Part shown: piece after piece, positions 1 through 64,000 of the stretch
Position numbering within the stretch: position 1 is the stretch's first letter
How the letters are laid out: the number at the start of each line of letters is the position of its first letter
Assembly: GCF_013033965.1 (NCBI RefSeq)
Contig: NZ_WQFE01000001.1
Span: 124,001-188,000, forward strand
Direction of reading: 5' to 3'
From: Ruegeria atlantica
Lineage (GTDB): Bacteria; Pseudomonadota; Alphaproteobacteria; Rhodobacterales; Rhodobacteraceae
DNA length: 64,000 nt
The notes under the pieces: model-generated
The model's database searches: none
Seen by the model: only the letters and a program-made list of their open reading frames with translations
Told to the model about the DNA's origin: nothing
Translations under genes and position numbers: made by a program

Positions 1-1561
1 TCAGCGCAGCGCTTAGCGACAGGGCAAGGACATCGCGGCTTTTGCGCGGGTCAATGATGCCATCATCCCACAGGCGGGCCGAGGCGTAGAGCGGGTGGGA
101 CTGTTTCTCGAACATTTCCAGTGTGGGGCGTTTGAATTCAGCCTCGTCCTCGGCAGACCATGTACCGCCCTGCCGCTCGATCCCGTCGCGTTTGACGGTG
201 GCCAGAACGCCTGCGGCCTGTTCGCCGCCCATCACCGAAATGCGCGAGTTTGGCCAGGTCCATAGGAAACGCGGCTGATAGGCCCGTCCGGCCATGCCGT
301 AGTTTCCAGCACCAAAGGATCCTCCGACAAGCATGGTGATCTTGGGCACTGAGGTTGTGGCCACAGCTGTCACCATCTTGGCCCCGTGCCGTGCAATGCC
401 TTCGTTTTCGTATTTCCGGCCAACCATGAAGCCGGTGATATTCTGCAGGAATACCAATGGAATTTTGCGCTGCGAACACAGCTCAACGAAATGCGCGCCC
501 TTCTGCGCGGCTTCGGAAAACAGCACACCATTATTGGCGATGATCCCCACGGGGCATCCTTTGACATGGGCAAAACCGGTCACCAGCGTCTCACCAAAGC
601 GCGGCTTGAATTCGTCAAAACGCGAGCCATCGACCAAACGCGCGATCACCTCGCGGATATCATAGGGCGTGCGCAGGTCGGCGGGAACGACGCCAAGAAT
701 TTCTTCGGGGTCATAGGCCGGGTCTTCGGGACTGGCCCAATCCACATTTTGAGGTTTGCGCAGGTTCAGCGATCCGACCGCCCGTCGTGCCAGAGCTAGA
801 GCATGGGTGTCATCCTCGGCCAGATAGTCTGCCACGCCCGACAGGCGGGTATGGACGTCACCGCCACCCAGGTCTTCGGAACTGACAACCTCTCCGGTCG
901 CAGCCTTGACCAAAGGTGGACCGGCCAAAAAGATCGTGCCCTGCTCTTTCACGATGATCGTCACATCCGACATCGCAGGCACATAAGCCCCACCTGCGGT
1001 ACAGGACCCCATCACAACGGCGATCTGAGGGATGCCTTTCGCACTCATTCGCGCCTGGTTGTAGAAGATGCGACCAAAGTGATCACGGTCGGGGAAAACC
1101 TCATCCTGATTGGGCAGGTTCGCCCCCCCACTATCGACAAGATAGATACAAGGCAGGTGGTTTTCCTCGGCGATCTCCTGCGCGCGCAGGTGTTTCTTGA
1201 CCGACATCGGGTAATAGGTACCGCCCTTCACGGTGGCGTCGTTGCACACCACCATGACCTCTTGTCCCTGAACCCGGCCAATCCCCGCGATCACCCCGGC
1301 ACAGGGCGCGGCATCGCCATACATTCCATGCGCTGCCGTCGCACCGATTTCGAGAAACGGAGACCCTGGGTCCAACAGGTTCGCCACGCGGCGGCGAGGC
1401 AACATCTTGCCACGAGACTCGTGCCGCGTGCGGGATTTTTCGCCCCCGCCCATCCGCGCGGCGTCGGCGGCCGCGGAGATATGCGCCAGCGCATCCAGAT
1501 GCGCAGCACGGTTTTGCCGGAAGCCTTCGGACGAGGGCAAAGCAGAGGAACGGAGCTTCAT
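1..1561 (-). CDS. mccB: Methylcrotonoyl-CoA carboxylase, carboxyltransferase (beta) subunit, 3' end cut by window
   Basis: Carboxyltransferase of the biotin enzyme that converts 3-methylcrotonyl-CoA to 3-methylglutaconyl-CoA in leucine breakdown. 520 codons are present and the frame is still open at base 1; the family is about 535 residues, so only the tail is missing. Crotonase-like carboxyltransferase signatures are visible: an N-terminal acyl-CoA site around [16 protein letters not shown] (near residue 145), [15 protein letters not shown], and a C-terminal half with [16 protein letters not shown] and [11 protein letters not shown]. The ATG at 1561 overlaps the stop of the upstream gene as ATGA, implying translational coupling. 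The biotin-carrying alpha subunit is expected just outside the window. A propionyl-CoA carboxylase beta subunit is the main alternative, but the adjacent isovaleryl-CoA dehydrogenase favours MCC. Confidence 0.93.
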
Positions 1562-2358
1562 CTTGTGTACTCTCTTAGAAAATCTCGAACGGGGTTTTCG
1601 CTGACTGCAAAGCGCTGCATCAGACGCGCGTAACCTTGCGCCACGTTGCCGGAACAAACTGGGTCCAGCTTTTTGATCTCTGGTTCTTCCAGAAAATCCT
1701 CCAGCTCCGACATCGGAACCATGAAATAGTAGTCAAATGGCAGCATCTCGGCCGCCATCTCCATCGCCTCGACAGCCTTTTCGTTATCGCCGCGGCACAA
1801 ATAGGCCAGGGACAGGTTGTGATAGGCGTCTCCCATCGCCTCATAATCGCCTTCAGCCTCGTACTGGCTCACGGCAAGTTTGAAACGCCCAACGACTTCG
1901 CGATTGTAAAAGTTCTCATCCGCCTGCGCTTCCGGCAGGAACATAGAGACATATGCCAGGTTCTCATCATGCCATCCGTCAGTCTGCATCTCGGTGCTGA
2001 ATACACTTCTCAGCATCCGGATTTCGGGTTCGTATTTCAGGGTGCTTTCAGAGTCAGAAATTGCATCTAAGTAATTGTCGTAAAAAGCAATTTTTCGCTT
2101 GTCTTCGTCATCAAGGACTGCCACTCGACCGGCTATTTTGCGCAATTCAGAGATGGCCTCGTCCGGATACTCGTAGAATACGAGCAGATCCGCCAACTGC
2201 AGTTGTTCGATGACTGCAATTTTGTCTTCTACAGCTTTTTCGATGGTGTCCCGCATCCACGTCTCGAAGTAAGCCTTGCCTGCCCAGGCGGCCCCGATGA
2301 CCGCAATTGCCGTCGCGCTAAATTCAATACCGGTTCTGAAATTGGATTTGTCAGCCAT
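1558..2358 (-). CDS. Hypothetical single-pass membrane protein with TPR-like helices
   Basis: 266 residues, not recognised as a named family. An N-terminal hydrophobic stretch (about 11-30) is followed by acidic helical sequence. Around 175-215 the pattern ([20 protein letters not shown], then [15 protein letters not shown]) reads like a TPR pair. It is embedded in the leucine operon: its start overlaps the end of the acyl-CoA ligase gene by 8 nt, and its stop overlaps the mccB start (ATGA). The ATG at 2358 is preceded by a strong GAGGAGG ribosome binding site. Placement implies co-expression with leucine catabolism, but no catalytic function can be read. A scaffold or membrane tether is only a guess from TPR-like content. 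Confidence 0.8.
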
Positions 2359-3880
2359 AATGTCCCTCCTCTGACGCGAGACGCCGCAAATCCTTCCGAA
2401 TAACTTTGCCCGTCACGGTCATCGGCAACTCTTGCACAAAAGCCACTTCACGAGGGTACGAATAATGCGCGAGGCGGGTTTTTACCCAATCCTGCAATTC
2501 CACTTCCGTTGCCTTGATCCCCGGCTTCAGAACCACATAAGCCTTTACGATCTCGGTCCGCAGCGGGTCTGGTTTACCGACCACGCCCACCGTCGCCACC
2601 GCGGGATGGGTCAGCAGGCAATCCTCAATCTCGGCGGGACCAATGCGATAGCCGGACGAGGTGATTACGTCATCGTCGCGCCCAACAAAGCGCAGGTAGT
2701 CGCCCTCCCACACACCCCGGTCGCCGGTAATCAGCCAGTCGCCGCGAAACTTTTCAGCCGTTGCCTTGGGCCGGTTCCAATATTCCAACAGCATCGAGGC
2801 CGAGCCGCGCCGGATCGCCACATCGCCCTCTTCAGCGGTTGGTTGGCCATCCTCGTCAATCACCGCAACCTCGTGCCCAGGAACCGGTTTTCCGATACAG
2901 CCGGGCCGGGCCGGGAATTCGTCTGAACAGGACGAGACCACCATGTTGCATTCGGTCTGGCCGTAAAATTCGTTGATCGTCAGACCAAACGCCTTCTGTC
3001 CCCAGGCCAGCATCTCGGCCCCCAATGGCTCACCACCGGAGGCAACGGACCGCAATCCGGTAACAGCCTGATCCACAGCTTTCAGCATGCGCAAAGCGGT
3101 CGGAGGGAAAAACACATTCCGTACCCCGCCGCGCGCAATCACGTCGGCACAGGTCTCGGGCGTGAACTTGTCCAGTCGCGCAGCGACGACAGGGACGCCC
3201 AGCGCGAGGCCCGGCATCAGCACATCGAACAACCCGCCAATCCAAGCCCAATCGGCCGGGGTCCAGAGGCAATCTCCATAGCGCAGATTGTTATGGCTGA
3301 TCGAAACGCCCGGCAGGTGGCCGGTCAGCACTCGGTGAGCATGCAACGCGCCTTTCGGGCTGCCGGTGGTTCCGGACGTATAGATCAACACCGCCGGATC
3401 CTCTGGCCCGGTGTCGGCAAAAGGCACAACGCCTCCATCTTCACCAATCTGATCCGCCATGAGCGGCTCTGCCAATTCCCCTAACAGCGTCGCGCCTTCC
3501 GGGTCGGTCAGAACAAACTGTGCCCCGGCGTCGCCCACCCGAGACCGTAAGGCATCCTGTTTGAACAGTTTGAACAACGGCACCGAGATCGCACCGATCT
3601 TCCAGACCGCCAGATGCGCCGCCGCACACCACGGCGACTGACTGAGCAGCACGCCCACGCGGTCCCCTTGCTGCACCTTTTTCGACAACGCGCGCGCGAT
3701 ACCATCCGTCATCTCGGCGAGCTGTCCATAGGTGACACGCTGCACTCCCTCCCCGGTCAAGTCGACTACGGCGACTTGATCTGGCGGGTGCGAAAGGCAC
3801 TGACGCGCCATGTTAAGGCGCGATGGGATATCCCAGCCCCCCGCTGAACGCAAACCCGGTATGCGATTAGCTTCTGGCAC
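2351..3880 (-). CDS. AMP-forming acyl-CoA synthetase (acetyl-CoA synthetase-like)
   Basis: 509-residue ANL-superfamily ligase that activates a carboxylic acid to its CoA thioester through an acyl-adenylate. The phosphate-binding loop YTSGTTGSPKG lies at 167-177, the adenylate motif NEFYGQTECN in the middle, and the C-terminal catalytic lysine region TGKVIRKDLRR near 490-500. Its position upstream of an unknown ORF and mccB suggests that it activates a branched short-chain acid or acetate/acetoacetate linked to leucine degradation; the substrate cannot be read from sequence. The end overlaps the next gene by 8 nt. It begins about 135 bp from ompW, which runs the other way, so that gap holds both promoters. 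Confidence 0.9.
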   Translation of the reverse strand: MPEANRIPGLRSAGGWDIPSRLNMARQCLSHPPDQVAVVDLTGEGVQRVTYGQLAEMTDGIARALSKKVQQGDRVGVLLSQSPWCAAAHLAVWKIGAISVPLFKLFKQDALRSRVGDAGAQFVLTDPEGATLLGELAEPLMADQIGEDGGVVPFADTGPEDPAVLIYTSGTTGSPKGALHAHRVLTGHLPGVSISHNNLRYGDCLWTPADWAWIGGLFDVLMPGLALGVPVVAARLDKFTPETCADVIARGGVRNVFFPPTALRMLKAVDQAVTGLRSVASGGEPLGAEMLAWGQKAFGLTINEFYGQTECNMVVSSCSDEFPARPGCIGKPVPGHEVAVIDEDGQPTAEEGDVAIRRGSASMLLEYWNRPKATAEKFRGDWLITGDRGVWEGDYLRFVGRDDDVITSSGYRIGPAEIEDCLLTHPAVATVGVVGKPDPLRTEIVKAYVVLKPGIKATEVELQDWVKTRLAHYSYPREVAFVQELPMTVTGKVIRKDLRRLASEEGHYG

Positions 3881-3944
3881 GCCGTAATCCCCTTATTTTC
3901 AAGGATCTTACCTGCGAAACCTCCGGTGACGTCTTTACGTAGAT

Positions 3945-3958
3945 TTGATGCAGATCAG
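3945..3958 (+). promoter_or_regulatory. FNR/FnrL-type box upstream of ompW
   Basis: TTGATgcagATCAG matches the FNR consensus TTGATnnnnATCAA at 9 of 10 conserved positions. Its centre (3951.5) lies 65 bp upstream of the ompW start. A weak -10-like TCAAAT at 3980-3985 would place a transcription start near 3993, putting the box at about -41.5, the classical class II activator position. FNR control of ompW is established in enterobacteria; here it is inference. The divergent acyl-CoA ligase promoter lies in the same 135 bp gap. Confidence 0.55.
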
Positions 3959-4016
3959 AGTTCGCTGGCATCGAGGCTGTCAAATCCGTTTCATCAACTG
4001 AACCAAGGGCAAGACA

Positions 4017-4622
4017 ATGACCAACAAACTCGCCGCTTTGACACTTTCCACCGCGCTGGTGGCGCTTGCCGCCCCTGCCTTTGCCCAATCGCAGGGTGAT
4101 TGGACCGTCGGTATCGGTGTCGGTTACCTGAACCCCAAATCCGACAATGGCACGCTGGCCGGACAAAAGGCCGAGATCGACTCCGATACCCGCCCGATCT
4201 TCACCGCCGAATACTTCATCCGTGACAACCTGGGGATCGAACTGCTGGCTGCGACGCCGTTCAAGCACACCGTCACCTTGGGCGGAAGCACCGAGGCCGG
4301 AACCGTCAAGCACCTGCCGCCCACCTTGTCGCTGAACTATCACTTCCCGACAAACAGTGCGTGGAAGCCCTATGTCGGCGCTGGTCTGAACTATACGTTC
4401 TTCTTCGACGAACAATCCGCTCTGGGAGACCTGAAGATTGATGACTCCTTTGGTGTCTCCCTGCAGGCCGGTCTGGACTACATGGTCTCCGACAACGGCG
4501 CCATCCGGCTGAACGTGCGCTGGTTCGATATCGACTCGGACGTCAAGCTGAACGGCACGAAGATCGGCAAAGCCGAAATCGACCCCTATCTTGTCGGCGT
4601 TTCCTACGTCCATAAGTTCTGA
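4017..4622 (+). CDS. ompW: OmpW family outer membrane protein
   Basis: 201-residue outer membrane beta-barrel. A clear signal peptide (about 1-23, ending APAFA before QSQGDW) is followed by alternating hydrophobic strands and the typical OmpW opening GDWTVGIGVGYLNPKSDNG. The C-terminal residue is Phe, as required for BAM-dependent insertion. OmpW proteins form narrow 8-stranded barrels thought to pass small hydrophobic molecules. Transcribed alone, with an FNR-like site upstream and a strong hairpin downstream. Its insertion between ivd and the acyl-CoA ligase separates the leucine genes into two units. Confidence 0.9.
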   Translation: MTNKLAALTLSTALVALAAPAFAQSQGDWTVGIGVGYLNPKSDNGTLAGQKAEIDSDTRPIFTAEYFIRDNLGIELLAATPFKHTVTLGGSTEAGTVKHLPPTLSLNYHFPTNSAWKPYVGAGLNYTFFFDEQSALGDLKIDDSFGVSLQAGLDYMVSDNGAIRLNVRWFDIDSDVKLNGTKIGKAEIDPYLVGVSYVHKF

Positions 4623-4633
4623 TCCCTCAAAGA

Positions 4634-4670
4634 AAACGCCTCGCAGAAACTTCGTCTGCGGGGCGTTTTT
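4634..4670. terminator. Bidirectional rho-independent terminator between ompW and ivd
   Basis: A G+C-rich hairpin (left arm AAAACGCCTCGCAGA, right arm TCTGCGGGGCGTTTT, one internal G:T-type mismatch) is followed by T5 on the plus strand and has an A-run on the other side, giving T-runs in both directions. It lies 12 nt after the ompW stop and just beyond the ivd stop at 4674, so it can terminate both convergent genes. Confidence 0.9.
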
Positions 4671-4673
4671 GTC

Positions 4674-5837
4674 TCAGAGCATTTCGTTCATCAGTTCCCG
4701 GCCAATCAACATCCGGCGGATTTCGCTGGTGCCCGCGCCAATCTCCATCAACTTGGCATCGCGGAAGATACGGCTGACTGCCGAGTCCGACAGGAACCCT
4801 GCGCCACCCATCGCCTGAACGGCCTGATGCGCCTGCGACATGCCCTGTTCCGAGGCATAGAGGCAGCACGCTGCGGCATCCTGACGGGTCACATCGCCTC
4901 GGTCGCAGGCTTTGGCGACCTCATAAACGTATGCGCGCGCGGAATTCATCGCCGTGTACATATCCGCGATCTTGCCTTGCATCAGTTGGAAGCTGCCTAT
5001 CGGTTTGCCAAACTGTTTGCGCTCGGCCAGGTAGGGCATGATTTCGTCCAGACAGGCGGCCATGATCCCCGTACCAATCCCGGCCAATACCACGCGCTCG
5101 TAGTCAAGTCCGGACATCAGCACAGCAACGCCCTTGCCCTCTTCACCCAGTACGTTTTCGAAGGGCACCTCGACATCTTCAAAGATCAACTCAGCCGTGT
5201 TCGACCCGCGCATCCCAAGCTTGTCGAAATGGGGCGAGGTCGAGAAACCCTTCATCTCCTTCTCGATCAGAAAGGCTGTGATCCCTTTTGAGCCGGCGTC
5301 CGGGTCCGTCTTGGCATAAACGACCAGAGTATCGGCGTCCGGCCCATTGGTGATCCAGTACTTGCTACCGTTCAGGCGGTAGTGGTCATTTCGCTTTTCC
5401 GCGCGCAGTTTCATCGACACAACGTCGGATCCAGCCGACGCCTCGGACATGGCCAGAGCGCCAACGTGTTCGCCCGAGATAAGGCGCGGCAGATACTTCG
5501 CCTTCTGCTCATCATTACCGTTCAACTTGATCTGATTGACGCACAGGTTCGAGTGCGCACCATATGACAGCGAAACGGATGCCGACGCCCGCGCGACCTC
5601 TTCCACAGCCACGGTATGGGCCAGATAGGACATCCCCGCCCCGCCGTATTCCTCGGACACAGTGATACCAAGCAAACCCAGATCGCCCATTTCTTTCCAA
5701 AGCTCGCTTGGAAATGCGTTCGAGGCATCGATGTCAGCCGCCATGGGCTTGACCCGTTCCTGCGCCCAACGGTGCACCATTTCACGCAGCGCGTTCACGT
5801 CTTCACCCAGATCAAATTGCATGGCCGCCGTGAACAT
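4674..5837 (-). CDS. ivd: Isovaleryl-CoA dehydrogenase
   Basis: 387-residue FAD-dependent acyl-CoA dehydrogenase that oxidises isovaleryl-CoA to 3-methylcrotonyl-CoA, the substrate of the MCC encoded downstream. Signatures: [13 protein letters not shown] (128-139), FAD/ETF region, and GLDYERVV, where E247 occupies the isovaleryl-CoA-type catalytic glutamate position; C-terminal [23 protein letters not shown]. The ATG at 5837 was chosen because GAGGAGA precedes it by 6-7 nt and the protein starts [13 protein letters not shown] like family members; the longer in-frame extension to 5918 crosses the promoter/operator. Monocistronic: it has its own promoter, a palindromic operator and a terminator. 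Confidence 0.94.
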
Positions 5838-5861
5838 AAGCGATCTCCTCTTTCGCATTAA

Positions 5862-5905
5862 TGAACAGTTGTTCAATAAATAACAGCGAATCTGAATCGG
5901 GTCAA
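5862..5905 (-). promoter_or_regulatory. ivd promoter with palindromic operator TGAACA-N2-TGTTCA
   Basis: On the minus strand a -35 TTGACC (5905-5900), a 17-nt spacer and a -10 TATTTA (5882-5877) form a good sigma-70-type promoter. Directly after the -10 lies a perfect inverted repeat TGAACA GT TGTTCA (5862-5875) that would cover the transcription start, 25 bp before the ATG. This layout is typical of repression by a dimeric regulator such as a TetR or MerR family protein. Branched-chain catabolic genes in proteobacteria are controlled by LiuR/LiuQ-type regulators, but the site is not matched here to any known consensus. Confidence 0.65.
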
Positions 5906-5916
5906 CGACGGCGTCC

Positions 5917-5954
5917 AAAAAAGAAACCGCCGCTCCGATCGGGGCGGCGGTTTT
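5917..5954 (-). terminator. Rho-independent terminator of the DegT aminotransferase gene
   Basis: Read on the minus strand, perfect 10-bp arms (AAACCGCCGC / GCGGCGGTTT at 5944-5953 and 5924-5933) are followed by a T-rich tract (complement of 5917-5922). It lies about 40 nt after the stop at 5993 and immediately upstream of the ivd promoter, insulating ivd from readthrough. Confidence 0.9.
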
Positions 5955-5992
5955 CAGGAAACAAGCGTGCGCGTCCCGCGCACTCGATTAGA

Positions 5993-7204
5993 TTACGACT
6001 GAAAGACAGAGCTGACTTCTGACCGGATGATGCGCGCGATCAGGCTGCAATCCTCCAGCGAAAAGGTCAGCGGAACGCGCATGTCAACGATCCCGGCAAG
6101 AATTCGATCACTTTTTGGCATTGGTGCGCTGTCGGCATATCGCCAGCTGTCATAGCGCGACGTGAAGCCGCTCGGTTCAGCCCCGCCGAACCACTTGAGT
6201 TCGACACCCCGGGCCGCGCACCGTTGGATTACTTCGTTTACCCGCTCTGCCGACCAGTCCAGTAGCAGGAACTGGATAGACGAGCCAACATACGTCTCGG
6301 CCTCTGGCCGTTCGACGATGGTCAGGCCAGGCGTGTCGAGCAGGCCTTTTTCGAGTTCGAAATAGCGTTCATTCCAACGTTCAACCTGCCGGTCCAGATC
6401 GCGCAATTGGGGTCGCAAGATTGCGGCTCGCAGGTTGTCCATCCGTCCCGATACGTTGGGCGTATGGTACTTGATCCGCTCGAACACGTCCGGGGTCGGT
6501 GCAGCAAGGTGGCGTTCATACAGCATATATGATCCCGACAGCATTGTGGCCTTTGCCGCCAGTTCCTCGTCATCGGTGACCAGCAACCCGCCCTCGCCCG
6601 AGTTGACATGTTTGTAGGTCTGGCAGGAATAGCAGCCAATTGCTCCTTGCCGGCCCGAAACCTGCCCGCGCCACGCGGCCCCCATCGTATGGGCGCAATC
6701 CTCGATCACCGTGACACCTGCTGCATCGCACATCTGCATAAGCCGATCCATGTCGCACAGATGGCCGCGCATATGGCTGAGCATCAGAACGCGCGCCTGA
6801 TTCAGCTTGGTTTCGAGATCGTCCAGATCAATCGTAAGGTCTTCCGTCACGCCCACAAAAACCGGACGCGCGCTGACCGAGGCGATAGATCCGGGTACAG
6901 GTGCCAGCGTGAACGCGTTCGTCAGCACCGGGTCCCCCGGCTTAACCCCAACGGCCCGAAGTGCTGTAGCCAACGCATAGCCGCCCGACGACACGGCCAG
7001 ACAGTACTTGGCACCCGTCTGAGCGGCAAATTCCTGTTCCAGCTGGGCGGTTTCACCCAATTCGCCCGGCACGACGTTGTAACGGTGCAGACGCCCGTGG
7101 CGCAATACGGCCAAGGCGGCCTCGACCGCCTCTTCGGGGATAGGTTCCTGCTGGGTAAAGCTGCCAGTGAATGTCTCGGTCATAGGGGGTTTCTGATCCT
7201 GCAT
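5993..7204 (-). CDS. DegT/DnrJ/EryC1/StrS family PLP aminotransferase
   Basis: 403 residues, fold type I PLP enzyme of the sugar aminotransferase/dehydratase family. The PLP-binding Asp is in VIEDCAHTMGA (D169) and the internal-aldimine lysine is K198 in SCQTYKHVNSGEGG; both are intact, so it should be an aminotransferase rather than a dehydratase. These enzymes usually transaminate nucleotide-linked keto-sugars for surface polysaccharide, or act on small ketones. No sugar-biosynthesis neighbours are present, so the substrate is unknown. The start is uncertain between 7204 and an internal ATG at 7183; neither has a strong ribosome binding site. It follows gph on the same strand by 18 nt and is probably co-transcribed. 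Confidence 0.85.
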   Translation of the reverse strand: MQDQKPPMTETFTGSFTQQEPIPEEAVEAALAVLRHGRLHRYNVVPGELGETAQLEQEFAAQTGAKYCLAVSSGGYALATALRAVGVKPGDPVLTNAFTLAPVPGSIASVSARPVFVGVTEDLTIDLDDLETKLNQARVLMLSHMRGHLCDMDRLMQMCDAAGVTVIEDCAHTMGAAWRGQVSGRQGAIGCYSCQTYKHVNSGEGGLLVTDDEELAAKATMLSGSYMLYERHLAAPTPDVFERIKYHTPNVSGRMDNLRAAILRPQLRDLDRQVERWNERYFELEKGLLDTPGLTIVERPEAETYVGSSIQFLLLDWSAERVNEVIQRCAARGVELKWFGGAEPSGFTSRYDSWRYADSAPMPKSDRILAGIVDMRVPLTFSLEDCSLIARIIRSEVSSVFQS

Positions 7205-7222
7205 TTGGCCCGGGTCAAGGGG

Positions 7223-7894
7223 TTACGCTGCCACGCCGATCAACTGAGGCACAAGGCCCGTCAGATCGTCGAAGTGATGCAACAGAGCTTCTGGCTCAAG
7301 CGCGGCCATATCTGCACCGGACGGGCCGAACGTGACCAGAACCGAAGGCACGCCTGCCGCCTTTGCCGTATTCCGGTCGGTATCCGAGTCGCCGATCAGA
7401 ACACACAGATCTGGGTGCCCACCTGCCCGGCGCGCCGCCTCGCGCAAGGGTTCCGGATCAGGCTTGCGCACCGGCAGCGTATCTGCTCCGACAAGCGCGG
7501 CGAACTGATCCCGCACACCTAACTGGATCAGCAGTTGGTCCGCCAAGGCCTCTGGCTTGTTGGTACAGATACCGACTCCATAACCAGCCGCCTTAAGCCC
7601 TTCGACCGCGTCCAATGCACCTGGATAAAACCGCGTGTGCGTGTCGATATCATCGGAATACGCCTCAAGCAGCATTGGGTAATAGGCCTGAACGGTTGCA
7701 TCGTCATAGGCCCCCACCCGCTTGAGCCCATGGGTCAGCATCATCCGGCCACCGCGCAGGGCAACGCCTGCGTCGTCACCGTGAACCAACACGTCTCCGT
7801 GCCCCATATGCCGAAAACAGTGGTTGGCTGCAGACAGCAAATCGCCCGATGTATCGGCCAAAGTCCCGTCCAGATCGAAGATAACCGTGCGCAT
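7223..7894 (-). CDS. gph: HAD-family phosphoglycolate phosphatase-like hydrolase
   Basis: 223-residue HAD hydrolase. The nucleophile motif FDLDGTLAD (D7), motif II TNKP (near 112), motif III lysine in RKPDPEP and motif IV GDSDTDRNTAKAAG are all present, with an alpha-helical cap between motifs I and II, as in Gph. It would remove phosphate from 2-phosphoglycolate or a similar small phosphoester. The ATG at 7894 was chosen for the AGGAGG 5 nt upstream; the longer reading frame would run into the glmU leader. Divergent from glmU with a 133-bp shared upstream region. Confidence 0.88.
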   Translation of the reverse strand: MRTVIFDLDGTLADTSGDLLSAANHCFRHMGHGDVLVHGDDAGVALRGGRMMLTHGLKRVGAYDDATVQAYYPMLLEAYSDDIDTHTRFYPGALDAVEGLKAAGYGVGICTNKPEALADQLLIQLGVRDQFAALVGADTLPVRKPDPEPLREAARRAGGHPDLCVLIGDSDTDRNTAKAAGVPSVLVTFGPSGADMAALEPEALLHHFDDLTGLVPQLIGVAA

Positions 7895-8027
7895 AATGCC
7901 TCCTAATTCGGCGGGTCTTCGCCATAAGTGTTGCAAACGGCAATCTTGTGTGATGGCGGAACCGCTTGCGCCTTTTAACTCAGCGGATAAAACGGGCCGC
8001 AACAAAACACAAAGAGAAATCGTTTTT

Positions 8028-9380
8028 ATGACCACTGCCCTTGTTATCCTTGCCGCCGGAAAAGGCACCAGGATGAATTCGGATACCCCAAAAGTACTAC
8101 ACCCGATTGCCCAAACTCCTATGCTGGTCCACACGATGCGCGCCGGCGCGGTTCTGTCCCCTGCGCGGACAGTGATTGTCACCGGTCACGGATCCGAGGC
8201 CGTAGCCAAGGTTGCACAGGTCGAAGACGAAAACGCGCAGATCGCCGTCCAGGACGAACAGCTGGGCACTGCGCATGCCGTGGCACAGGCCCGCGACGCA
8301 CTGAACGGATTTGAAGGCGACGTCGTTGTTTTGTACGGCGACACACCGTTCCTGCAACCCGAGACTCTGGAGAAGATGATCGAGGTGCGGGCAAAGAATG
8401 ACTTGGTCATATTGGGCTTTGAGGCTGCTGACCCAGCGCGTTATGGCCGTCTGGTCATGAATGGCGAAAATCTGGAACGGATCGTCGAGTACAAGGATGC
8501 ATCGGACGAAGAGCGCGCCATAACACTTTGCAATTCTGGTCTTTTGGCATGTGACGCGCAGACTCTGTTTGCTCTGATCGACGCCGTCGGAAATGACAAC
8601 GCCTCAGGAGAGTATTACCTTCCTGACGTCGTGGAAATCGCCCGCAATCGCGGCCTGAGCGTCACAGCCGTTGCCTGCGACGAAGCCCAGACGCTGGGCG
8701 TGAACTCTCGCGCAGATCTGGCGGCGGCGGATACGATTTTTCAGTCTCGCGCTCGCGCCGAATTGTTGAATTCGGGCGTCACGCTGATGGCTCCGGAAAC
8801 TGTCTATCTGGCTGCGGACACTGTCATCGGTCGCGATACGGTGATCGAGCCCAATGTCGTCTTCGGCCCCGGTGTTACCATTGAAAGCGGCGCGACGATC
8901 CGGGCGTTTTCGCATCTGGAAGGTTGTCATGTCAGCCGAGGTGCCGTCGTTGGCCCCTATGCGCGCCTGCGCCCTGGTACGGAACTGGCCGAAAACACCC
9001 GGATTGGGAATTTCGTCGAAACCAAAAACGCCCAGATCGCCGAAGGCGCCAAGGTCAACCATCTGAGCTATATCGGCGACGCTTCTGTTGGTGCCGCGAC
9101 CAATATTGGCGCGGGGACGATCACCTGCAACTACGACGGTGTCATGAAGCACCAGACAACCATCGGAGAGAATGTTTTTGTCGGTTCCAATACCATGCTT
9201 GTGGCACCCGTTTCCCTTGGCGACGGCGCTATGACAGCGACGGGTACGGTCGTCACGCGTGACGTGGAACCTGATGCTTTGGCCGTGGCGCGTTCCAAGC
9301 AGGAAAACAAACCCGGTTACGCACGCAAACTATTTGAAATGTTGATGGCGAAGAAGGCTCGCCGCAACAAAGGAGCCTGA
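8028..9380 (+). CDS. glmU: Bifunctional N-acetylglucosamine-1-phosphate uridyltransferase / glucosamine-1-phosphate acetyltransferase
   Basis: 450 residues, the normal GlmU length. The N-terminal nucleotidyltransferase begins VILAAGKGTRMNSDTPKVLH (residues 6-25); the C-terminal half is a left-handed beta-helix of hexapeptide repeats with the acetyltransferase segment NVFVGSNTMLVAPVSLGDGA. It makes UDP-GlcNAc for peptidoglycan and lipid A. The ATG at 8028 is supported by the conserved N-terminus; a longer in-frame extension back to 7824 overlaps gph and lacks conservation features. It ends 3 nt before glmS, so the two form an operon covering consecutive steps. Confidence 0.97.
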   Translation: MTTALVILAAGKGTRMNSDTPKVLHPIAQTPMLVHTMRAGAVLSPARTVIVTGHGSEAVAKVAQVEDENAQIAVQDEQLGTAHAVAQARDALNGFEGDVVVLYGDTPFLQPETLEKMIEVRAKNDLVILGFEAADPARYGRLVMNGENLERIVEYKDASDEERAITLCNSGLLACDAQTLFALIDAVGNDNASGEYYLPDVVEIARNRGLSVTAVACDEAQTLGVNSRADLAAADTIFQSRARAELLNSGVTLMAPETVYLAADTVIGRDTVIEPNVVFGPGVTIESGATIRAFSHLEGCHVSRGAVVGPYARLRPGTELAENTRIGNFVETKNAQIAEGAKVNHLSYIGDASVGAATNIGAGTITCNYDGVMKHQTTIGENVFVGSNTMLVAPVSLGDGAMTATGTVVTRDVEPDALAVARSKQENKPGYARKLFEMLMAKKARRNKGA

Positions 9381-9383
9381 TTT

Positions 9384-11207
9384 ATGTGTGGTATTATAGG
9401 TGTATTGGGCGAGCACGAAGCTGCACCCACATTGGTCGAGGCGCTGAAACGGCTGGAATATCGCGGTTATGACAGTGCCGGCATTGCAACCGTCAATGAT
9501 GGCACTCTTGGGCGTCGTCGAGCCGTAGGCAAGCTGGTCAACTTAAGCGATTTGCTGGTGCACGATCCCCTGCCCGGCAAATCCGGCATTGGTCACACTC
9601 GTTGGGCCACGCATGGTGTACCGTCGATAACCAACGCGCATCCGCACCAGGCTGGTCCGGTGGCCGTTGTGCATAACGGTATCGTCGAAAACTATCGTGA
9701 GCTGCGTGCAGAGCTGGCGGAAAATGGTATCGGGTTCGCGACCGAGACCGACACCGAAACCGTCGCCCTGATGACAGAGTATTACCTTAGGACCGGCCTG
9801 TCGCCGGTTGAAGCCGCCTTCAAAACCATCGACCGCCTTGTGGGTGCGTTTGCGCTGGCTTTTCTGTTCGACGGCCAGAATGACCTGATTGTCGCTGCGC
9901 GCAAAGGCTCGCCTCTGGCGATCGGTCATGGCGATGGTGAGATGTACGTGGGGTCCGACGCCATCGCACTGGCCCCGTTGACCGATCGCATCACCTATCT
10001 TGAGGAAGGCGACCGTGCGGTTTTGACCCGGACTTCTCTGGAAATTCGCAACGAAGCCGGGGAACTGGCCAACCGCGAAACCCGCCAGATCAATCTGGAC
10101 CACACGCAAACCGAAAAGAACGGCCACAAACACTTTATGGCCAAGGAAATCGCCGAGCAACCGGTGGTGATTGCCGATGCGATCCGGTCTTACCTGCCAA
10201 GCGGCAGCAACCAGGTTGTTCTGCCGGATGCTGACTTGGACTTCACCAAGCTGGACCGCCTGACCATGGTCGCCTGTGGCACGGCGTTCTACGCATGCCT
10301 GACCGCGAAGTACTGGTTCGAACAATTGGCGAAAATGCCGGTCGAGGTCGATATCGCCAGCGAGTTCCGCTATCGCGAACCTCCGATCAGTGATCGCACA
10401 GCCGCACTGTTCGTCAGTCAGTCAGGTGAAACCGCTGACACTCTGGCGGCACTACGGTATTGCGAAGGCAAGGCGGACAAGATCGTATCGGTCGTCAATG
10501 TCCCCGAAAGCTCGATCGCCCGCGAAAGTGACGTTGCTCTGCCCATCCATGCAGGCGTTGAGATTGGCGTCGCTTCGACCAAGGCATTCACATGCCAGCT
10601 GAGCGTTCTGCTGATGCTCGCGCTCAAGGCCGCTGCGGATCGCGGCACGCTGACCGATGAAGAGCTGGCCGACCACTACGCCGCGCTGCGCGGACTGCCA
10701 ACCGTTCTGAACGCGGCGCTTGATCAGAACCCGGCCATCAAGACATCCGCCCAGCGCTTGTCCGAGGCTCGCGATGTATTGTTCCTGGGTCGTGGGCTGA
10801 TGTACCCGTTGGCAATGGAAGGGGCGCTTAAGCTTAAGGAAATCAGCTATATCCACGCCGAAGGTTATGCATCGGGCGAGCTTAAGCACGGACCAATCGC
10901 CTTGATCGACAAGAACATGCCTGTGGTGGTCATGGCCCCGCGTGACACGGTTTTCGACAAGACTGTATCGAACATGCAAGAGGTGATGGCACGTAAGGGA
11001 AAGGTCATTCTGGTCTCGGACGACGACGGTATTGCCGAGGCCGAAGATGGCGTCTGGAGTACTATTCGGATGCCTCATGTCCACCCCAGCCTGGCCCCGA
11101 TTCTGTACTCGGTCCCCGCGCAACTGCTGGCCTATCACACGGCTGTGGCCAAGGGCACGGACGTGGACCAGCCGCGCAACCTGGCAAAATCGGTTACGGT
11201 GGAGTGA
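9384..11207 (+). CDS. glmS: Glutamine-fructose-6-phosphate aminotransferase (isomerizing)
   Basis: 607 residues. N-terminal class II glutamine amidotransferase with the catalytic Cys directly after Met (MCGIIGVLG), followed by two SIS sugar-isomerase domains (SQSGETADT near 350, GRGLMYPLAMEGALKLKE and EGYASGELKHGP near 475-510) and the C-terminal KSVTVE. It makes glucosamine-6-phosphate from fructose-6-phosphate and glutamine and feeds GlmU through GlmM. AAAGGAG precedes the start by 8 nt. No glmS ribozyme or riboswitch is evident in the 3-nt gap. Confidence 0.98.
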   Translation: MCGIIGVLGEHEAAPTLVEALKRLEYRGYDSAGIATVNDGTLGRRRAVGKLVNLSDLLVHDPLPGKSGIGHTRWATHGVPSITNAHPHQAGPVAVVHNGIVENYRELRAELAENGIGFATETDTETVALMTEYYLRTGLSPVEAAFKTIDRLVGAFALAFLFDGQNDLIVAARKGSPLAIGHGDGEMYVGSDAIALAPLTDRITYLEEGDRAVLTRTSLEIRNEAGELANRETRQINLDHTQTEKNGHKHFMAKEIAEQPVVIADAIRSYLPSGSNQVVLPDADLDFTKLDRLTMVACGTAFYACLTAKYWFEQLAKMPVEVDIASEFRYREPPISDRTAALFVSQSGETADTLAALRYCEGKADKIVSVVNVPESSIARESDVALPIHAGVEIGVASTKAFTCQLSVLLMLALKAAADRGTLTDEELADHYAALRGLPTVLNAALDQNPAIKTSAQRLSEARDVLFLGRGLMYPLAMEGALKLKEISYIHAEGYASGELKHGPIALIDKNMPVVVMAPRDTVFDKTVSNMQEVMARKGKVILVSDDDGIAEAEDGVWSTIRMPHVHPSLAPILYSVPAQLLAYHTAVAKGTDVDQPRNLAKSVTVE

Positions 11208-11210
11208 AAC

Positions 11211-11753
11211 ATGGCCAAGCAATTTTCGGAACTGGACGACGCGCAGCGTAAATTCATCGAAGAACAGCATATGTTCTTCGTTGGCACTGCGGCACCTGAT
11301 GGGCGGGTCAATATCTCGCCCAAGGGCATGGATTCTCTGCGTGTTCTTGGCCCGAACCGGATTGCCTGGATGAACCTAACCGGCAGTGGCAACGAAACTG
11401 CAGGCCATCTTCTTGAAGCCAACCGAATGACGCTGATGTGGTGTTCGTTCACGACACGGCCATTGATCTTGCGAACCTATGGGACCGCGCGCACGCTGCA
11501 TGTGGGCGATGCGGGCTGGAACGAACTGGCCGGCCTGTTCCCTGATCACCGCAGTGCGCGTCAGATCTATGATCTGGATATCGATGTGGTTCAAACATCG
11601 TGCGGCTATGCCGTGCCGTTCATGGAATACCAGTCCGAGCGTGACACGATGCAGAAATGGGTCGATGGCAAGTCTGACGAACAGATCCAGTCTTATTGGG
11701 TGGAAAAGAACCATCAAACCATCGACGGCAAACCCACACGCGCTCGGAACTGA
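11211..11753 (+). CDS. Pyridoxamine 5'-phosphate oxidase-related flavin protein
   Basis: 180 residues with the split-barrel FMN-binding pattern: EQHMFFVGTAAPDGRVNISPKGMDSLRVL near the N-terminus and MTLMWCSFTTRPLILRTYGTARTL in the middle. Families of this type reduce F420/FMN-linked substrates or are uncharacterised; it is not the canonical PdxH, which is longer and carries a different C-terminus. It starts 3 nt after glmS behind GGAG, and the AlkD-like gene begins 4 nt after it, so it is likely the third gene of the glmU operon. The specific function is unknown. Confidence 0.82.
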   Translation: MAKQFSELDDAQRKFIEEQHMFFVGTAAPDGRVNISPKGMDSLRVLGPNRIAWMNLTGSGNETAGHLLEANRMTLMWCSFTTRPLILRTYGTARTLHVGDAGWNELAGLFPDHRSARQIYDLDIDVVQTSCGYAVPFMEYQSERDTMQKWVDGKSDEQIQSYWVEKNHQTIDGKPTRARN

Positions 11754-11757
11754 CCTT

Positions 11758-12447
11758 ATGATGCTTGAAGCGTATCTGGACCAGATCAAAGCTCACGCTG
11801 ACCCCGTTCGCGCCGAACAAATGGCCGCCTATCATAAGGTGGACCGTCCGCATCTGGGCGTGGCAAATCCGATCCTGAATGACTTGACCAAAGCGTGGCG
11901 ACGGGAATTGGAGGTGGAAGAGCGTGTGAAACTGGCGGATGCCCTGTGGCAAACCAACATCCACGAAGGACGCCTTGCCGCTGCAAAACTGCTGACGCAG
12001 GCCCGTATCCGCCCCGATGATGCCGTCTGGGGCCTGCTGCAAAGCTGGTTGCCGGATTTTGATGCCTGGGCCGTGGCAGACCACGCCTGCATGGCCATGC
12101 AAAAGCGTCTGTCAGCCGACCCATCACGGTTGGACCAAGTGGAAAGCTGGACGACCTCGGACCACATGTGGACGCGCCGCGCGGCACTGGTGGCCACCCT
12201 GCCCTGGACCAAACAAAACCACCCAAAGCCCGACGATCTGCAACGCCGCGACCGCGTTCTGGGATGGGCTGCAGGCTATGTTCCTGATCGCGACTGGTTC
12301 ATTCAAAAATCCATCGCGTGGTGGCTTCGGGAATTGTCCAAGCACGACCCGGACCGCGTAGTCGCCTTTTTGAAGACCCATGGTGACGCGATGAAGCCAT
12401 TTGCGCGAAAAGAGGCTGGCAAGTATCTGAAAGGTCAGTTGGAATAA
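11758..12447 (+). CDS. DNA alkylation repair protein (AlkD-like HEAT-repeat glycosylase)
   Basis: 229 residues of paired helices characteristic of the AlkD/AlkC superfamily: MAAYHKVDRPHLGVANPILNDLTKAWRRE at the N-terminus, then repeated W-containing helices (ADALWQTNIHEGRLAAAKLL; WTTSDHMWTRRAALVATLPWTK) and WFIQKSIAWWLRELSKHDPDRV near the C-terminus. AlkD excises positively charged alkylpurines without base flipping. Two ATGs (11758, 11761) are equally possible. The end overlaps the convergent lipoprotein gene by 13 nt. Confidence 0.85.
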   Translation: MMLEAYLDQIKAHADPVRAEQMAAYHKVDRPHLGVANPILNDLTKAWRRELEVEERVKLADALWQTNIHEGRLAAAKLLTQARIRPDDAVWGLLQSWLPDFDAWAVADHACMAMQKRLSADPSRLDQVESWTTSDHMWTRRAALVATLPWTKQNHPKPDDLQRRDRVLGWAAGYVPDRDWFIQKSIAWWLRELSKHDPDRVVAFLKTHGDAMKPFARKEAGKYLKGQLE

Positions 12448-12851
12448 ATTTCCAGCTCAACCAATTCATCAAAGGGCAGCAGCAATGCCCGCATTGCATC
12501 CAGCGACAGGCGGCTGCCTCCCCCGGCCGGCCCCGGAGCTGGCACCAAGGTGATATAGGCCTGCGCACCCGTTCGCGGCACAACAACGCGGCCAGTGATT
12601 TCTGTTTCCACCAGTGACGTTTCAAGCCATCGACCGGGCGTTGTGGGATCCCCTAGTCCTGCAATCGTGGTCTTTGGCCCAGCCCACCCGGTAGCAGCGA
12701 CCGCTACGGGTTGCGGTTCGACAACCTCTTCCACAACGGCTGGTTTCGCTTCTTCGGGGGGCTTGTCGCCACCAAAGACGCGTTCGGTGGTCGATCTTAC
12801 GGTGTCGCATCCCGCCACCAGTACACACAAAGTCAAAAGCGCATATCTCAT
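12435..12851 (-). CDS. Small lipoprotein, unknown function
   Basis: 138 residues with a lipoprotein signal: [15 protein letters not shown] places the lipidated Cys at 15. Then a charged, proline-rich linker ([17 protein letters not shown]) and a compact C-terminal domain of beta character. Typical of Rhodobacterales-specific lipoproteins; no named family recognised. It converges on and overlaps the AlkD-like gene, and it diverges from moaA with about 90 bp between starts. Confidence 0.8.
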
Positions 12852-12941
12852 GCCTCAAACCTATCGCCCTACGCACATCTGTTCCAGCGCAAAGCTCAGT
12901 TCGCCCTTGTCGGGAGGCGGTTGCAGCTTTACCTATGTCGC

Positions 12942-13949
12942 ATGACAGCTCCGCTTATCGACCCATTCGCACGTGCCATCACCTATCTCCGCGTTTCCGT
13001 TACGGACCGCTGCGATTTCCGCTGTGTCTATTGTATGTCCGAGGACATGACCTTTCTGCCCAAGAAAGACCTTCTGACATTGGAAGAGCTTGACCGCATG
13101 TGCTCAACCTTTGTGAACATGGGCGTGGAAAAGCTGCGCATCACCGGTGGTGAGCCTTTGGTACGTCGCAATATTATGACATTCTTCAATTCGATGACCC
13201 GCCATCTGGAAAGCGGAGCGCTCAAAGAGCTGACGCTGACCACCAATGGTTCGCAATTGCACCGGTTTGCCGATGACCTGTTCGCCGCCGGTGTGCGTCG
13301 TGTGAACGTCTCGCTGGATACGCTGGACGAGGACAAATTTGCCAAGGTCACCCGTTGGGGTCGGCTGAAACAGGTGTTGAACGGCATCGATGCCGCGCAG
13401 AAGGCGGGCCTGCGGATCAAGATCAACGCAGTTGCTCTGAAAGGATTCAACGAACCCGAACTGCCCAAGATCACCGAGTGGTGCGCCGAGCGGGATATGG
13501 ACCTGACCTGGATCGAGGTCATGCCGATGGGCGATATCGGCAACGAAGACCGTCTTGATCAGTACTGGTCTCTCAAGGATGTGCGCAAAGAATACGAGAA
13601 ACACTATTCCGTAACCGATCTGGCCGAACGGACCGGCGGGCCTGCGCGATATGTAAGGCTTGAAGAAACGGGTCAAAAAATCGGCTTCATTACTCCGCTG
13701 TCGCATAACTTCTGTGAAAGCTGCAACCGCGTGCGCCTGACTTGCACCGGTGAGCTTTATATGTGTCTCGGTCAGGAAGATATGGCCGACCTGCGCGCGC
13801 CGCTGCGCGATCATCCCGACAGCGACAAACAGCTGGAAGCGGCGATCAGATCAGCAATCAACCTCAAACCCAAAGGCCATGATTTCGACTATTCGCGTCA
13901 AGCTGTCGACGGCCAGATGAGCCGCCATATGAGCCACACAGGCGGCTAA
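12942..13949 (+). CDS. moaA: GTP 3',8-cyclase (radical SAM, molybdopterin biosynthesis)
   Basis: 335 residues. The N-terminal radical SAM cluster CxxxCxxC uses C24, C28 and C31 ([11 protein letters not shown]); the C-terminal second 4Fe-4S cluster uses C258, C261 and C275. The protein ends in GG, the catalytically required MoaA tail. It makes 3',8-cyclo-GTP, the first step to molybdenum cofactor, which the hydroxylase at 25-28 kb needs. The ATG at 12942 matches the family N-terminus; the in-frame extension upstream is antisense to the lipoprotein gene. waaA starts 1 nt after its stop. Confidence 0.97.
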
Positions 13950-13950
13950 A

Positions 13951-15249
13951 ATGCCAAACACTCCGGATCGGCCAACGCTGCTGTACCACTTGTATTGCAG
14001 TCTGACTTCCGCTGCGGCGCCGCTGGCATGGCGCACGGTTCGCAAAAAACTGAACGCAGCGGGTGTCCCCCAAGAACGGCAGCAGGAGCGTCTTGGCCAC
14101 GCCAGTCAGCCCCGTCCCGATGGCCAACTGATCTGGTTCCACGCGGCCAGCGTCGGTGAAACCCTGTCGGTCATCAGTCTGATCAAACGTCTGGGAGAGC
14201 GACTGCCCGACGCTCAGTTCCTGATAACGTCAGGCACGCCCACTTCTGCCGCGTTGATCGAAAAACGGATGCCGCCCCGCGCGCGCCATCAGTACCCGCC
14301 ACTGGACACAGCCGCCCCTGTGAAACGGTTTTTGGAACACTGGCGCCCCAATGCCGGTGTTTTCGTCGAAAGTGAAATCTGGCCGCGTCTTATCGTCGAA
14401 GCCTCTCGCCGGGATATTCCACTGGCGCTGCTCAATGCACGTCTGTCGGACCGGTCTGTCGAGAGATGGAAAAAGCGCCCCCAAACCGCGGGTTTCATCC
14501 TGGATCATTTCTCGCTGTTCTTAACTCAGAACGACAAGACGGCGACAAACCTGAACGACATGGGCGCGCCATCCGACAGGATACAGCTCGGCACCAACCT
14601 GAAGGCCATGTCAGAACCGTTGCCCGTAGATCAGGGTACGCTGTACGACATCCGGTCGCAGATCGCGGACCGCCCCGTTTGGATCGCCAGCTCGACCCAT
14701 GCAGGTGAGGAAGAAACGGTTCTGGCGGCCCACGCCGAGCTGTTGAAACGCTGGCCCGACCTGCTGCTCCTGCTGATCCCCCGACACCCTGAACGACGGT
14801 CAGAGGTCGCAACCCTGCTGGAAAACGCCGGGCAATCTGCGGCCTTCCGATCCAAAGGCGAAAAGATCGCGCCGCAGACCCAAGTCTACGTCGCGGACAC
14901 GCTGGGCGAGACCGGCACATGGTACGCCTTGTGTCCCATCGTGTTTCTGGGCGGTTCCCTCAGGGAAATCGGCGGTCACAACCCGTTTGAGCCAGCGCAA
15001 GCCGGCGCCGCAGTGATCACCGGCCCCGGGTACTACAACTTTGCAGAAACCTTCGCGCCCCTGATCGAAAGTGGCGGCGCGACCGAGGTCAACTCTGCCT
15101 CACAACTCGCCGATATTGTTGCGCTTTGGCTTTCCGACGCCGCTGCACTGGACAAGGCCCGGGCTGGCGTAAAGTCCTGCGTGAACACCCAGAAGTCCGC
15201 GCTGGACGATGTGATCGACACATTGTGCAATACGCTCGACCTCACTTGA
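13951..15249 (+). CDS. waaA: 3-deoxy-D-manno-octulosonic acid (Kdo) transferase
   Basis: 432-residue GT30 glycosyltransferase that attaches Kdo to lipid A at the inner membrane. An N-terminal hydrophobic anchor is followed by WFHAASVGE (about 51-59), FVESEIWPRLI, and a C-terminal nucleotide-sugar domain with WIASSTHAGEE, LIPRHPERR and FLGGSLREIGGHNPFEPA. Only one base separates it from moaA, so it is translated from the same message though unrelated in function. Followed by a hairpin-bearing repeat. Confidence 0.95.
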   Translation: MPNTPDRPTLLYHLYCSLTSAAAPLAWRTVRKKLNAAGVPQERQQERLGHASQPRPDGQLIWFHAASVGETLSVISLIKRLGERLPDAQFLITSGTPTSAALIEKRMPPRARHQYPPLDTAAPVKRFLEHWRPNAGVFVESEIWPRLIVEASRRDIPLALLNARLSDRSVERWKKRPQTAGFILDHFSLFLTQNDKTATNLNDMGAPSDRIQLGTNLKAMSEPLPVDQGTLYDIRSQIADRPVWIASSTHAGEEETVLAAHAELLKRWPDLLLLLIPRHPERRSEVATLLENAGQSAAFRSKGEKIAPQTQVYVADTLGETGTWYALCPIVFLGGSLREIGGHNPFEPAQAGAAVITGPGYYNFAETFAPLIESGGATEVNSASQLADIVALWLSDAAALDKARAGVKSCVNTQKSALDDVIDTLCNTLDLT

Positions 15250-15265
15250 CGCAGAGCGGATCCAA

Positions 15266-15315
15266 CTTCATCTGGCCCCAAATATCCCGGGATGCGCGAG
15301 GGGCTGGCCCCTCGC
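15266..15315 (+). repeat. Intergenic repeat copy A: CTTCATCTGG...AATATCCC plus hairpin
   Basis: The CTTCATCTGGcccCAAATATCccgg core is followed by a perfect 9-bp stem (GCGAGGGGC at 15296-15304, GCCCCTCGC at 15307-15315). The same layout, core then G-rich stem, recurs at 19316-19362 and, inverted, at 51809-51851. All three copies sit directly behind gene ends (waaA, the pntB end region, cobT), so they probably act as 3' structures or terminators. Confidence 0.7.
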
Positions 15316-15330
15316 TTCCCGGCATCACCA

Positions 15331-16494
15331 TCAGGCAGCTGGCATCCGCTGCTCCACAATCTCTGCCCACCAGCTGCAACCGGCTGGAATAGCTTCATCA
15401 TTGAAATTGTATTCGGGGTGATGCACGGCTGCCGTGTCTCCGTTGCCAACCAGAATATACGCCCCAGGCCGCTCTTCCAGCATAAAGGCAAAATCCTCAC
15501 CGCCCATGATCAACGGCGCCTCATCGCAGTCACCCGAGACTGAGCGCGCGACATCTGCGGCAAAGTTAGTCTGTTCCTCGCTGTTCACCATCACCGGGTA
15601 GCCTCGGTAATAGGTCACATCCGCTTCGCCTCCGAACGTCGCAGCGACGCCACCACAGATTTCGTTGATGCGCTTTTCAGCCAGATCGCGCATGTCCTTG
15701 CTCATCGTACGCACGGTCCCTTTGATCTTCACCGTTTGAGGGATCACGTTGAACGCATTTGACGACGTCTCGAAAGACGTGACCGAAACCACAATACGAT
15801 CAATCGGGTCGGCATTCCGTGACGCGATGGTCTGCAGCGCCAAAACGGCCTGCGCCGCCATTACGGTAGTGTCGACCGTTTCATGAGGTTTGGCGGCGTG
15901 CCCGCCTCTGCCTTCGAAGGTGATATCGAACTGGTCCGTTGCCGCGAAAAAAGCGCCGGGTCGAATGGCGAAGCTGCCAACGGGGCGGCCGGGCCAATTG
16001 TGCATGCCATAGACCTCTTGAATGCCCCAGCGGTCCATCATGCCGTCTTCGCACATTTCGCGCCCTCCGCCGCCACCTTCTTCGGCGGGTTGGAAGATCA
16101 CGACCACAGTGCCATCGAAGTTTCGCGTCTCGGACAGGTATTTCGCGGCCCCCAGCAACATCGCCGTATGCCCGTCATGGCCACATGCGTGCATGGCGCC
16201 GTCAGTTTTTGAGGCATAGTCCAGCCCCGTCGCCTCATGGATCGGCAGTGCGTCCATATCGGCACGCAACCCGATCACTTTGCCGCCTGTATCCGCCTTG
16301 CCCTTGATCACGCCTACAACACCGGTGCGGCCAATGCCTGTCACAACCTCATCACAGCCGAATTCCCGCAGCCTGTCAGCGACCAACGCACTGGTGCGAT
16401 GTGTGTCGAACAGGATTTCGGGGTTTTCATGAATATCGCGTCGCCATTCGGTGATTTCACCCTGCAACTCGGCGAACCGGTTTTTGATCGGCAT
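15331..16494 (-). CDS. M20 family amidohydrolase (hippurate hydrolase-like)
   Basis: 387 residues, M20D metallopeptidase/amidohydrolase. Metal-binding signatures are intact: GLRADMDALPIHEATGL (about 96-112), MHACGHDGHTAMLLG, IFQPAEEGGGGGREM and GGEDFAFMLEE near the C-terminus. Members cleave N-acyl or amide bonds of amino acids (hippurate, N-acyl amino acids, IAA conjugates); the substrate is not readable. A GGAG lies 6 nt before the ATG. The MFS gene upstream ends about 60 bp away on the same strand and may be co-transcribed. Confidence 0.92.
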   Translation of the reverse strand: MPIKNRFAELQGEITEWRRDIHENPEILFDTHRTSALVADRLREFGCDEVVTGIGRTGVVGVIKGKADTGGKVIGLRADMDALPIHEATGLDYASKTDGAMHACGHDGHTAMLLGAAKYLSETRNFDGTVVVIFQPAEEGGGGGREMCEDGMMDRWGIQEVYGMHNWPGRPVGSFAIRPGAFFAATDQFDITFEGRGGHAAKPHETVDTTVMAAQAVLALQTIASRNADPIDRIVVSVTSFETSSNAFNVIPQTVKIKGTVRTMSKDMRDLAEKRINEICGGVAATFGGEADVTYYRGYPVMVNSEEQTNFAADVARSVSGDCDEAPLIMGGEDFAFMLEERPGAYILVGNGDTAAVHHPEYNFNDEAIPAGCSWWAEIVEQRMPAA

Positions 16495-16553
16495 GTTGGT
16501 CTCCTATCCGTTGGTTTTCCGGCCTGCTGCTCCGCTGTGACGCCGCTTTTGGT

Positions 16554-17696
16554 TCAGCCTGTATCGGCAGGTCGCAGCGCGCCCGCCAACAAGACAATGA
16601 ATACGGCCAGCGGCAGCAGCGCCGTGAATGCTATGCGCAATGTAAGCATCTCTGCGAGAAACCCAATAAGCGGCGGACCAATCAACAACCCTCCATATCC
16701 AAGCGTGGCAACGCTGGCAATCGCCTGCCCCGGAGGCACGTTGGGATCGCTGGCCGCCCGGCTGAAGGCCAGTGGCATAATCACTGCGTATCCGATCCCC
16801 ATCATCGCAAATCCGGCCAATACCTGTCCTGCCTCAGCAGCAGAAACCACGCAAAACACGCCCAACGCAGCGCAGGCCCCACCAAATCGCGCTGTTGCCA
16901 CCGATCCGAAGCGCGCAATGACGAACCCTCCTGCCAACCGGAACGCAACCATGGCCACCGAGAACACCGCATAGCCCAAGGCAGCAACGCTTTCAGCCGC
17001 ATCGGTCACGTCTCTCAGGAAGATCGCACTCCAATCTGCCACCGCGCCCTCCCCCAAGGCACCGCACAGGGCGGTGAAGCCCACAAGGATCAATGCGCCA
17101 GAGGGCAGGGCAAAGATCTTGCCTCTGGACACGGTCGAACGACGCGATGTCCACTTCACCCAAGACAATACCAATGCCAGGCCAACAACGATCCCGCCAG
17201 CCAACAGAAAATGCTGGATGACCGTCAGCCCCATCTGCACCGCTGCAAAACCGCTGAGTGCTCCGAGCCCTGCCCCAAGGCTCCACATCGCGTGGAAGGA
17301 TGACATCACGGGCTTCTTGTAGGCCTGCTCAACCTCAGCGGCCCAGGCATTCATCGCCACATCCATCGAACCGTGGAAAGCTCCGAACACGAATAAAAAG
17401 GCTGCAAGCGACCAGAAGCTGCCCGCGAGGGCCAGAAGGATCAGAGAAAACGTATATAGAACGGCAACGACTCGCGTCAGGGCCACCGCGCCGAACCTGT
17501 CGGTCAACCGGCCCGTGATCGGAAAGGAACACACCGCGCCTGCGGCCATGAACAACAAGCCATATCCCAAAGCCTCATGCGTCAGGTCCAACTTGTCCCG
17601 GACCGCCGGAATTCGCGACGCCCAGATGCCGAACAAGGCGCCATTCAATATGAACATGGCGGCCACGGCCCGCCACGCTGCCACGATCCCGATCAC
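16554..17696 (-). CDS. MFS transporter
   Basis: 380 residues with about twelve hydrophobic segments and the MFS loop motif GRLTDRFGA after TM2. The N-terminal half (GALFGIWASRIPAVRDKLDLTHEALGYGLLFMAAGA) resembles the Fucp/YbjJ-like group of 12-TM transporters in Rhodobacterales. The start is GTG at 17696, with AAGGA 7 nt upstream. Direction and substrate are unknown; the neighbouring amidohydrolase suggests uptake or export of an amide product, which is inference. Confidence 0.88.
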   Translation of the reverse strand: MIGIVAAWRAVAAMFILNGALFGIWASRIPAVRDKLDLTHEALGYGLLFMAAGAVCSFPITGRLTDRFGAVALTRVVAVLYTFSLILLALAGSFWSLAAFLFVFGAFHGSMDVAMNAWAAEVEQAYKKPVMSSFHAMWSLGAGLGALSGFAAVQMGLTVIQHFLLAGGIVVGLALVLSWVKWTSRRSTVSRGKIFALPSGALILVGFTALCGALGEGAVADWSAIFLRDVTDAAESVAALGYAVFSVAMVAFRLAGGFVIARFGSVATARFGGACAALGVFCVVSAAEAGQVLAGFAMMGIGYAVIMPLAFSRAASDPNVPPGQAIASVATLGYGGLLIGPPLIGFLAEMLTLRIAFTALLPLAVFIVLLAGALRPADTG

Positions 17697-17766
17697 AGAG
17701 GATTCCTTAACTCAGGTGCCAAACGCGTTTGTTGTACAGCGCACGGTCCTTCAGGCAAATACGCAT

Positions 17767-19044
17767 TTACGCCAGCCGTTTCCGAATCCTTCGTACTGCA
17801 ATCCAAACAGTCAAAACAACCGGGATCGTCACTGCCGCTGTCAGCATCCCCTTGCTGACCCCCGCACCTGTCAGTGGATAGAGCAAATAGCTGACCAGCG
17901 ACACCGCGTAGTAGCTAATCGCGACGACGGAAAGACCCTCGACCGTGTGCTGCAGACGCAAAGCAAGATCGGCGCGACGGTCCATGCTTTCCAGCAAAGC
18001 CTGGTTTTGCGCGCTTCGCTCAACGTCCACGCGTGTTCGCAGCAATTCTCCGGCGCGGATGGCCCGGTCAGAAAGCGCTTGCAGGCGACGCTCGGTGGAT
18101 TTCACGGTGCGGATCGCCGGGTCGTATCGGCGCATCATAAAGTCAGCAAAGTTCTGGCCGCCCTCAAAGCGTTCCTCACGTAAGACTTCGATCCGCTGGT
18201 TTACGATGGCCTCGTAGGCACCAGTTGCCCCGAAGCGGAACGAACACTGCGCGGCAAGTGTTTCCAACTCGATCGAGGTCGCCAGCAAATCCTGCAGCAA
18301 CGCGTCCGGCTGAGCAGAGTTGTCCGTCATCTGCCCCATCAGCCGCGTCAGCTTTTCGTCCAGCTTTCCGATGCGGGGCATCAGCTGTTTGACGCGCGCA
18401 AACCCCAGCATGGACATCGCTTTATAGGTTTCGATCTCACACAACCGTTGGACAATCCGACCTGTCCTGCGCCGTCCCGTGTCCTTTGCCACAAACAACG
18501 CAAACCGCATGTGCCCGGCCGGATCGATACGAAAATCGCTGGCACAAATGGCTGCATCGTCCAACACTCGAGCAACAGCCAGGCTTTCCGGTTCGAACCA
18601 ATCCAGCAGCTTGGACTTGGTCGCCTCATCGCTTTCTCGTTCAACCACCCGCACCATGGCTGACGTGACCCTTTGGCCAGGACTTGCCATCAACCAGTCA
18701 GGTGGAAAAACCTCGAAGTCCGCCGGATTGAACGCGCGGTCGCTGACGTTCTGGGCGATGGCCGTGTAGGTCACGAACTCGGTGTGTTGCTCCCACTTCA
18801 ACCAATGGCGGCCGATTTGCCCGGCATAGTGAGTAGCATCCGGCTGCGGATGCTGGGCACCATGACGGTCGAGAAGCTCGATCAAGTGTTCCAGATCTTC
18901 GCGGCGATCCCGCGCGACAGCAGCAACCGGTTTCTTGATCGCCAAAAAGACCACCGTACAGGGCATCGCTGCCACCGGAAACGGACGGGCGTGCAGTTCA
19001 TTGGCCAACGCATAGCGCAGCGGATGGTCATCAATCGGCGTCAT
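17767..19044 (-). CDS. DUF3422 family membrane-anchored protein
   Basis: 425 residues. It starts DDHPLRYALANELHARPFP, the hallmark of DUF3422, followed by a soluble region with conserved W, H and E residues. The C-terminal third has a coiled-coil-like helix (SDRAIRAGELLRTRVDVERSAQNQ) leading into two transmembrane segments (about 365-388 and 394-415). This resembles the layout of CorA-like or sensor-type proteins, but the function is uncharacterised. Confidence 0.88.
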   Translation of the reverse strand: MTPIDDHPLRYALANELHARPFPVAAMPCTVVFLAIKKPVAAVARDRREDLEHLIELLDRHGAQHPQPDATHYAGQIGRHWLKWEQHTEFVTYTAIAQNVSDRAFNPADFEVFPPDWLMASPGQRVTSAMVRVVERESDEATKSKLLDWFEPESLAVARVLDDAAICASDFRIDPAGHMRFALFVAKDTGRRRTGRIVQRLCEIETYKAMSMLGFARVKQLMPRIGKLDEKLTRLMGQMTDNSAQPDALLQDLLATSIELETLAAQCSFRFGATGAYEAIVNQRIEVLREERFEGGQNFADFMMRRYDPAIRTVKSTERRLQALSDRAIRAGELLRTRVDVERSAQNQALLESMDRRADLALRLQHTVEGLSVVAISYYAVSLVSYLLYPLTGAGVSKGMLTAAVTIPVVLTVWIAVRRIRKRLA

Positions 19045-19151
19045 TTAGGGCTCCGTTTCATCCGAGGCACTATACGACACCTTAGAAATACATCAATTCT
19101 CTTTTTATTTCATATACTTACAAGGATACGACGGTATACAAACACGCTATC

Positions 19152-19283
19152 TCATTGAATTAGTTGCCACAGCTTGATCAGGCTGCCTTCCGAGTCATAG
19201 ATACGTACGGGTTTTCCGACCTCAGCGTTCCACTCTGCCTTGGTTGGAACCCCTATACCGGCGGCCTCAAGCCACGCCATCAT
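19152..19283 (-). pseudogene. Possible C-terminal remnant of a VOC/glyoxalase-like protein
   Basis: A 43-codon frame whose product (MAWLEAAGIGVPTKAEW, then VRIYDSEGSLIKLWQLIQ) resembles the final beta-strand of vicinal oxygen chelate proteins, which typically read Y-F-R-D-P-D-G-N-L-I-E-L-W. No ribosome binding site precedes it and an in-frame stop lies just upstream, so it looks like the tail of a lost gene. The rest of 19045-19426 contains only this fragment, repeat copy B and a terminator. Confidence 0.35.
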
Positions 19284-19315
19284 GCAATTCGGCTCAGTTT
19301 ATCACACGCCGCCCG

Positions 19316-19362
19316 CTTCATCTGGCCAAAAATATCTTAGGGGGTAAGGGGGCAAAGCCCCC
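19316..19362 (+). repeat. Intergenic repeat copy B: CTTCATCTGG...AATATCTTAG plus GGGGGC/GCCCCC stem
   Basis: CTTCATCTGGCCAAAAATATC followed by a G-rich stem (GGGGGC AAA GCCCCC, 19348-19362). It shares the first 12 bases and the AAATATC core with copy A at 15266-15315, and in reverse complement resembles copy C at 51809-51851. Confidence 0.7.
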
Positions 19363-19371
19363 AGCTCGTCT

Positions 19372-19404
19372 CAAAAAAGAAAAGGGCGCCCGCAGGCGCC
19401 CTTT
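19372..19404 (-). terminator. Rho-independent terminator of pntA-pntB
   Basis: On the minus strand, perfect 10-bp arms (AAAGGGCGCC / GGCGCCCTTT with a TGCG loop) are followed by TCTTTTTT. It lies about 23 nt after the pntB stop. Confidence 0.93.
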
Positions 19405-19426
19405 GCAATTGGATCACACCCGTTGA

Positions 19427-20881
19427 TCAGTCGATCATTGGCAGGAGTTTATCGAGGGACTGTTTTGCGTCTCCGTAGAACATGCGGGTGTTTTCTTTGA
19501 AGAACAGCGGGTTTTCGATGCCCGAGTAGCCGGTGCCCTGGCCGCGTTTGGACACGAAGACCTGCTTGGCCTTCCAGCATTCCAGAACCGGCATGCCGGC
19601 GATGGGGCTGTTGGGATCTTCCTGTGCCGCAGGGTTCACGATGTCGTTCGAGCCGATGACGATGGCAACATCCGTTTCGGGGAAATCGTCGTTGATCTCG
19701 TCCATTTCCAGAACGATGTCATATGGCACCTTCGCTTCAGCCAGCAGGACGTTCATGTGACCCGGCAGACGACCCGCAACGGGGTGGATCGCAAAACGCA
19801 CATTCTTGCCCTTGGCGCGCAGCTTACGGACCAGTTCCGACACAGACTGCTGTGCCTGCGCCACCGCCATACCGTAGCCGGGGATGATGATGACACTGTC
19901 GGCATCGTTCAGGGCTGTGGCCACGCCGTCGGCCTCGATGGCGATCTGCTCGCCTTCAACGGCCATCTGCTCGCCCTGCGGGCCACCAAAGCCGCCCAGG
20001 ATTACGCTGACAAAGTGACGGTTCATCGCCTTACACATGATGTAGGACAGGATCGCACCCGAGGAACCAACCAGTGCACCAACCACGATCAGCAGGTCGT
20101 TGCCCAGCGAGAAGCCGATCGCCGCAGCCGCCCAACCCGAGTAGCTGTTCAGCATCGACACAACCACCGGCATGTCGGCACCACCGATGCCCATGATCAG
20201 GTGATAGCCGATGAACAGCGCCGCCAGCGTCATCAGGAACAACGGGAAGAAGCCGCCGGACGAGGTGTACCAGACCAGGCAGATCAGCGAGAGACCTGCA
20301 GCCGCCGCATTTAGCGCATGACCACCCGGCAGCTTGGTCGCCGCCGATGTGACCTTGCCGGCCAGCTTGCCATAGGCCACAACCGACCCGGTAAAGGTGA
20401 TCGCACCGATGAAGATGCCCAGGAACAGTTCGACATGCAGGATTGCCAGCTCGGCTGAGGTTTTCTTGGCGATCAGCTTGGCAAAAGCGCCCAGATCAGA
20501 AAGGTCTGCCTCTTTCGCGCTGTCGGCAATCGCCATGACCTGCGCCACGTTGCCGATCTCAAAATGCGCGTTGAAGCCGACGAACACAGCCGCCAGACCG
20601 ACCAGTGAGTGCATCGCGGCCACCAGCTGCGGCATCTCGGTCATCTGGACGCGCTGCGCCACATATTGACCGATCAGGCCACCGCCCGCGATCAGCAGCA
20701 GCGACAGCAGCCACAGACCCGAACCGGGACCAACCAGCGTGGCAAAGACCGCCAGCGCCATACCGACGATGCCGTACCAGACCGCGCGCTTGGCGCTTTC
20801 CTGGTTCGACAGACCGCCGAGCGAAAGGATGAACAGAACAGCCGCAACAACGTAGGCGGCAGTAGTGAAGCCAAATTCCAT
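19427..20881 (-). CDS. pntB: NAD(P) transhydrogenase subunit beta
   Basis: 484 residues. The N-terminal half has eight to nine transmembrane segments (domain II); the C-terminal 180 residues are the NADP(H)-binding domain III with [37 protein letters not shown] and [26 protein letters not shown]. With PntA it uses proton-motive force to reduce NADP+ with NADH at the inner membrane. AAGGAGG precedes the ATG, and the gene begins 13 nt after pntA. Confidence 0.97.
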
Positions 20882-20894
20882 GTGCCCGGCCTCC

Positions 20895-22466
20895 TTAAGA
20901 TTTCTGGAACATGGCGAGCATGCGCCGGGTTACGAGGAAGCCGCCGAAGATGTTGATCCCGGCCATGAAGACGGACAGCGCCGCCAGCAGAATGACCAGG
21001 AACGACCCCGATCCGATCTGCATGAGCGCCCCAACGATAATGATCGACGAGATCGCGTTGGTGATCGCCATCAGCGGTGTATGCAGGCTGTGCGCGACGC
21101 CCCAGATCACCTGGAAGCCCACGAAGATGGCCAGCACAAAGACAATGAAGTGCTGCATGAAGCTGGCCGGAGCGATCAGCCCCACCAGCAGCATCAGCGC
21201 GCCGCCGACACCCAGCAGGGTGAACTGCTGCTTGGTCTGCGCTTTGAAGGCCGCGATCTCCTGCGCCTTTTTCTCTTCCGGAGTCAGTTCTTTGACCTCG
21301 GGCTTTTTCTGCGCCGCAATCGCCTGCACCTTGGGCGGTGGTGGCGGGAAGGTGATGTCGCCTTCAAATGTCACGGTCGCGCCGCGGATCACGTCATCTT
21401 CCATGTCGTGATTGATCTGACCATCCTTTTCAGGCGTCAGGTCGCTCATCATATGACGGATGTTGGTCGCGTACAGAGACGAGGACTGCGCCGCCATCCG
21501 GCTGGGGAAGTCGGTATAGCCGATGATGGTCACACCATTGTCGGTCACAATCTTTTCGTCGGCCACGGTCAGCTTGCAGTTGCCGCCCTTTTCCGCCGCA
21601 AGGTCCACGATAACCGAGCCCGGCTTCATCGCCTCGACCATATCCTTGGTCCAAAGCTCGGGCGCTTCGCGGTTCGGGATCAGCGCCGTGGTGATGACGA
21701 TGTCCATTTCCGGGGCAAGTTCACGGAACTTGGCCAGCTGCGCATTGCGGAACTCTTCCGACTGGACGCTGGCATACCCACCGGTGGCCGCGCCATCCTG
21801 CTGGTCTTCTTCAAAGTCCAGATAGACGAACTCGGCCCCCATCGATTCGACCTGCTCAGCCACTTCGGGGCGAACGTCGAAGGCGTAAGTGATCGCACCC
21901 AGCGACGTCGAAGTGCCGATCGCCGCCAGACCGGCCACGCCAGCGCCCACGATCAGCACCTTTGCAGGCGGCACTTTACCAGCCGCTGTCACCTGACCGG
22001 TGAAGAAGCGGCCAAAGTTGTTACCCGCCTCGATCACCGCGCGGTAGCCCGCGATATTAGCCATCGACGACAGCGCGTCCATCTTTTGCGCACGCGAAAT
22101 ACGCGGCACCATTTCCATGGCGATGACGTTTGCGCCCTTGGACTTGGCTGCCTCCATTCCCTCTTCGTTGCCCGCAGGGTTGAAGAAGGAAATCAACGTC
22201 TTACCCTTGGTCAGACGCTTCAGCTCAGCCTCGTTCGGCTGACGCACCTTGGCCACGATATCCGCCGACTTCCACAGCGCGGCCGCAGTCTTGACGACCT
22301 CTACCCCCGCTGCCTCATACGACGCATCCGAAAACCCAGCCGCCGCACCAGCGCCTTTCTCAATCAGACACTCATAGCCCAACTTCTGCAACTGCAACGC
22401 AGAGTCTGGCGTCATCGCAACACGGTTTTCACCGTCATAAATCTCTCTCGGTGTGCCTATCTTCAC
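20895..22466 (-). CDS. pntA: NAD(P) transhydrogenase subunit alpha
   Basis: 523 residues, a full-length fused alpha subunit: NAD(H)-binding domain I (about 1-375, with [21 protein letters not shown] and [22 protein letters not shown]), a proline-rich linker ([21 protein letters not shown]), then four transmembrane segments. Some alphaproteobacteria split this into PntAA and PntAB; here it is not split. The start is GTG at 22466, with AGGGGGA 8 nt upstream. Operon with pntB. Confidence 0.96.
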
Positions 22467-22593
22467 TGGCAGTCCCCCTAATTTTCACTCTGACCGAGCG
22501 GGTGGTCGGTATTGTTTGTTAAGCAAAGGTGTATCCTGCGCAACATTATTTCGCAAGCGCAGCATAATTACGTTGTGTCATTGCCACACCATT

Positions 22594-23043
22594 TCAGATC
22601 CATCGGCGAGTTTGGCGTTCATATCGGGCAAAGTCAGCGCGAAAGGTTCTGCGCAAACGATCCTCTTCAGGCACGATGAAACGGCGTTCCAGAAGCCATA
22701 CGAAAACCGGAATCAGAACCAGAGATGCAACCGCATCAAACCGCAGTATAAGACCCGCCAAAATCAGCACATCGCCAACATAGATTGGGTTTCGGCTGCG
22801 TTTGAATATCCCGGATTGCACAAGTGACGTGGGCGTTTCGTGCGGGATGATCGTCGTTCGGTGGCGGCGGAACTCTGCTATGGCCAACACGATCAGGATC
22901 GCACCGCCACCGATCAGGACGCCACTTAGGAGATCCGTAAAGCCGCTGTCCAGCGACAGGCCCATTGGCAAATGCCGCGCCTGCAGCCATGCCAGAGCGG
23001 CGAAGCCCACCAACCAGACCGGAGGGATGTCGATTTTGCGCAT
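22594..23043 (-). CDS. Isoprenylcysteine carboxyl methyltransferase (ICMT/PEMT-like) family membrane protein
   Basis: 149 residues with three to four transmembrane helices. The family signature RSRNPIYVGDVLILAGLIL (about 82-100) and the C-terminal EEDRLRRTFRADFARYERQTRRWI fit the SAM-dependent membrane methyltransferase group (ICMT/MddA/PEMT-like). The methyl acceptor is unknown in bacteria; it might be a lipid, thiol or isoprenoid. Stands alone between pntAB and kynU. Confidence 0.85.
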   Translation of the reverse strand: MRKIDIPPVWLVGFAALAWLQARHLPMGLSLDSGFTDLLSGVLIGGGAILIVLAIAEFRRHRTTIIPHETPTSLVQSGIFKRSRNPIYVGDVLILAGLILRFDAVASLVLIPVFVWLLERRFIVPEEDRLRRTFRADFARYERQTRRWI

Positions 23044-23240
23044 GTCAGCTGTCTTTCGTTCCGGCAGTCGCAGCGAGTGTCGCTTTTGCCCGATGACCTA
23101 CCGTTTTTTAGTCGCAATAGCAAAATAGCAGTTGGTCGCAGGCAAGTTGGCTCGCGTCAGTTCTTCGATGATGGACAGCCGCTTTTCGATCAGATAGCCA
23201 TTTTGCACCAACAACCGTCCAACATGGATACAGAACTACG

Positions 23241-24434
23241 ATGACCGACTTTGCCGCGACCAAAGCCATGTTCAACCTTCCCCAGGGTGTCGTTTATCTG
23301 GACGGCAACTCGCTTGGACCACTGCCCCGTGCCGCCGGAGACCGTGTAAATGACATGATGGTTCAGGAGTGGGGGCAAATGCTGATCACCGGCTGGAACA
23401 GGGCCGGGTGGATGGCTTTACCGACCGGGTTGGGCGATCGCATCGGACGACTGATTGGTGCCGAACCCGGCAGCGTTGTTACCGGAGATACCCTGTCGAT
23501 CAAAGTGTATCAGGCGGTCGCCTCGGCGCTGGAGCTGTGCCCGGATCGCAAGGTCGTTCTTTCAGACAGCGGCAATTTCCCGTCCGACCTCTATATGGTG
23601 GACGGTCTGCTGCGCTCACTAGGACCGGACTATGAGCTGCGCGTCGTTGCACCCGAAGACGTGGCCGCCAATGTGACCGAAGATGTGGCCGTTCTGATGC
23701 TGACCGAGGTGGACTACCGCTCGGGTCGGATGCATGACATGAAGGCACTGACAGAACTGGCCCATGCAAACGGGACGGTGACGGTTTGGGATCTGGCCCA
23801 TTCGGCCGGTGCGATTCCTGTTGATCTGGCGGGATGCAACGCCGATTTTGCGGTTGGCTGCACCTACAAGTACCTGAACGGCGGTCCTGGTGCGCCCGCA
23901 TTCATCTATGTGGCCCCGCGCTTGATGGAGCGGGTGCGCCCGGCATTGTCCGGATGGTTGGGCCACGAATCGCCCTTTGCTTTTGATTTGGACTACCGCC
24001 CAGGCGACGGGATCGAGAGGATGCGGGTTGGTACGCCCCCAATCCTTCAAATGAGCGCACTGTCTGCGGCAATGGATATTTGGGACATGGCCGACATGCA
24101 GGACGTGCGGGCCAAATCCATTGAACTGACAGAGTTGTTCATTAACCGTGTCGAGGCCGCCTGCCCCGATCTACAACTGGCAAGCCCGCGTGATCCTGCC
24201 CAGCGCGGCAGCCAGGTGTCCTTCCGATTTGCCGACGGTTATGCCGCTATGCAGGCTCTGATTGCGCACGGCGTGATCGGAGACTTCCGAGCGCCTGACA
24301 TCATGCGGTTTGGTTTCACCCCGTTGTACATTGATGAGCAGGACGTTGAAAACGCAGTCGGAATCCTAGCAAATATCATGCAGAATCGGCTGTGGGACAC
24401 GCCCAAATACAAGGTGCGCCAGCGGGTTACCTGA
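23241..24434 (+). CDS. kynU: Kynureninase
   Basis: 397-residue PLP enzyme that cleaves kynurenine to anthranilate and alanine in tryptophan breakdown. YLDGNSLGPLPR (19-30), the phosphate-binding region and the PLP lysine K210 in GCTYKYLNGGPGAPAF are all present, as is the C-terminal GDFRAPDIMRFGFTPLY. No kynA or kynB gene is next to it. The end overlaps the convergent tetR gene by 8 nt. Confidence 0.95.
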   Translation: MTDFAATKAMFNLPQGVVYLDGNSLGPLPRAAGDRVNDMMVQEWGQMLITGWNRAGWMALPTGLGDRIGRLIGAEPGSVVTGDTLSIKVYQAVASALELCPDRKVVLSDSGNFPSDLYMVDGLLRSLGPDYELRVVAPEDVAANVTEDVAVLMLTEVDYRSGRMHDMKALTELAHANGTVTVWDLAHSAGAIPVDLAGCNADFAVGCTYKYLNGGPGAPAFIYVAPRLMERVRPALSGWLGHESPFAFDLDYRPGDGIERMRVGTPPILQMSALSAAMDIWDMADMQDVRAKSIELTELFINRVEAACPDLQLASPRDPAQRGSQVSFRFADGYAAMQALIAHGVIGDFRAPDIMRFGFTPLYIDEQDVENAVGILANIMQNRLWDTPKYKVRQRVT

Positions 24435-25005
24435 CTTCCAGCCCTGCCCCAATCAAAGCGGCAAACTGGGCAACTCGTGTTTCGTAATCTTCTGCGCCCA
24501 GGGCGCTTATCTTCAGCCCTTTCAGAGTGGCCGTAATCGTTTTGGCGGTTTCGTCTGCGTCCGACAGCAACCTGACGCGTCCGGCTTTGTCTTCGCGTGA
24601 AAGCCACTCAGCATACAAACGCGCCAGCTCAGCCTCGCCCCGCGATATGATTTCTGACGACATGGACTTGGTCGTATCCAGCATCTCAAGTCCATGAGGG
24701 GATGCAAGGATGGTGGCCATTCCCTCGGTTTGGGCTTGAACCGCGCTCTTAAAAACACCCGAAACAGATCCTGACGCCGTCAGTGCCGCGGCAACCGCGG
24801 CAGTCTTCGACGCATAATATTGCTCGGTCAGCTTAGTGACGATTGCCTCTTTATTCTTGAAATGCAGATACACCGCTGGACGGGACATTCCCGCACCCCG
24901 CGCTATGTCATCCATAGAGGTCTTGCGGAATCCATAAGTCGCAAAAGCCCGAAACGCCGAGTCCAGGATCGCCTGTTGCCGTGTATCGTCTGCTAAGTCT
25001 GCCAT
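24427..25005 (-). CDS. TetR family transcriptional regulator
   Basis: 192 residues. The N-terminal TetR helix-turn-helix is clear (ILDSAFRAFATYGFRKTSMDDIARGAGMSRPAVYLHFKNKEAIV, about 13-56); the rest is an all-helical ligand domain. Divergent from the molybdenum hydroxylase genes with a palindrome between them, so it most likely represses that pair and itself. Ligand unknown; a substrate of the hydroxylase (an aldehyde or N-heterocycle) is the natural guess. Confidence 0.9.
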   Translation of the reverse strand: MADLADDTRQQAILDSAFRAFATYGFRKTSMDDIARGAGMSRPAVYLHFKNKEAIVTKLTEQYYASKTAAVAAALTASGSVSGVFKSAVQAQTEGMATILASPHGLEMLDTTKSMSSEIISRGEAELARLYAEWLSREDKAGRVRLLSDADETAKTITATLKGLKISALGAEDYETRVAQFAALIGAGLEVR

Positions 25006-25035
25006 CCAGAAACACGTGACACTTTCTGTTCATTT

Positions 25036-25070
25036 TGTCAATTGACACAATGACACTTTGAGATAATTAT
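25036..25070 (+). promoter_or_regulatory. Promoter and TetR-type operator between tetR and the hydroxylase genes
   Basis: A perfect 12-bp palindrome TGTCAATTGACA (25036-25047) contains a consensus -35 TTGACA (25042-25047); a -10-like AATTAT follows after 17 nt (25065-25070). A further TGACAC half-site (25051-25056) lies in the spacer, in direct repeat with TTGACAC. Overlap of the operator with the -35 box predicts direct promoter occlusion by the divergent TetR regulator. Confidence 0.65.
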
Positions 25071-25104
25071 GTCATAAACCAGCCACAGCTACGAGAGGTG
25101 CGCC

Positions 25105-25569
25105 ATGGCGACCGCCCTTAAGATCAACGGAAAGCAACATCAGGTTGACCTGCCCGATGACGTCCCCCTGCTTTGGGTTTTGCGGGATGAGGTCGGCCTG
25201 ACCGGCACCAAATTCGGCTGCGGTGTGGCTGCTTGTGGGGCGTGCACCGTGCACATTGATGGTGAAGCGGTACGCTCGTGCCAGGTGGCCTTGTCAGATG
25301 TCTGGGGCGATGTGACTACGATTGAAGGAATCGGCACGCCAGATTCGATGGCCGCAATTCAGCAGGCTTGGGTCGATCATCAGGTGGCGCAATGCGGTTA
25401 CTGCCAGTCGGGCCAGATCATGCAGGCCGCCGCTCTGTTGGCAGAAAACCCTGCACCTTCGGACACGGATATCGACGATGCGATGCAGGGCAATCTGTGC
25501 CGCTGTGGCACCTACCCCCGCATCCGCGCAGCGATTCACGACGCGGCATCCAAACTGAAGGAGGCATAA
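25105..25569 (+). CDS. (2Fe-2S)-binding subunit of a molybdenum hydroxylase (isoquinoline 1-oxidoreductase alpha-like)
   Basis: 154 residues with both iron-sulfur clusters of the xanthine oxidase family: the plant ferredoxin-type cluster by C39, C44, C47 and C59 ([12 protein letters not shown]) and the second helical-domain cluster by C97, C100, C132 and C134 ([13 protein letters not shown]). It transfers electrons from the Mo centre to an acceptor, probably a cytochrome, because no FAD subunit is encoded nearby. GAGAGGTG precedes the ATG. The gene ends 3 nt before its large subunit. Confidence 0.93.
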
Positions 25570-25572
25570 ACC

Positions 25573-27813
25573 ATGGCATCCGTTGGAAAAATCCTCCGCC
25601 GCACTTTCCTGATCGGCTCGGCAGCAATTGTCGGGGGCGTGGCATTTGGCGCGTATTACGTCAGCCGTCCGGCTGCCAATCCGCTAAAACCAGCGGAGGG
25701 TGAAACCGCGCTCAGCCCCTTTGTTCTGATCGACCAAAACGGCGTCACCCTGTTCGCCCCCCGCGCCGAAATGGGACAGGGCGTAATGACCACATGGGCC
25801 GCCTTGATCGCCGAGGAATTGGATGTGGAGCTGGACCAAATCCGCGTTCTGCACGGTCCTGCTGCGGCCGCCTACTACAACTCGGCTCTGATCGGAGAAG
25901 GGCTGCCGAACAAGGGTTATGACATCTCGAACTTCCAGCAAAATCTGGGAGAGGCTCTGGGCGTTCTTGGCCGAACGTTAAGCTTGCAGGTCACCGGTGG
26001 TTCGACCTCGATGAAGGATGGTTTCGAGCGCATGCGCGAGGCGGGGGCGACCGCACGCGAAACGCTTAAACAGGCAGCAGCGGACCGTCTGGGCGTGGAT
26101 CGTTCGCAACTGAAGACCGAAAACGGTGCTGTAATCGCGCCGGATGGGATGCGCATTCCTTATCCCGAGCTTGCCGAGGCCGCCGGTCAGACTGAACCGC
26201 CGGAAGTCGAATTGCGTGATCCATCCAACTGGCGCTTGCTGGGGCAAAACCTGCCTCGTGTGGATGTCGTCGGTAAATCCACCGGCACCGCCGAGTTCGG
26301 GATCGACGTGCGCCCCGAGGGTCTGAAATTTGCCTCTGTCCGCATCAACCCCAAGCTGGGCGGCGAGATGAAGGGTTTTGATGCCAGCGCGGCCGAGCAG
26401 ATGCCCGGCGTGGAAAAGGTGGTCGATCTGGGCAATGGCGTGGCCGCGATTGCCAGCAACACGTGGCTGGCCATTCAGGCCGTCGAGGCGATTGACGTTG
26501 ATTGGGGCGATGCCCCCTATCCGCCAGACACCGATGCCATTTTCACCGAAATCGCCAAGGCATTCGACGCGTCCCCAAACTCGACCATGCGCGATGACGG
26601 TGACGCTGACGCTCTGCCCGCCGGTGCCACCGAGATTACTGCCGAATACACAGTTCCCTATCTGGCCCATTCCACGATGGAGCCGATGAACGCCACTGCG
26701 CTGTTCACTGGTTCGGCGCTGGAACTGTGGTGCGGAAATCAGGCCCCGACGCTTGTTCAGATACGAGCGGCCAACACAGCCAATCTGGATAAAGAAGCCG
26801 TTCAGATTCACACCACTTACCTGGGTGGAGGATTTGGCCGCCGGGGCGAGCTGGACTTTGGCGAGATCGCCACCAAGGTCGCAATGGCCATGCCCGGCGT
26901 CCCCGTCCAGACCACCTGGAGCCGTGAAGAGGACATGCGCCATGACTATTACCGCCCTGGCGCGATGGCTCGGATGCGCGGCGCCGTGAAAGACGGTCAG
27001 GCCGTACTGATCGACGGCAAGGTCGCGGCTCAGTCGTGCACACAGCAGGCGGTTCAGCGCTATACCGGCATACCGGGCGGCGGCCCCGACAAGGTTCTGG
27101 TCGAAGGGTTCTTTAACCAGCCCTACGCAGTGCCCAACTACCGCATGAGCGGACATATCGCCAATCTGGACATTCCGGTCGGGTTCTGGCGTTCGGTCGG
27201 GAACAGCCACAACGGCTTCTTCCACGAGACATTCATGGATGAGATGGCCCATGCCGCAGGTCGTGATCCATTGGAGTTCCGGCTGGAGCTGGCCGAAGCA
27301 GAGCACGCACCGTCGGCAGGCTGCCTGCAAGCCGTAAAAGAGATGTCTGGCTGGACCGGCAATACACCGAACGGGGTCGGACGTGGCGTGGCGATGACTT
27401 ATAGCTTTGGCACACCGGTCGCTCAGGTGATTGAGGTGGTCGACGAGGATGGCACCATCCGTATCGCCAGGGCCTGGATCGCCTGTGACGTCGGCCTGGC
27501 CCTGGACCCCGGCACGGTCGAGGCGCAGATGTTCGGCGGCATGATCTATGGTCTGTCGGCTGCAGTTATGGGGGAGATCACCTTCTCGGACGGAGAGGTC
27601 GAGCAGTACAATTTCCCCGACTATGACGCGTTGCGTATACACAACGCGCCCGTGACCGAGGTGAAGATTCTGGAAACCAACCACCACATGGGCGGTGTTG
27701 GCGAACCGGGAACACCCCCGTCTATGCCAGCCTTGGGCAATGCCCTGTTCGACCTGACAGGTGAGCGTGCGCGTGCCCTGCCCTTGATCAATCAGTTCAA
27801 TCTGCTGGTTTGA
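25573..27813 (+). CDS. Molybdopterin-binding subunit of a xanthine dehydrogenase-family hydroxylase (IorB-like), Tat-type leader
   Basis: 746 residues. The N-terminus (GKILRRTFLIGSAAIVGGVAFGAYYV) has twin arginines plus a hydrophobic stretch, suggesting Tat export or a membrane anchor. Mo-cofactor motifs follow: FAPRAEMGQGVMTTW near 60, GGGFGRRGELDFG near 420, and the catalytic glutamate region GVGEPGTPPSMPALGNAL near 715. With the 2Fe-2S subunit it forms a two-subunit IorAB-type enzyme that hydroxylates an aldehyde or N-heterocycle using water. AAGGAGG precedes the start. MoaA at 12.9 kb serves its cofactor pathway. Confidence 0.92.
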   Translation: MASVGKILRRTFLIGSAAIVGGVAFGAYYVSRPAANPLKPAEGETALSPFVLIDQNGVTLFAPRAEMGQGVMTTWAALIAEELDVELDQIRVLHGPAAAAYYNSALIGEGLPNKGYDISNFQQNLGEALGVLGRTLSLQVTGGSTSMKDGFERMREAGATARETLKQAAADRLGVDRSQLKTENGAVIAPDGMRIPYPELAEAAGQTEPPEVELRDPSNWRLLGQNLPRVDVVGKSTGTAEFGIDVRPEGLKFASVRINPKLGGEMKGFDASAAEQMPGVEKVVDLGNGVAAIASNTWLAIQAVEAIDVDWGDAPYPPDTDAIFTEIAKAFDASPNSTMRDDGDADALPAGATEITAEYTVPYLAHSTMEPMNATALFTGSALELWCGNQAPTLVQIRAANTANLDKEAVQIHTTYLGGGFGRRGELDFGEIATKVAMAMPGVPVQTTWSREEDMRHDYYRPGAMARMRGAVKDGQAVLIDGKVAAQSCTQQAVQRYTGIPGGGPDKVLVEGFFNQPYAVPNYRMSGHIANLDIPVGFWRSVGNSHNGFFHETFMDEMAHAAGRDPLEFRLELAEAEHAPSAGCLQAVKEMSGWTGNTPNGVGRGVAMTYSFGTPVAQVIEVVDEDGTIRIARAWIACDVGLALDPGTVEAQMFGGMIYGLSAAVMGEITFSDGEVEQYNFPDYDALRIHNAPVTEVKILETNHHMGGVGEPGTPPSMPALGNALFDLTGERARALPLINQFNLLV

Positions 27814-27859
27814 TCGCGCTGCGCCGGTCCGGAGCCTTCCTCCCGGATCGGCGCAAGAC

Positions 27860-28639
27860 TTACGCGGATTGTTGGACCAACGCCGCGTCCGAACCGGTTG
27901 CCCATGCATGTACGGCGGCACCGAACGCCTTGAACAAGGGGCGTGACACGGGATCGTTTTCCGCGTCCCATTCCGGGTGCCATTGCACAGACAACGTGAA
28001 TCCGGGTGCGTCCTGAATATAGATCGCTTCGGGCGTACCATCGGGCGCTTGACCATCAATCACGACACGATGCCCGACGGTTTTGATCCCCTGCCCGTGC
28101 AACGTGTTGGTCATAACTTCGGTCGCCCCCATCAGACGATGGAACACACCGCCCTCGTTCAGCGCAACGACATGGCGCAGGGCGAATTTCTCCTCCAGAG
28201 TTCCGTCGGGCGGCATACGGTGGTTCATACGACCCGGCAGGTCTCGGATCTCGGGGTACAAGGTTCCACCCATCGCCACGTTGACTTCTTGGAACCCCCG
28301 GCAAATGCCAAAGAACGGTTGACCGCGTTCCACGCAAGCCCGCACCAGCGGCAGGGTTATCGCGTCACGTGCCCGGTCGAACTCACCATGTGCCTCGGTC
28401 GCCGACTCACCGTATTCCTCGGGGTGGACGTTTGGGCGCCCGCCGGTCAGCAGGAAACCGTCACAGACCTCCAGCAGCTCATCGACTGACACATAGCGCG
28501 GATCGGCAGGAATCAGCAGCGGCAGACAGTCCGAAACATTGGCAACCGCGTCCGAGTTCATCGTCCCACCGGCATGGGTCGGATATTGATCATTCATCAA
28601 ATAAGAATTGCCGATGATACCAACGACGGGTCGAGACAT
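27860..28639 (-). CDS. Class I glutamine amidotransferase, gamma-glutamyl-GABA hydrolase (PuuD)-like
   Basis: 259 residues, peptidase C26. The nucleophile Cys lies in FFGICRGFQEVNVAMGG and the catalytic His and Glu in SVQWHPEWDAENDP; LLTGGRPNVHPEEYG is the oxyanion-side motif. PuuD-type enzymes hydrolyse gamma-glutamyl-GABA in putrescine breakdown, but no other puu genes are adjacent. The ATG at 28639 was chosen for AGGAA upstream and for the MSRPVVGIIG opening; an upstream extension is AT-rich and unlike the family. Confidence 0.88.
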   Translation of the reverse strand: MSRPVVGIIGNSYLMNDQYPTHAGGTMNSDAVANVSDCLPLLIPADPRYVSVDELLEVCDGFLLTGGRPNVHPEEYGESATEAHGEFDRARDAITLPLVRACVERGQPFFGICRGFQEVNVAMGGTLYPEIRDLPGRMNHRMPPDGTLEEKFALRHVVALNEGGVFHRLMGATEVMTNTLHGQGIKTVGHRVVIDGQAPDGTPEAIYIQDAPGFTLSVQWHPEWDAENDPVSRPLFKAFGAAVHAWATGSDAALVQQSA

Positions 28640-28822
28640 GCTGCGTTCCTGCGTTCTTTCGTTTGCTCTCCGAAAAACTATCGACAGCAAGAACAGCGCG
28701 CAATAGCACAGGCCCTGCATGTCAGCGCAAGCGCTTGTTCAACCACGCACATGCTGAAACAATAACGGTCTTTGCCTGTCGCTTTGCCAGCTTTATGGCT
28801 CATCGCCAGTTCTACCTTGCGC

Positions 28823-28845
28823 CGGAGCGCCAGGCAGGCGCTCCG
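28823..28845. terminator. Perfect hairpin downstream of glcG-like gene
   Basis: CGGAGCGCC AGGCA GGCGCTCCG is a perfect 9-bp stem with a 5-nt loop, 14 nt after the stop at 28859. No T-run follows in either direction, so it may stabilise the mRNA 3' end or act in rho-dependent termination rather than as an intrinsic terminator. Confidence 0.5.
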
Positions 28846-28858
28846 TCATTCAACAGGT

Positions 28859-29284
28859 TCAGATCTCGCCAATCAGACCAGCGGATTCGATCCCGGCCAA
28901 GGCCGCAGCGGCATCATTGTCGGATGTATCACCGGTCACACCGACTGCACCAGTCACTTCACCCTTCTTGTCACGCAGCAGAACGCCGCCCGGAACCGGC
29001 ACGACTTGCCCGCCATAGACGCCATTCACAGCCGCCATGAAGTAGGCCTGCGCCTCGGCCCTCTGCATCTGCGCTGTACCCGCCATGCCCAGCATCACCG
29101 AGCCATATGCCTTACCATGAGCAATCGCGAACCGACCGGGGGCCGCGCCGTCTTCACGTTCGAACGCGATAACATGGCCACCTGCGTCCAGAACGACGAC
29201 AGAGAGGGGTTTCAGCTCCATTTCGTGCCCCTTCTCAAGGGTTTTTCGGATGATGGTGCGGGCTTTGCGGAGGGAAACTCCCAT
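28859..29284 (-). CDS. GlcG/HbpS family protein
   Basis: 141 residues of the GlcG/HbpS/PduO-C fold: LSVVVLDAGGHVIAFEREDGAAPGRFAIAHGKAYGSVMLG, then VPVPGGVLLRDKKGEVTGAVGVTGDTSDND. Many such genes lie in glycolate utilisation loci; some bind haem or cobalamin. Here it follows malate synthase G by 25 nt on the same strand, matching the glcG-glcB association known from glycolate operons. AGGA lies 6 nt before the ATG. Its biochemical role is unclear. Confidence 0.9.
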   Translation of the reverse strand: MGVSLRKARTIIRKTLEKGHEMELKPLSVVVLDAGGHVIAFEREDGAAPGRFAIAHGKAYGSVMLGMAGTAQMQRAEAQAYFMAAVNGVYGGQVVPVPGGVLLRDKKGEVTGAVGVTGDTSDNDAAAALAGIESAGLIGEI

Positions 29285-29309
29285 ATCGTGTCCTATCGTT
29301 CCTGATGGT

Positions 29310-31442
29310 TCAAAGACTGGCTTTCAGTTCGAGGCGGCGAGCATGCAGAACCGGCTCGGTATAGCCCGAGGGTTGCACACGCCCCTTGAAGACCAGATCA
29401 CAAGCTGCTTGGAAAGCAATTCCGTCGAATCCGGGTGCCATCGGGCGATAGTTTGCGTCATTTTCGTTCTGGCGGTCCACCACAGCGGCCATCTTTTGCA
29501 TCGCAGCCATGACCTGTCCTTCCGAGACGATGTCGTGGTGCAACCAGTTGGCCAGCGCCTGAGACGATATCCGGCAGGTCGCGCGATCTTCCATCAGACC
29601 GATATCGTTGATGTCCGGCACTTTCGAGCAGCCAACACCCTGATCAACCCAGCGCACCACATACCCTAGAATGCCCTGCGCATTGTTTTCGATCTCACGG
29701 GTGATCTCTGCGTCGCTGAGGTTGCGCCTGCCCAGCAACGGAATGGTCAGCAAATCGTCCAGCGTCCCTCGTGCACCGCCAGCGGTCAGCTCATCCTGCC
29801 GCGCCAGTACATCGACCTTATGATAGTGCGTCGCGTGCAGAGTCGCAGCAGTGGGCGACGGCACCCAGGCGCATGTCGCACCTGATTTCGGGTGGCCGAT
29901 TTTCTGTTCCAGCATATCGCCCATTCGGTCGGGCATCGCCCACATGCCTTTGCCAATCTGCGCCTTGCCCTTCAGGCCGCAGGCCAGACCGATATCGACA
30001 TTCCGATCCTCGTAGGATGCGATCCAAGGCGTATTCTTGATGTCGCCTTTGGGCAGCATCGGGCCGGCCTCCATCGAGGTGTGGATTTCATCACCGGTCC
30101 GATCAAGGAAGCCGGTATTGATGAAGGCCACACGCGATTTTGCAGCACGGATACATTCCTTAAGGTTGGCCGACGTGCGGCGCTCCTCATCCATGATACC
30201 CAGCTTCACGGTGTTGCGCGGCAGGCCAAGGATGTCTTCCACCATGTCGAAAATCTCGACCGAGAATGCGACTTCCGCAGGTCCGTGCATCTTGGGTTTC
30301 ACCACATAGACCGAGCTTTGGACCGAATTCCCACCTTCACGTTTGAGGTCGTGCATGGCGATCAGCGTGGTGCAGAGCGCATCCATCAACCCTTCGCCAA
30401 TCTCATTGCCCTGTTCATCCAAAACGGCAGGGTTTGTCATCAAATGCCCGACGTTGCGGATCAGCATCAGTGAACGCCCCTTCAGGCTGCCTGTTCCATC
30501 GGATGCTGTTGTAAAGCTCAGATCCTTGGCCAGTTTGCGGGTAAAAGTCCTGTTACCCTTTTTCACTTCTTCGGTCAGGTCACCCTTCATCAGTCCAAGC
30601 CAGTTGCCGTATGCCACCACCTTGTCAGTGGCATCGACGCAAGCGACCGAATCCTCGCAATCCATGATGGTCGACAAGGCCGATTCCAGACGCATATCGG
30701 CAATATGCGCTGGGTCAGTGGCCCCGATAGCGCTGTGTGCATCGATCCTGATCTGAATGTGCAGCCCCTTGTTACAGAGCAGTACAGTGTCCGGTTTGCC
30801 CGGATCTCCGTCGTATCCAACAAACTGCTTGGGATTGGCCAGAGTTGGCATCAGCGCGCCATCCTGTACGCTCAGACCTGCGACATCAGCCCATGACCCA
30901 AAGGCCAGCGGAATGGCGTCATCCAGAAATGCCTTGGCCCAGGCAATCACCCGTGCACCACGTGCAGTGTCATAACCACCACCAGCAGGTAAGTCGCCCA
31001 TCGCATCCGTGCCATAAAGCGCGTCATACAGGCTGCCCCAACGTGCATTGGCAGCATTCAGCGCGAAACGGGCATTGGTGATCGGAACAACAAGCTGCGG
31101 TCCGGGGATCGAGGCGATCTCGGGGTCGACGTTGGCGGTTTCGATCTGGAAATCCGCGCCTTCTTCGACCAGATAACCGATCTCGCGCAGGAACGCCTGA
31201 TAGGCCTCAGCGTCATGCTCCTGCCCCAGGCGTTCAAGATGCCAGGCATCAACCTTGCCCTGAATCTCCTGCCGCTTGGCCAGAAACGCGCGGTTCTTGG
31301 GACCCAACTCGGCCACCATGCGCGCAAGACCGTCCCAGAAGGTGTCTGCTGTCACACCTGTACCCGGAAGGGCCTGACCCTCAACAAACTCGGCCAGAAC
31401 CGTGTCTACCTGCAGTCCGCTGCGTGACTGTCTGCTGCTCAT
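29310..31442 (-). CDS. glcB: Malate synthase G
   Basis: 710 residues, the usual isoform G length. It condenses glyoxylate and acetyl-CoA to malate. Recognisable segments: [31 protein letters not shown] near the N-terminus, [22 protein letters not shown] in the middle, [38 protein letters not shown] and [20 protein letters not shown]. The ATG at 31442 has GGGAGA 7 nt upstream; the extension to 31604 overlaps the leader of pepN and lacks family character. Confidence 0.97.
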
Positions 31443-31647
31443 GTTGTCTCTCCCGGGAATGTGCACGACTGTATGCCGCCAGCATTTAGGGCGAAAGTTT
31501 CCGATAGGCAACTTGCGTCGCAGCGTCTCGACCAAAAGATTTACCAAAAAGCAAAATCGAGCCTCTCCGCTGCGGGGATCACACTGCTTGCAGCCAACCG
31601 CCACAGCCCATACGTTCGCGCAGACACGAAATGATGCGAGGCCCCTG

Positions 31648-34200
31648 ATGCGCGACGCTGCCCCTACGACAATCTATCTGAAAGACTACACACCCTTTGG
31701 GTATCTGGTGGACAGCGTACACCTGACGTTCGATCTTGCCGCCCACGCAACCCGCGTGACCTCACGCATCGCATTTCGCCCGAACCCGGATGCCAGCGAC
31801 AAGACATTCTTCCTGCATGGTGAAGACCTGACGCTGATCCGCGCATCGGTCGACGGCAAGGACATCACGCCCGAGGTCACCGACCAGGGCCTGACAGCTG
31901 CCGTGCCCGACGCGCCATTTGTCTGGGAGGCTGAGGTCGAGATTGATCCGGGCAACAATACCGCCCTCGAAGGGCTTTATATGTCGAACGGCATGTACTG
32001 CACCCAGTGCGAGGCTGAAGGGTTCCGCAAGATCACCTTCTACCCCGACCGCCCCGATGTAATGTCCACCTTTACCGTGCGCATCAACGGCGACCTTCCT
32101 GTACTGCTGTCCAACGGCAACCCTTCGGGCAAAGGTGAAGGCTGGGCAGAATGGACCGATCCCTGGCCCAAACCCGCTTACCTGTTCGCGCTGGTCGCGG
32201 GCGAGTTGATCGCCCATCCCGGCCAGTTCACCACAATGTCGGGTCGCGACTTGGAGCTGAACCTATGGGTCCGCCCCGGTGACGAGGGCAAATGCGAATT
32301 CGGTATGGAAGCGCTGAAGAAATCCATGAAGTGGGACGAAGACGTCTATGGCCGCGAATACGATCTGGATGTGTTCAACATCGTTGCCGTCGACGACTTC
32401 AACATGGGCGCGATGGAGAACAAGGGCCTGAACATCTTCAACTCGTCGGCCGTTCTGGCCAGCCCCGAAACCTCGACCGATGCCAATTTCGAGCGGATTG
32501 AGGCGATTATCGCTCATGAGTATTTTCACAACTGGACCGGCAACCGTATCACCTGCCGCGACTGGTTCCAGCTGTGCTTAAAGGAAGGCCTGACCGTTTT
32601 CCGCGACGCGCAGTTCACCTCGGACATGCGCTCGGCCCCCGTTAAACGCATCCACGATGCCATCGACCTGCGTGCCCGACAGTTCCCCGAGGATAATGGG
32701 CCGCTGTCCCACCCGGTTCGGCCGGAGAGCTTTCAGGAGATCAACAATTTCTACACCGCGACCGTTTACGAGAAAGGTGCCGAGGTTATCGGCATGCTGA
32801 AACGTCTGGTTGGTGACGAAGATTATGCCAAGGCGCTTGATCTGTATTTCGACCGCCATGACGGGCAGGCCTGCACCATCGAGGACTGGATCAAAGTGTT
32901 CGAGGACACCACCGGTCGCGACCTGGGTCAGTTCAAACGCTGGTATAGCCAGTCTGGTACGCCGCGTGTGACAGTGACCGAAGATTGGAATGACGGCACC
33001 TACACGCTGACCCTTGTCCAACGCACCGAAGAAACGCCGGGCCAATCCGAAAAACTGCCGCAAGTGATCCCGGTGGCCGTCGGACTGCTTGGTCCTAACG
33101 GAGACGAAGTGCGCGCGACTGAAGTTCTGGAATTGACCGAGGCTGAACAGAGTTTCACCTTTACAGGGCTGACAGCCAAACCTGTCGCCTCGATCCTGCG
33201 AGATTTCTCAGCCCCGGTCATCCTTGAGCATGATCACACCGATGCCGACCGCGCATTCCTGCTGGCGCACGACACCGATCCGTTCAACCGTTGGCAGGCG
33301 GGCCGTTCACTGGCCGAGGACACGCTGCTGCGCATGATCCTTGAGGACGCGGCCCCAAGCGCGGACTATCTGGACGGCGTTCTGGCCGTCCTGCGCGACG
33401 GCGATCTGGACTCGGCTTATCGCGCCCTGATGCTGGGTCTGCCAACGCAGTCCGAACTGGCCGCCGCGTTGTTCGACCGTGGCGAAACACCAGACCCAAT
33501 GGCGATCTGGACAGCCGTCGAAACACTGCGGCAGGCAACAGCGCAACACGTTCAGGATCTTCTACCGCGCCTGCACAGCGAAACACTGATCGAAGCGCCA
33601 TATAGTCCCGACGCCGAGCAAGCTGGCAAACGTGCGCTTGGCAGCGCTGCGCTTGCCCTGACATCCCGATTGGACGGTGGCGCAATGGCGGCCGAGCGAT
33701 ACTCTGCGGCCGGCAATATGACACAGCAGCTAAGCGCGCTGTCCTGCCTGCTGCGCGCAGGCAAAGGCGAGGCAGAGCTGGCAGCATTCTATGATCAGTG
33801 GCAGCACGACCGACTGGTGATGGACAAGTGGTTTGGCCTTCAGGTCGGGATGGCGTCACCGGCGGCCACGGCGGACATCGCCCGCGCCCTGACCGAGCAT
33901 TCGGATTTCAACTGGAAGAACCCCAACAGGTTCCGTTCGGTGATGGGCGCGCTGGCGATGAACCATGCCGGTTTCCATCGAGCCGATGGTGCCGGATACG
34001 CGTTGCTTGCCGACTGGCTAATCAAACTGGACCCGGTCAATCCGCAGACCACCGCGCGGATGTGTTCCGCCTTTCAGACCTGGAAACGGTATGATGCAGA
34101 TCGTCAGGATCTGATCCGCGCGCAGTTGACCCGTATCGCAGCTACGCCCGATTTGTCGCGGGACACAACTGAGATGGTCTCTCGTATCCTGGACGCATGA
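31648..34200 (+). CDS. pepN: Aminopeptidase N (M1 zinc metallopeptidase)
   Basis: 850 residues, standard for bacterial PepN. The substrate-recognition motif GAMEN is at 254-258 and the zinc site at H290-E291-x-x-H294 ([12 protein letters not shown]), with the distal Glu in [14 protein letters not shown]-terminal helical domain follows. It trims N-terminal residues from peptides in the cytoplasm. The ATG at 31648 was chosen because the product opens [19 protein letters not shown] like PepN; upstream sequence lies within the glcB promoter. The stop overlaps the next start (ATGA). Confidence 0.97.
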
Positions 34201-34625
34201 CAGAGTTCGCCTTTTCGCGCCACAACAGGGCACCGCGCACAGTCGGTGTCCTGATATGCGTTTATGCGGCGCTTGCCGCCCTTGTGATCCTGTTTGACGC
34301 GGCATGGTGGTTGGTAGCGCTTTTGACGGTGCCGACTCTGCCGGCCCTGTGGGACATCATTCAGAACACCAGCGCAGGGATGAGTCTGGATCAGAACAAA
34401 CTGCTTTGGTTTACCGGAACTCGCGAAGCCGCAGTTGATCGTTCGGACATCGATTTTATTCGTTTTGACACGCGCTGGGACTTTTCCGTGCGGGTTTCAC
34501 TGGTTTTGACATCCGGCAAGAGGATTCGGTTGCCCGATGAGTCGTCTCCGCATCACAGGGAACTTGAACAGGTCCTGCAACAGGCTGGTTTTCGGGTTGA
34601 GCGTCATCACTTCGTTTCATTTTGA
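34197..34625 (+). CDS. Two-TM membrane protein with small PH-like C-terminal domain, unknown function
   Basis: 142 residues, coupled to pepN by an ATGA overlap. Two hydrophobic helices (about 15-34 and 37-54) are followed by an 85-residue domain with strand-turn patterns (MSLDQNKLLWFTGTREAAVDRSDIDFIRF, VSLVLTSGKRIRLP) and a final helix (HRELEQVLQQAGF). This two-helix plus beta-domain layout resembles bacterial PH-like membrane proteins, and resembles the island protein at 42903-43568. Family not named with confidence. Confidence 0.75.
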   Translation: MTEFAFSRHNRAPRTVGVLICVYAALAALVILFDAAWWLVALLTVPTLPALWDIIQNTSAGMSLDQNKLLWFTGTREAAVDRSDIDFIRFDTRWDFSVRVSLVLTSGKRIRLPDESSPHHRELEQVLQQAGFRVERHHFVSF

Positions 34626-34755
34626 AACAATTGGCGGTTTTGAGTAAAATTAGACACAAAGATTAACCAATTAGATTCAAAGAACTTGTATTCATCATCA
34701 ATTGCGGCAAAGCTTTCAGGCCAAAGTACCTGGTTTATTTGTTTCGAGTGCTACC

Positions 34756-36018
34756 ATGTTCTGGTTTTTTAGGGACTGTTTGTCCCGTTTTCGATCCTCT
34801 ACTGTTAAGCCCGTTGCATTCGGTGCGCATGTTGCGAATCCGGATGTTTCCACTGTTGTGCCCGACCACGGTCAACTGAATATCCCATTGGCAGATGTTC
34901 AGGCCCAGGATGAGATTGGGCGAAGCTCGATTGAACAGGGGCGTTTTCTGGCCAGACAGGATCGCTGGGCAGAATTATCCGACCTGATGCACAAAGCAGA
35001 CGACGCGCGGAAGGCTGCGCCGGACGGAATGCCCATCGCCGAATTGCTGGCATTTGGCGCGCGGGCCGATGTAGTTCTGGCAGCAGAGCACGCCCTGTCC
35101 GACGCCAAAGCGCTGTCAGAATTTGATGTCCTGAGCGGTATTTCCGAGCTGGAAGACGAGATGCGCGCGCATTCCGGCGATCCAATGATCGCCCTGGTCG
35201 TGGCGTTGGCGCATATTGATTTGGCCTGGGCATGGCGCGGCACAACGAACGAGGCAACCTTGCCCTCACTTCACCAGTCCCGTTGCGCCGCCCATTTCGA
35301 CCGGGCTGCGGCAATCCTTCCCAAATGCCAAGAAGCCGCAACGGACAGCCCCATTGTTGCTTCGGCTGGCTGCGCGATTTTAGCGGGCCAACGCAAGGCC
35401 AACACGCGGGTGGCAGATGAATACGAGCGGTTGATCAAACTCGACCCGATGAACCATCGGCACATGCGCGCGATGGGCACTCACCTGCTACCGCGTTGGT
35501 TTGGCAGCTATGGCGAGCTTGAAGTACAGGCGCTGCGCATGGCGGCTCAGACTCGGGATATCTGGGGAGCCGGAGGCTATACTTGGGTTCAGTTCGATGC
35601 GATTGCCCTGGACGAAGAAGCCTGCACGCGACTGGATGTCGATTACTTTCTGGAAGGCATGCATGACATTCTGCGCCGACGCCCTGACCAGCAGACCGTG
35701 AACATGCTGTCGGCTTACTGCGCCATCACGATCCAGAACGGCGATGGACAGTGCGACAAGGCTGATCTGGTACGCAGCCAGATACATGAGGCCGCAAACT
35801 GGCTGATCCGGGATCACCTGACCGAACTGCACCCGATGATCTGGGCGCATGCTGCAAATGGGTTCAACAACAGCGTTCGGATCAACTCACCCGAACGGTT
35901 CGCGGCCCGCGGGCAGCGGGATGCCCTGCGCGCGATTGGCGATCTGTTCCGCGATGAGTTGCGCAGCGGATTGGATGTGACGTTTACTCCGACGGGTTTA
36001 CGCCTGTCCGGGCACTGA
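34756..36018 (+). CDS. Hypothetical helical-repeat protein
   Basis: About 420 residues. No named family recognised. After a basic N-terminal segment the sequence is mostly helical with TPR-like spacing (RFLARQDRWAELSDLMHKADDARK near 75-95; HFDRAAAILPKCQEAATDSPIVASAGCAILAGQRKANTRVADEYERLIKLDPMNHRHMRAMGTHLLP near 180-250). The start is uncertain: ATG 34756 has a poor ribosome binding site and a TTG at 34702 is possible. Flanked by about 130 bp of AT-rich sequence upstream and by gatB downstream on the same strand. Confidence 0.75.
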   Translation: MFWFFRDCLSRFRSSTVKPVAFGAHVANPDVSTVVPDHGQLNIPLADVQAQDEIGRSSIEQGRFLARQDRWAELSDLMHKADDARKAAPDGMPIAELLAFGARADVVLAAEHALSDAKALSEFDVLSGISELEDEMRAHSGDPMIALVVALAHIDLAWAWRGTTNEATLPSLHQSRCAAHFDRAAAILPKCQEAATDSPIVASAGCAILAGQRKANTRVADEYERLIKLDPMNHRHMRAMGTHLLPRWFGSYGELEVQALRMAAQTRDIWGAGGYTWVQFDAIALDEEACTRLDVDYFLEGMHDILRRRPDQQTVNMLSAYCAITIQNGDGQCDKADLVRSQIHEAANWLIRDHLTELHPMIWAHAANGFNNSVRINSPERFAARGQRDALRAIGDLFRDELRSGLDVTFTPTGLRLSGH

Positions 36019-36088
36019 TTCCCCCTTGCCCCTCGCCCCTGCCGGGCCTAATACGCAGGCTTAGACTTCTGCGGAAATGAGGCGCGCC

Positions 36089-37600
36089 ATGCTCGACCTG
36101 ACATACGAACTGCCCAAACCCAAAACCATTGCCGGGGCCAAGCACGATTGGGAACTGGTCATCGGGATGGAGGTGCACGCTCAGGTCTCATCCAATGCCA
36201 AGCTGTTCTCGGGCGCATCGACCCAATTCGGGGCCGAGCCGAACTCGAACGTGGCCTTTGTGGACGCGGCAATGCCGGGGATGCTGCCGGTGATCAACGA
36301 ATATTGCGTGGAACAGGCGGTGCGCACCGGTCTGGGTCTGAAGGCGGATATCAACCTGAAATCGGCGTTTGACCGCAAGAACTATTTCTACCCCGACCTG
36401 CCGCAAGGTTATCAGATTTCCCAGCTTTATCAGCCTATTGTGGGCGAAGGCGAAGTGCTGGTTGAAATGGGCGACGGCACCGCGCGCATGGTTCGCATCG
36501 AACGCATCCACATGGAGCAGGACGCGGGCAAATCGATCCACGACATGGACCCGCATATGTCCTTTGTCGACCTGAACCGGACCGGCGTCTGCCTGATGGA
36601 GATCGTCAGCCGCCCCGACATCCGTGGCCCCGAAGAGGCCGCCGCCTATATCGCCAAGCTGCGCCAGATCATGCGTTATCTGGGCACCTGCGACGGCAAC
36701 ATGCAGAACGGCAACCTGCGGGCGGACGTGAACGTCTCGATCTGTTTGCCGGGTGCTTATGAGAAGTATCAAGAAACGCAGGACTTCTCGCATCTGGGCA
36801 CGCGTTGCGAGATCAAGAACATGAACTCGATGCGCTTTATCCAGCAGGCGATTGAGGTCGAGGCCCGCCGTCAGATCGCCATCGTCGAAGGTGGTGGTAC
36901 GGTGGATCAGGAAACCCGCCTGTACGACCCGGACAAGGGCGAGACACGCTCGATGCGGTCCAAGGAAGAAGCGCATGACTACCGCTATTTCCCCGACCCC
37001 GACTTGCTGCCGCTGGAGATTGAGCAGGCTTGGGTGGACGATATAGCTGCCAACCTGCCCGAGCTGCCGGATAACAAAAAAGCGCGCTTTATCAGCGAGT
37101 TCTGCTTGACCGACTACGACGCATCTGTCCTGACCGCTGAGGTCGAGTCAGCTGCCTATTTCGAAGACGTAGCCAAAGGTCGCAACGGTAAACTGGCCGC
37201 GAACTGGGTGATCAACGAGCTATTCGGCCGATTGAAGAAAGAAGACCACGAGATCACCGACTCGCCTGTTTCTCCCGCGCAGCTGGGTGGCATCATCGAC
37301 CTGATTTCTTCGGATGCCATCTCGGGCAAGATCGCCAAGGACCTGTTTGAGATCGTCTACACCGAAGGCGGCGACCCTGCGCAGATCGTCGAAGACCGCG
37401 GCATGAAGCAGGTGACCGACACCGGCGCAATTGAATCCGCTTTAGACGAGATCATCGCCGCCAACCCGGCGCAGGTCGAAAAGGCCAAGGTGAACCCGAA
37501 ACTGGCTGGTTGGTTTGTTGGTCAGGTTATGAAAGCCACCGGCGGTAAGGCCAATCCAAAGGCCGTGAACGAATTGGTCAGCAAAAAGCTGGGATCGTAA
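36089..37600 (+). CDS. gatB: Aspartyl/glutamyl-tRNA(Asn/Gln) amidotransferase subunit B
   Basis: 503 residues. GatB signatures are clear: [24 protein letters not shown] (about 17-40), [50 protein letters not shown] and [18 protein letters not shown]; the C-terminal YqeY-like tail ends [11 protein letters not shown]. It amidates misacylated Glu-tRNA(Gln)/Asp-tRNA(Asn) with GatA and GatC. The ATG at 36089 has GAGG 7 nt upstream; an ATG at 36077 is also possible. Confidence 0.97.
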
Positions 37601-37649
37601 GCTTTTCTGCTTGAACGACTTTAGGCGCAGGGCCTGCTTATTCTGCTCG

Positions 37650-37699
37650 GCCCTGTCGCACCTTCGCGCAACAGACGGCACAGAATTTGCCGACAGGGC
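37650..37699. repeat. Long-loop inverted repeat between gatB and the DUF4177 gene
   Basis: GCCCTGTCG (37650-37658) and CGACAGGGC (37691-37699) form perfect 9-bp arms around a 32-nt loop, 50 nt after the gatB stop and 66 nt before the next ATG. It could be a 3' end structure of gatB or a structured leader; there is no adjacent T-run. Confidence 0.4.
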
Positions 37700-37764
37700 G
37701 AAGATGACTTTTCGAAACCCGGCAACATGTTAGATTGCATGGGATCGACAACCAGGAAAATCTG

Positions 37765-38175
37765 ATGCAGCGCTACGAATACAAAGTTGTCCCGGCCCCA
37801 CAAAAAGGCACCAAGGCCAAGGGTGTCAAAACTGCAGAAGGGCGATTTGCAGCGTCGGTCGAACAGGTTCTGAACCAGATGGGCCAGGATGGCTGGGAAT
37901 ATCAGCGTGCGGAACTGTTGCCCAGCGAAGAGCGCTCGGGCCTGACCTCGTCCACTGTGAACTGGCGCAATGTTCTGGTGTTTCGGCGTGAGATAGCAGT
38001 TGAGTTTTCATCGGCGCGCGAGTCGGTTGAGGACAGCGATGATGTGCCTAAGGCTCAGCCTGTGCCCGGACCCGAAGAAGTGCAGGCCCCCGCTCCGATT
38101 TCGGAAGAGGTCAAAGACCCTCCACTGACCCTGAAGCCCTCGGACCTGTCCGAAAAGGACAAGGAGCAGACCTGA
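37765..38175 (+). CDS. DUF4177 domain protein with disordered acidic tail
   Basis: 136 residues. The N-terminal 75 residues (MQRYEYKVVPAPQKG, LNQMGQDGWEYQRAELLPSEER, NVLVFRRE) match the DUF4177 pattern of a small alpha/beta domain with the conserved GW. The last 60 residues are low-complexity, rich in P, E and S (VPKAQPVPGPEEVQAPAPISEEVKD) and probably disordered. The ATG at 37765 has AGGAAA 7 nt upstream. Function unknown. Confidence 0.8.
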   Translation: MQRYEYKVVPAPQKGTKAKGVKTAEGRFAASVEQVLNQMGQDGWEYQRAELLPSEERSGLTSSTVNWRNVLVFRREIAVEFSSARESVEDSDDVPKAQPVPGPEEVQAPAPISEEVKDPPLTLKPSDLSEKDKEQT

Positions 38176-38211
38176 GCGGCCTGCCCAGCGGCGCTGGTTC
38201 CTCCGACTACG

Positions 38212-38601
38212 TTACTCTGCAGCGTTTGCCGCTTGGCTCAGATCTTGTGCCAGCATCAACGCATTGCCGTCCGGGTCGTAGAAGGTCGCGGTGCTGACCA
38301 TGCCCTCGATCGTTTCCGTCGGGCCATCAAACCTGACGTCCGCAGATTCAAGCGCCTGACGCGCCATTGCAATATCCGACACTCCGAACACCGGCACGGT
38401 GTTGCCGGGCGCAGGCTCGGCCTGTTCGCCCAAACCCAGCGTCACGCCCTCGGTTTTTGTCTTCAGTTCACTCCAACCGGCCTCATCAATGTGATGGATC
38501 AGTTCAAACCCCAGCTTGGCTTGATACCAGTCGGCACTGACATGCCTGTCACGCACGGACATGGCCAGCGTTATCGTGTTTTCCAGTGAAACGAGTGGCA
38601 T
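38212..38601 (-). CDS. VOC family (glyoxalase/bleomycin resistance-like) protein
   Basis: 129 residues, one vicinal oxygen chelate unit pair: ITLAMSVRDRHVSADWYQAKLGFELIHHIDEAGWSEL at the N-terminus and VSTATFYDPDGNALMLAQDL at the C-terminus. The reaction cannot be assigned. The ATG at 38601 has AAGGA 8 nt upstream. Divergent from a tandem HxlR-type regulator with a palindromic operator between the starts, so expression is probably controlled by that regulator. Confidence 0.87.
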   Translation of the reverse strand: MPLVSLENTITLAMSVRDRHVSADWYQAKLGFELIHHIDEAGWSELKTKTEGVTLGLGEQAEPAPGNTVPVFGVSDIAMARQALESADVRFDGPTETIEGMVSTATFYDPDGNALMLAQDLSQAANAAE

Positions 38602-38624
38602 CGAACTATCCTTTTTGCAAAAAT

Positions 38625-38642
38625 TAAAGTAACTATACTTTA
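38625..38642. promoter_or_regulatory. Palindromic operator between VOC gene and HxlR-type regulator
   Basis: TAAAGTA acta TACTTTA is a perfect 7-bp inverted repeat with a 4-nt spacer. It ends on the first base of the regulator's ATG and begins 24 nt upstream of the VOC start. AGTA-N4-TACT resembles sites of HxlR/YodB-type winged-helix repressors. Overlap with the start codon means the regulator has almost no leader, or that its own transcription begins inside the site. Confidence 0.65.
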
Positions 38643-39178
38643 TGGACATAACGATTCTTGTCAAGCTTACGTCTCGCGCCTGGTCTCTGAACATTCTGGC
38701 GCTAATGCATGCGGGCACTCCGGGGCGACAAGCGCCCTTGCTGGCTGCGACCAGCGCCAGCAGAACTGCTTTTGTCCAAAGCCTTGACCACCTGATTCAG
38801 CTAGGTTTTCTGGAACGGAATCCCGGGCATGGTCATCCGCTGCGCCCTGAATTCAGACTGACGCCAGACGGTGAATCTGTGGCCGAAACCGCCAGCCGGA
38901 TCGTAAATGCAGTGCCGGACGACAATGATTTCGCACTGCTCAGACGCAGCTGGACGGCCCCTATCCTGGCGCTGACCGATAGGCCGCAACGTTTTTCGAC
39001 ACTCAAATCCGGTCTGATCACGATTTCCGACCGCGCTTTGTCGACGTCGCTTCATCGCCTTGAAGAACAGGAATGGATTCGACGAGACATTGATGCGTCT
39101 CATCGGCTCCCGTTCCCAACCTACCGCGCGGTGAATCAGGGGATCGCGGTTAACAGGGCCATTTCCCTGTTCGCCTGA
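38642..39178 (+). CDS. Tandem HxlR-like winged-helix transcriptional regulator
   Basis: 178 residues consisting of two similar winged-helix halves. Half one: LTSRAWSLNILALMHAGTPGRQ then FVQSLDHLIQLGFLERN; half two: LRRSWTAPILALTDRPQRF then STSLHRLEEQEWIRRD. The shared R-x-W-x-x-x-I-L-A-L and LxxL-E/GF-hydrophobic-R pattern indicates an internal duplication of an HxlR-type domain, which normally acts as a dimer of single domains. Likely controls the divergent VOC gene through the palindrome at 38625-38642. No ribosome binding site precedes the ATG. Confidence 0.75.
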   Translation: MDITILVKLTSRAWSLNILALMHAGTPGRQAPLLAATSASRTAFVQSLDHLIQLGFLERNPGHGHPLRPEFRLTPDGESVAETASRIVNAVPDDNDFALLRRSWTAPILALTDRPQRFSTLKSGLITISDRALSTSLHRLEEQEWIRRDIDASHRLPFPTYRAVNQGIAVNRAISLFA

Positions 39179-39216
39179 CCTACCCTGTTCGCCTGACCTA
39201 CAGAGACAGATTCTGT

Positions 39217-39471
39217 TCAGACATCAATATCCAGCGCCAGCGCATGAATGCGGGGCACAATATCGCCCAGCGCTTTATGCACGGCACGGTGGCGGGCGAC
39301 GCGCGATTGCCCCTCGAAAGCACGGGCTCGGATGCGGACGTTGAAATGGCTTTCGCCGCCCTCCTGAAACCCGGCATGACCGCGGTGGCTTTCGCTGTCG
39401 TCCACCACCTCCAGCTCACGCGGGTCAAAGGCAGCCTGCAGGCAGGTTTGGATCTCGTCGGTCACAGTCAT
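39217..39471 (-). CDS. bolA: BolA family protein
   Basis: 84 residues. The BolA fold is evident: TDEIQTCLQAAFDPRELEVVDDSESHRGHAGF, then ESHFNVRIRARAFEGQSRVARHRAVHKALGDIV with the conserved R-H-R-x-V-H-x-x-L segment. BolA proteins pair with monothiol glutaredoxins in iron-sulfur trafficking or stress morphology. An upstream in-frame TTG (39483) is an alternative start. Divergent from the J-domain gene, as is common in Rhodobacterales next to cobS. Confidence 0.92.
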   Translation of the reverse strand: MTVTDEIQTCLQAAFDPRELEVVDDSESHRGHAGFQEGGESHFNVRIRARAFEGQSRVARHRAVHKALGDIVPRIHALALDIDV

Positions 39472-39578
39472 TTTTTTGCTCAAGGGCGAAAAATTTACCG
39501 CCCCCCTCTTCTACTTTCGGCTGCTTAGACTAAACTGCTGCCTCCGAGTCGAAAAGATGTGTTCGTAAGGATCAGAGC

Positions 39579-40205
39579 ATGACGAAATCAGACCCCTTCG
39601 GATTCGATATGTCCGTTTCCAGCGCCAAGAAAAAGAACCCGCGCGGGCGTCGTGGGATGTCTGGCGCGTCTGAAACCTCGACGCGTATCTGCGATCACGA
39701 AGGTTGCAATGAACCGGGCAAGTTCCGCGCGCCCAAAGCCCCGGATGTGCTGGACGACTTTTTCTGGTTCTGCCAGCAGCACGTACGCGAATACAACAAC
39801 AAGTGGAACTTTTTCGACGGCACTACCGAGGCCGAGCTTAATGCGCAGCGGTCCAAGGACAAAGTGTGGGAGCGCGAGACCAAGCCGATGGGTGATCCCG
39901 AAGCGCGCGCCTGGGCGCGTCTGGGCATCGAAGACCCCCACCAGGTGCTGGGCGCAAACAGCACGCAGAACAAAGGCCGCACCTCGGGCGGCGGCGGTCG
40001 TCGCCTGCCCCCCACCGAACGTCGCGCAATCGAGATTTTGGAAGCCAACGACAGCTGGACAAAGGCCGAGATACGCAAGGCCTACAAGAAACTGATCAAG
40101 GTACTGCACCCGGATATGAATGGCGGCGACCGTTCTCAGGAAGAACAGCTGCAAGAGGTCGTCTGGGCTTGGGACCAAATCAAGGACAGCCGGAACTTCA
40201 AGTAG
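39579..40205 (+). CDS. J-domain (DnaJ-like) protein
   Basis: 208 residues. The J domain sits at the C-terminus (about 150-208): RRAIEILEANDSWTKAEIRKAYKKLIKVLHPDMNGGDRSQEEQLQEVVWAWDQIKDSR with the essential HPD motif. The N-terminal part carries CDHEGCNEPGKFRAPK and FCQQHVREYN, giving possible metal-binding Cys/His pairs. No G/F or zinc-finger DnaJ domains, so it is a class C J-protein that would recruit DnaK to a specific client. In relatives this gene directly precedes cobS; here 8.5 kb intervene. Confidence 0.93.
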   Translation: MTKSDPFGFDMSVSSAKKKNPRGRRGMSGASETSTRICDHEGCNEPGKFRAPKAPDVLDDFFWFCQQHVREYNNKWNFFDGTTEAELNAQRSKDKVWERETKPMGDPEARAWARLGIEDPHQVLGANSTQNKGRTSGGGGRRLPPTERRAIEILEANDSWTKAEIRKAYKKLIKVLHPDMNGGDRSQEEQLQEVVWAWDQIKDSRNFK

Positions 40206-40512
40206 TTTTGTCAATTTCCGCATGGACCGGAACGGCTATTTAGCTGAGCGCAGCGCGGGTCCCGGTATCACCGGAGCCTGCAACTTGCGCTGTACGGGAG
40301 CAAGAACCCCAAGCTGCCGCTGCGACAAGAACTGGATGCTGCGACTGCATTTGGCGGCCCCGAGCCCATAGTGTTCTTCACAGGTCCTAACCCACGGTGC
40401 AAAGCTGTTCCAAGAAAATTACTCTGTAACACCGCTTTCTTGACTTAGGGCTAAGCCTTCGACACGACTAACGGGAACACATTAGGATCACACAATACAG
40501 AGACCAACTACA
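40206..40512. other. Non-coding left edge of accessory island
   Basis: No credible gene. Composition shifts from GC-rich at the dnaJ-like end to AT-richer by 40400. No integrase, tRNA remnant or inverted terminal repeat was seen. The region immediately before 40513 holds no strong ribosome binding site, and an in-frame TAG at 40483-40485 limits how far upstream the next gene can start. Confidence 0.6.
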
Positions 40513-41085
40513 TTGAAAAAAAGTAACTTCCTGTACTACGCAGCGGGCGGATGGTTGTTTCTGGCTGTCATGGCCGGAGTTTACTTTCTGTTTCAGGCAA
40601 CGTTGCCTTCTGCAGACGTGGCACGCGTTTCACGCCCTACTGTGTACACTTTGGACGTGGAGAACTTTGAACCCGGCCAGTCTGCAACGTTCAGGCTTGA
40701 CCAAGTTCCAGTGGTCATTTGGCGACGAGATTTTAAGCAAAAAGTTCAGGCACTTGAGCTCCTTGGTGTCGAAATCAACGGAAATGCAAACTTTCTCGAG
40801 GAGGTCCGGGTAAACGAAGAAATAGAAATCGAACCTGACCGCGTTTTGAGGTTTGAGTGGTTTGTTGTGAGCCCAATCAACACTGGCGGACACGGGTGCA
40901 TCGCACTACCAGATGCAGGAGACTTGGGTGGTTTCTACGACCCATGCCAAGATGTTCATTTTGATCTTTGGGGGAGGGTCAGAAAAGGACCAACTAATAT
41001 GGACCTTCAGGTTTTGCCATGGAGCATTTCTGACGATAGTAGTGCAATAATTGTCGATGTCAGCAATGCGCCACGGCTTGAATAG
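40513..41085 (+). CDS. Rieske-like protein lacking the 2Fe-2S ligands
   Basis: 190 residues that follow the layout of the cytochrome bc1 Rieske subunit end to end: NFLYYAAGG and a hydrophobic anchor (about 5-30), PSADV (32-36), a beta domain with PVVIWRRDFKQKV (66-78), then GC-IALPDAGDLGGF and GRVRKGP near the C-terminus. The cluster boxes are altered: CTHLGC reads TGGHGC (124-129) and CPCHG reads DPCQD (143-147). All four Fe ligands are therefore gone while both disulfide cysteines (C129, C145) remain. It cannot hold a normal Rieske cluster. Start is TTG at 40513, limited by an upstream in-frame stop; the ribosome binding site is weak. The true petA is not in the window. Possible role as a structural or regulatory decoy is speculation. 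Confidence 0.75.
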   Translation: MKKSNFLYYAAGGWLFLAVMAGVYFLFQATLPSADVARVSRPTVYTLDVENFEPGQSATFRLDQVPVVIWRRDFKQKVQALELLGVEINGNANFLEEVRVNEEIEIEPDRVLRFEWFVVSPINTGGHGCIALPDAGDLGGFYDPCQDVHFDLWGRVRKGPTNMDLQVLPWSISDDSSAIIVDVSNAPRLE

Positions 41086-41116
41086 TAGCGCCGCAATCCG
41101 ACTCTAGTGCAAAGGC

Positions 41117-41179
41117 AGCTTTGTCCGCAGAGCCGCCATCCGCTCCTTATTTTGACTTCGAATGTCCGCTACGAGCCCA
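41117..41179 (-). repeat. Island repeat R1 (about 60 bp, full copy)
   Basis: On the minus strand it reads GGGCTCGTAGCGGACATTCG, then AAGTCAAAATAAGGAGCGG, then ATGGCGGCTCTGCGGACAAAG. Near-identical copies lie at 42789-42853 and 44452-44516. It contains a ribosome binding site AAGGAG and an ATG; the frame encodes MAALRTKLPLH and stops. No larger gene follows this copy. Confidence 0.9.
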
Positions 41180-41355
41180 GAGTGACCGATGCTGCACCAC
41201 GCTTGAAGGTCAATTTTTCGATATTCGCACAACACGATGTTCAGCGCTCAAACTTCAATTGTGCTCGAAGGTTGAGCAATGGCATCCAAAGCAGTGCCAA
41301 ATGCCAAAATGTGCCAAGTACTAAATGAAGTCTTGTCGCTGAAACTGGAGAAATT

Positions 41356-42657
41356 TCAATCTATTTTCTGCGAAAGAGCGGTTCTGATTTGGTGAACGTT
41401 CATAAGAGACAAAATACCGAACAAGACCACTCCAATCGCAGCGCCCGTCAGTATCGAAGTTTGAACCATAGCGAGTTCTTCAAATGCGGATGTTTGCCAG
41501 TAGAGCAAAGCCATTGCCATCGCTGGGAGAAAAACTGCGCTGTTGAAGCACTCAAGCAATCCAAAACTGATGCTAAAAACCTTGCGACCTCGAATTCGTG
41601 CGTCAAACGTGGTCTCGATACTGATCGGTAGCCAAGAAAATTCTTCGAAGTTTTGACGACCTCGGGAAACAAGTCGGGTCAGATGCCCGGTGTGGGCATT
41701 GAAATAGTAAGAAAGAGCGACCAAGATAAGAGGTGATGCCAAGACGGCAAGGGAGCCTGGAACCTCTGTTCCCAATATGGATATCGTTTGATTCGTTGGA
41801 CTTGCGTCAGACTTAATAATCTCATCTCCCAACAACGAAGACAGATCTACTAGCGGTACGTCAAACAGGTTTGCGTCAGCAGAACGTAGCCCAGGCGCAA
41901 ATATCACTTGATCGTTTTCGACGGTTAGGAACTCTTCATCAATCTGGGTTGATCCAAGCCAGTAGATGAAGGAAGAGTCTTCAATCTCGACGATATTAGC
42001 GACTGCGTCAAAGTTCAGTTGGGGACCGTCTTGCCGATCAATGTGTCGATGGTAGTTGAGGTAGGCCGGAATGGAAATTGGGCCAGAGTCAACGAAACCG
42101 TCATCGTTCGGTTTCAAGCTATCTTTGTCTAATACGAAGTTGTCGATTTCCCAAGCCGGAGACCAATTTACCTCCAGGAAGTCCTTGATTTGACCATAAA
42201 GGTTATCAACGTCGAGAAAAACCAGTTGTATATTCTTTTCTAAAGGTAAGTTATTGATTTTGTTTAGCTCAGAGATTGAGCGTTCCGGCAGCCCTGAAGG
42301 GATGAACTTACTGATGAAAACTCTGCCCTCATGCAAACTTGATTGCAGCTGATCAGCAATCTCTTGAACATTGCCGGGGTAGAGATCATCAGCTTCCAAT
42401 TTTCGATAAATGTCACCTTCAGGCGAGAAGTGCGCGGCTGTTTGCTCGCTTATCCTGGCTTCTGCAAATTCGTCGTATGCAGTGAGATTGACTAAGGAAA
42501 GGCCGTCAATAATCTGTTTTTGCTGAGTTTTATCTTCGGGTGGTATGATAGACAACGCAAAAACAATTGTCACAAGTGAGACCGCCATGATCAAGCGATG
42601 CAAAGCACGTGTGGATTTAAGGGCGTCTTCGATCATACCAGTCTTTTTTAGGGCCAC
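41356..42657 (-). CDS. Membrane protein with large extracytoplasmic domain, unknown
   Basis: 433 residues, no family recognised. One N-terminal transmembrane helix (about 19-38), a 260-residue hydrophilic domain that would be periplasmic, then three C-terminal helices (about 300-322, 365-390 and 400-424). The basic loop TRLVSRGRQNFEEF between helices 2 and 3 would be cytoplasmic. Codon use is AT-richer than the flanking core genes. It stands alone on its strand between repeats R1 and R2. The topology resembles a sensor or receptor without an output domain, but that is only topology. Confidence 0.75.
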   Translation of the reverse strand: MALKKTGMIEDALKSTRALHRLIMAVSLVTIVFALSIIPPEDKTQQKQIIDGLSLVNLTAYDEFAEARISEQTAAHFSPEGDIYRKLEADDLYPGNVQEIADQLQSSLHEGRVFISKFIPSGLPERSISELNKINNLPLEKNIQLVFLDVDNLYGQIKDFLEVNWSPAWEIDNFVLDKDSLKPNDDGFVDSGPISIPAYLNYHRHIDRQDGPQLNFDAVANIVEIEDSSFIYWLGSTQIDEEFLTVENDQVIFAPGLRSADANLFDVPLVDLSSLLGDEIIKSDASPTNQTISILGTEVPGSLAVLASPLILVALSYYFNAHTGHLTRLVSRGRQNFEEFSWLPISIETTFDARIRGRKVFSISFGLLECFNSAVFLPAMAMALLYWQTSAFEELAMVQTSILTGAAIGVVLFGILSLMNVHQIRTALSQKID

Positions 42658-42788
42658 ATCCTATTTCTGCCATCGATGTGTTTACGCTGTTTCGTAATTC
42701 TAAGGTCTATCCGGCCTGCCCCGCAATGGTGACTAGAACGTTTTCTTGTGCTTCAGAGCTGACTTTGGCGCAGTCGCAGCGAAAGCCC

Positions 42789-42853
42789 GCTTCGTCCGCA
42801 GAGCCGCCATCCGCTCCTTATTGTTGACTTCGAATGTCTACTATGAGCCCAAA
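42789..42853 (-). repeat. Island repeat R2 (full copy)
   Basis: Same unit as R1, with CAACAATAAGGAGCGG followed by ATGGCGGCTCTGCGGACG. The internal ATG frame gives MAALRTKRAFAATAPKSALK and stops five codons later. Lies between the 433-residue and 221-residue membrane protein genes. Confidence 0.9.
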
Positions 42854-42902
42854 GTCTCGGAGGCGGCGATTGCCATAAATGACTGATTTCACATTGTGTA
42901 GC

Positions 42903-43568
42903 TCAATACACGCTTTGAAATATCTTCGACGTATTGACGCTGCCCTTTGTGAGATCCTGCGACCACAATTCATAACGAATACCGTGCTTTGCAAGTTCAA
43001 GAAAAACCCGATGGGGGTTGATGCCTGCGGTTGAGCGATCAAAGGTCAGGACTCGGTCATCGGTCAAATAAAGTTCGAAGCGTTCCCTGGTCTCAGTGTA
43101 TTCGCCATCACTGTCTTTGCCTGTACTAAGTGTCTCCAGCCGTTGCGCCTTTGCGATATCTTTTAGTTCGATATCCATCGGTAAATTATCACAAGGTATG
43201 GCGGTATCCCATTTCAGTCTGCCAGCATCTATTGTGACTTTCCAGCCTCCCGGTGCGTTGAAAATACGCAACGTTCGTCGGCCCTCGCTCAATGCAAAAG
43301 CACCGCCTACCAAAGCGCAAAGAGCAAAAAACACTTTGAAGAATCCCCCGATATGATCGGCCGGATGAATTGCGATGACATAAAGTACAGGCCAAATCAG
43401 CCCGACGCAGACCCACAAAATGTGTATGCTGGCGACGCGCAGCTTTGTTGATTGGATGACATTCGGTTCTATCACAATCGCTCGGTAGCACGGAACTGTA
43501 TCGGAAATATGACAACACCTGCGTGGGAGTATTGGTCGCTCGTTTTCACTGAGATAAGTACAGATCAT
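42903..43568 (-). CDS. Two-TM membrane protein with PH-like C-terminal domain, unknown
   Basis: Up to 221 residues. Two hydrophobic helices (about 45-67 and 73-92) precede a soluble domain of about 120 residues (WKVTIDAGRLKWDTAIPCDN, MDIELKDIAKAQRLETL, FELYLTDDRVLTFDRS, PHRVFLELAKHGIRYE). The strand/helix order resembles bacterial PH-like domains and parallels the protein at 34197-34625. The N-terminus is uncertain: the ATG at 43568 gives an unusual Cys-rich leader, and a GTG 31 codons later is an alternative. AT-rich relative to the core. Confidence 0.65.
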   Translation of the reverse strand: MICTYLSENERPILPRRCCHISDTVPCYRAIVIEPNVIQSTKLRVASIHILWVCVGLIWPVLYVIAIHPADHIGGFFKVFFALCALVGGAFALSEGRRTLRIFNAPGGWKVTIDAGRLKWDTAIPCDNLPMDIELKDIAKAQRLETLSTGKDSDGEYTETRERFELYLTDDRVLTFDRSTAGINPHRVFLELAKHGIRYELWSQDLTKGSVNTSKIFQSVY

Positions 43569-43722
43569 CTGGCGCTTTATCTGCTACGGCAGCTTTGTCC
43601 GTAAATCGATGATCCGCTGAGAACCCGTAGCGGAGGGAGTTGAGACTTGTATGAATGCCTGCTTTTCGTCTGAAGCGCAGCAGTCACAGTTTGACCACAT
43701 TGGACCGGTAACCACCCGTTGT

Positions 43723-44376
43723 ATGAGGAAAATTGTATTAATTCTTGTTGTTGCCTCAGCCGCGTTTGCGGCATGGCAGTACAAACTGATGAGAACTGCT
43801 AACCAACAGCTTATTGTAGCTGAGCAGCGGGTTGCAGATGCAATTTCTGCCGGAACCAATAGCCTAAACTTCAGCGACCTTGTCGATCTTCGGAAACTGC
43901 CAGCCAACATCGGCGATGTTCCAAACTTAAAATACCTGAATGCACGGGGAACCAGCCTAAGCGATCTGACCGGGCTGGAAGGTAACGTGACGCTTGAACA
44001 TCTTGACGTGAACATGACACGGGTTTCCGATCTTAAACCGCTTCAGGGCTTGCCAAATCTGAAGTTGGTTTACCTTCACGATACCTGGGTGTCCGATGTG
44101 TCGCCCATCGCAGCAATACCGTCACTTGAGCGCCTTGATATTGGCACGACACAAATTGACACGCTGCAGCCTGTTGCACAGATCGAAAGCTTGGTCTGGT
44201 TGAATCTTCACAACAGCCACGCGCTTGATGGGTCTCGTGAGTACTTTGCCATCCTGGAGGAGCGTCCATTTCTTGAGTTGTCAGGTGGGAGCGCCTACCG
44301 CCAAGATTATCGACCGGGTTGGCAGTACAACGCAACGCAGCGCATTTCGCGTCTGAGAGAAGAACTTGGACTCTGA
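43723..44376 (+). CDS. Membrane-anchored leucine-rich-repeat protein
   Basis: 217 residues. The N-terminus (MRKIVLILVVASAAFAAWQY) is a signal peptide or signal anchor. From about residue 65 there are four to five LRR units of about 22 residues with the internalin-like pattern L-x-x-L-x-[ILV]-x-x-[TN]-x-[ILV]-x-[DS]-[ILV]: YLNARGTSLSDLTGLEG, HLDVNMTRVSDLKPLQG, YLHDTWVSDVSPIAA, RLDIGTTQIDTLQPVAQ. It is predicted to be extracytoplasmic and protein-binding. Start chosen at the ATG immediately before the signal sequence; an upstream in-frame ATG (43651) would hide it. Confidence 0.78.
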   Translation: MRKIVLILVVASAAFAAWQYKLMRTANQQLIVAEQRVADAISAGTNSLNFSDLVDLRKLPANIGDVPNLKYLNARGTSLSDLTGLEGNVTLEHLDVNMTRVSDLKPLQGLPNLKLVYLHDTWVSDVSPIAAIPSLERLDIGTTQIDTLQPVAQIESLVWLNLHNSHALDGSREYFAILEERPFLELSGGSAYRQDYRPGWQYNATQRISRLREELGL

Positions 44377-44451
44377 TGGCTGTCCGTTCAAGGGCAACGG
44401 AATCTTCTCGAAAAGCGAAAGCGGTCCTTCATAAATCTGCAGACAATGTCC

Positions 44452-44516
44452 GCTCAGTCCGCAGAGCCGCCATCCGCTCCTTATTGTTGACTTCGAATGT
44501 CCGCTACGAGCCCAAA
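44452..44516 (-). repeat. Island repeat R3 (full copy)
   Basis: Same unit as R1 and R2 with CAACAATAAGGAGCGG and ATGGCGGCTCTGCGGACT; the internal frame gives MAALRTERTLSADL and stops. The rest of 44377-44716 contains no gene that can be supported. Confidence 0.9.
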
Positions 44517-44716
44517 CCCGACGCCGTTTGAAGAAGCGGCGAATGTCACGATCCTGCCTATTCGCTGAGCTTTGGTTGGATGTCGGCGAGCATTTGTTTC
44601 AAGCATGCGTTCGCGCGGTGTAGGGTTTGACCTCAAATACTGTGTCCAAAAGGACGGCCTTTTGTGCTAAAGTGTTGACTAAAGTCTCGTCCTTTTCCGG
44701 GATCTGTGGAGCAAGA

Positions 44717-46183
44717 GTGAATGGTATGACACTCCTAGAGGCGCTTCTTTCGAAGGGTGACACGCCCGCCGTAAGCTTCGACGCGACGCTCTCTTTGGAG
44801 GCGTTTCTTTCACTTCAAGACGCACTGACAAAATCTGACTGGAACACTGTAGGAAATTCCGCCATTCAGATGATCGAAAGTGCTTTCGGATCGCTTGATG
44901 GCGCATTGGCCAGATCCGACAAGCATGAGTTGCTCGGACCCGTGTTTGCCAGTGGCTTTGTAGCAACATTTGTCTCGCACTTTGTTCAGCACGCCGATTT
45001 CGAGGTTGCCCTATCTGAATTTGAACAGAGTGCTGACCTGAACACACCTTTTGATCAAGAGGCTAGAGCTGATGTAGCCGAAAGGCTGCGCGCTGTAGCA
45101 AGAGGAGATATCGATCCCTTCGACCGGGTGCGTGAGGAGATATCGGAATTCACTGGCTCACCGATTTCGCACGGTGCACTGAGCATCCTTGCCCGCGGTC
45201 TACTTGGTTTGGCGCACCATGCTTTCAATCGAAGTCTTTCAAACCCTGTGCCGCCGTTCGTGCCCATTGTCGCGCAAGTCGATGCATGCGAGGCGCTGAT
45301 AGACCAGAAATCGGCCGCGCTTACGGAGCACATTTCGAATCTTCAGGCAGCTTGTTCCGCTAAACAGCCAGAGTCTGTCGCTTTTGCGGCGTTGATGCTG
45401 CGGCAGTTTTGTCATCGCGAGATTCCGCAGCTTGCTAGGGTCTTGGCAGCTTGTTGGCGGCTCGCGGATGCTTTGGCTTTTTCAGGCTCAGGCTCGGCCG
45501 CTGAGGGTTGCGGAGATCTGGGCGCGCGCGGTCATTTGGTTTTACGTGAGATGATCGCGTTTACTATATCGGGTTATCGACTGGCCGGTGTTGCAGGTGG
45601 TTTGCCAGACACGGAGCAGATTCAGTCACTTTATGAATCCGCTGGTTCCCTTCCGCTGGACGGCACAATGCCAAATGGAGTGAACCGTGCAATACATAAC
45701 TTGGCAGCCGGAGATGACGACACATTCGTTGAAATTCTAGGCAGGATTATGGATTTATCCTCCAGAATCGACGATGAAGACAGGTTGATTGGCCGCATTG
45801 ATTTGACGGATCTTTCAAGCGGTGCTGAAGTCACGGCGTTTGGCTTCTTTTTGAACCCTGTAAGTGTTGGAATGACGAAGAACGCCTTTGTCCGTTTGTC
45901 GGGCACCTTTCATACAAAGTTAGACCTCAATGATGGCTTGCCTGGCATCATTGTCGATCGTCTTCCATTGGCAGAATTAGCGAACGGCCAGTGGCGGGCG
46001 GGACTGGTTCGCGGAGCAATGCCATTTTTTCCAGTATATCGAAACAGCCACAACACAAGATGGACTTTTGGACCGCATTTGCAAACCCAAGGGAGTTTTG
46101 ACCCAGCAACCGCTGGTGCATCAGAGCTCAATTTCCTCAGGTTTGGAATACCAGAAGAGGATGAGAGCCGAGATGACGGTTGA
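44717..46183 (+). CDS. Hypothetical soluble protein, first gene of an overlapping pair
   Basis: About 488 residues, no family recognised. GTG at 44717 was chosen for GGAG 5 nt upstream; ATG 44726 and TTG 44627 are alternatives. No signal peptide or transmembrane helix is evident. The N-terminal two thirds look helical (EALLSKGDTPAVSFDATLSL; GLLGLAHHAFNRSL; LMLRQFCHREIPQLARVLAACWRLADAL). The C-terminal third has strand-rich stretches (GRIDLTDLSSGAEVTAFGFFLNPVS, FVRLSGTFHTKLDLND) and ends in an acidic tail. It overlaps the next gene by 11 nt, so the two products are probably made together. Confidence 0.75.
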   Translation: MNGMTLLEALLSKGDTPAVSFDATLSLEAFLSLQDALTKSDWNTVGNSAIQMIESAFGSLDGALARSDKHELLGPVFASGFVATFVSHFVQHADFEVALSEFEQSADLNTPFDQEARADVAERLRAVARGDIDPFDRVREEISEFTGSPISHGALSILARGLLGLAHHAFNRSLSNPVPPFVPIVAQVDACEALIDQKSAALTEHISNLQAACSAKQPESVAFAALMLRQFCHREIPQLARVLAACWRLADALAFSGSGSAAEGCGDLGARGHLVLREMIAFTISGYRLAGVAGGLPDTEQIQSLYESAGSLPLDGTMPNGVNRAIHNLAAGDDDTFVEILGRIMDLSSRIDDEDRLIGRIDLTDLSSGAEVTAFGFFLNPVSVGMTKNAFVRLSGTFHTKLDLNDGLPGIIVDRLPLAELANGQWRAGLVRGAMPFFPVYRNSHNTRWTFGPHLQTQGSFDPATAGASELNFLRFGIPEEDESRDDG

Positions 46184-46631
46184 TAGAATCGAGGCTTGCA
46201 GGAGCGTGCAAGAAGCGTGGACGCAGGCCAAACTTGACGAATTATTGATCAAGGCCGAAGCGGAAAGCCTGCGTGATGATTATATGGAGCTCTACGACCT
46301 GCTGAACGAGGCGCAGGAGGTGCTTCAGGAGGGCGGTGAGGAGCTCATCGATCTCTTCAATGATTTAATAGAAGACCCCATAAATGAGGTACTCCTCACC
46401 CCGATCTATTGGGCGCGTTTTATAGATGCGATCGGTACCAGCGGTGTTGCGCCGCTCTTTATTATGGCGCCGAAGTTAGAGCAGCGATACCGGAGATGGC
46501 AGAAGAAGGAAGAACAAATTCCAGATGCCGAGGAGGCTACCGCGGATGCGCTAAATGCCTGGAATCATTGTTTCCGCGGTGCACATTTGGCAAAAAGCCG
46601 CCGAGAGAACTCGCTTCCGGCGCCTCAGTAA
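46173..46631 (+). CDS. Hypothetical acidic helical protein, second gene of the overlapping pair
   Basis: About 152 residues. It starts inside the end of the previous gene (ATG 46173; ATG 46161 is an alternative directly after AGAGG). The N-terminal 95 residues are strongly acidic and coiled-coil-like (KLDELLIKAEAESLRDDYMELYDLLNEAQEVLQEGGEELIDLFNDLIEDP), followed by a hydrophobic segment (VLLTPIYWARFIDAIGTSGVAPLFIM, about 100-125) and a basic tail. That layout would suit a partner that binds or tethers its neighbour. No family recognised. Confidence 0.7.
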   Translation: MTVDRIEACRSVQEAWTQAKLDELLIKAEAESLRDDYMELYDLLNEAQEVLQEGGEELIDLFNDLIEDPINEVLLTPIYWARFIDAIGTSGVAPLFIMAPKLEQRYRRWQKKEEQIPDAEEATADALNAWNHCFRGAHLAKSRRENSLPAPQ

Positions 46632-46922
46632 ATCGGCCCTAATCGCCAGGGAGATAAGGTCTTCCTCCTTCGTCCATTCAAAGGTGGAAAATTCCAGTTC
46701 GCAATGTCCCTGATCCCTGAGAGAAGGTCACGTGCTGCGCTGAGGCACATGCGGTCTAGCTAGCCGTCCGGATCAAACGACACCGCTTCTTATTGAGTTG
46801 ATGTGCCCTTGGTTTTTGAGCCAGGCGATAACAACCGTTTTGGCACAGCCGATACATCCAAAGCCGTCATTGGAACTTTCGTAGCCGAAGTCAGCTTCGT
46901 CCGCACAACAGACCTTGGCTCC
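46632..46922. other. Non-coding stretch with degenerate island repeats
   Basis: No gene supported. A degenerate copy of the island repeat (R6) lies at about 46892-46940 (minus: TCCACAATAGGGAGCC and TGTGCGGACGAAGCTGAC), reaching into the 3' end of the next gene. A weaker resemblance, CAACTCAATAAGAAGCGG on the minus strand, lies near 46785-46803. Confidence 0.55.
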
Positions 46923-47294
46923 CTATTGTGGACCTTCGCTTATTGCTCTTGACCGAAAGACCGGCAGATTGACCTCGATGTCAGAAAGCAGCTCGCGCGC
47001 CTCGTTCTCGGAAAGCAATGTGCCGTACGAATTGTAGGCTTCCTCGGCATCCTCGTTGGCATCGTCATCTCCTTCAAAGACGCTTACCCAAAGAGCAATC
47101 GAGATTAACTTGTTGGCAGTCGCTACGATATTGAGCTGATTACTACTGCCAGCTAAGTCAAACGTCAGACCGAGCTCCTCGCCTGCGTACTCTTCTTCGA
47201 CGACCTCTATCGATGCCGGAATCCCCAAGTGTTTGCGCAAATTGGATTCGAGTTCGTTGATCGGTCTGCCCTTTTGGCCAAAGAAAACGGTCAA
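46923..47294 (-). CDS. Small acidic protein, unknown, TTG start
   Basis: 123 residues, no family recognised, acidic (VFEGDDDANEDAEEAYNSYG). The N-terminus TVFFGQKGRPINELESNLRKHLGIPASIEVVEEEY reads as an alpha/beta domain. Start codon TTG at 47294 is preceded by CAACAATAAGGAG with 6-nt spacing; an ATG at 47299 is out of frame and stops at once. The upstream gene's TAA lies inside the same AATAAGG, 10 nt away, so the two are coupled. Confidence 0.72.
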   Translation of the reverse strand: MTVFFGQKGRPINELESNLRKHLGIPASIEVVEEEYAGEELGLTFDLAGSSNQLNIVATANKLISIALWVSVFEGDDDANEDAEEAYNSYGTLLSENEARELLSDIEVNLPVFRSRAISEGPQ

Positions 47295-47304
47295 AACATT
47301 CTCC

Positions 47305-47508
47305 TTATTGTTGACTATCCATACCCCTACCGAACTCAGGGGGGAGCAGACTATTTAAGCTATCGTCGCCACCGTCCTCCAGTTTCTCCATGAGTATTCT
47401 ATTCTGGAGTTGGTATTCCCGTTCCGCCTCTTCACGCGTGCTTACTCGTGCCACGAGATCCTTGCCGACAAATACTTCCCAGAGGCCATATTCGTTTCTC
47501 TGGATCAT
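47305..47508 (-). CDS. 67-residue protein, unknown
   Basis: Product opens MIQRNEYGLWEVFVGKDLVARVST and continues REEAEREYQLQNRILMEKLEDGG. The first half looks like a small beta unit of the kind that reads sequence context (compare small WG/DUF-like domains), the second is a helix. ATG 47508 was chosen because CACAATAAGGAGCAGGGC precedes it; an upstream in-frame start at 47535 ignores that site. No family recognised. Confidence 0.68.
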   Translation of the reverse strand: MIQRNEYGLWEVFVGKDLVARVSTREEAEREYQLQNRILMEKLEDGGDDSLNSLLPPEFGRGMDSQQ

Positions 47509-47556
47509 GCCCTGCTCCTTATTGTGAAGGTTCAAGTTCAGGTTCGATCAATTCGC

Positions 47557-47735
47557 CTATTTAGACCAGGGAGTACATTGAATCAGGTTGCTTACTCTGG
47601 TGCACTGCCTAACCTCTCCGGTCTTAGAATTGACAACCCATATCGAATCTTCACTCGCTTCCACACCCTGATATGGACTGGCATGGAGCAGCGTTGGCGC
47701 GAAGAAAAGGAGCGTAGCGAGAACTGCTTTTTCAT
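47557..47735 (-). pseudogene. Small exported protein gene with a frameshift in an A5 run just after the start
   Basis: CACAATAAAGAGGTCAAA precedes ATG 47735, followed by AAAAAGCAG. As written, the frame is MKKQFSLRSF and continues to an unrelated stop. One base more in the A run would give MKKAVLATLLFFAPTLLHA, a textbook signal peptide, followed by SPYQGVEASEDSIWVVNSKT and a two-Cys tail ending CTPWSK at the TAG at 47557. The second frame has no start of its own. Either a true frameshift, a phase-variable tract or a sequencing error. Intact it would be a 59-residue periplasmic or secreted protein. Confidence 0.55.
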
Positions 47736-47779
47736 TTTGACCTCTTTATTGTGAACAGTCCATGTGTTGCGGCCGCTCT

Positions 47780-47947
47780 CTACTTCTCACCATTTGTCCT
47801 GAAGTAGTAGAGGTAAGCCAAAGCTATGAATACCAATGAAAAAGCTAAATCGACACCGAGATAAGAAGCACCAGTTACCCACCTGAATACAACCATGGCC
47901 GCAACCATCACGCACAAAACCGCGAACTGGATAGATCGCCTATTCAT
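47780..47947 (-). CDS. 55-residue membrane protein
   Basis: Product starts MNRRSIQFAVLCVMVAAMVV and ends FRTNGEK. Two hydrophobic helices (about 7-22 and 30-48) connected by FRWVTGASYLG suggest a small two-pass membrane protein. ATG 47947 has AAGGAG 5 nt upstream, part of the island repeat R4 (CAACAATAAGGAGC). First of four small minus-strand genes with near-identical initiation sites. No family recognised. Confidence 0.65.
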   Translation of the reverse strand: MNRRSIQFAVLCVMVAAMVVFRWVTGASYLGVDLAFSLVFIALAYLYYFRTNGEK

Positions 47948-47950
47948 GAC

Positions 47951-47994
47951 TGCTCCTTATTGTTGACTTCGAATGACCGCTCCGAGCCCAAAGT
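47951..47994 (-). repeat. Island repeat R4 (partial; provides the RBS of the 55-codon gene)
   Basis: On the minus strand it reads TTTGGGCTCGGAGCGGTCAT, TCGAAGTCAACAATAAGGAGC, then diverges into CAGTCATGAATAGG. It lacks the MAALRTK segment; a different gene start is joined directly to the AAGGAGC. Confidence 0.85.
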
Positions 47995-48020
47995 TTTCGG
48001 GATAATTCACGCATGATTCT

Positions 48021-48458
48021 CTATAGTGACTTTTTCATGAACCAACGACGATGCCCTACGGGTTCATTACCGGGTGCGTTGCTAAGTAGTCCAAAATCTG
48101 AATACCCTAGACGAAGATAGAACTCTCTCGCCTCTTGGTTAGACGTATCTAGCCATGCGCCATGACATCTCAAAGTTTTGGCACGTTCTTCGGCATCAAG
48201 CATCAGCATCTTACCGACGCCGGTTCCTCTTAGGTCCTCGTGGACCCACAGAAGTTTAACCAAAAACCATCCGTAAGAAGTAGAACCTGATACCCCCGCC
48301 ATGAGCTTTCCGGCTGAGTCTCTTTTTGAGAACACAATACTGGAGTTCGTTGATTGGGTATTCAACCCGGCGAGCGAAGCTAGCAGGTTTGTTTCGATTT
48401 CCTTTGATACGTCAGAGTGCGTTGATAACGGTTCCATCAAAGTCATTGAGCTAGTCAT
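48021..48458 (-). CDS. GNAT family N-acetyltransferase
   Basis: 145 residues. The acetyl-CoA binding motif A is clear: LLWVHEDLRGTGVGKMLMLDAEERAKTLRCHGAWLDTSN (R-G-x-G-x-G variant RGTGVGK near residue 78), followed by motif B EAREFYLRLGYSDFG. Substrate unknown. ATG 48458 chosen for GGAG 6 nt upstream. Divergent from cobS, with repeat R5 in between. Confidence 0.87.
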   Translation of the reverse strand: MTSSMTLMEPLSTHSDVSKEIETNLLASLAGLNTQSTNSSIVFSKRDSAGKLMAGVSGSTSYGWFLVKLLWVHEDLRGTGVGKMLMLDAEERAKTLRCHGAWLDTSNQEAREFYLRLGYSDFGLLSNAPGNEPVGHRRWFMKKSL

Positions 48459-48521
48459 CGGACGCTCCATGCTACGAGTTCACGAAAGCAACATTCTTAA
48501 AAAAACCAGTTTCGGCAAGGT

Positions 48522-48545
48522 CCGCTTTGTCCGCAGAGCAGCCAT
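48522..48545 (-). repeat. Island repeat R5 (MAALRTK half only)
   Basis: On the minus strand ATGGCTGCTCTGCGGACAAAG, matching the distal half of R1-R3 with one synonymous change, but preceded by unrelated sequence instead of AATAAGGAG. The frame (MAALRTKRTLPKLVFLRMLLS) ends just upstream of the GNAT gene. It marks the right end of the repeat-bearing region. Confidence 0.75.
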
Positions 48546-48749
48546 TGAATACCATTGACTAGGCGACTGCGGCAAACACCTCTTGGGTGGCCGCAATACT
48601 GATCCCATTCAAAGCGATAAGGCCAGTTTCAAAGAAACATCCGCCTATGCTTCTGCAAGCACGGCTTTCCCTTGCCCTTACCCGCAATATGTTGCACCAC
48701 ACACAGGTTCAAACCCGGCAAAGCGGGGCAAAGGATAAGGACAAGGCGA

Positions 48750-49736
48750 ATGGCTGACGGATCAATCGACGTAAACGCAAAACCCACCGAAGAAATTTCG
48801 GTCCGTGACGTGTTCGGTATTGATACTGACATGGCGATCAAAGGCTTTGCGGATCGCAGCGACCGTGTGCCCGCGATTGACCCGACCTACAAGTTCGACC
48901 CCGAAACCACGCTAGCGATTCTGGCAGGTTTTTCGCACAACCGTCGCGTGATGATTCAGGGTTATCACGGTACGGGTAAGTCGACCCATATTGAACAGGT
49001 CGCAGCCCGCCTGAACTGGCCCGCCGTGCGTGTGAACCTCGACAGCCACATCAGCCGGATCGACCTGATCGGTAAGGACGCCATCAAACTGCGCGACGGC
49101 AAGCAGGTCACCGAGTTCCACGAAGGCATCCTGCCGTGGGCCTTGCGCAACCCCGTTGCCATCGTGTTCGACGAATATGACGCGGGCCGTGCAGACGTTA
49201 TGTTCGTGATCCAGCGTGTGCTGGAGCATGACGGCAAGCTGACCCTGCTGGACCAGAATGAGATCATCACACCGAACCCGAACTTCCGCCTGTTCGCTAC
49301 CGCGAACACTGTGGGTCTGGGCGACACAACCGGCCTGTACCACGGCACGCAGCAGATCAACCAGGCGCAGATGGACCGCTGGTCGCTGGTCTCGACGCTG
49401 AACTATCTCAGCCACGATGCCGAAACGATGATCGTTCTGTCCAAGGCGCCGCACTACAACACCGAGAAAGGCCGCAAGACCGTCAGCCAGATGGTCACCG
49501 TTGCCGACCTGACCCGGACCGCCTTCATGAACGGCGACCTGTCCACCGTGATGAGCCCGCGGACCGTAATCAACTGGGCCCAGAACGCCGAGATCTTCCG
49601 CGATGTAGGCTATGCCTTCCGCCTGTCCTTCCTGAACAAGTGTGATGAGCTGGAGCGCCAGACGGTTGCCGAGTTCTACCAGCGTTGCTTTGACGAGGAA
49701 CTGCCGGAAAGCGCGGCGAGCGTGAGCTTGGGGTGA
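48750..49736 (+). CDS. cobS: Cobaltochelatase subunit CobS (AAA+ ATPase)
   Basis: 328 residues. Walker [10 protein letters not shown] at 71-79, Walker [12 protein letters not shown] with D141-E142, and the sensor region [33 protein letters not shown]. MoxR-like AAA+ motor of the aerobic cobalt chelatase CobNST, which inserts Co into hydrogenobyrinic diamide for B12. ATG 48750 chosen for the AAGG upstream and the MADGSIDVN opening; the longer frame is upstream leader. It overlaps the next small ORF by 4 nt (GTGA). Confidence 0.96.
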
Positions 49737-49924
49737 TTACACTCTTTGTCATAGCGTTGATCTGGATCGTTTTTGATTCAGTTTGGCTGTTTGACAAAGT
49801 AGGTTGGAAAAAGTCGGCGCCTTCAGACATGACGGCGTCGCAATATGTTCACCTGATACGGCTGCGTTGGGAGTGCGCAATACTTTTCCTAGCAGCAATG
49901 ATCTGGAGTACGTTCATTGTCTAA
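49733..49924 (+). CDS. 63-residue membrane protein between cobS and cobT
   Basis: Two hydrophobic helices (about 2-20, [17 protein letters not shown], and 45-62, [17 protein letters not shown]) joined by a polar loop [25 protein letters not shown] start overlaps the cobS stop (GTGA) and its stop overlaps the first codons of cobT, so it is wedged between the two with coupling on both sides. cobS and cobT are normally adjacent. No family recognised. Confidence 0.6.
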
Positions 49925-51794
49925 ACCAAACGACAACCCCGCCGATCCGTTCAAGAAGGCTCTGGCCGAGGCCACCAAGGTGATGGCCGATGACCCTGAG
50001 CTGTCGGTAAGCTATACCGTCGACCCTTCGGGCCTGTCGGGCGAGTCGATGCGTTTGCCGCAGGTTTCTCGACGCATGACCCGCGAAGAGGTGCTGCTGG
50101 CGCGCGGAACGGCGGATGCCTTGGCACTGCAGCGCAAGTACCATGACGATGCAACGCACAACCGATATGCGCCTCCGGGCGATATGGCGCGCGACTTGTA
50201 TGAAGCGATGGAGGTCGCCCGGTGTGAGGCAATGGGCGCGCGGGACATGCCCGGCACCGCCAGCAACATCGATGTAAAGATCGGGCACGAGGCACTGCGC
50301 CGCGGGTACGACCAGTGCAAGCAACCCGCAGATGCCCCCTTGTCGGTGGCCGCGGGTTATCTGATCCGCCACTTGGCAACCGGACGCGACCTGCCGCCTG
50401 CGGCCGAGAACATCATGAACCTCTGGCGTGGGTTCATCGAAGAGCAGGCTGGTGGCACGCTGGAAAACTTGCAGGACATCCTTTCGGATCAGGCCGAATT
50501 CGCCAAGTTTGCCCGTCAGATGATCAAGGATCTGGGGTACGGTGATCAGCTGGGCGAAGACCCGGATGAGCTGGACGAAGATCAGGAAGATCAGGCTGAA
50601 GACGACGCCGAAGAACAGCCCGATCCCGACAGCACCGGTCAGGATGATCAGGACGAACAGGACGCCGACGCGACCCCTGAGCAAACTCAGGAAGAACAGC
50701 AGGATCAGTCCCAGGCCCAGGTCTCGATGGACGAGATGGCCGAGGATGAGATGGGCGATGAGGCTGAGATGCCCGAGGGCGAGGCACCGTTGGAGCCACC
50801 TGCCCCACCGCCAGCGTCCGAGGCCGACCCGGATTATAAGGTTTACCTTGGAACCTTTGACGAAGAGATCGCAGCCGAAGACCTGGCTGAGCCTGCCGAA
50901 TTGGAACGGTTGCGCGCCTATCTGGACCAGCAGCTTGAGCCGCTGAAAGGCGCCGTCAGCCGTCTGGCAAACAAACTACAGCGCCGTTTGCAGGCGCAGC
51001 AGAACCGATCCTGGGAGTTCGATCGCGAGGAAGGCATACTGGACGCTGGTCGACTGGCGCGCGTGGTGGCGAACCCAACCACTCCGCTGAGTTTCAAGGT
51101 CGAGAAAGACACCGAATTCCGCGATACAGTGGTGACGCTGTTGCTGGACAACTCGGGATCGATGCGCGGGCGTCCGATTTCCATTGCAGCAATCTGCGCG
51201 GATGTGTTGGCGCGGACGCTGGAGCGCTGCAACGTAAAGGTCGAGATTCTGGGCTTTACCACGCGCGCATGGAAAGGCGGTCAGGCGCGTGAGGCGTGGC
51301 TGAACGATGGCCGCCCGCAGCAACCGGGGCGTCTGAACGATCTACGCCACATCATCTATAAAGGCGCGGATGCCCCATGGCGTCGTGCGCGGCCCAACTT
51401 GGGTCTGATGATGAAAGAGGGCCTGCTGAAGGAAAACATCGACGGCGAGGCGCTGGAATGGGCACATCGCCGGATGATAGCACGGCGCGAGCAGCGCAAA
51501 ATCCTGATGGTGATCTCGGACGGCGCGCCAGTTGATGATTCAACACTCAGCGTTAACCCCGCGAATTATCTGGAGAAACACCTGCGCGACGTGATTGCGA
51601 TGGTCGAAAAACGTAAGATGGTCGAGCTTTTGGCCATTGGTATTGGCCACGATGTGACCCGGTATTATGACCGCGCGGTCACGATTACGGATGTTGAGCA
51701 GCTGGCAGGTGCGATGACCGAACAACTGGCGGCTCTGTTCGACAGTGACCCGCGTGCACGGGCGCGTGTGATGGGGATGAAAAGGGCCAGCTGA
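49917..51794 (+). CDS. cobT: Cobaltochelatase subunit CobT
   Basis: 625 residues. N-terminal helical region, a very acidic linker (about 215-300, [20 protein letters not shown] and similar) and a C-terminal von Willebrand A domain with MIDAS D411-x-S413-x-S415 ([13 protein letters not shown]). It forms the ring complex with CobS. Start codon TTG at 49917, with GGAG about 9 nt upstream inside the preceding small ORF. Ends in a short hairpin-flanked intergenic region. Confidence 0.95.
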
Positions 51795-51808
51795 CACTGG
51801 CCTTGTCT

Positions 51809-51851
51809 CCGGCAGGAGTATTTTTCAAAAGATGAAAGGGGGCAGCCCCCC
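51809..51851 (-). repeat. Intergenic repeat copy C: inverted relative to A and B
   Basis: Plus strand CCGGCAGGAGTATTTTTC, AAAAGATGAAA then a GGGGGC A GCCCCC-type stem (51838-51851). The reverse complement carries TTTCATCT...AAAAATA, resembling CTTCATCTGGCCAAAAATATC of copy B. It follows cobT and precedes pepP by 18 nt. Confidence 0.6.
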
Positions 51852-51869
51852 GTTTGCGAGAGGTGTCAC

Positions 51870-53660
51870 ATGTTTCAGTCCTTTGCAGTCGCCGCGCGTC
51901 CGGAACAAGGACCGCCCAGACTGGCCGCTTTGCGATCCCAGATGGCACAGGACGGGCTGGACGGGTTCCTTGTCCCGCGCGCAGATGCGCATCAGGGTGA
52001 GTATGTGGCACCACGGGATGAACGTCTGGCCTGGTTGACGGGTTTCACCGGATCGGCCGGTTTCTGTGCAGCGCTGACTAATATTGCGGGTGTTTTCATC
52101 GATGGTCGATATCGCACGCAGGTCAAGGCGCAGGTTGCGACGGAGTTTACCCCCGTTCCCTGGCCCGAAACCAGCCTGGGCGCGTGGCTCAAAGAACAAC
52201 TGCCGAATGGAGGAAAGGTCGGCTTTGACCCCTGGCTGCATGCAGCGGGGCAAGTTGCGAATCTGAAGAAAGAGCTAAATGCAAGCGGCATTGAGCTTGT
52301 TCAATGTGACAATCTGGTGGATCGGGTGTGGCCGGATCAGCCGGACGCCCCGGTGAACCCGGTCAAATCCCATCCGATTGAGTTTGCCGGGGAAACGGCC
52401 GCAAGCAAAATCGCGCGGCTGGCGAACGATTTAGAACAGAACGGGTGTAGTGCGGCCGTGATCACCTTGCCGGATTCGATCATGTGGTTGCTGAATATTC
52501 GCGGATCGGACATCGGTTATAACCCGGTTGCCCATGGGTTCGCCATTCTGCATGCGGACCGTCAAGTAGATCTGTTCATGGCGGCGCAAAAGTTGGTGGG
52601 GCTGGAAGATCATCTTGGCGATCAGGTGCGTGTCCATGACCCTCAGTCGTTTCTGGGGGCTGTCGCAAGAATAGACGGCATGGTCCAAGTCGACTTGGGA
52701 ACCTTACCGCAGGCAGTTGCTGACGTTCTTGGCGACAAGATGCTGGATATGGGCGATCCCTGCGCCCTGCCAAAGGCCCGCAAGAACCCGGCCGAAATCG
52801 CGGGCAGCGCCGAAGCACATTTGCGCGATGCCGTCGCGGTTGTTGAGACCTTGTGCTGGTTGGACTCCCAAGTCCCAGGCACGGTGAACGAAATTCAGGT
52901 TGTCACGCGGCTTGAGGAAAACCGTCGCCGGGACAACGCGCTACAGGATATATCGTTCGACACGATAGCCGGCACCGGGTCTAACGGTGCAATCATGCAT
53001 TACCGGGTAACGGAAGAAACCGACAGCCGACTGGAGAATGGGCATCTTCTGGTTCTCGACAGCGGTGGGCAGTATCTGGATGGCACGACCGACATCACCC
53101 GCACCATAGCAATCGGAAACGTGGGCGATGAGGAAAAAGCCTGCTTTACCCGCGTCCTGAAGGGGATGATCGATATGTCCATGCTGCGCTGGCCCGCAGG
53201 GCTGGCCGGACGGGATATAGAATGCATTGCTCGAGCCCCGTTGTGGGCTGCAGGTCAGGACTTCAATCACGGGGTCGGCCATGGCGTCGGCGCGTATTTA
53301 AGCGTTCATGAAGGACCGCAGCGTCTATCGAAGGTCAGCCACGTACCGCTTGAACCAGGCATGATCCTGTCTAACGAGCCGGGATACTATCGCGAAGGTG
53401 CGTTCGGCATTCGCATCGAAAACCTAGTCGTTGTGCAAGATGCCCCGTCCCTGCCCACGGCAGACGCCGAGCGTGCGATGCTGAACTGGCGGACGCTCAC
53501 ATACGTTCCAATTGACCGGCGGCTGATAGTAGTCGATATGCTAACGGCAGAAGAACGCGCGTGGCTGAACGCATATCACCGCGACGTTGCGGAAAAAGTC
53601 CGTCCAAGACTGGGCGGCGACGCTCAATTGTGGTTGGATGCCGCAACTGCGCCGATCTGA
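51870..53660 (+). CDS. pepP: Aminopeptidase P family protein (Xaa-Pro aminopeptidase, M24B)
   Basis: 596 residues in the three-domain arrangement of the long APP class: two creatinase-like N-terminal domains and a pita-bread metallopeptidase. Metal ligands are present: D397 and D408 (VLDSGGQYLDGTTDITRT), His in GHGVGAYLSVHEGP, Glu in GMILSNEPGYY and Glu in FGIRIENLVVV. It removes N-terminal residues preceding proline. AGAGGTG precedes the ATG. Lies immediately behind repeat C and may be read through from cobT. Confidence 0.95.
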   Translation: MFQSFAVAARPEQGPPRLAALRSQMAQDGLDGFLVPRADAHQGEYVAPRDERLAWLTGFTGSAGFCAALTNIAGVFIDGRYRTQVKAQVATEFTPVPWPETSLGAWLKEQLPNGGKVGFDPWLHAAGQVANLKKELNASGIELVQCDNLVDRVWPDQPDAPVNPVKSHPIEFAGETAASKIARLANDLEQNGCSAAVITLPDSIMWLLNIRGSDIGYNPVAHGFAILHADRQVDLFMAAQKLVGLEDHLGDQVRVHDPQSFLGAVARIDGMVQVDLGTLPQAVADVLGDKMLDMGDPCALPKARKNPAEIAGSAEAHLRDAVAVVETLCWLDSQVPGTVNEIQVVTRLEENRRRDNALQDISFDTIAGTGSNGAIMHYRVTEETDSRLENGHLLVLDSGGQYLDGTTDITRTIAIGNVGDEEKACFTRVLKGMIDMSMLRWPAGLAGRDIECIARAPLWAAGQDFNHGVGHGVGAYLSVHEGPQRLSKVSHVPLEPGMILSNEPGYYREGAFGIRIENLVVVQDAPSLPTADAERAMLNWRTLTYVPIDRRLIVVDMLTAEERAWLNAYHRDVAEKVRPRLGGDAQLWLDAATAPI

Positions 53661-53725
53661 CACCGAACTGTCACATACACCGGGCAGAGGAGTGATCCGT
53701 ACCAAAGACGAGGGAAGAAGCAGAG

Positions 53726-54067
53726 ATGACAGAGATAACGATCCGCAAAGCACCAGGCAAATGGAGTGTTCGTTCCGGCGGCGCCGTTCTGGGCGAAAGC
53801 GTGAATGCGCTGGAGCTGCTGGAAGGTGATCTGGAACCGGTAATCTATTTCCCTCGCGCCGATATCGGGATGGCGTTTCTGGACCGTACTGACAAGGTTA
53901 CACATTGCCCACACAAGGGAGATGCGACGCATTTTTCAATCGTCAACAAATCCTCGGTGACCGAAAACGCAGCGTGGAGCTATGAAGACCCGGTTGCCGC
54001 GATGGCCGAGATCAAGGGCCATGTCGCGTTCTATCGCGTCGATTCCGTTAAGGTCGAACAGATCTGA
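53726..54067 (+). CDS. DUF427 domain protein
   Basis: 113 residues, full-length DUF427: WSVRSGGAVLGESVNALELLEGDLEPVIYFPRADIGMAFLDRTDKVTHCPHKGDATHFSI and AAWSYEDPVAAMAEIKGHVAFY. The conserved YFPRADI, CPHKGDA and W-x-Y-x-x-P motifs are present. Small single-domain proteins of this family have no established activity. Converges on the oxidoreductase gene with 5 nt between them. Confidence 0.93.
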   Translation: MTEITIRKAPGKWSVRSGGAVLGESVNALELLEGDLEPVIYFPRADIGMAFLDRTDKVTHCPHKGDATHFSIVNKSSVTENAAWSYEDPVAAMAEIKGHVAFYRVDSVKVEQI

Positions 54068-54072
54068 TCGCC

Positions 54073-55398
54073 TCAGATGGCTTCTCTGACGCGCTCGGTC
54101 GAGGCCATATCGTGACGCACGCGCCCATAGGCCTGTGCCATGGATGTCAGGGTATGCGGCGCGCAGCCAATTTCCGTTAGGCAAGACGCATCAATCACGC
54201 GTACCCGTTGCTGAAACGCTGTATCAACCAACTGATCCACAGGCTCGCCCCCCGGCCCAAAGGTCAGGTTGTGATAGTGAAATCCCTGCCCCGGCGCAGT
54301 CGTGCCCAGATTGTGGCGCACGCGATGCGAAGCCAGCCATTGCAGCAGGTGCTGTAGCCCGTCATCTTGTTCCGGATTCGGTACATGTGTCACCTCGATT
54401 TGACCCTGCTGAGGTTGGAGACGGAACTGCACATATGTCTTGGGCGTCCAAATCCGAACGGGTTGCACGAAATCAATAAACCGCCCCATGCGCCAACCGC
54501 GCATGCGCGGACCCAGACCCAAGGTTGTCGTCACAAGGCTGACCGGCGCTTGCGACACGGCATAAACAGACGCGAAAAGATCGCACCGCCCGTCTCTTTT
54601 CCGCTTGAGTGTCAGCGCGTTGAAGTTTCCACGGTTGGTGTAGTGCCGCGGCGAACCTAACGCCCGTCCCAGCCGCAGACAGTTGATTGTGTAGGGCGCA
54701 TGATCCAAAAAGCCGATCTCGGTGATCTGCGACAAGCTGCGCGCAAGCAGAGTGGCCGTGCCCAGCACGCCCGCCGCAACGAACACCTGACGGGCCTGAA
54801 CGCGTGTTCCATCCGCCATTTGCAAGCTTATACAATTCTGATCGTTTTCAATTCGTTGCACGCGTCCCGCACAAACTTCGACATTTGGCATTTCACGCAA
54901 GCGGTTTTCAACGGCCCGTGCCATGGCCCCCAAGCCAATATCCGGAGCGTCCTTTGTTCCCGTCAGAAGGCGCGGTGCGCTCTTTTCCAGGCCATCCCCC
55001 AGATGTTCGCGCCTGACGCCGCCAATGACCTGAAGTTCACTTTGTACAGTGTCACAGGCGGTGATGTAGTCCGCCCAAGTCTCAAGATAACGCCCACGAC
55101 CCCAAGGATCTTCGCTATCGTAGACCTGCAGTTGTTTACCCCAATAGTTGGCAAGCCCGCCTACTTCGGCGGCGACAAACAACGGGGGCGCATCCCCGGA
55201 TACATCGGTGCGTTCGGTCATAAAGGCCGGCTGCTGCCGCTCGTACGCAACCGAAACTATCTTGGCCGGGCCGCCCTCGCATGGCTCGGAAGCCGCTCCT
55301 GTAATCACCACCACCGAGCCTGAAACCGCCCGCATGGCGGTTAAAGCGGCATAGCCAGCGGGGCCTGCGCCTATCAACGCAACATCAAAAACTCGCAT
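54073..55398 (-). CDS. FAD-dependent GMC-like oxidoreductase
   Basis: 441 residues. N-terminal FAD Rossmann motif DVALIGAGPAGYAALTAM (5-22). The C-terminal segment RVIDASCLTEIGCAPHTLTSMAQAYGRV resembles the GMC oxidoreductase C-terminal domain, and HNLGTTAPGQGFHYHN provides His candidates for the active site. Members oxidise alcohols, sugars or similar; polysaccharide-linked or sterol-type relatives exist. ATG 55398 chosen for the conserved opening; AAGG lies about 9 nt upstream. No partner genes nearby. Confidence 0.8.
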   Translation of the reverse strand: MRVFDVALIGAGPAGYAALTAMRAVSGSVVVITGAASEPCEGGPAKIVSVAYERQQPAFMTERTDVSGDAPPLFVAAEVGGLANYWGKQLQVYDSEDPWGRGRYLETWADYITACDTVQSELQVIGGVRREHLGDGLEKSAPRLLTGTKDAPDIGLGAMARAVENRLREMPNVEVCAGRVQRIENDQNCISLQMADGTRVQARQVFVAAGVLGTATLLARSLSQITEIGFLDHAPYTINCLRLGRALGSPRHYTNRGNFNALTLKRKRDGRCDLFASVYAVSQAPVSLVTTTLGLGPRMRGWRMGRFIDFVQPVRIWTPKTYVQFRLQPQQGQIEVTHVPNPEQDDGLQHLLQWLASHRVRHNLGTTAPGQGFHYHNLTFGPGGEPVDQLVDTAFQQRVRVIDASCLTEIGCAPHTLTSMAQAYGRVRHDMASTERVREAI

Positions 55399-56128
55399 AA
55401 TAAGAACCTTTGCCCGGCCCCCACCGCAGTATCTGCCAGACGGTCGCAAAAAAATCGCGGAAACAAACCTGTGGGAGTGGTTGAGAATAACTTGTACTAA
55501 AATTGGCTTCCCGGGAAACCTTTGTGCTAGATGCTTCAAAAACCGCGAGGCACGTGCCCGCTGGTGTGATGAAACACGGGCCGCCGATCCAGATGTTATC
55601 TTGGGATACCTTCAAACCAGATCTCCAGGTCGGATATCTGTCAAAGAGCTTTCGCAGTTTGGTTGTGGACTCGAATGATGCGTGAAATCAGCATGAATCC
55701 AGGAGTGCAAATCAAGATGCAGAAATAGCATTTTCAAAGTACTCCCGTTCGCGCGAGTTTCAGTTCAAAAATAATTCAATGCAGTTACGTCGTTCAAGAT
55801 TCTGAAATTTCTCGGTTCCCGACCCGTGCTTTGGGACTAAATTTTCCTTTGGTCACGAAGGGATATCGCTGCAATCATTGCCAATATTAACGAAATTTTA
55901 GCCTTTTGATCAAGAAATCCGGAAAAAGGGTGAGTTTTTCAGCCGATTTTTGGATGCGGCTGACCAGCAAAAACTCGCCAAAACAAGCAGGCCGAAGGGC
56001 TTCGCCAGCGAAACAATGATGGGTTCAGTCCCTATTTGGTCAGGTTCACGGCCCACTCACGGGGCTGTTGCATGCATGTGAGGCACGAAAAGTGCACAAT
56101 GCATCAGAACATCGTCCAGAGGTATGCC
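55399..56128. other. Long intergenic region, AT-rich centre
   Basis: No gene supported. Short frames at 55481-55685 on the plus strand lack ribosome binding sites and recognisable sequence. The segment 55680-55960 is noticeably AT-rich, suitable for promoters of the divergent genes on both sides. No repeat from the island family was found here. Confidence 0.55.
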
Positions 56129-57496
56129 ATGTCGTTTACCCGCCGCAGTTTCGCAGGAACATTAGGGGCCGGGCTTCTGTTGCCTAGCACGCTATCCGCT
56201 CAGCAAGATCCCGTGCTCGATGCCGTGCGTTCCACTTTGTACGGAAGCAACGCAGAGTTCGAGAAAGGCATGGCTTTTCTTGCACAACGCGGCAATAGGG
56301 ATGTAGTGCCCGCCCTGCTGACCGGAATGCGATACGCCAGACGGCGCAGCGGCGACATCGCGCAGGTTATGCAAACACTGACCGGTCAGAATTTCGGCCA
56401 GGACTGGTTTGAATGGATGCTGTGGCAGGAAAAGAACCCACAGATCGTGCCGCACCCCTCGCTGATACCGTTCAAGCGCGAGGTCCTGTTGGGGATCGAC
56501 GCGAATTTCGACGTCTTTCTGCAGCCAAAATATCTGCAGCGAAACAAGATGAAGATCCGCTTTGAAGAAATCGCGTGGGGCGGTGTGCACAAAGACGGCA
56601 TCCCTTCGCTGGATAACCCTGCGTTAATCCCGGCTGCGCGCGCAGATTACCTTAAGGACGATGATCTGGTTTTTGGCGTCTCGATCAATGGGGACGAACG
56701 GGCTTACCCGCTGCGGATCATGGGCTGGCACGAGATGTTCAACGAAGTGATTGGCGGGGTTCCGGTGGCCTTGGCGTATTGTACGCTGTGCGGATCTGGA
56801 ATTTTGTTTGAAACGCAGGTTTCAGGTCGGCGGAAACCCCTGATCTTTGGCTCATCCGGGTTTTTGTACCGCTCCAACAAACTGATGTTCGATCGTCAAA
56901 CGCATTCTTTGTGGAACCAATACACGGGCAAGCCGGTCGTCGGCCCCCTTGTCGACAGCGGTATCGAACTAAAGCAGCGCCCAGTGGTCATCACCACATG
57001 GCAAAGCTGGAAAACATCGCACCCACAAACCAAAGTTCTGTCGCGCAATACCGGATACCGCAGGAACTATGGCTCAGGTGTGGTCTATCGAGAGTATTTC
57101 GCGTCGCCTGAACTGATGTTCCCCGCGCTGGTTGACCAGTCGCAGCATCGACAAAAGGACTATGTGTTCACCATCCGCCAATTTGGCGCCGCACGGGCCT
57201 GGCCGCTGGATGCATTCAACGGGACGCGGGTGATCAATGACGCGATTGCCAACCGATCATTGGTCTTGGTCGGCAATGCCGACAAACGCGCCGTGCGCGC
57301 GTATGAGCGCGGATCTCATAAGTTTACCGCGTCAGGCGGCGATCTGGTGGACGAATCGGGTCAGAAATGGACCATGACCGAAGAGGCGCTGATCGGACCC
57401 GGAGGAGTAGAAATGCCCCGAGTCGCAGGTCATATTTCCTACTGGTTTGCGTGGGACAACTATCTGGGTGATACCGCGACCGTGTACCGGCGTTAA
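56129..57496 (+). CDS. DUF3179 domain protein, Tat-exported
   Basis: 455 residues. MSFTRRSFAGTLGAGLLLPSTLSA is a typical Tat signal (S-x-R-R-x-F). The mature part carries DUF3179 signatures: YPLRIMGWHEMFNEVIGGVPVALAYCTLCGSGILFE with the Cys pair, FGSSGFLYRSNKLMFDRQTHSLWNQYTGKPVVGPL. The conserved C-x-x-C suggests a metal or redox site; function unestablished. ATG 56129 chosen for AGAGG upstream and the signal peptide. The end overlaps the convergent clc gene by 4 nt. Confidence 0.9.
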   Translation: MSFTRRSFAGTLGAGLLLPSTLSAQQDPVLDAVRSTLYGSNAEFEKGMAFLAQRGNRDVVPALLTGMRYARRRSGDIAQVMQTLTGQNFGQDWFEWMLWQEKNPQIVPHPSLIPFKREVLLGIDANFDVFLQPKYLQRNKMKIRFEEIAWGGVHKDGIPSLDNPALIPAARADYLKDDDLVFGVSINGDERAYPLRIMGWHEMFNEVIGGVPVALAYCTLCGSGILFETQVSGRRKPLIFGSSGFLYRSNKLMFDRQTHSLWNQYTGKPVVGPLVDSGIELKQRPVVITTWQSWKTSHPQTKVLSRNTGYRRNYGSGVVYREYFASPELMFPALVDQSQHRQKDYVFTIRQFGAARAWPLDAFNGTRVINDAIANRSLVLVGNADKRAVRAYERGSHKFTASGGDLVDESGQKWTMTEEALIGPGGVEMPRVAGHISYWFAWDNYLGDTATVYRR

Positions 57497-59178
57497 GAGT
57501 GCTCTTCGGCTGCAGTGGCCGCCAAGGCACGATTATACGCCTTCAATGCATCGATATGATAAAGTGCCCCTACCGGGTTTTCGCTACCGTCCTCGTCGAC
57601 GATCACAACCGGAATACAGGGGATGTCGTCCCTGTCGAAATACGGCATCGCTGCTTCAAGCGTGGCGCTGGCCTGAACGCACAGCCCTTGCTCGATCAGT
57701 TCAAGCGCCTGCTCTTTCGTGATCGAACGCGAGTCGCCCAAGGGGCGCATGACCGCCCCGGTGCGCAACATGGCCAACAGATAGGCTTGCGGCCCCGCCG
57801 CCAGATGTACGTTGCGGCGTTCTAACTGGGTCAGGAAGAAAGACCGATCCACAAGGCGCGATGCCAAAGCTGTAGACATCGAAACCGAAACCATCACGGC
57901 AAGCCCGATCTGCCAATCCCCGGTCAGTTCAAAAACGATCATCGTGGTTGAAATCGGTGCGCCCAAAACCGCAGCAGCAACGGCCCCCATTCCCGCAAAG
58001 GCGTAAAGCGTATGGGTGCCAGACACATCCGGCAGCAGCCCTGTTGCAATCAGCCCGAAGGCCAACCCGGTTAACGCCCCGATCATCAGCGATGGGGAAA
58101 ACACACCGCCGCCCATACGCCCACCCATGGTGATCGCCACGGCAACCGTTTTAATTACGGCAAACAGAATGGCAAATGTCAGGGTCAGATCGCCAGCTAG
58201 CGCGCGGATCGTCGTCTCATATCCGACGCCGATGATATGTGGGAACCAAATCGCCAGCAGCCCCAGCATCGCGCCTGAAACCGCAGGGCGCAACCAGCCA
58301 GGCAAAGCAAGCCGGTTCTGAATGTGATTGCCGATATCCTCGGCAAAAAAGATCGATCGCATGAGCAGCAGCGAAACCAGACCGCAGATCAGGCCGAGAA
58401 TCAGAAAGGCGGGCAGTTCTACGTAGAATTGCAGGGAACCGGGCGTATCCAGAACAAACTCGGTCACGTCGCCATATTCCAGGCGGTTAATCACCGTTCC
58501 TGCAACCGAGGCAATCACGATAGGGGCAAAGGCATGCACCGCAAAGTGGCGTAACACGACCTCAAGCGCGAACAAGGCACCCGCGATCGGTGAGTTGAAG
58601 CTGGCCGAGACGGCTGCGGCAACAGCACATCCCAACAGGTCGCGCCCAGTGATGCCATCGGCATGAATCCGGTCACTGACCCAGGTCGAGATCACGCCGG
58701 CCATGTGAACGACCGGCCCCTCTCGGCCCGTGGAGCCACCTGTACTGAGCGTAATAAGCGAGGCAAAGAAAGAGGCAATACCCGCCTTGGCTTCGACCCG
58801 ACCATCGGTGACCGCAGCCCCTTCAATGACGTCTGCGACGGATCGCACGCGCCCATCGTCGGTGAACTTGTTCAGGATTACCCCCACGATCAAACCACCG
58901 ACTATCGGTGTGATCAGGATGACAATCCAAGGCAGTTTTTCCGCATGGCTGTGCAACAGCAAAATGTCTTCGGTGTCATAAACATACGCCTGAAGCGACC
59001 GGATCGCCTTGCGGAACCCTAGCGCCATGAAACCCGCCGCAATCCCGATGGCCAGCGCGATGAACCAGAACTGAATTTGGCTGGGCCCGCGCCGCAGCAT
59101 AACCCGCCAAGCGTCCTTGATCGCGGCCAGAGCCTGATTGAGCTGGTTGCGCAGAACGGTGCGGGTTGATTGGGTCAT
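57493..59178 (-). CDS. ClC family anion channel/transporter with C-terminal CBS region
   Basis: 561 residues. GREGP (151-155) supplies the gating glutamate E153 in STGGSTGREGPVVHM. The helix corresponding to the E. coli proton glutamate reads F-A-L-E206-V207, so that position is Val, as in eukaryotic ClC channels. The usual G-S-G-I-P motif of helix D is replaced by GRVRSVADVI. The C-terminal 90 residues (VMRPLGDSRSITKEQALELI; DRDDIPCIPVVIVDEDG) look like CBS sequence. Export or import of chloride or another anion across the inner membrane. Confidence 0.9.
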   Translation of the reverse strand: MTQSTRTVLRNQLNQALAAIKDAWRVMLRRGPSQIQFWFIALAIGIAAGFMALGFRKAIRSLQAYVYDTEDILLLHSHAEKLPWIVILITPIVGGLIVGVILNKFTDDGRVRSVADVIEGAAVTDGRVEAKAGIASFFASLITLSTGGSTGREGPVVHMAGVISTWVSDRIHADGITGRDLLGCAVAAAVSASFNSPIAGALFALEVVLRHFAVHAFAPIVIASVAGTVINRLEYGDVTEFVLDTPGSLQFYVELPAFLILGLICGLVSLLLMRSIFFAEDIGNHIQNRLALPGWLRPAVSGAMLGLLAIWFPHIIGVGYETTIRALAGDLTLTFAILFAVIKTVAVAITMGGRMGGGVFSPSLMIGALTGLAFGLIATGLLPDVSGTHTLYAFAGMGAVAAAVLGAPISTTMIVFELTGDWQIGLAVMVSVSMSTALASRLVDRSFFLTQLERRNVHLAAGPQAYLLAMLRTGAVMRPLGDSRSITKEQALELIEQGLCVQASATLEAAMPYFDRDDIPCIPVVIVDEDGSENPVGALYHIDALKAYNRALAATAAEEHS

Positions 59179-59278
59179 TGGCCCTCGGGGATCACGTCTT
59201 TCCCCTTAGTAAGCCACGGAGCGACCTTATAAAAGTGGGATCGCGACGGATTGAACACAGGAAAGCGGCAGAAAAGCC

Positions 59279-60928
59279 TCAGGCGTCCAAAAGGGCACGG
59301 GCGGCGGCACGGGCCTCGTCCGTAATTGTGTCACCTGCGACCATACGGGCGATTTCGTCCACACGGTCAGGTTCAGCCAACGGAACTACGGTAGACAGCG
59401 TCTGCCCATCGGTAACCTGTTTCTGCACACGCCAATGGTGTGCCGCGCGGGCCGCCACCTGCGGCGAGTGCGTCACCACCAAGACCTGCCCACCATGTGC
59501 CAGAGATGCAAGGCGCCGCCCTACCGCGTCAGCGGTCGCGCCACCAACGCCTCTGTCGATCTCGTCAAAAATCATCGTGCGCGCACTGTCGTCACCCGCT
59601 AGACAGACCTTGAGCGCCAGCAGGAACCGGCTGAGTTCACCGCCCGAGGCGATCTTGTTCAGAGGCCCGGACGGCGCACCGGGGTTGGTGGCCACGGTGA
59701 AGGCAACCGCGTCGGTGCCCTCGGGGCCGGGATCGGCCGGGGTGATTTCGGTCTGGAACACGGCGCGTTCCATCTTCAACGGGGCGAGTTCCGTCATCAC
59801 GGCGGCGTCCAGCTGCCCGGCCGCCTTCTGTCGCGCAGCGCTTAGTTGTGCTGCCGCATCGTCATACGCGGCCTGTGCGGCGTCCACCGCCGCCCGCTGA
59901 TTGGCCAGATCCACGTCACCAGCATCAAGCCGGTTCAAACGATCGCGCAAGGTGTCGGCGAAGGTGCCCAGATCGTCGGGCGCGACGTCGTGTTTACGGG
60001 CCAGTGCGCGGATTGCAAACAGGCGTTCTTCGGCTTGCTCCAATTCCGCCGGATTGAAGTCCAGTTTTTGCAGACATGCGTCGACGCCGTCCTGTGCCTC
60101 ACCCAATTCTATTAATGCGCGTCCCAGTGCCGCGATTGGTTCCTCCAATTGACCGCCCGCATTGTCCGATACGCCTTCAAGCCAGCGCACCGCGTCGGCC
60201 ATCGCCCCCTCGGCCCCGTCCCCGCCCAGCAGAGAAAAAGCGCGGGCAACGTCATCGCGGATGCGCTCGGCCCCTTGCATCATGCGACGGCGGGCGTCGA
60301 GCTCGGCGTCCTCGCCCGGTTGCGGGTCAAGTTGGTCAAGCTCGGAAACCGAGTGCCGCAGAAATTCCTCTTCCGCGCGCATGGCTGCGAGAGACGCTTC
60401 TGTCTGAGCCAACGCCTTGCGCGCGCGGGACATCTCGGACCAGGCGGAACGTACCGCCGCCAGGCGGATTCCCACTCCGGCGTAGTCGTCCAGCATCGCC
60501 CGGTGACCACGCGGGTTTAACAGGCCGCGGTCATCGTGCTGACCGTGCAGTTCGATCAGCGTTTCAGAAAGTGCACGCAGAACCTCACCCGAGCAGCGAC
60601 GATCATTGACCCATGCAGTTTTGCGCCCCTCAGCCGTATTCACACGGCGCAGGATCAGCTCTTGACCGCCGGGCAGCCCCGCTTCGGCCAGAATGTCATG
60701 CGCCGGGTGACCTTCGGTCAGTTCGAATTCGGCCACGACTTCACCCTGAGCGGCCCCTTGCCGGACCAGTTCAGCCCGACCACGCCAGCCCAGAACAAAA
60801 CCCAGCGAATCCAGAAGGATCGATTTGCCCGCACCAGTTTCACCAGTCAAAGCGTTCAGGCCCGGCTGAAACGTCAGTTCCAGCCGGTCGATGATCAGCA
60901 TGTCGCGGATATCGAGGGCGCGCAGCAT
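59279..60928 (-). CDS. recN: DNA repair protein RecN
   Basis: 549 residues, SMC-like ABC ATPase. Walker A ALTGETGAGKSILLDSLGF (about 27-45), two coiled-coil arms, ABC signature IASGGELSRFLLALK and Walker B MIFDEIDRGVGGATADAVG. It organises DNA ends during double-strand break repair. Starts 35 nt after bamD, same strand, so it is expressed with the envelope genes; no LexA-like GAAC/GTTC repeat is visible in that gap. Confidence 0.96.
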   Translation of the reverse strand: MLRALDIRDMLIIDRLELTFQPGLNALTGETGAGKSILLDSLGFVLGWRGRAELVRQGAAQGEVVAEFELTEGHPAHDILAEAGLPGGQELILRRVNTAEGRKTAWVNDRRCSGEVLRALSETLIELHGQHDDRGLLNPRGHRAMLDDYAGVGIRLAAVRSAWSEMSRARKALAQTEASLAAMRAEEEFLRHSVSELDQLDPQPGEDAELDARRRMMQGAERIRDDVARAFSLLGGDGAEGAMADAVRWLEGVSDNAGGQLEEPIAALGRALIELGEAQDGVDACLQKLDFNPAELEQAEERLFAIRALARKHDVAPDDLGTFADTLRDRLNRLDAGDVDLANQRAAVDAAQAAYDDAAAQLSAARQKAAGQLDAAVMTELAPLKMERAVFQTEITPADPGPEGTDAVAFTVATNPGAPSGPLNKIASGGELSRFLLALKVCLAGDDSARTMIFDEIDRGVGGATADAVGRRLASLAHGGQVLVVTHSPQVAARAAHHWRVQKQVTDGQTLSTVVPLAEPDRVDEIARMVAGDTITDEARAAARALLDA

Positions 60929-60963
60929 CGGGTCTTAGCGTCCCACCCCTTTGGCCATGGCGA

Positions 60964-61806
60964 TTACAACCACTCACCTTTGATCGTCTGGCGGTAGATC
61001 GTACTCAGCCAGTTGTTGCCTCGGCTCTTGAGACCCAGACCACGTGAGGTCAACAGCGCATAGCCTGCATCATACCATTCGGACGATTGATAGTTGTACC
61101 CAAGAATGGCACCGGCTGTCTGCGCCTCATCCACCAGACCCAGCGCCAGATAGGCCTCGATCAAGCGATAAAGCGCTTCGGCGGTGTGGGATGTGGTCTG
61201 GAAATCCTCAACCACGACACGGAACCTGTTGATGGCAGCGGAATAGTGATCCTGGCGCAGATAATAGCGCCCAATCTCCATCTCTTTGCCAGCCAGATGG
61301 TCAAAGGCCAGATCGAATTTCAAAACCGCCGAGGTTGCGTATTCGCTATCCGGATAGACTTCGATCACAGTTCGCAGGGATTGCAGCGCCTGAAATGTCA
61401 GGCCCTGATCGCGACCGACCTCGTCAATCTGGTCATAATAGCTGAGCGCCAGAAGATATTGGGCATAAGCCGCATCTTCGTCGGTCGGGTAGAAATCAAT
61501 GTACCGCTGCGCAGCACCTCGGCTCTCTTCGTAGTTTTTATCCGTGTGGTACGAGAACGCCTGCATGATCAGCGCGCGCTTGGCCCAATCGGAATACGGA
61601 TACAGACGTTCAACTTCTGAAAAATACCACGCCGCATCGTCCGAACGATTCTGCGACAGCTCATATTCGCCACGCGTGAAAATCTGTTCAGGAGTGAACC
61701 CTTCCAGGTTCTGATTGCGATCAGCGCCTTTCCCAGCGCACGCCGTCAAAACTGCTGTCAGAAGAATCGCGCTTGCGAACCTGACTGCCGCTTTGGTGCC
61801 AACCAT
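60964..61806 (-). CDS. bamD: Outer membrane assembly lipoprotein BamD
   Basis: 280 residues. Lipoprotein signal with lipobox LTAC (Cys 23), then five TPR units typical of BamD (YELSQNRSDDAAWYFSEVERLYPYSDWAKRALIMQAFSYH; YIDFYPTDEDAAYAQYLLALSYYDQI). Essential partner of BamA in beta-barrel insertion. ATG 61806 chosen for the signal peptide; the longer frame overlaps lpxC. Standard order lpxC-bamD-recN. Confidence 0.95.
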   Translation of the reverse strand: MVGTKAAVRFASAILLTAVLTACAGKGADRNQNLEGFTPEQIFTRGEYELSQNRSDDAAWYFSEVERLYPYSDWAKRALIMQAFSYHTDKNYEESRGAAQRYIDFYPTDEDAAYAQYLLALSYYDQIDEVGRDQGLTFQALQSLRTVIEVYPDSEYATSAVLKFDLAFDHLAGKEMEIGRYYLRQDHYSAAINRFRVVVEDFQTTSHTAEALYRLIEAYLALGLVDEAQTAGAILGYNYQSSEWYDAGYALLTSRGLGLKSRGNNWLSTIYRQTIKGEWL

Positions 61807-61933
61807 TCCGCCTATCCTTGTCGTATTACTTGACGGGGTTAAGCCCCGATTTAGGCCAAGGTCTAGCACATATAATTCCGGTGCAAAACGTCTTATGCGC
61901 ACGTTCGCGGAATTGTCGTCAGAGTTGGTCCAA

Positions 61934-62854
61934 TCAAGCGACTTCCGGGATTTCGTCCCAAACCAGGCCCTGCCCCGGAAGGCGGGCAGCCTGCGCAGGT
62001 GTGCACAGGATCGGACGAACCGCACCCGGCGTTTCGAACAGCTTGCGCAGCAAAGTGTTCGTCATTGCATGGCCGGATTTGTCACCAGTGAAGTGACCAA
62101 AGATCGGGCCGCCTGCCAGATACAGGTCGCCAAGGGCGTCCAGCATTTTGTGGCGCACCGCCTCGTCCGCGTGGCGGAAACCACCCGGAGTAAGGACTTC
62201 GTTACCCTGAACAACAACGGCGTTTTCCAGCGTGCCGCCCAAAGCCAGCCCGTTCTCGCGCATCGCTTCGACATCGGTGCGGCGACAGAAGGTCCGGCAA
62301 TCGCAAAGTTCACGTGCAAACGAGCCGTTGCGCATGTCCAGTGTCTTGGTCTGGCTGCCAATGGCACCGTCTTCAAAATCGATGTGGAAGTCGATAATCA
62401 AACCGTCCGCAGGCGCGATTGATGCGCTGGCACCTTCGCGCACAGCGGTCACCGGCTTAAGAACCTCATACGCCAGAACCGGGCTGGTCTGACGGCGCAC
62501 GCCCTTCGCCATGATACCGCGAACGAAATCAATCGATGATCCGTCCATGATCGGAACCTCTGGGCCATCAATCTCGATCAGCGCGTTATGTATGCCGCAC
62601 CCGGCCAGCGCGGCCATGATGTGTTCAACTGTGGACACGGACACACCCGCGTCGTTGATCAGGCGGGTGCACAGCGGGGTACGCTCGACCACGTCATAGA
62701 TCGCAGGGATGAGGGCATTGCCCAGCTCAATATCCGTCCGTTTAAACCAGATGCCATGACCGGCAGCCGCTGGCTTCAGGACCATCGTCGCAGGCTTACC
62801 GCTATGCAGTCCGACGCCTTTAAACGTGACCGGAGATTTGAGCGTATGTTGCAA
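61934..62854 (-). CDS. lpxC: UDP-3-O-acyl-N-acetylglucosamine deacetylase
   Basis: 306 residues. Zinc ligand H78 in STVEHIMAALAG, further ligands in HKMLDALGDLYL and the GHFTGDKSGHAMTN active-site loop; N-terminal SPVTFKGVGLHSGK. It commits the cell to lipid A synthesis and supplies the pathway in which WaaA acts later. Start is TTG at 62854 with GAGG 6 nt upstream. Follows ftsZ in the order typical of the dcw cluster end. Confidence 0.97.
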   Translation of the reverse strand: MQHTLKSPVTFKGVGLHSGKPATMVLKPAAAGHGIWFKRTDIELGNALIPAIYDVVERTPLCTRLINDAGVSVSTVEHIMAALAGCGIHNALIEIDGPEVPIMDGSSIDFVRGIMAKGVRRQTSPVLAYEVLKPVTAVREGASASIAPADGLIIDFHIDFEDGAIGSQTKTLDMRNGSFARELCDCRTFCRRTDVEAMRENGLALGGTLENAVVVQGNEVLTPGGFRHADEAVRHKMLDALGDLYLAGGPIFGHFTGDKSGHAMTNTLLRKLFETPGAVRPILCTPAQAARLPGQGLVWDEIPEVA

Positions 62855-63009
62855 GGTGAACCTCGAAGAGTGGTGTCCGGCCTCGTTCTGGCCGTGTTGG
62901 ACACTCAGTTAAGGAAGGCAGCGTCAAGGCTCAACTCACTCTTTGTAACCGAATGAAACATGTATGTAACAGATCGGCAAATCCCTGCTTACACCCCCTT
63001 AAAACCCCA

Positions 63010-63047
63010 TAAAATAAAGGAAAAGGGCCGCCATTTGGCGACCCTTT
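63010..63047 (-). terminator. Rho-independent terminator after ftsZ
   Basis: On the minus strand, 11-bp arms (AAAGGGTCGCC / GGCGGCCCTTT, one mismatch) around AAAT are followed by TCCTTTATTTT. About 22 nt after the ftsZ stop, separating ftsZ from lpxC. Confidence 0.85.
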
Positions 63048-63068
63048 GTAATCATTTTGTTACCGCGA

Positions 63069-64000
63069 TCAGTTGGCTTGGCGCCGTAAAAAGGCGGGAA
63101 TTTCGATCCGATCCTGCTCCGGATCGGCCTCATCCCTTGCAGGTGCCGTAGCGTCAGATTGGCGCATAACAGGCTGCTGACGGGGCGGTTGCGCCGGCGT
63201 ATCTGCCGCATGACCGGTCATCCGATCGATCAGACGGTTAAAGCCAAACCGGGGCCGATCATGGGCTTCGTCCTGAGGTGCAGGGGCTGGCTGAGGCGCT
63301 GCGGGACGAACCATCGACGGGCTCCGCTCGGACGGCGGAACGTTCTGCACGGCGGCCTGCAAGCGCTGCAGCGCCTCGGGCGACGGTGTTCCCGCTGCCG
63401 GTTGAGGCTGCGGCGCGACATAGCTTTCGGGCGCAGGCTCAACCGGTTCGGGGGTCGGCTCGAATTCGGCAACGCGCGGCTGATAGGCCGGCGGCGGCAG
63501 GCCATCATCATCCTGTTCGGCGCGCGTCTGAAACTGCGGTTGCGCAGGTTCTGTTGGCGCTTCAAACAGCGAGGGCTCGCGGTTCATCTCTTGCTGCGGC
63601 GCTTGCTCAGCAACTTCTGCAGCAACCGGCGCCTCTTCCTGCACCGGCTCTTCAGCCGAAACAGTGCGGGTTAGCGGTGCAGACATCGAGCGGCGCGCGA
63701 CCGGTACATCCTCAGTCTTTTCGCTGGCGTCGATTCCGGTTGCGACGACCGAAACGCGCATGCCACCTTCCATCGCCGTATCCAGGGTCGAACCCACGAT
63801 GATGTTGGCCTCGGGGTCCACTTCCTCGCGAATACGGTTCGCGGCCTCGTCCAGCTCGAACAGTGTCAGATCGTGCGAACCAGTGATGTTGATCAGAACG
63901 CCCTTGGCACCCTTCAGGCTGATTTCGTCCAGCAGCGGGTTGGCGATCGCCTTCTCGGCAGCCTGAACAGCGCGATCTTCGCCGGTGGCCTCACCGGTTC
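63069..64000 (-). CDS. ftsZ: Cell division protein FtsZ, C-terminal part (5' end cut by window)
   Basis: 310 codons are present. The visible start of the fragment ([21 protein letters not shown]) belongs to the FtsZ GTPase fold end; [31 protein letters not shown] is the classic C-terminal subdomain. A long, P/Q/E-rich disordered linker of about 200 residues follows, as in other alphaproteobacteria, and the tail [10 protein letters not shown] is the conserved peptide for FtsA-type partners. The GTP-binding N-terminus lies outside. Confidence 0.96.

Follow-up and report, generated by a model that had tools for sequence, protein, structure and literature searches.

In one of the most highly conserved complexes of respiration, the Rieske subunit serves as the mobile arm that carries electrons. 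Two canonical boxes, CTHLGC and CPCHG, provide the two cysteine and two histidine ligands of its cluster together with a disulfide pair. Within the bc1 complex the neck and tip of the subunit meet cytochromes b and c1, and both the length from anchor to neck and the ADV sequence of the neck matter for docking there. The loss of cluster ligands from a Rieske protein has precedents. NirD, the small subunit of nitrite reductase, has a Rieske fold without them; it is a soluble cytoplasmic subunit that belongs to another branch of Rieske proteins. Closer to the respiratory chain, a 'deranged' ISP that lacks three or four of the cluster ligands and keeps its disulfide cysteines has been reported from Acidocella, where, as we understand that account, it is the bc1 complex's own ISP and stands beside a deranged cytochrome b (PMC10715153).

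Here we analyze a gene in a 64,000-nucleotide stretch of Ruegeria atlantica DNA (contig NZ_WQFE01000001.1, positions 124,001 to 188,000; hereafter the window). An original prediction, made from the letters of the stretch, had read its product as a Rieske-like protein stripped of every iron-sulfur ligand. Sequence comparison shows that the product is a genuine full-length homologue of the bc1 Rieske subunit, and we conclude that this paralogue has probably been repurposed to a new role that does not carry electrons.

Results

A full-length bc1 Rieske homologue encoded outside petABC

The open reading frame list and its translation place the gene, and its two altered boxes TGGHGC (residues 124-129) and DPCQD (residues 143-147), exactly where the original prediction had put them. 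Its features are these:

40513..41085, + strand: ligand-less Rieske paralogue, TTG start, 190 amino acids and a stop (open reading frame, translation, TIGR01416 match with E=1.3e-14)
40513..40527, + strand: N-terminus MKKSN, which replaces the twin-arginine RRD of canonical petA (alignment with 54 canonical sequences)
40528..40605, + strand: predicted membrane anchor, residues 6-31 (hydrophobic 19-residue window, mean Kyte-Doolittle 1.72)
40606..40626, + strand: neck PSADVAR, residues 32-38, which we take to be the counterpart of the bc1 ISP hinge (A34, D35 and V36 kept in 15 of 16 members, the exception being G130)
40879..40899, + strand: former ligand box 1, NTGGHGC, residues 123-129, C129 kept
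40939..40959, + strand: former ligand box 2, DPCQDVH, residues 143-149, C145 kept, D143 at the position of a cysteine ligand
40972..40998, + strand: former Pro loop, residues 154-162, GRVRKGPTN against the canonical GRIRKGPAP

The TTG start is common to the copies in genomes G006 and G245, the two nearest relatives of the window's gene. A longer N-terminus is excluded, because an in-frame stop lies ten codons upstream and no start codon falls in between. A promoter scan of 40200-41300 returned two promoter-like sites and one terminator-like site, the terminator not above the level of shuffled sequence, and an Rfam scan of positions 38000-50000 of the window returned nothing that reached the gathering score.

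The proposed parallel with the bc1 subunit along the whole protein was borne out by profile searches. The NCBIfam model TIGR01416 matches residues 4-180 of the paralogue with 54.6 bits, below the curated cut-off of 97.4 bits, and matches all 14 family members scanned. In the other direction, a profile of the 14-member family matches the R. sphaeroides bc1 ISP (2qjp_C) over profile positions 3-176 of 188 (E=1.3e-27), and phmmer of the paralogue against the PDB gave a best E of 1.6e-15. The Pfam scan assigned no family to the window's protein or to any of the 14 scanned members. AlphaFold2, with an input of only three sequences, returned a pLDDT of 42.2 for the paralogue, too low for a usable model, and its Rieske fold is predicted from sequence homology alone.

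A ligand-less family across Ruegeria and five other genera

The search for homologues that share the ligand-less pattern, suggested along with the original prediction, recovered 16 genes in 16 genomes, 11 of them in Ruegeria and the remaining five each in a different genus. Within the genus, a protein search of 54 Ruegeria genomes found the gene in 11. We built a family profile from the 14 intact members, leaving out two that carry nonsense codons. With all candidates scored in the 54 genus genomes, 11 matches reached at least 261 bits and the next, at the level of an ordinary petA, 104. The 394 genomes of the family draw held at least six carriers at 211 bits or more (next match 119) and the 385 genomes of the class at least one that passed E 1e-33, the window's own; 6/394 and 1/385 are lower bounds, with at most eight candidates scored per genome in both draws, and the class threshold of E<=1e-33 would hide distant forms. 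A plasmid search matched 41 records, all under 60% identity, and among the 15 matches listed ten lay under features named petA and five under none. The residue table and the tree include all 16 members. In this tree, which is unrooted and has long branches, a branch supported at 100/99 separates the ligand-less family from the rest.

What was lost from the Rieske tip and what was kept

Our reference was a set of 54 canonical sequences, selected with a motif that covers both boxes and RR/RK; they come from loci that scored best against the ligand-less profile or that lie in Ruegeria, and are not a random sample. The predicted replacement of all four cluster ligands (two cysteines, two histidines) extends to all 16 members: C123 and H126 of box 1 are missing throughout, as is the histidine ligand 146 of box 2, and residue 143, once a cysteine ligand, is acidic in every member (14 D, 2 E), with D143 invariant among the 11 intact members that bear the disulfide. 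Because all 16 members, each from a different genome, lack the ligands at these four positions, sequencing error does not account for the loss, and a misread or frameshifted sequence is rejected by the same agreement. Position 126 is a glycine in 12 of the 16. Ser 148, which hydrogen-bonds the Rieske cluster in the canonical protein, is missing from all of them, and in the Pro loop G154 is always present and P162 always gone. Box 1 of the window's protein is one residue longer than its counterpart (N-T-G-G-H-G-C against C-T-H-L-G-C), so that H127 is not the old ligand; its candidacy as a surviving ligand is rejected, as the relatives do not conserve it.

The claim that only the disulfide had been spared stands in part. 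C129 and C145 are indeed the sole cysteines of the 190-residue protein, but ten other canonical residues are spared there too (P144, H149, D151, G154, G159, G136, G140, W116, G55 and L26). Nor is the spared disulfide as strong an argument against decay as was proposed, for three relatives have lost both cysteines. The pair varies together: both are present in 13 of 16 members (C129 in 13/16), neither in G203, G359 and G322, and one alone in none. The sub-branch formed by these three (loci L045, L047 and L069) keeps the anchor length, the neck, WRR and H149xD151. Among the residues kept in all 16 members are L26, G55, G136, G140, H149, D151, G154 and L165. H149, the only histidine common to all of them, is just as invariant in the 54 canonical sequences, and so is D151. 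W70 was rejected as a mark of the family: it is tryptophan in 16/16 ligand-less members but also in 8/54 canonical sequences. A Rieske paralogue of the reverse pattern occurs at locus L142 (G043:C1:2770122-2770526), where CTH, CPSHG and the twin arginine are kept and both disulfide cysteines are lost.

At the N-terminus, R3, R4 and D5 stand at 100% in the canonical sequences, whose selecting motif includes RR. By motif, the R3R4 pair occurs in none of the 16 ligand-less members; the window's protein has KK, and the G359 copy has an RR one residue before the canonical place. The distance from L7 to V36 is 30 residues in 16/16 ligand-less and 54/54 canonical sequences. The canonical anchor residues A22, W24, P25 and N31 are lost in 11/11 intact disulfide-bearing members.

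Regional conservation was calculated on these 11 members, with the two nonsense-codon and three disulfide-less members left out. Mean column identity is highest in loop 2 (0.69), followed by residues 134-141 (0.64), the Pro loop (0.60), loop 1 (0.59), the neck (0.58), the anchor (0.47), the base fold (0.37) and the C-terminus (0.30). The corresponding values in canonical petA are 0.99 for loop 2, 0.89 for the neck, 0.87 for the Pro loop, 0.86 for loop 1 and 0.58 for the base fold. Since canonical petA ranks the regions in much the same order, the pattern may be partly an inherited framework. Twenty columns are invariant in the 11 members, which are 29-84% identical to the window's protein. The alignment suggests that the tip is still constrained after the loss of its metal ligands, the novelty being an invariant residue at a ligand position.

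Carriers retain a canonical petA

A separate intact petA, named in the original prediction as something to look for, is present: the genome's own petA-petB-petC is intact on another contig, C12, and the paralogue as the genome's only petA is rejected. Every carrier has, besides the ligand-less gene, a petA match at the canonical level; in 16/16 this match is on a different contig or, in the case of G245, at a distance of about 90 kb. The ligand boxes and RR are present in the canonical petA of 9/9 carriers read; the other seven (G005, G007, G012, G014, G015, G029 and G040) are represented by a match at the canonical level, boxes unread. Within Ruegeria the further canonical-level match is found in 11/11 carriers, with boxes read in four. 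Beyond the ligand-less gene, more than one Rieske match occurs in a single carrier out of 11 and in 13 of the 43 other genomes; one such extra, in G032, is a remnant.

Purifying selection and scattered decay

Codon comparisons suggest that the ligand-less paralogue is under purifying selection, far weaker than that on petA. In the closest trio (G000, G006 and G245) dN/dS is 0.29-0.32, and differences at the three codon positions number 22/10/31, 20/12/31 and 22/11/33, third positions being the commonest. More distant intact pairs give 0.13-0.33, rough values since most of these pairs have dS above 1. The G040-G005 pair, in which the G005 copy is broken, gives 0.42. For petA, the G000-G006 comparison yields a dN of 0.018 and a dS of 0.773.

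Decay, which the original prediction had set against repurposing, should show as stops and random substitutions among the homologues, and some decay is present. Most reading frames are intact (14/16), but the copies in G005 and G012 (L012 and L006) each contain one in-frame TGA where relatives mostly have tryptophan, and G032 holds, between ispG and a DsbA-like gene, a remnant with a frameshift and an internal deletion (L141). From the nonsense copies and the remnant it follows that the paralogue is dispensable in some lineages.

Probable movement as a single-gene unit

Two features on the forward strand bear on the movement of the gene:

40362..41133, + strand: shared segment of ~770 bp, mobile unit (blastn to G245 and G006, at other sites)
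41107..41184, + strand: direct repeat directly 3' of the paralogue (repeat search; the shared segment ends inside it)

The genes of the trio share 84% identity and occupy three separate sites. By blastn, 40362-41133 of the window matches G245 (L032) at 86.8% over 772 columns and G006 (L033) at 87.4% over 760; when 35001-47000 of the window was compared with these two loci (~12.5 kb each), there was no other match at E<=1e-3. The paralogue's dS is 0.275 for G000-G006 and 0.276 for G000-G245, against 0.773 and 1.118 for petA in the same pairs. Because the shared segment stands alone at different sites and the gene's dS is far below that of petA, the paralogue has very probably spread by horizontal transfer, as a unit of ~770 bp that holds one gene.

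The 78-nt direct repeat has further full copies at 42777-42856 and 44440-44517 and at least three partial copies (46883-46934, 47950-47994 and 48514-48545) in the region from 41.1 to 48.5 kb, all in + orientation. The three full copies served to build the repeat model, and their scores follow by construction. When the whole genome was searched at the DNA level (E<=0.01), copies turned up solely in this stretch, where they are interspersed with genes mostly without a known family; the repeats may mark a region assembled from single-gene units. Among the other carriers, G359 has a partial match immediately 3' of the gene (E=1.5e-5), and weak ones lie 3' of it in G245 (0.49) and in G203 (0.32, and also upstream, 0.30). 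As equally weak matches occur away from the gene (L086, 0.042; L085, 0.52), only the G359 match stands on its own. One repeat core was counted in eight genomes: it occurs 16 times forward and 23 times in reverse, whereas its reversed pattern occurs 10 and 12 times, a difference that is mild at best. An integron cassette was counted out as the nature of the mobile unit, with no integron integrase (TIGR02249) above cut-off in 5/5 genomes. Any tyrosine recombinase yields sub-cut-off matches to this model, and such matches were seen in all five genomes and in 14/14 control genomes.

The surroundings differ among carriers. The window's gene is not adjacent to petB or petC; around it are a DnaJ-domain gene, with gatB further up, and then genes that match no Pfam family and an LRR gene. 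Seven Ruegeria genomes, and G203 as well, carry the gene between a DsbA/ScsC-like gene and ispG. Its orientation at this junction in G203 (L084) is opposite to that in Ruegeria (L074, L075, L077-L081), which could reflect either a flip or two separate insertions into the same site. In four further Ruegeria carriers and four further genera the gene is not at this junction, and because these eight carriers have it elsewhere we claim no functional link to the DsbA/ScsC-like gene.

Discussion

The conserved ligand-less family with its well-supported branch (100/99), a dN/dS of about 0.3, an acidic residue 143 and a separate petABC agree with the original reading of this gene as repurposed and not merely decaying. 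We tentatively favor the view that the gene now encodes a periplasmic 'pseudo-Rieske', anchored in the membrane and free of cofactor, that docks on the bc1 complex as a non-redox partner, a proposal to which we give somewhat less than even confidence. The bc1 Rieske subunit would have been duplicated, and the copy that lost the four [2Fe-2S] ligands would hold no Rieske cluster. This copy may be inserted into the membrane by the ordinary Sec/YidC route, without Tat, and in most members its apo-Rieske head would be held together by a C129-C145 disulfide. Neck and tip, both among the conserved parts of the family, would then dock on cytochrome b/c1, or compete there with the true subunit, and the paralogue might serve as a brake on the complex, a placeholder or a stabilizer, with the host's normal petABC continuing electron transfer. 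Not all of the old bc1 contacts can persist, because A22, W24, P25, N31 and the histidine ligands of the tip are gone. Docking on bc1 has against it that the gene is unlinked to petA and that its presence is patchy (11/54 in the genus, at least 6/394 in the family draw). For the same reasons the decoy, assembly or regulatory subunit of bc1 suggested in the original prediction is a possible role only, although the neck and the anchor length persist. It is possible, if rather doubtful, that this horizontally moving gene encodes a dedicated cofactor-free Rieske mimic, a pseudo-subunit that selection keeps alongside the true one and that occupies the bc1 complex of marine Roseobacter-clade bacteria or regulates it.

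Part of the evidence may also be read in favor of a role unrelated to bc1, in which the cofactor-free paralogue would be a membrane-anchored periplasmic protein whose remodelled tip binds another partner or ligand. The canonical petA on another contig or ~90 kb away in 16/16 carriers, the tip with D or E at 143 in 16/16 and G at 126 in 12/16, the change of A22, W24, P25 and N31 in 11/11, and the mobility of a single gene, as is often seen for accessory functions, all accord with such a role; the exact anchor-to-neck length and the ADV neck (15/16) are not obviously needed outside bc1, and we consider the idea doubtful. If the partner of the acidic residue 143 were another metal or cofactor, bound together with H149 and D151 in place of the cluster, the presence of all three features in 16/16 members would be accounted for. 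Yet H149 and D151 are just as invariant in the 54 canonical sequences, which points to an older reason for their conservation, and H149 is the only histidine that all 16 share, so that we regard metal binding of this kind as very unlikely.

It is also conceivable that the gene is being lost, as a paralogue that its hosts can do without, spread by a mobile unit, under weak or lapsed selection and with no function now. The nonsense codons in G005 and G012, the G032 remnant, the patchy presence, the vanished disulfide of G203, G359 and G322, the weak constraint next to petA and the dN/dS of 0.42 for G040-G005 would all follow. What makes this unlikely is that 14/16 frames are intact, that dN/dS is 0.29-0.32 in the trio and 0.13-0.33 in the rougher distant pairs, and that 20 columns are invariant among 11 members that are as little as 29%, and up to 84%, identical to the window's protein.

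A stable family that has the anchor and neck of a Rieske subunit and no electron carrier would offer a ready-made test of what the subunit does apart from electron transfer, in docking, assembly and control. With it, the known pseudoenzymes would be joined by a respiratory pseudo-subunit. Moreover, the joint loss of ligands and Tat motif fits the idea that Tat export is needed only because the Rieske protein is folded around its cluster.

Comparison with known systems

The closest described protein is PetA itself (TIGR01416; 2qjp_C), with which the paralogue has in common full-length homology, a single anchor, a PSADV neck at the same distance, the disulfide pair and the framework of the head. 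It differs in lacking the four ligands and the twin arginine, in scoring below the family cut-off, and in lying outside petABC and coexisting with a true PetA. NirD is likewise a ligand-less Rieske protein, from another branch; the paralogue matches no Pfam family. Among the titles and abstract openings listed, none announces an extra ligand-less Rieske family.

The Acidocella ISP, compared here through its published description and not by sequence, resembles the paralogue in having lost ligands and kept the disulfide (PMC10715153). As the same pattern has already been reported there, the bare residue pattern is not new. The Ruegeria gene differs in being extra, unlinked, horizontally moving and Tat-motif-less, beside an intact petABC, from what that account describes.
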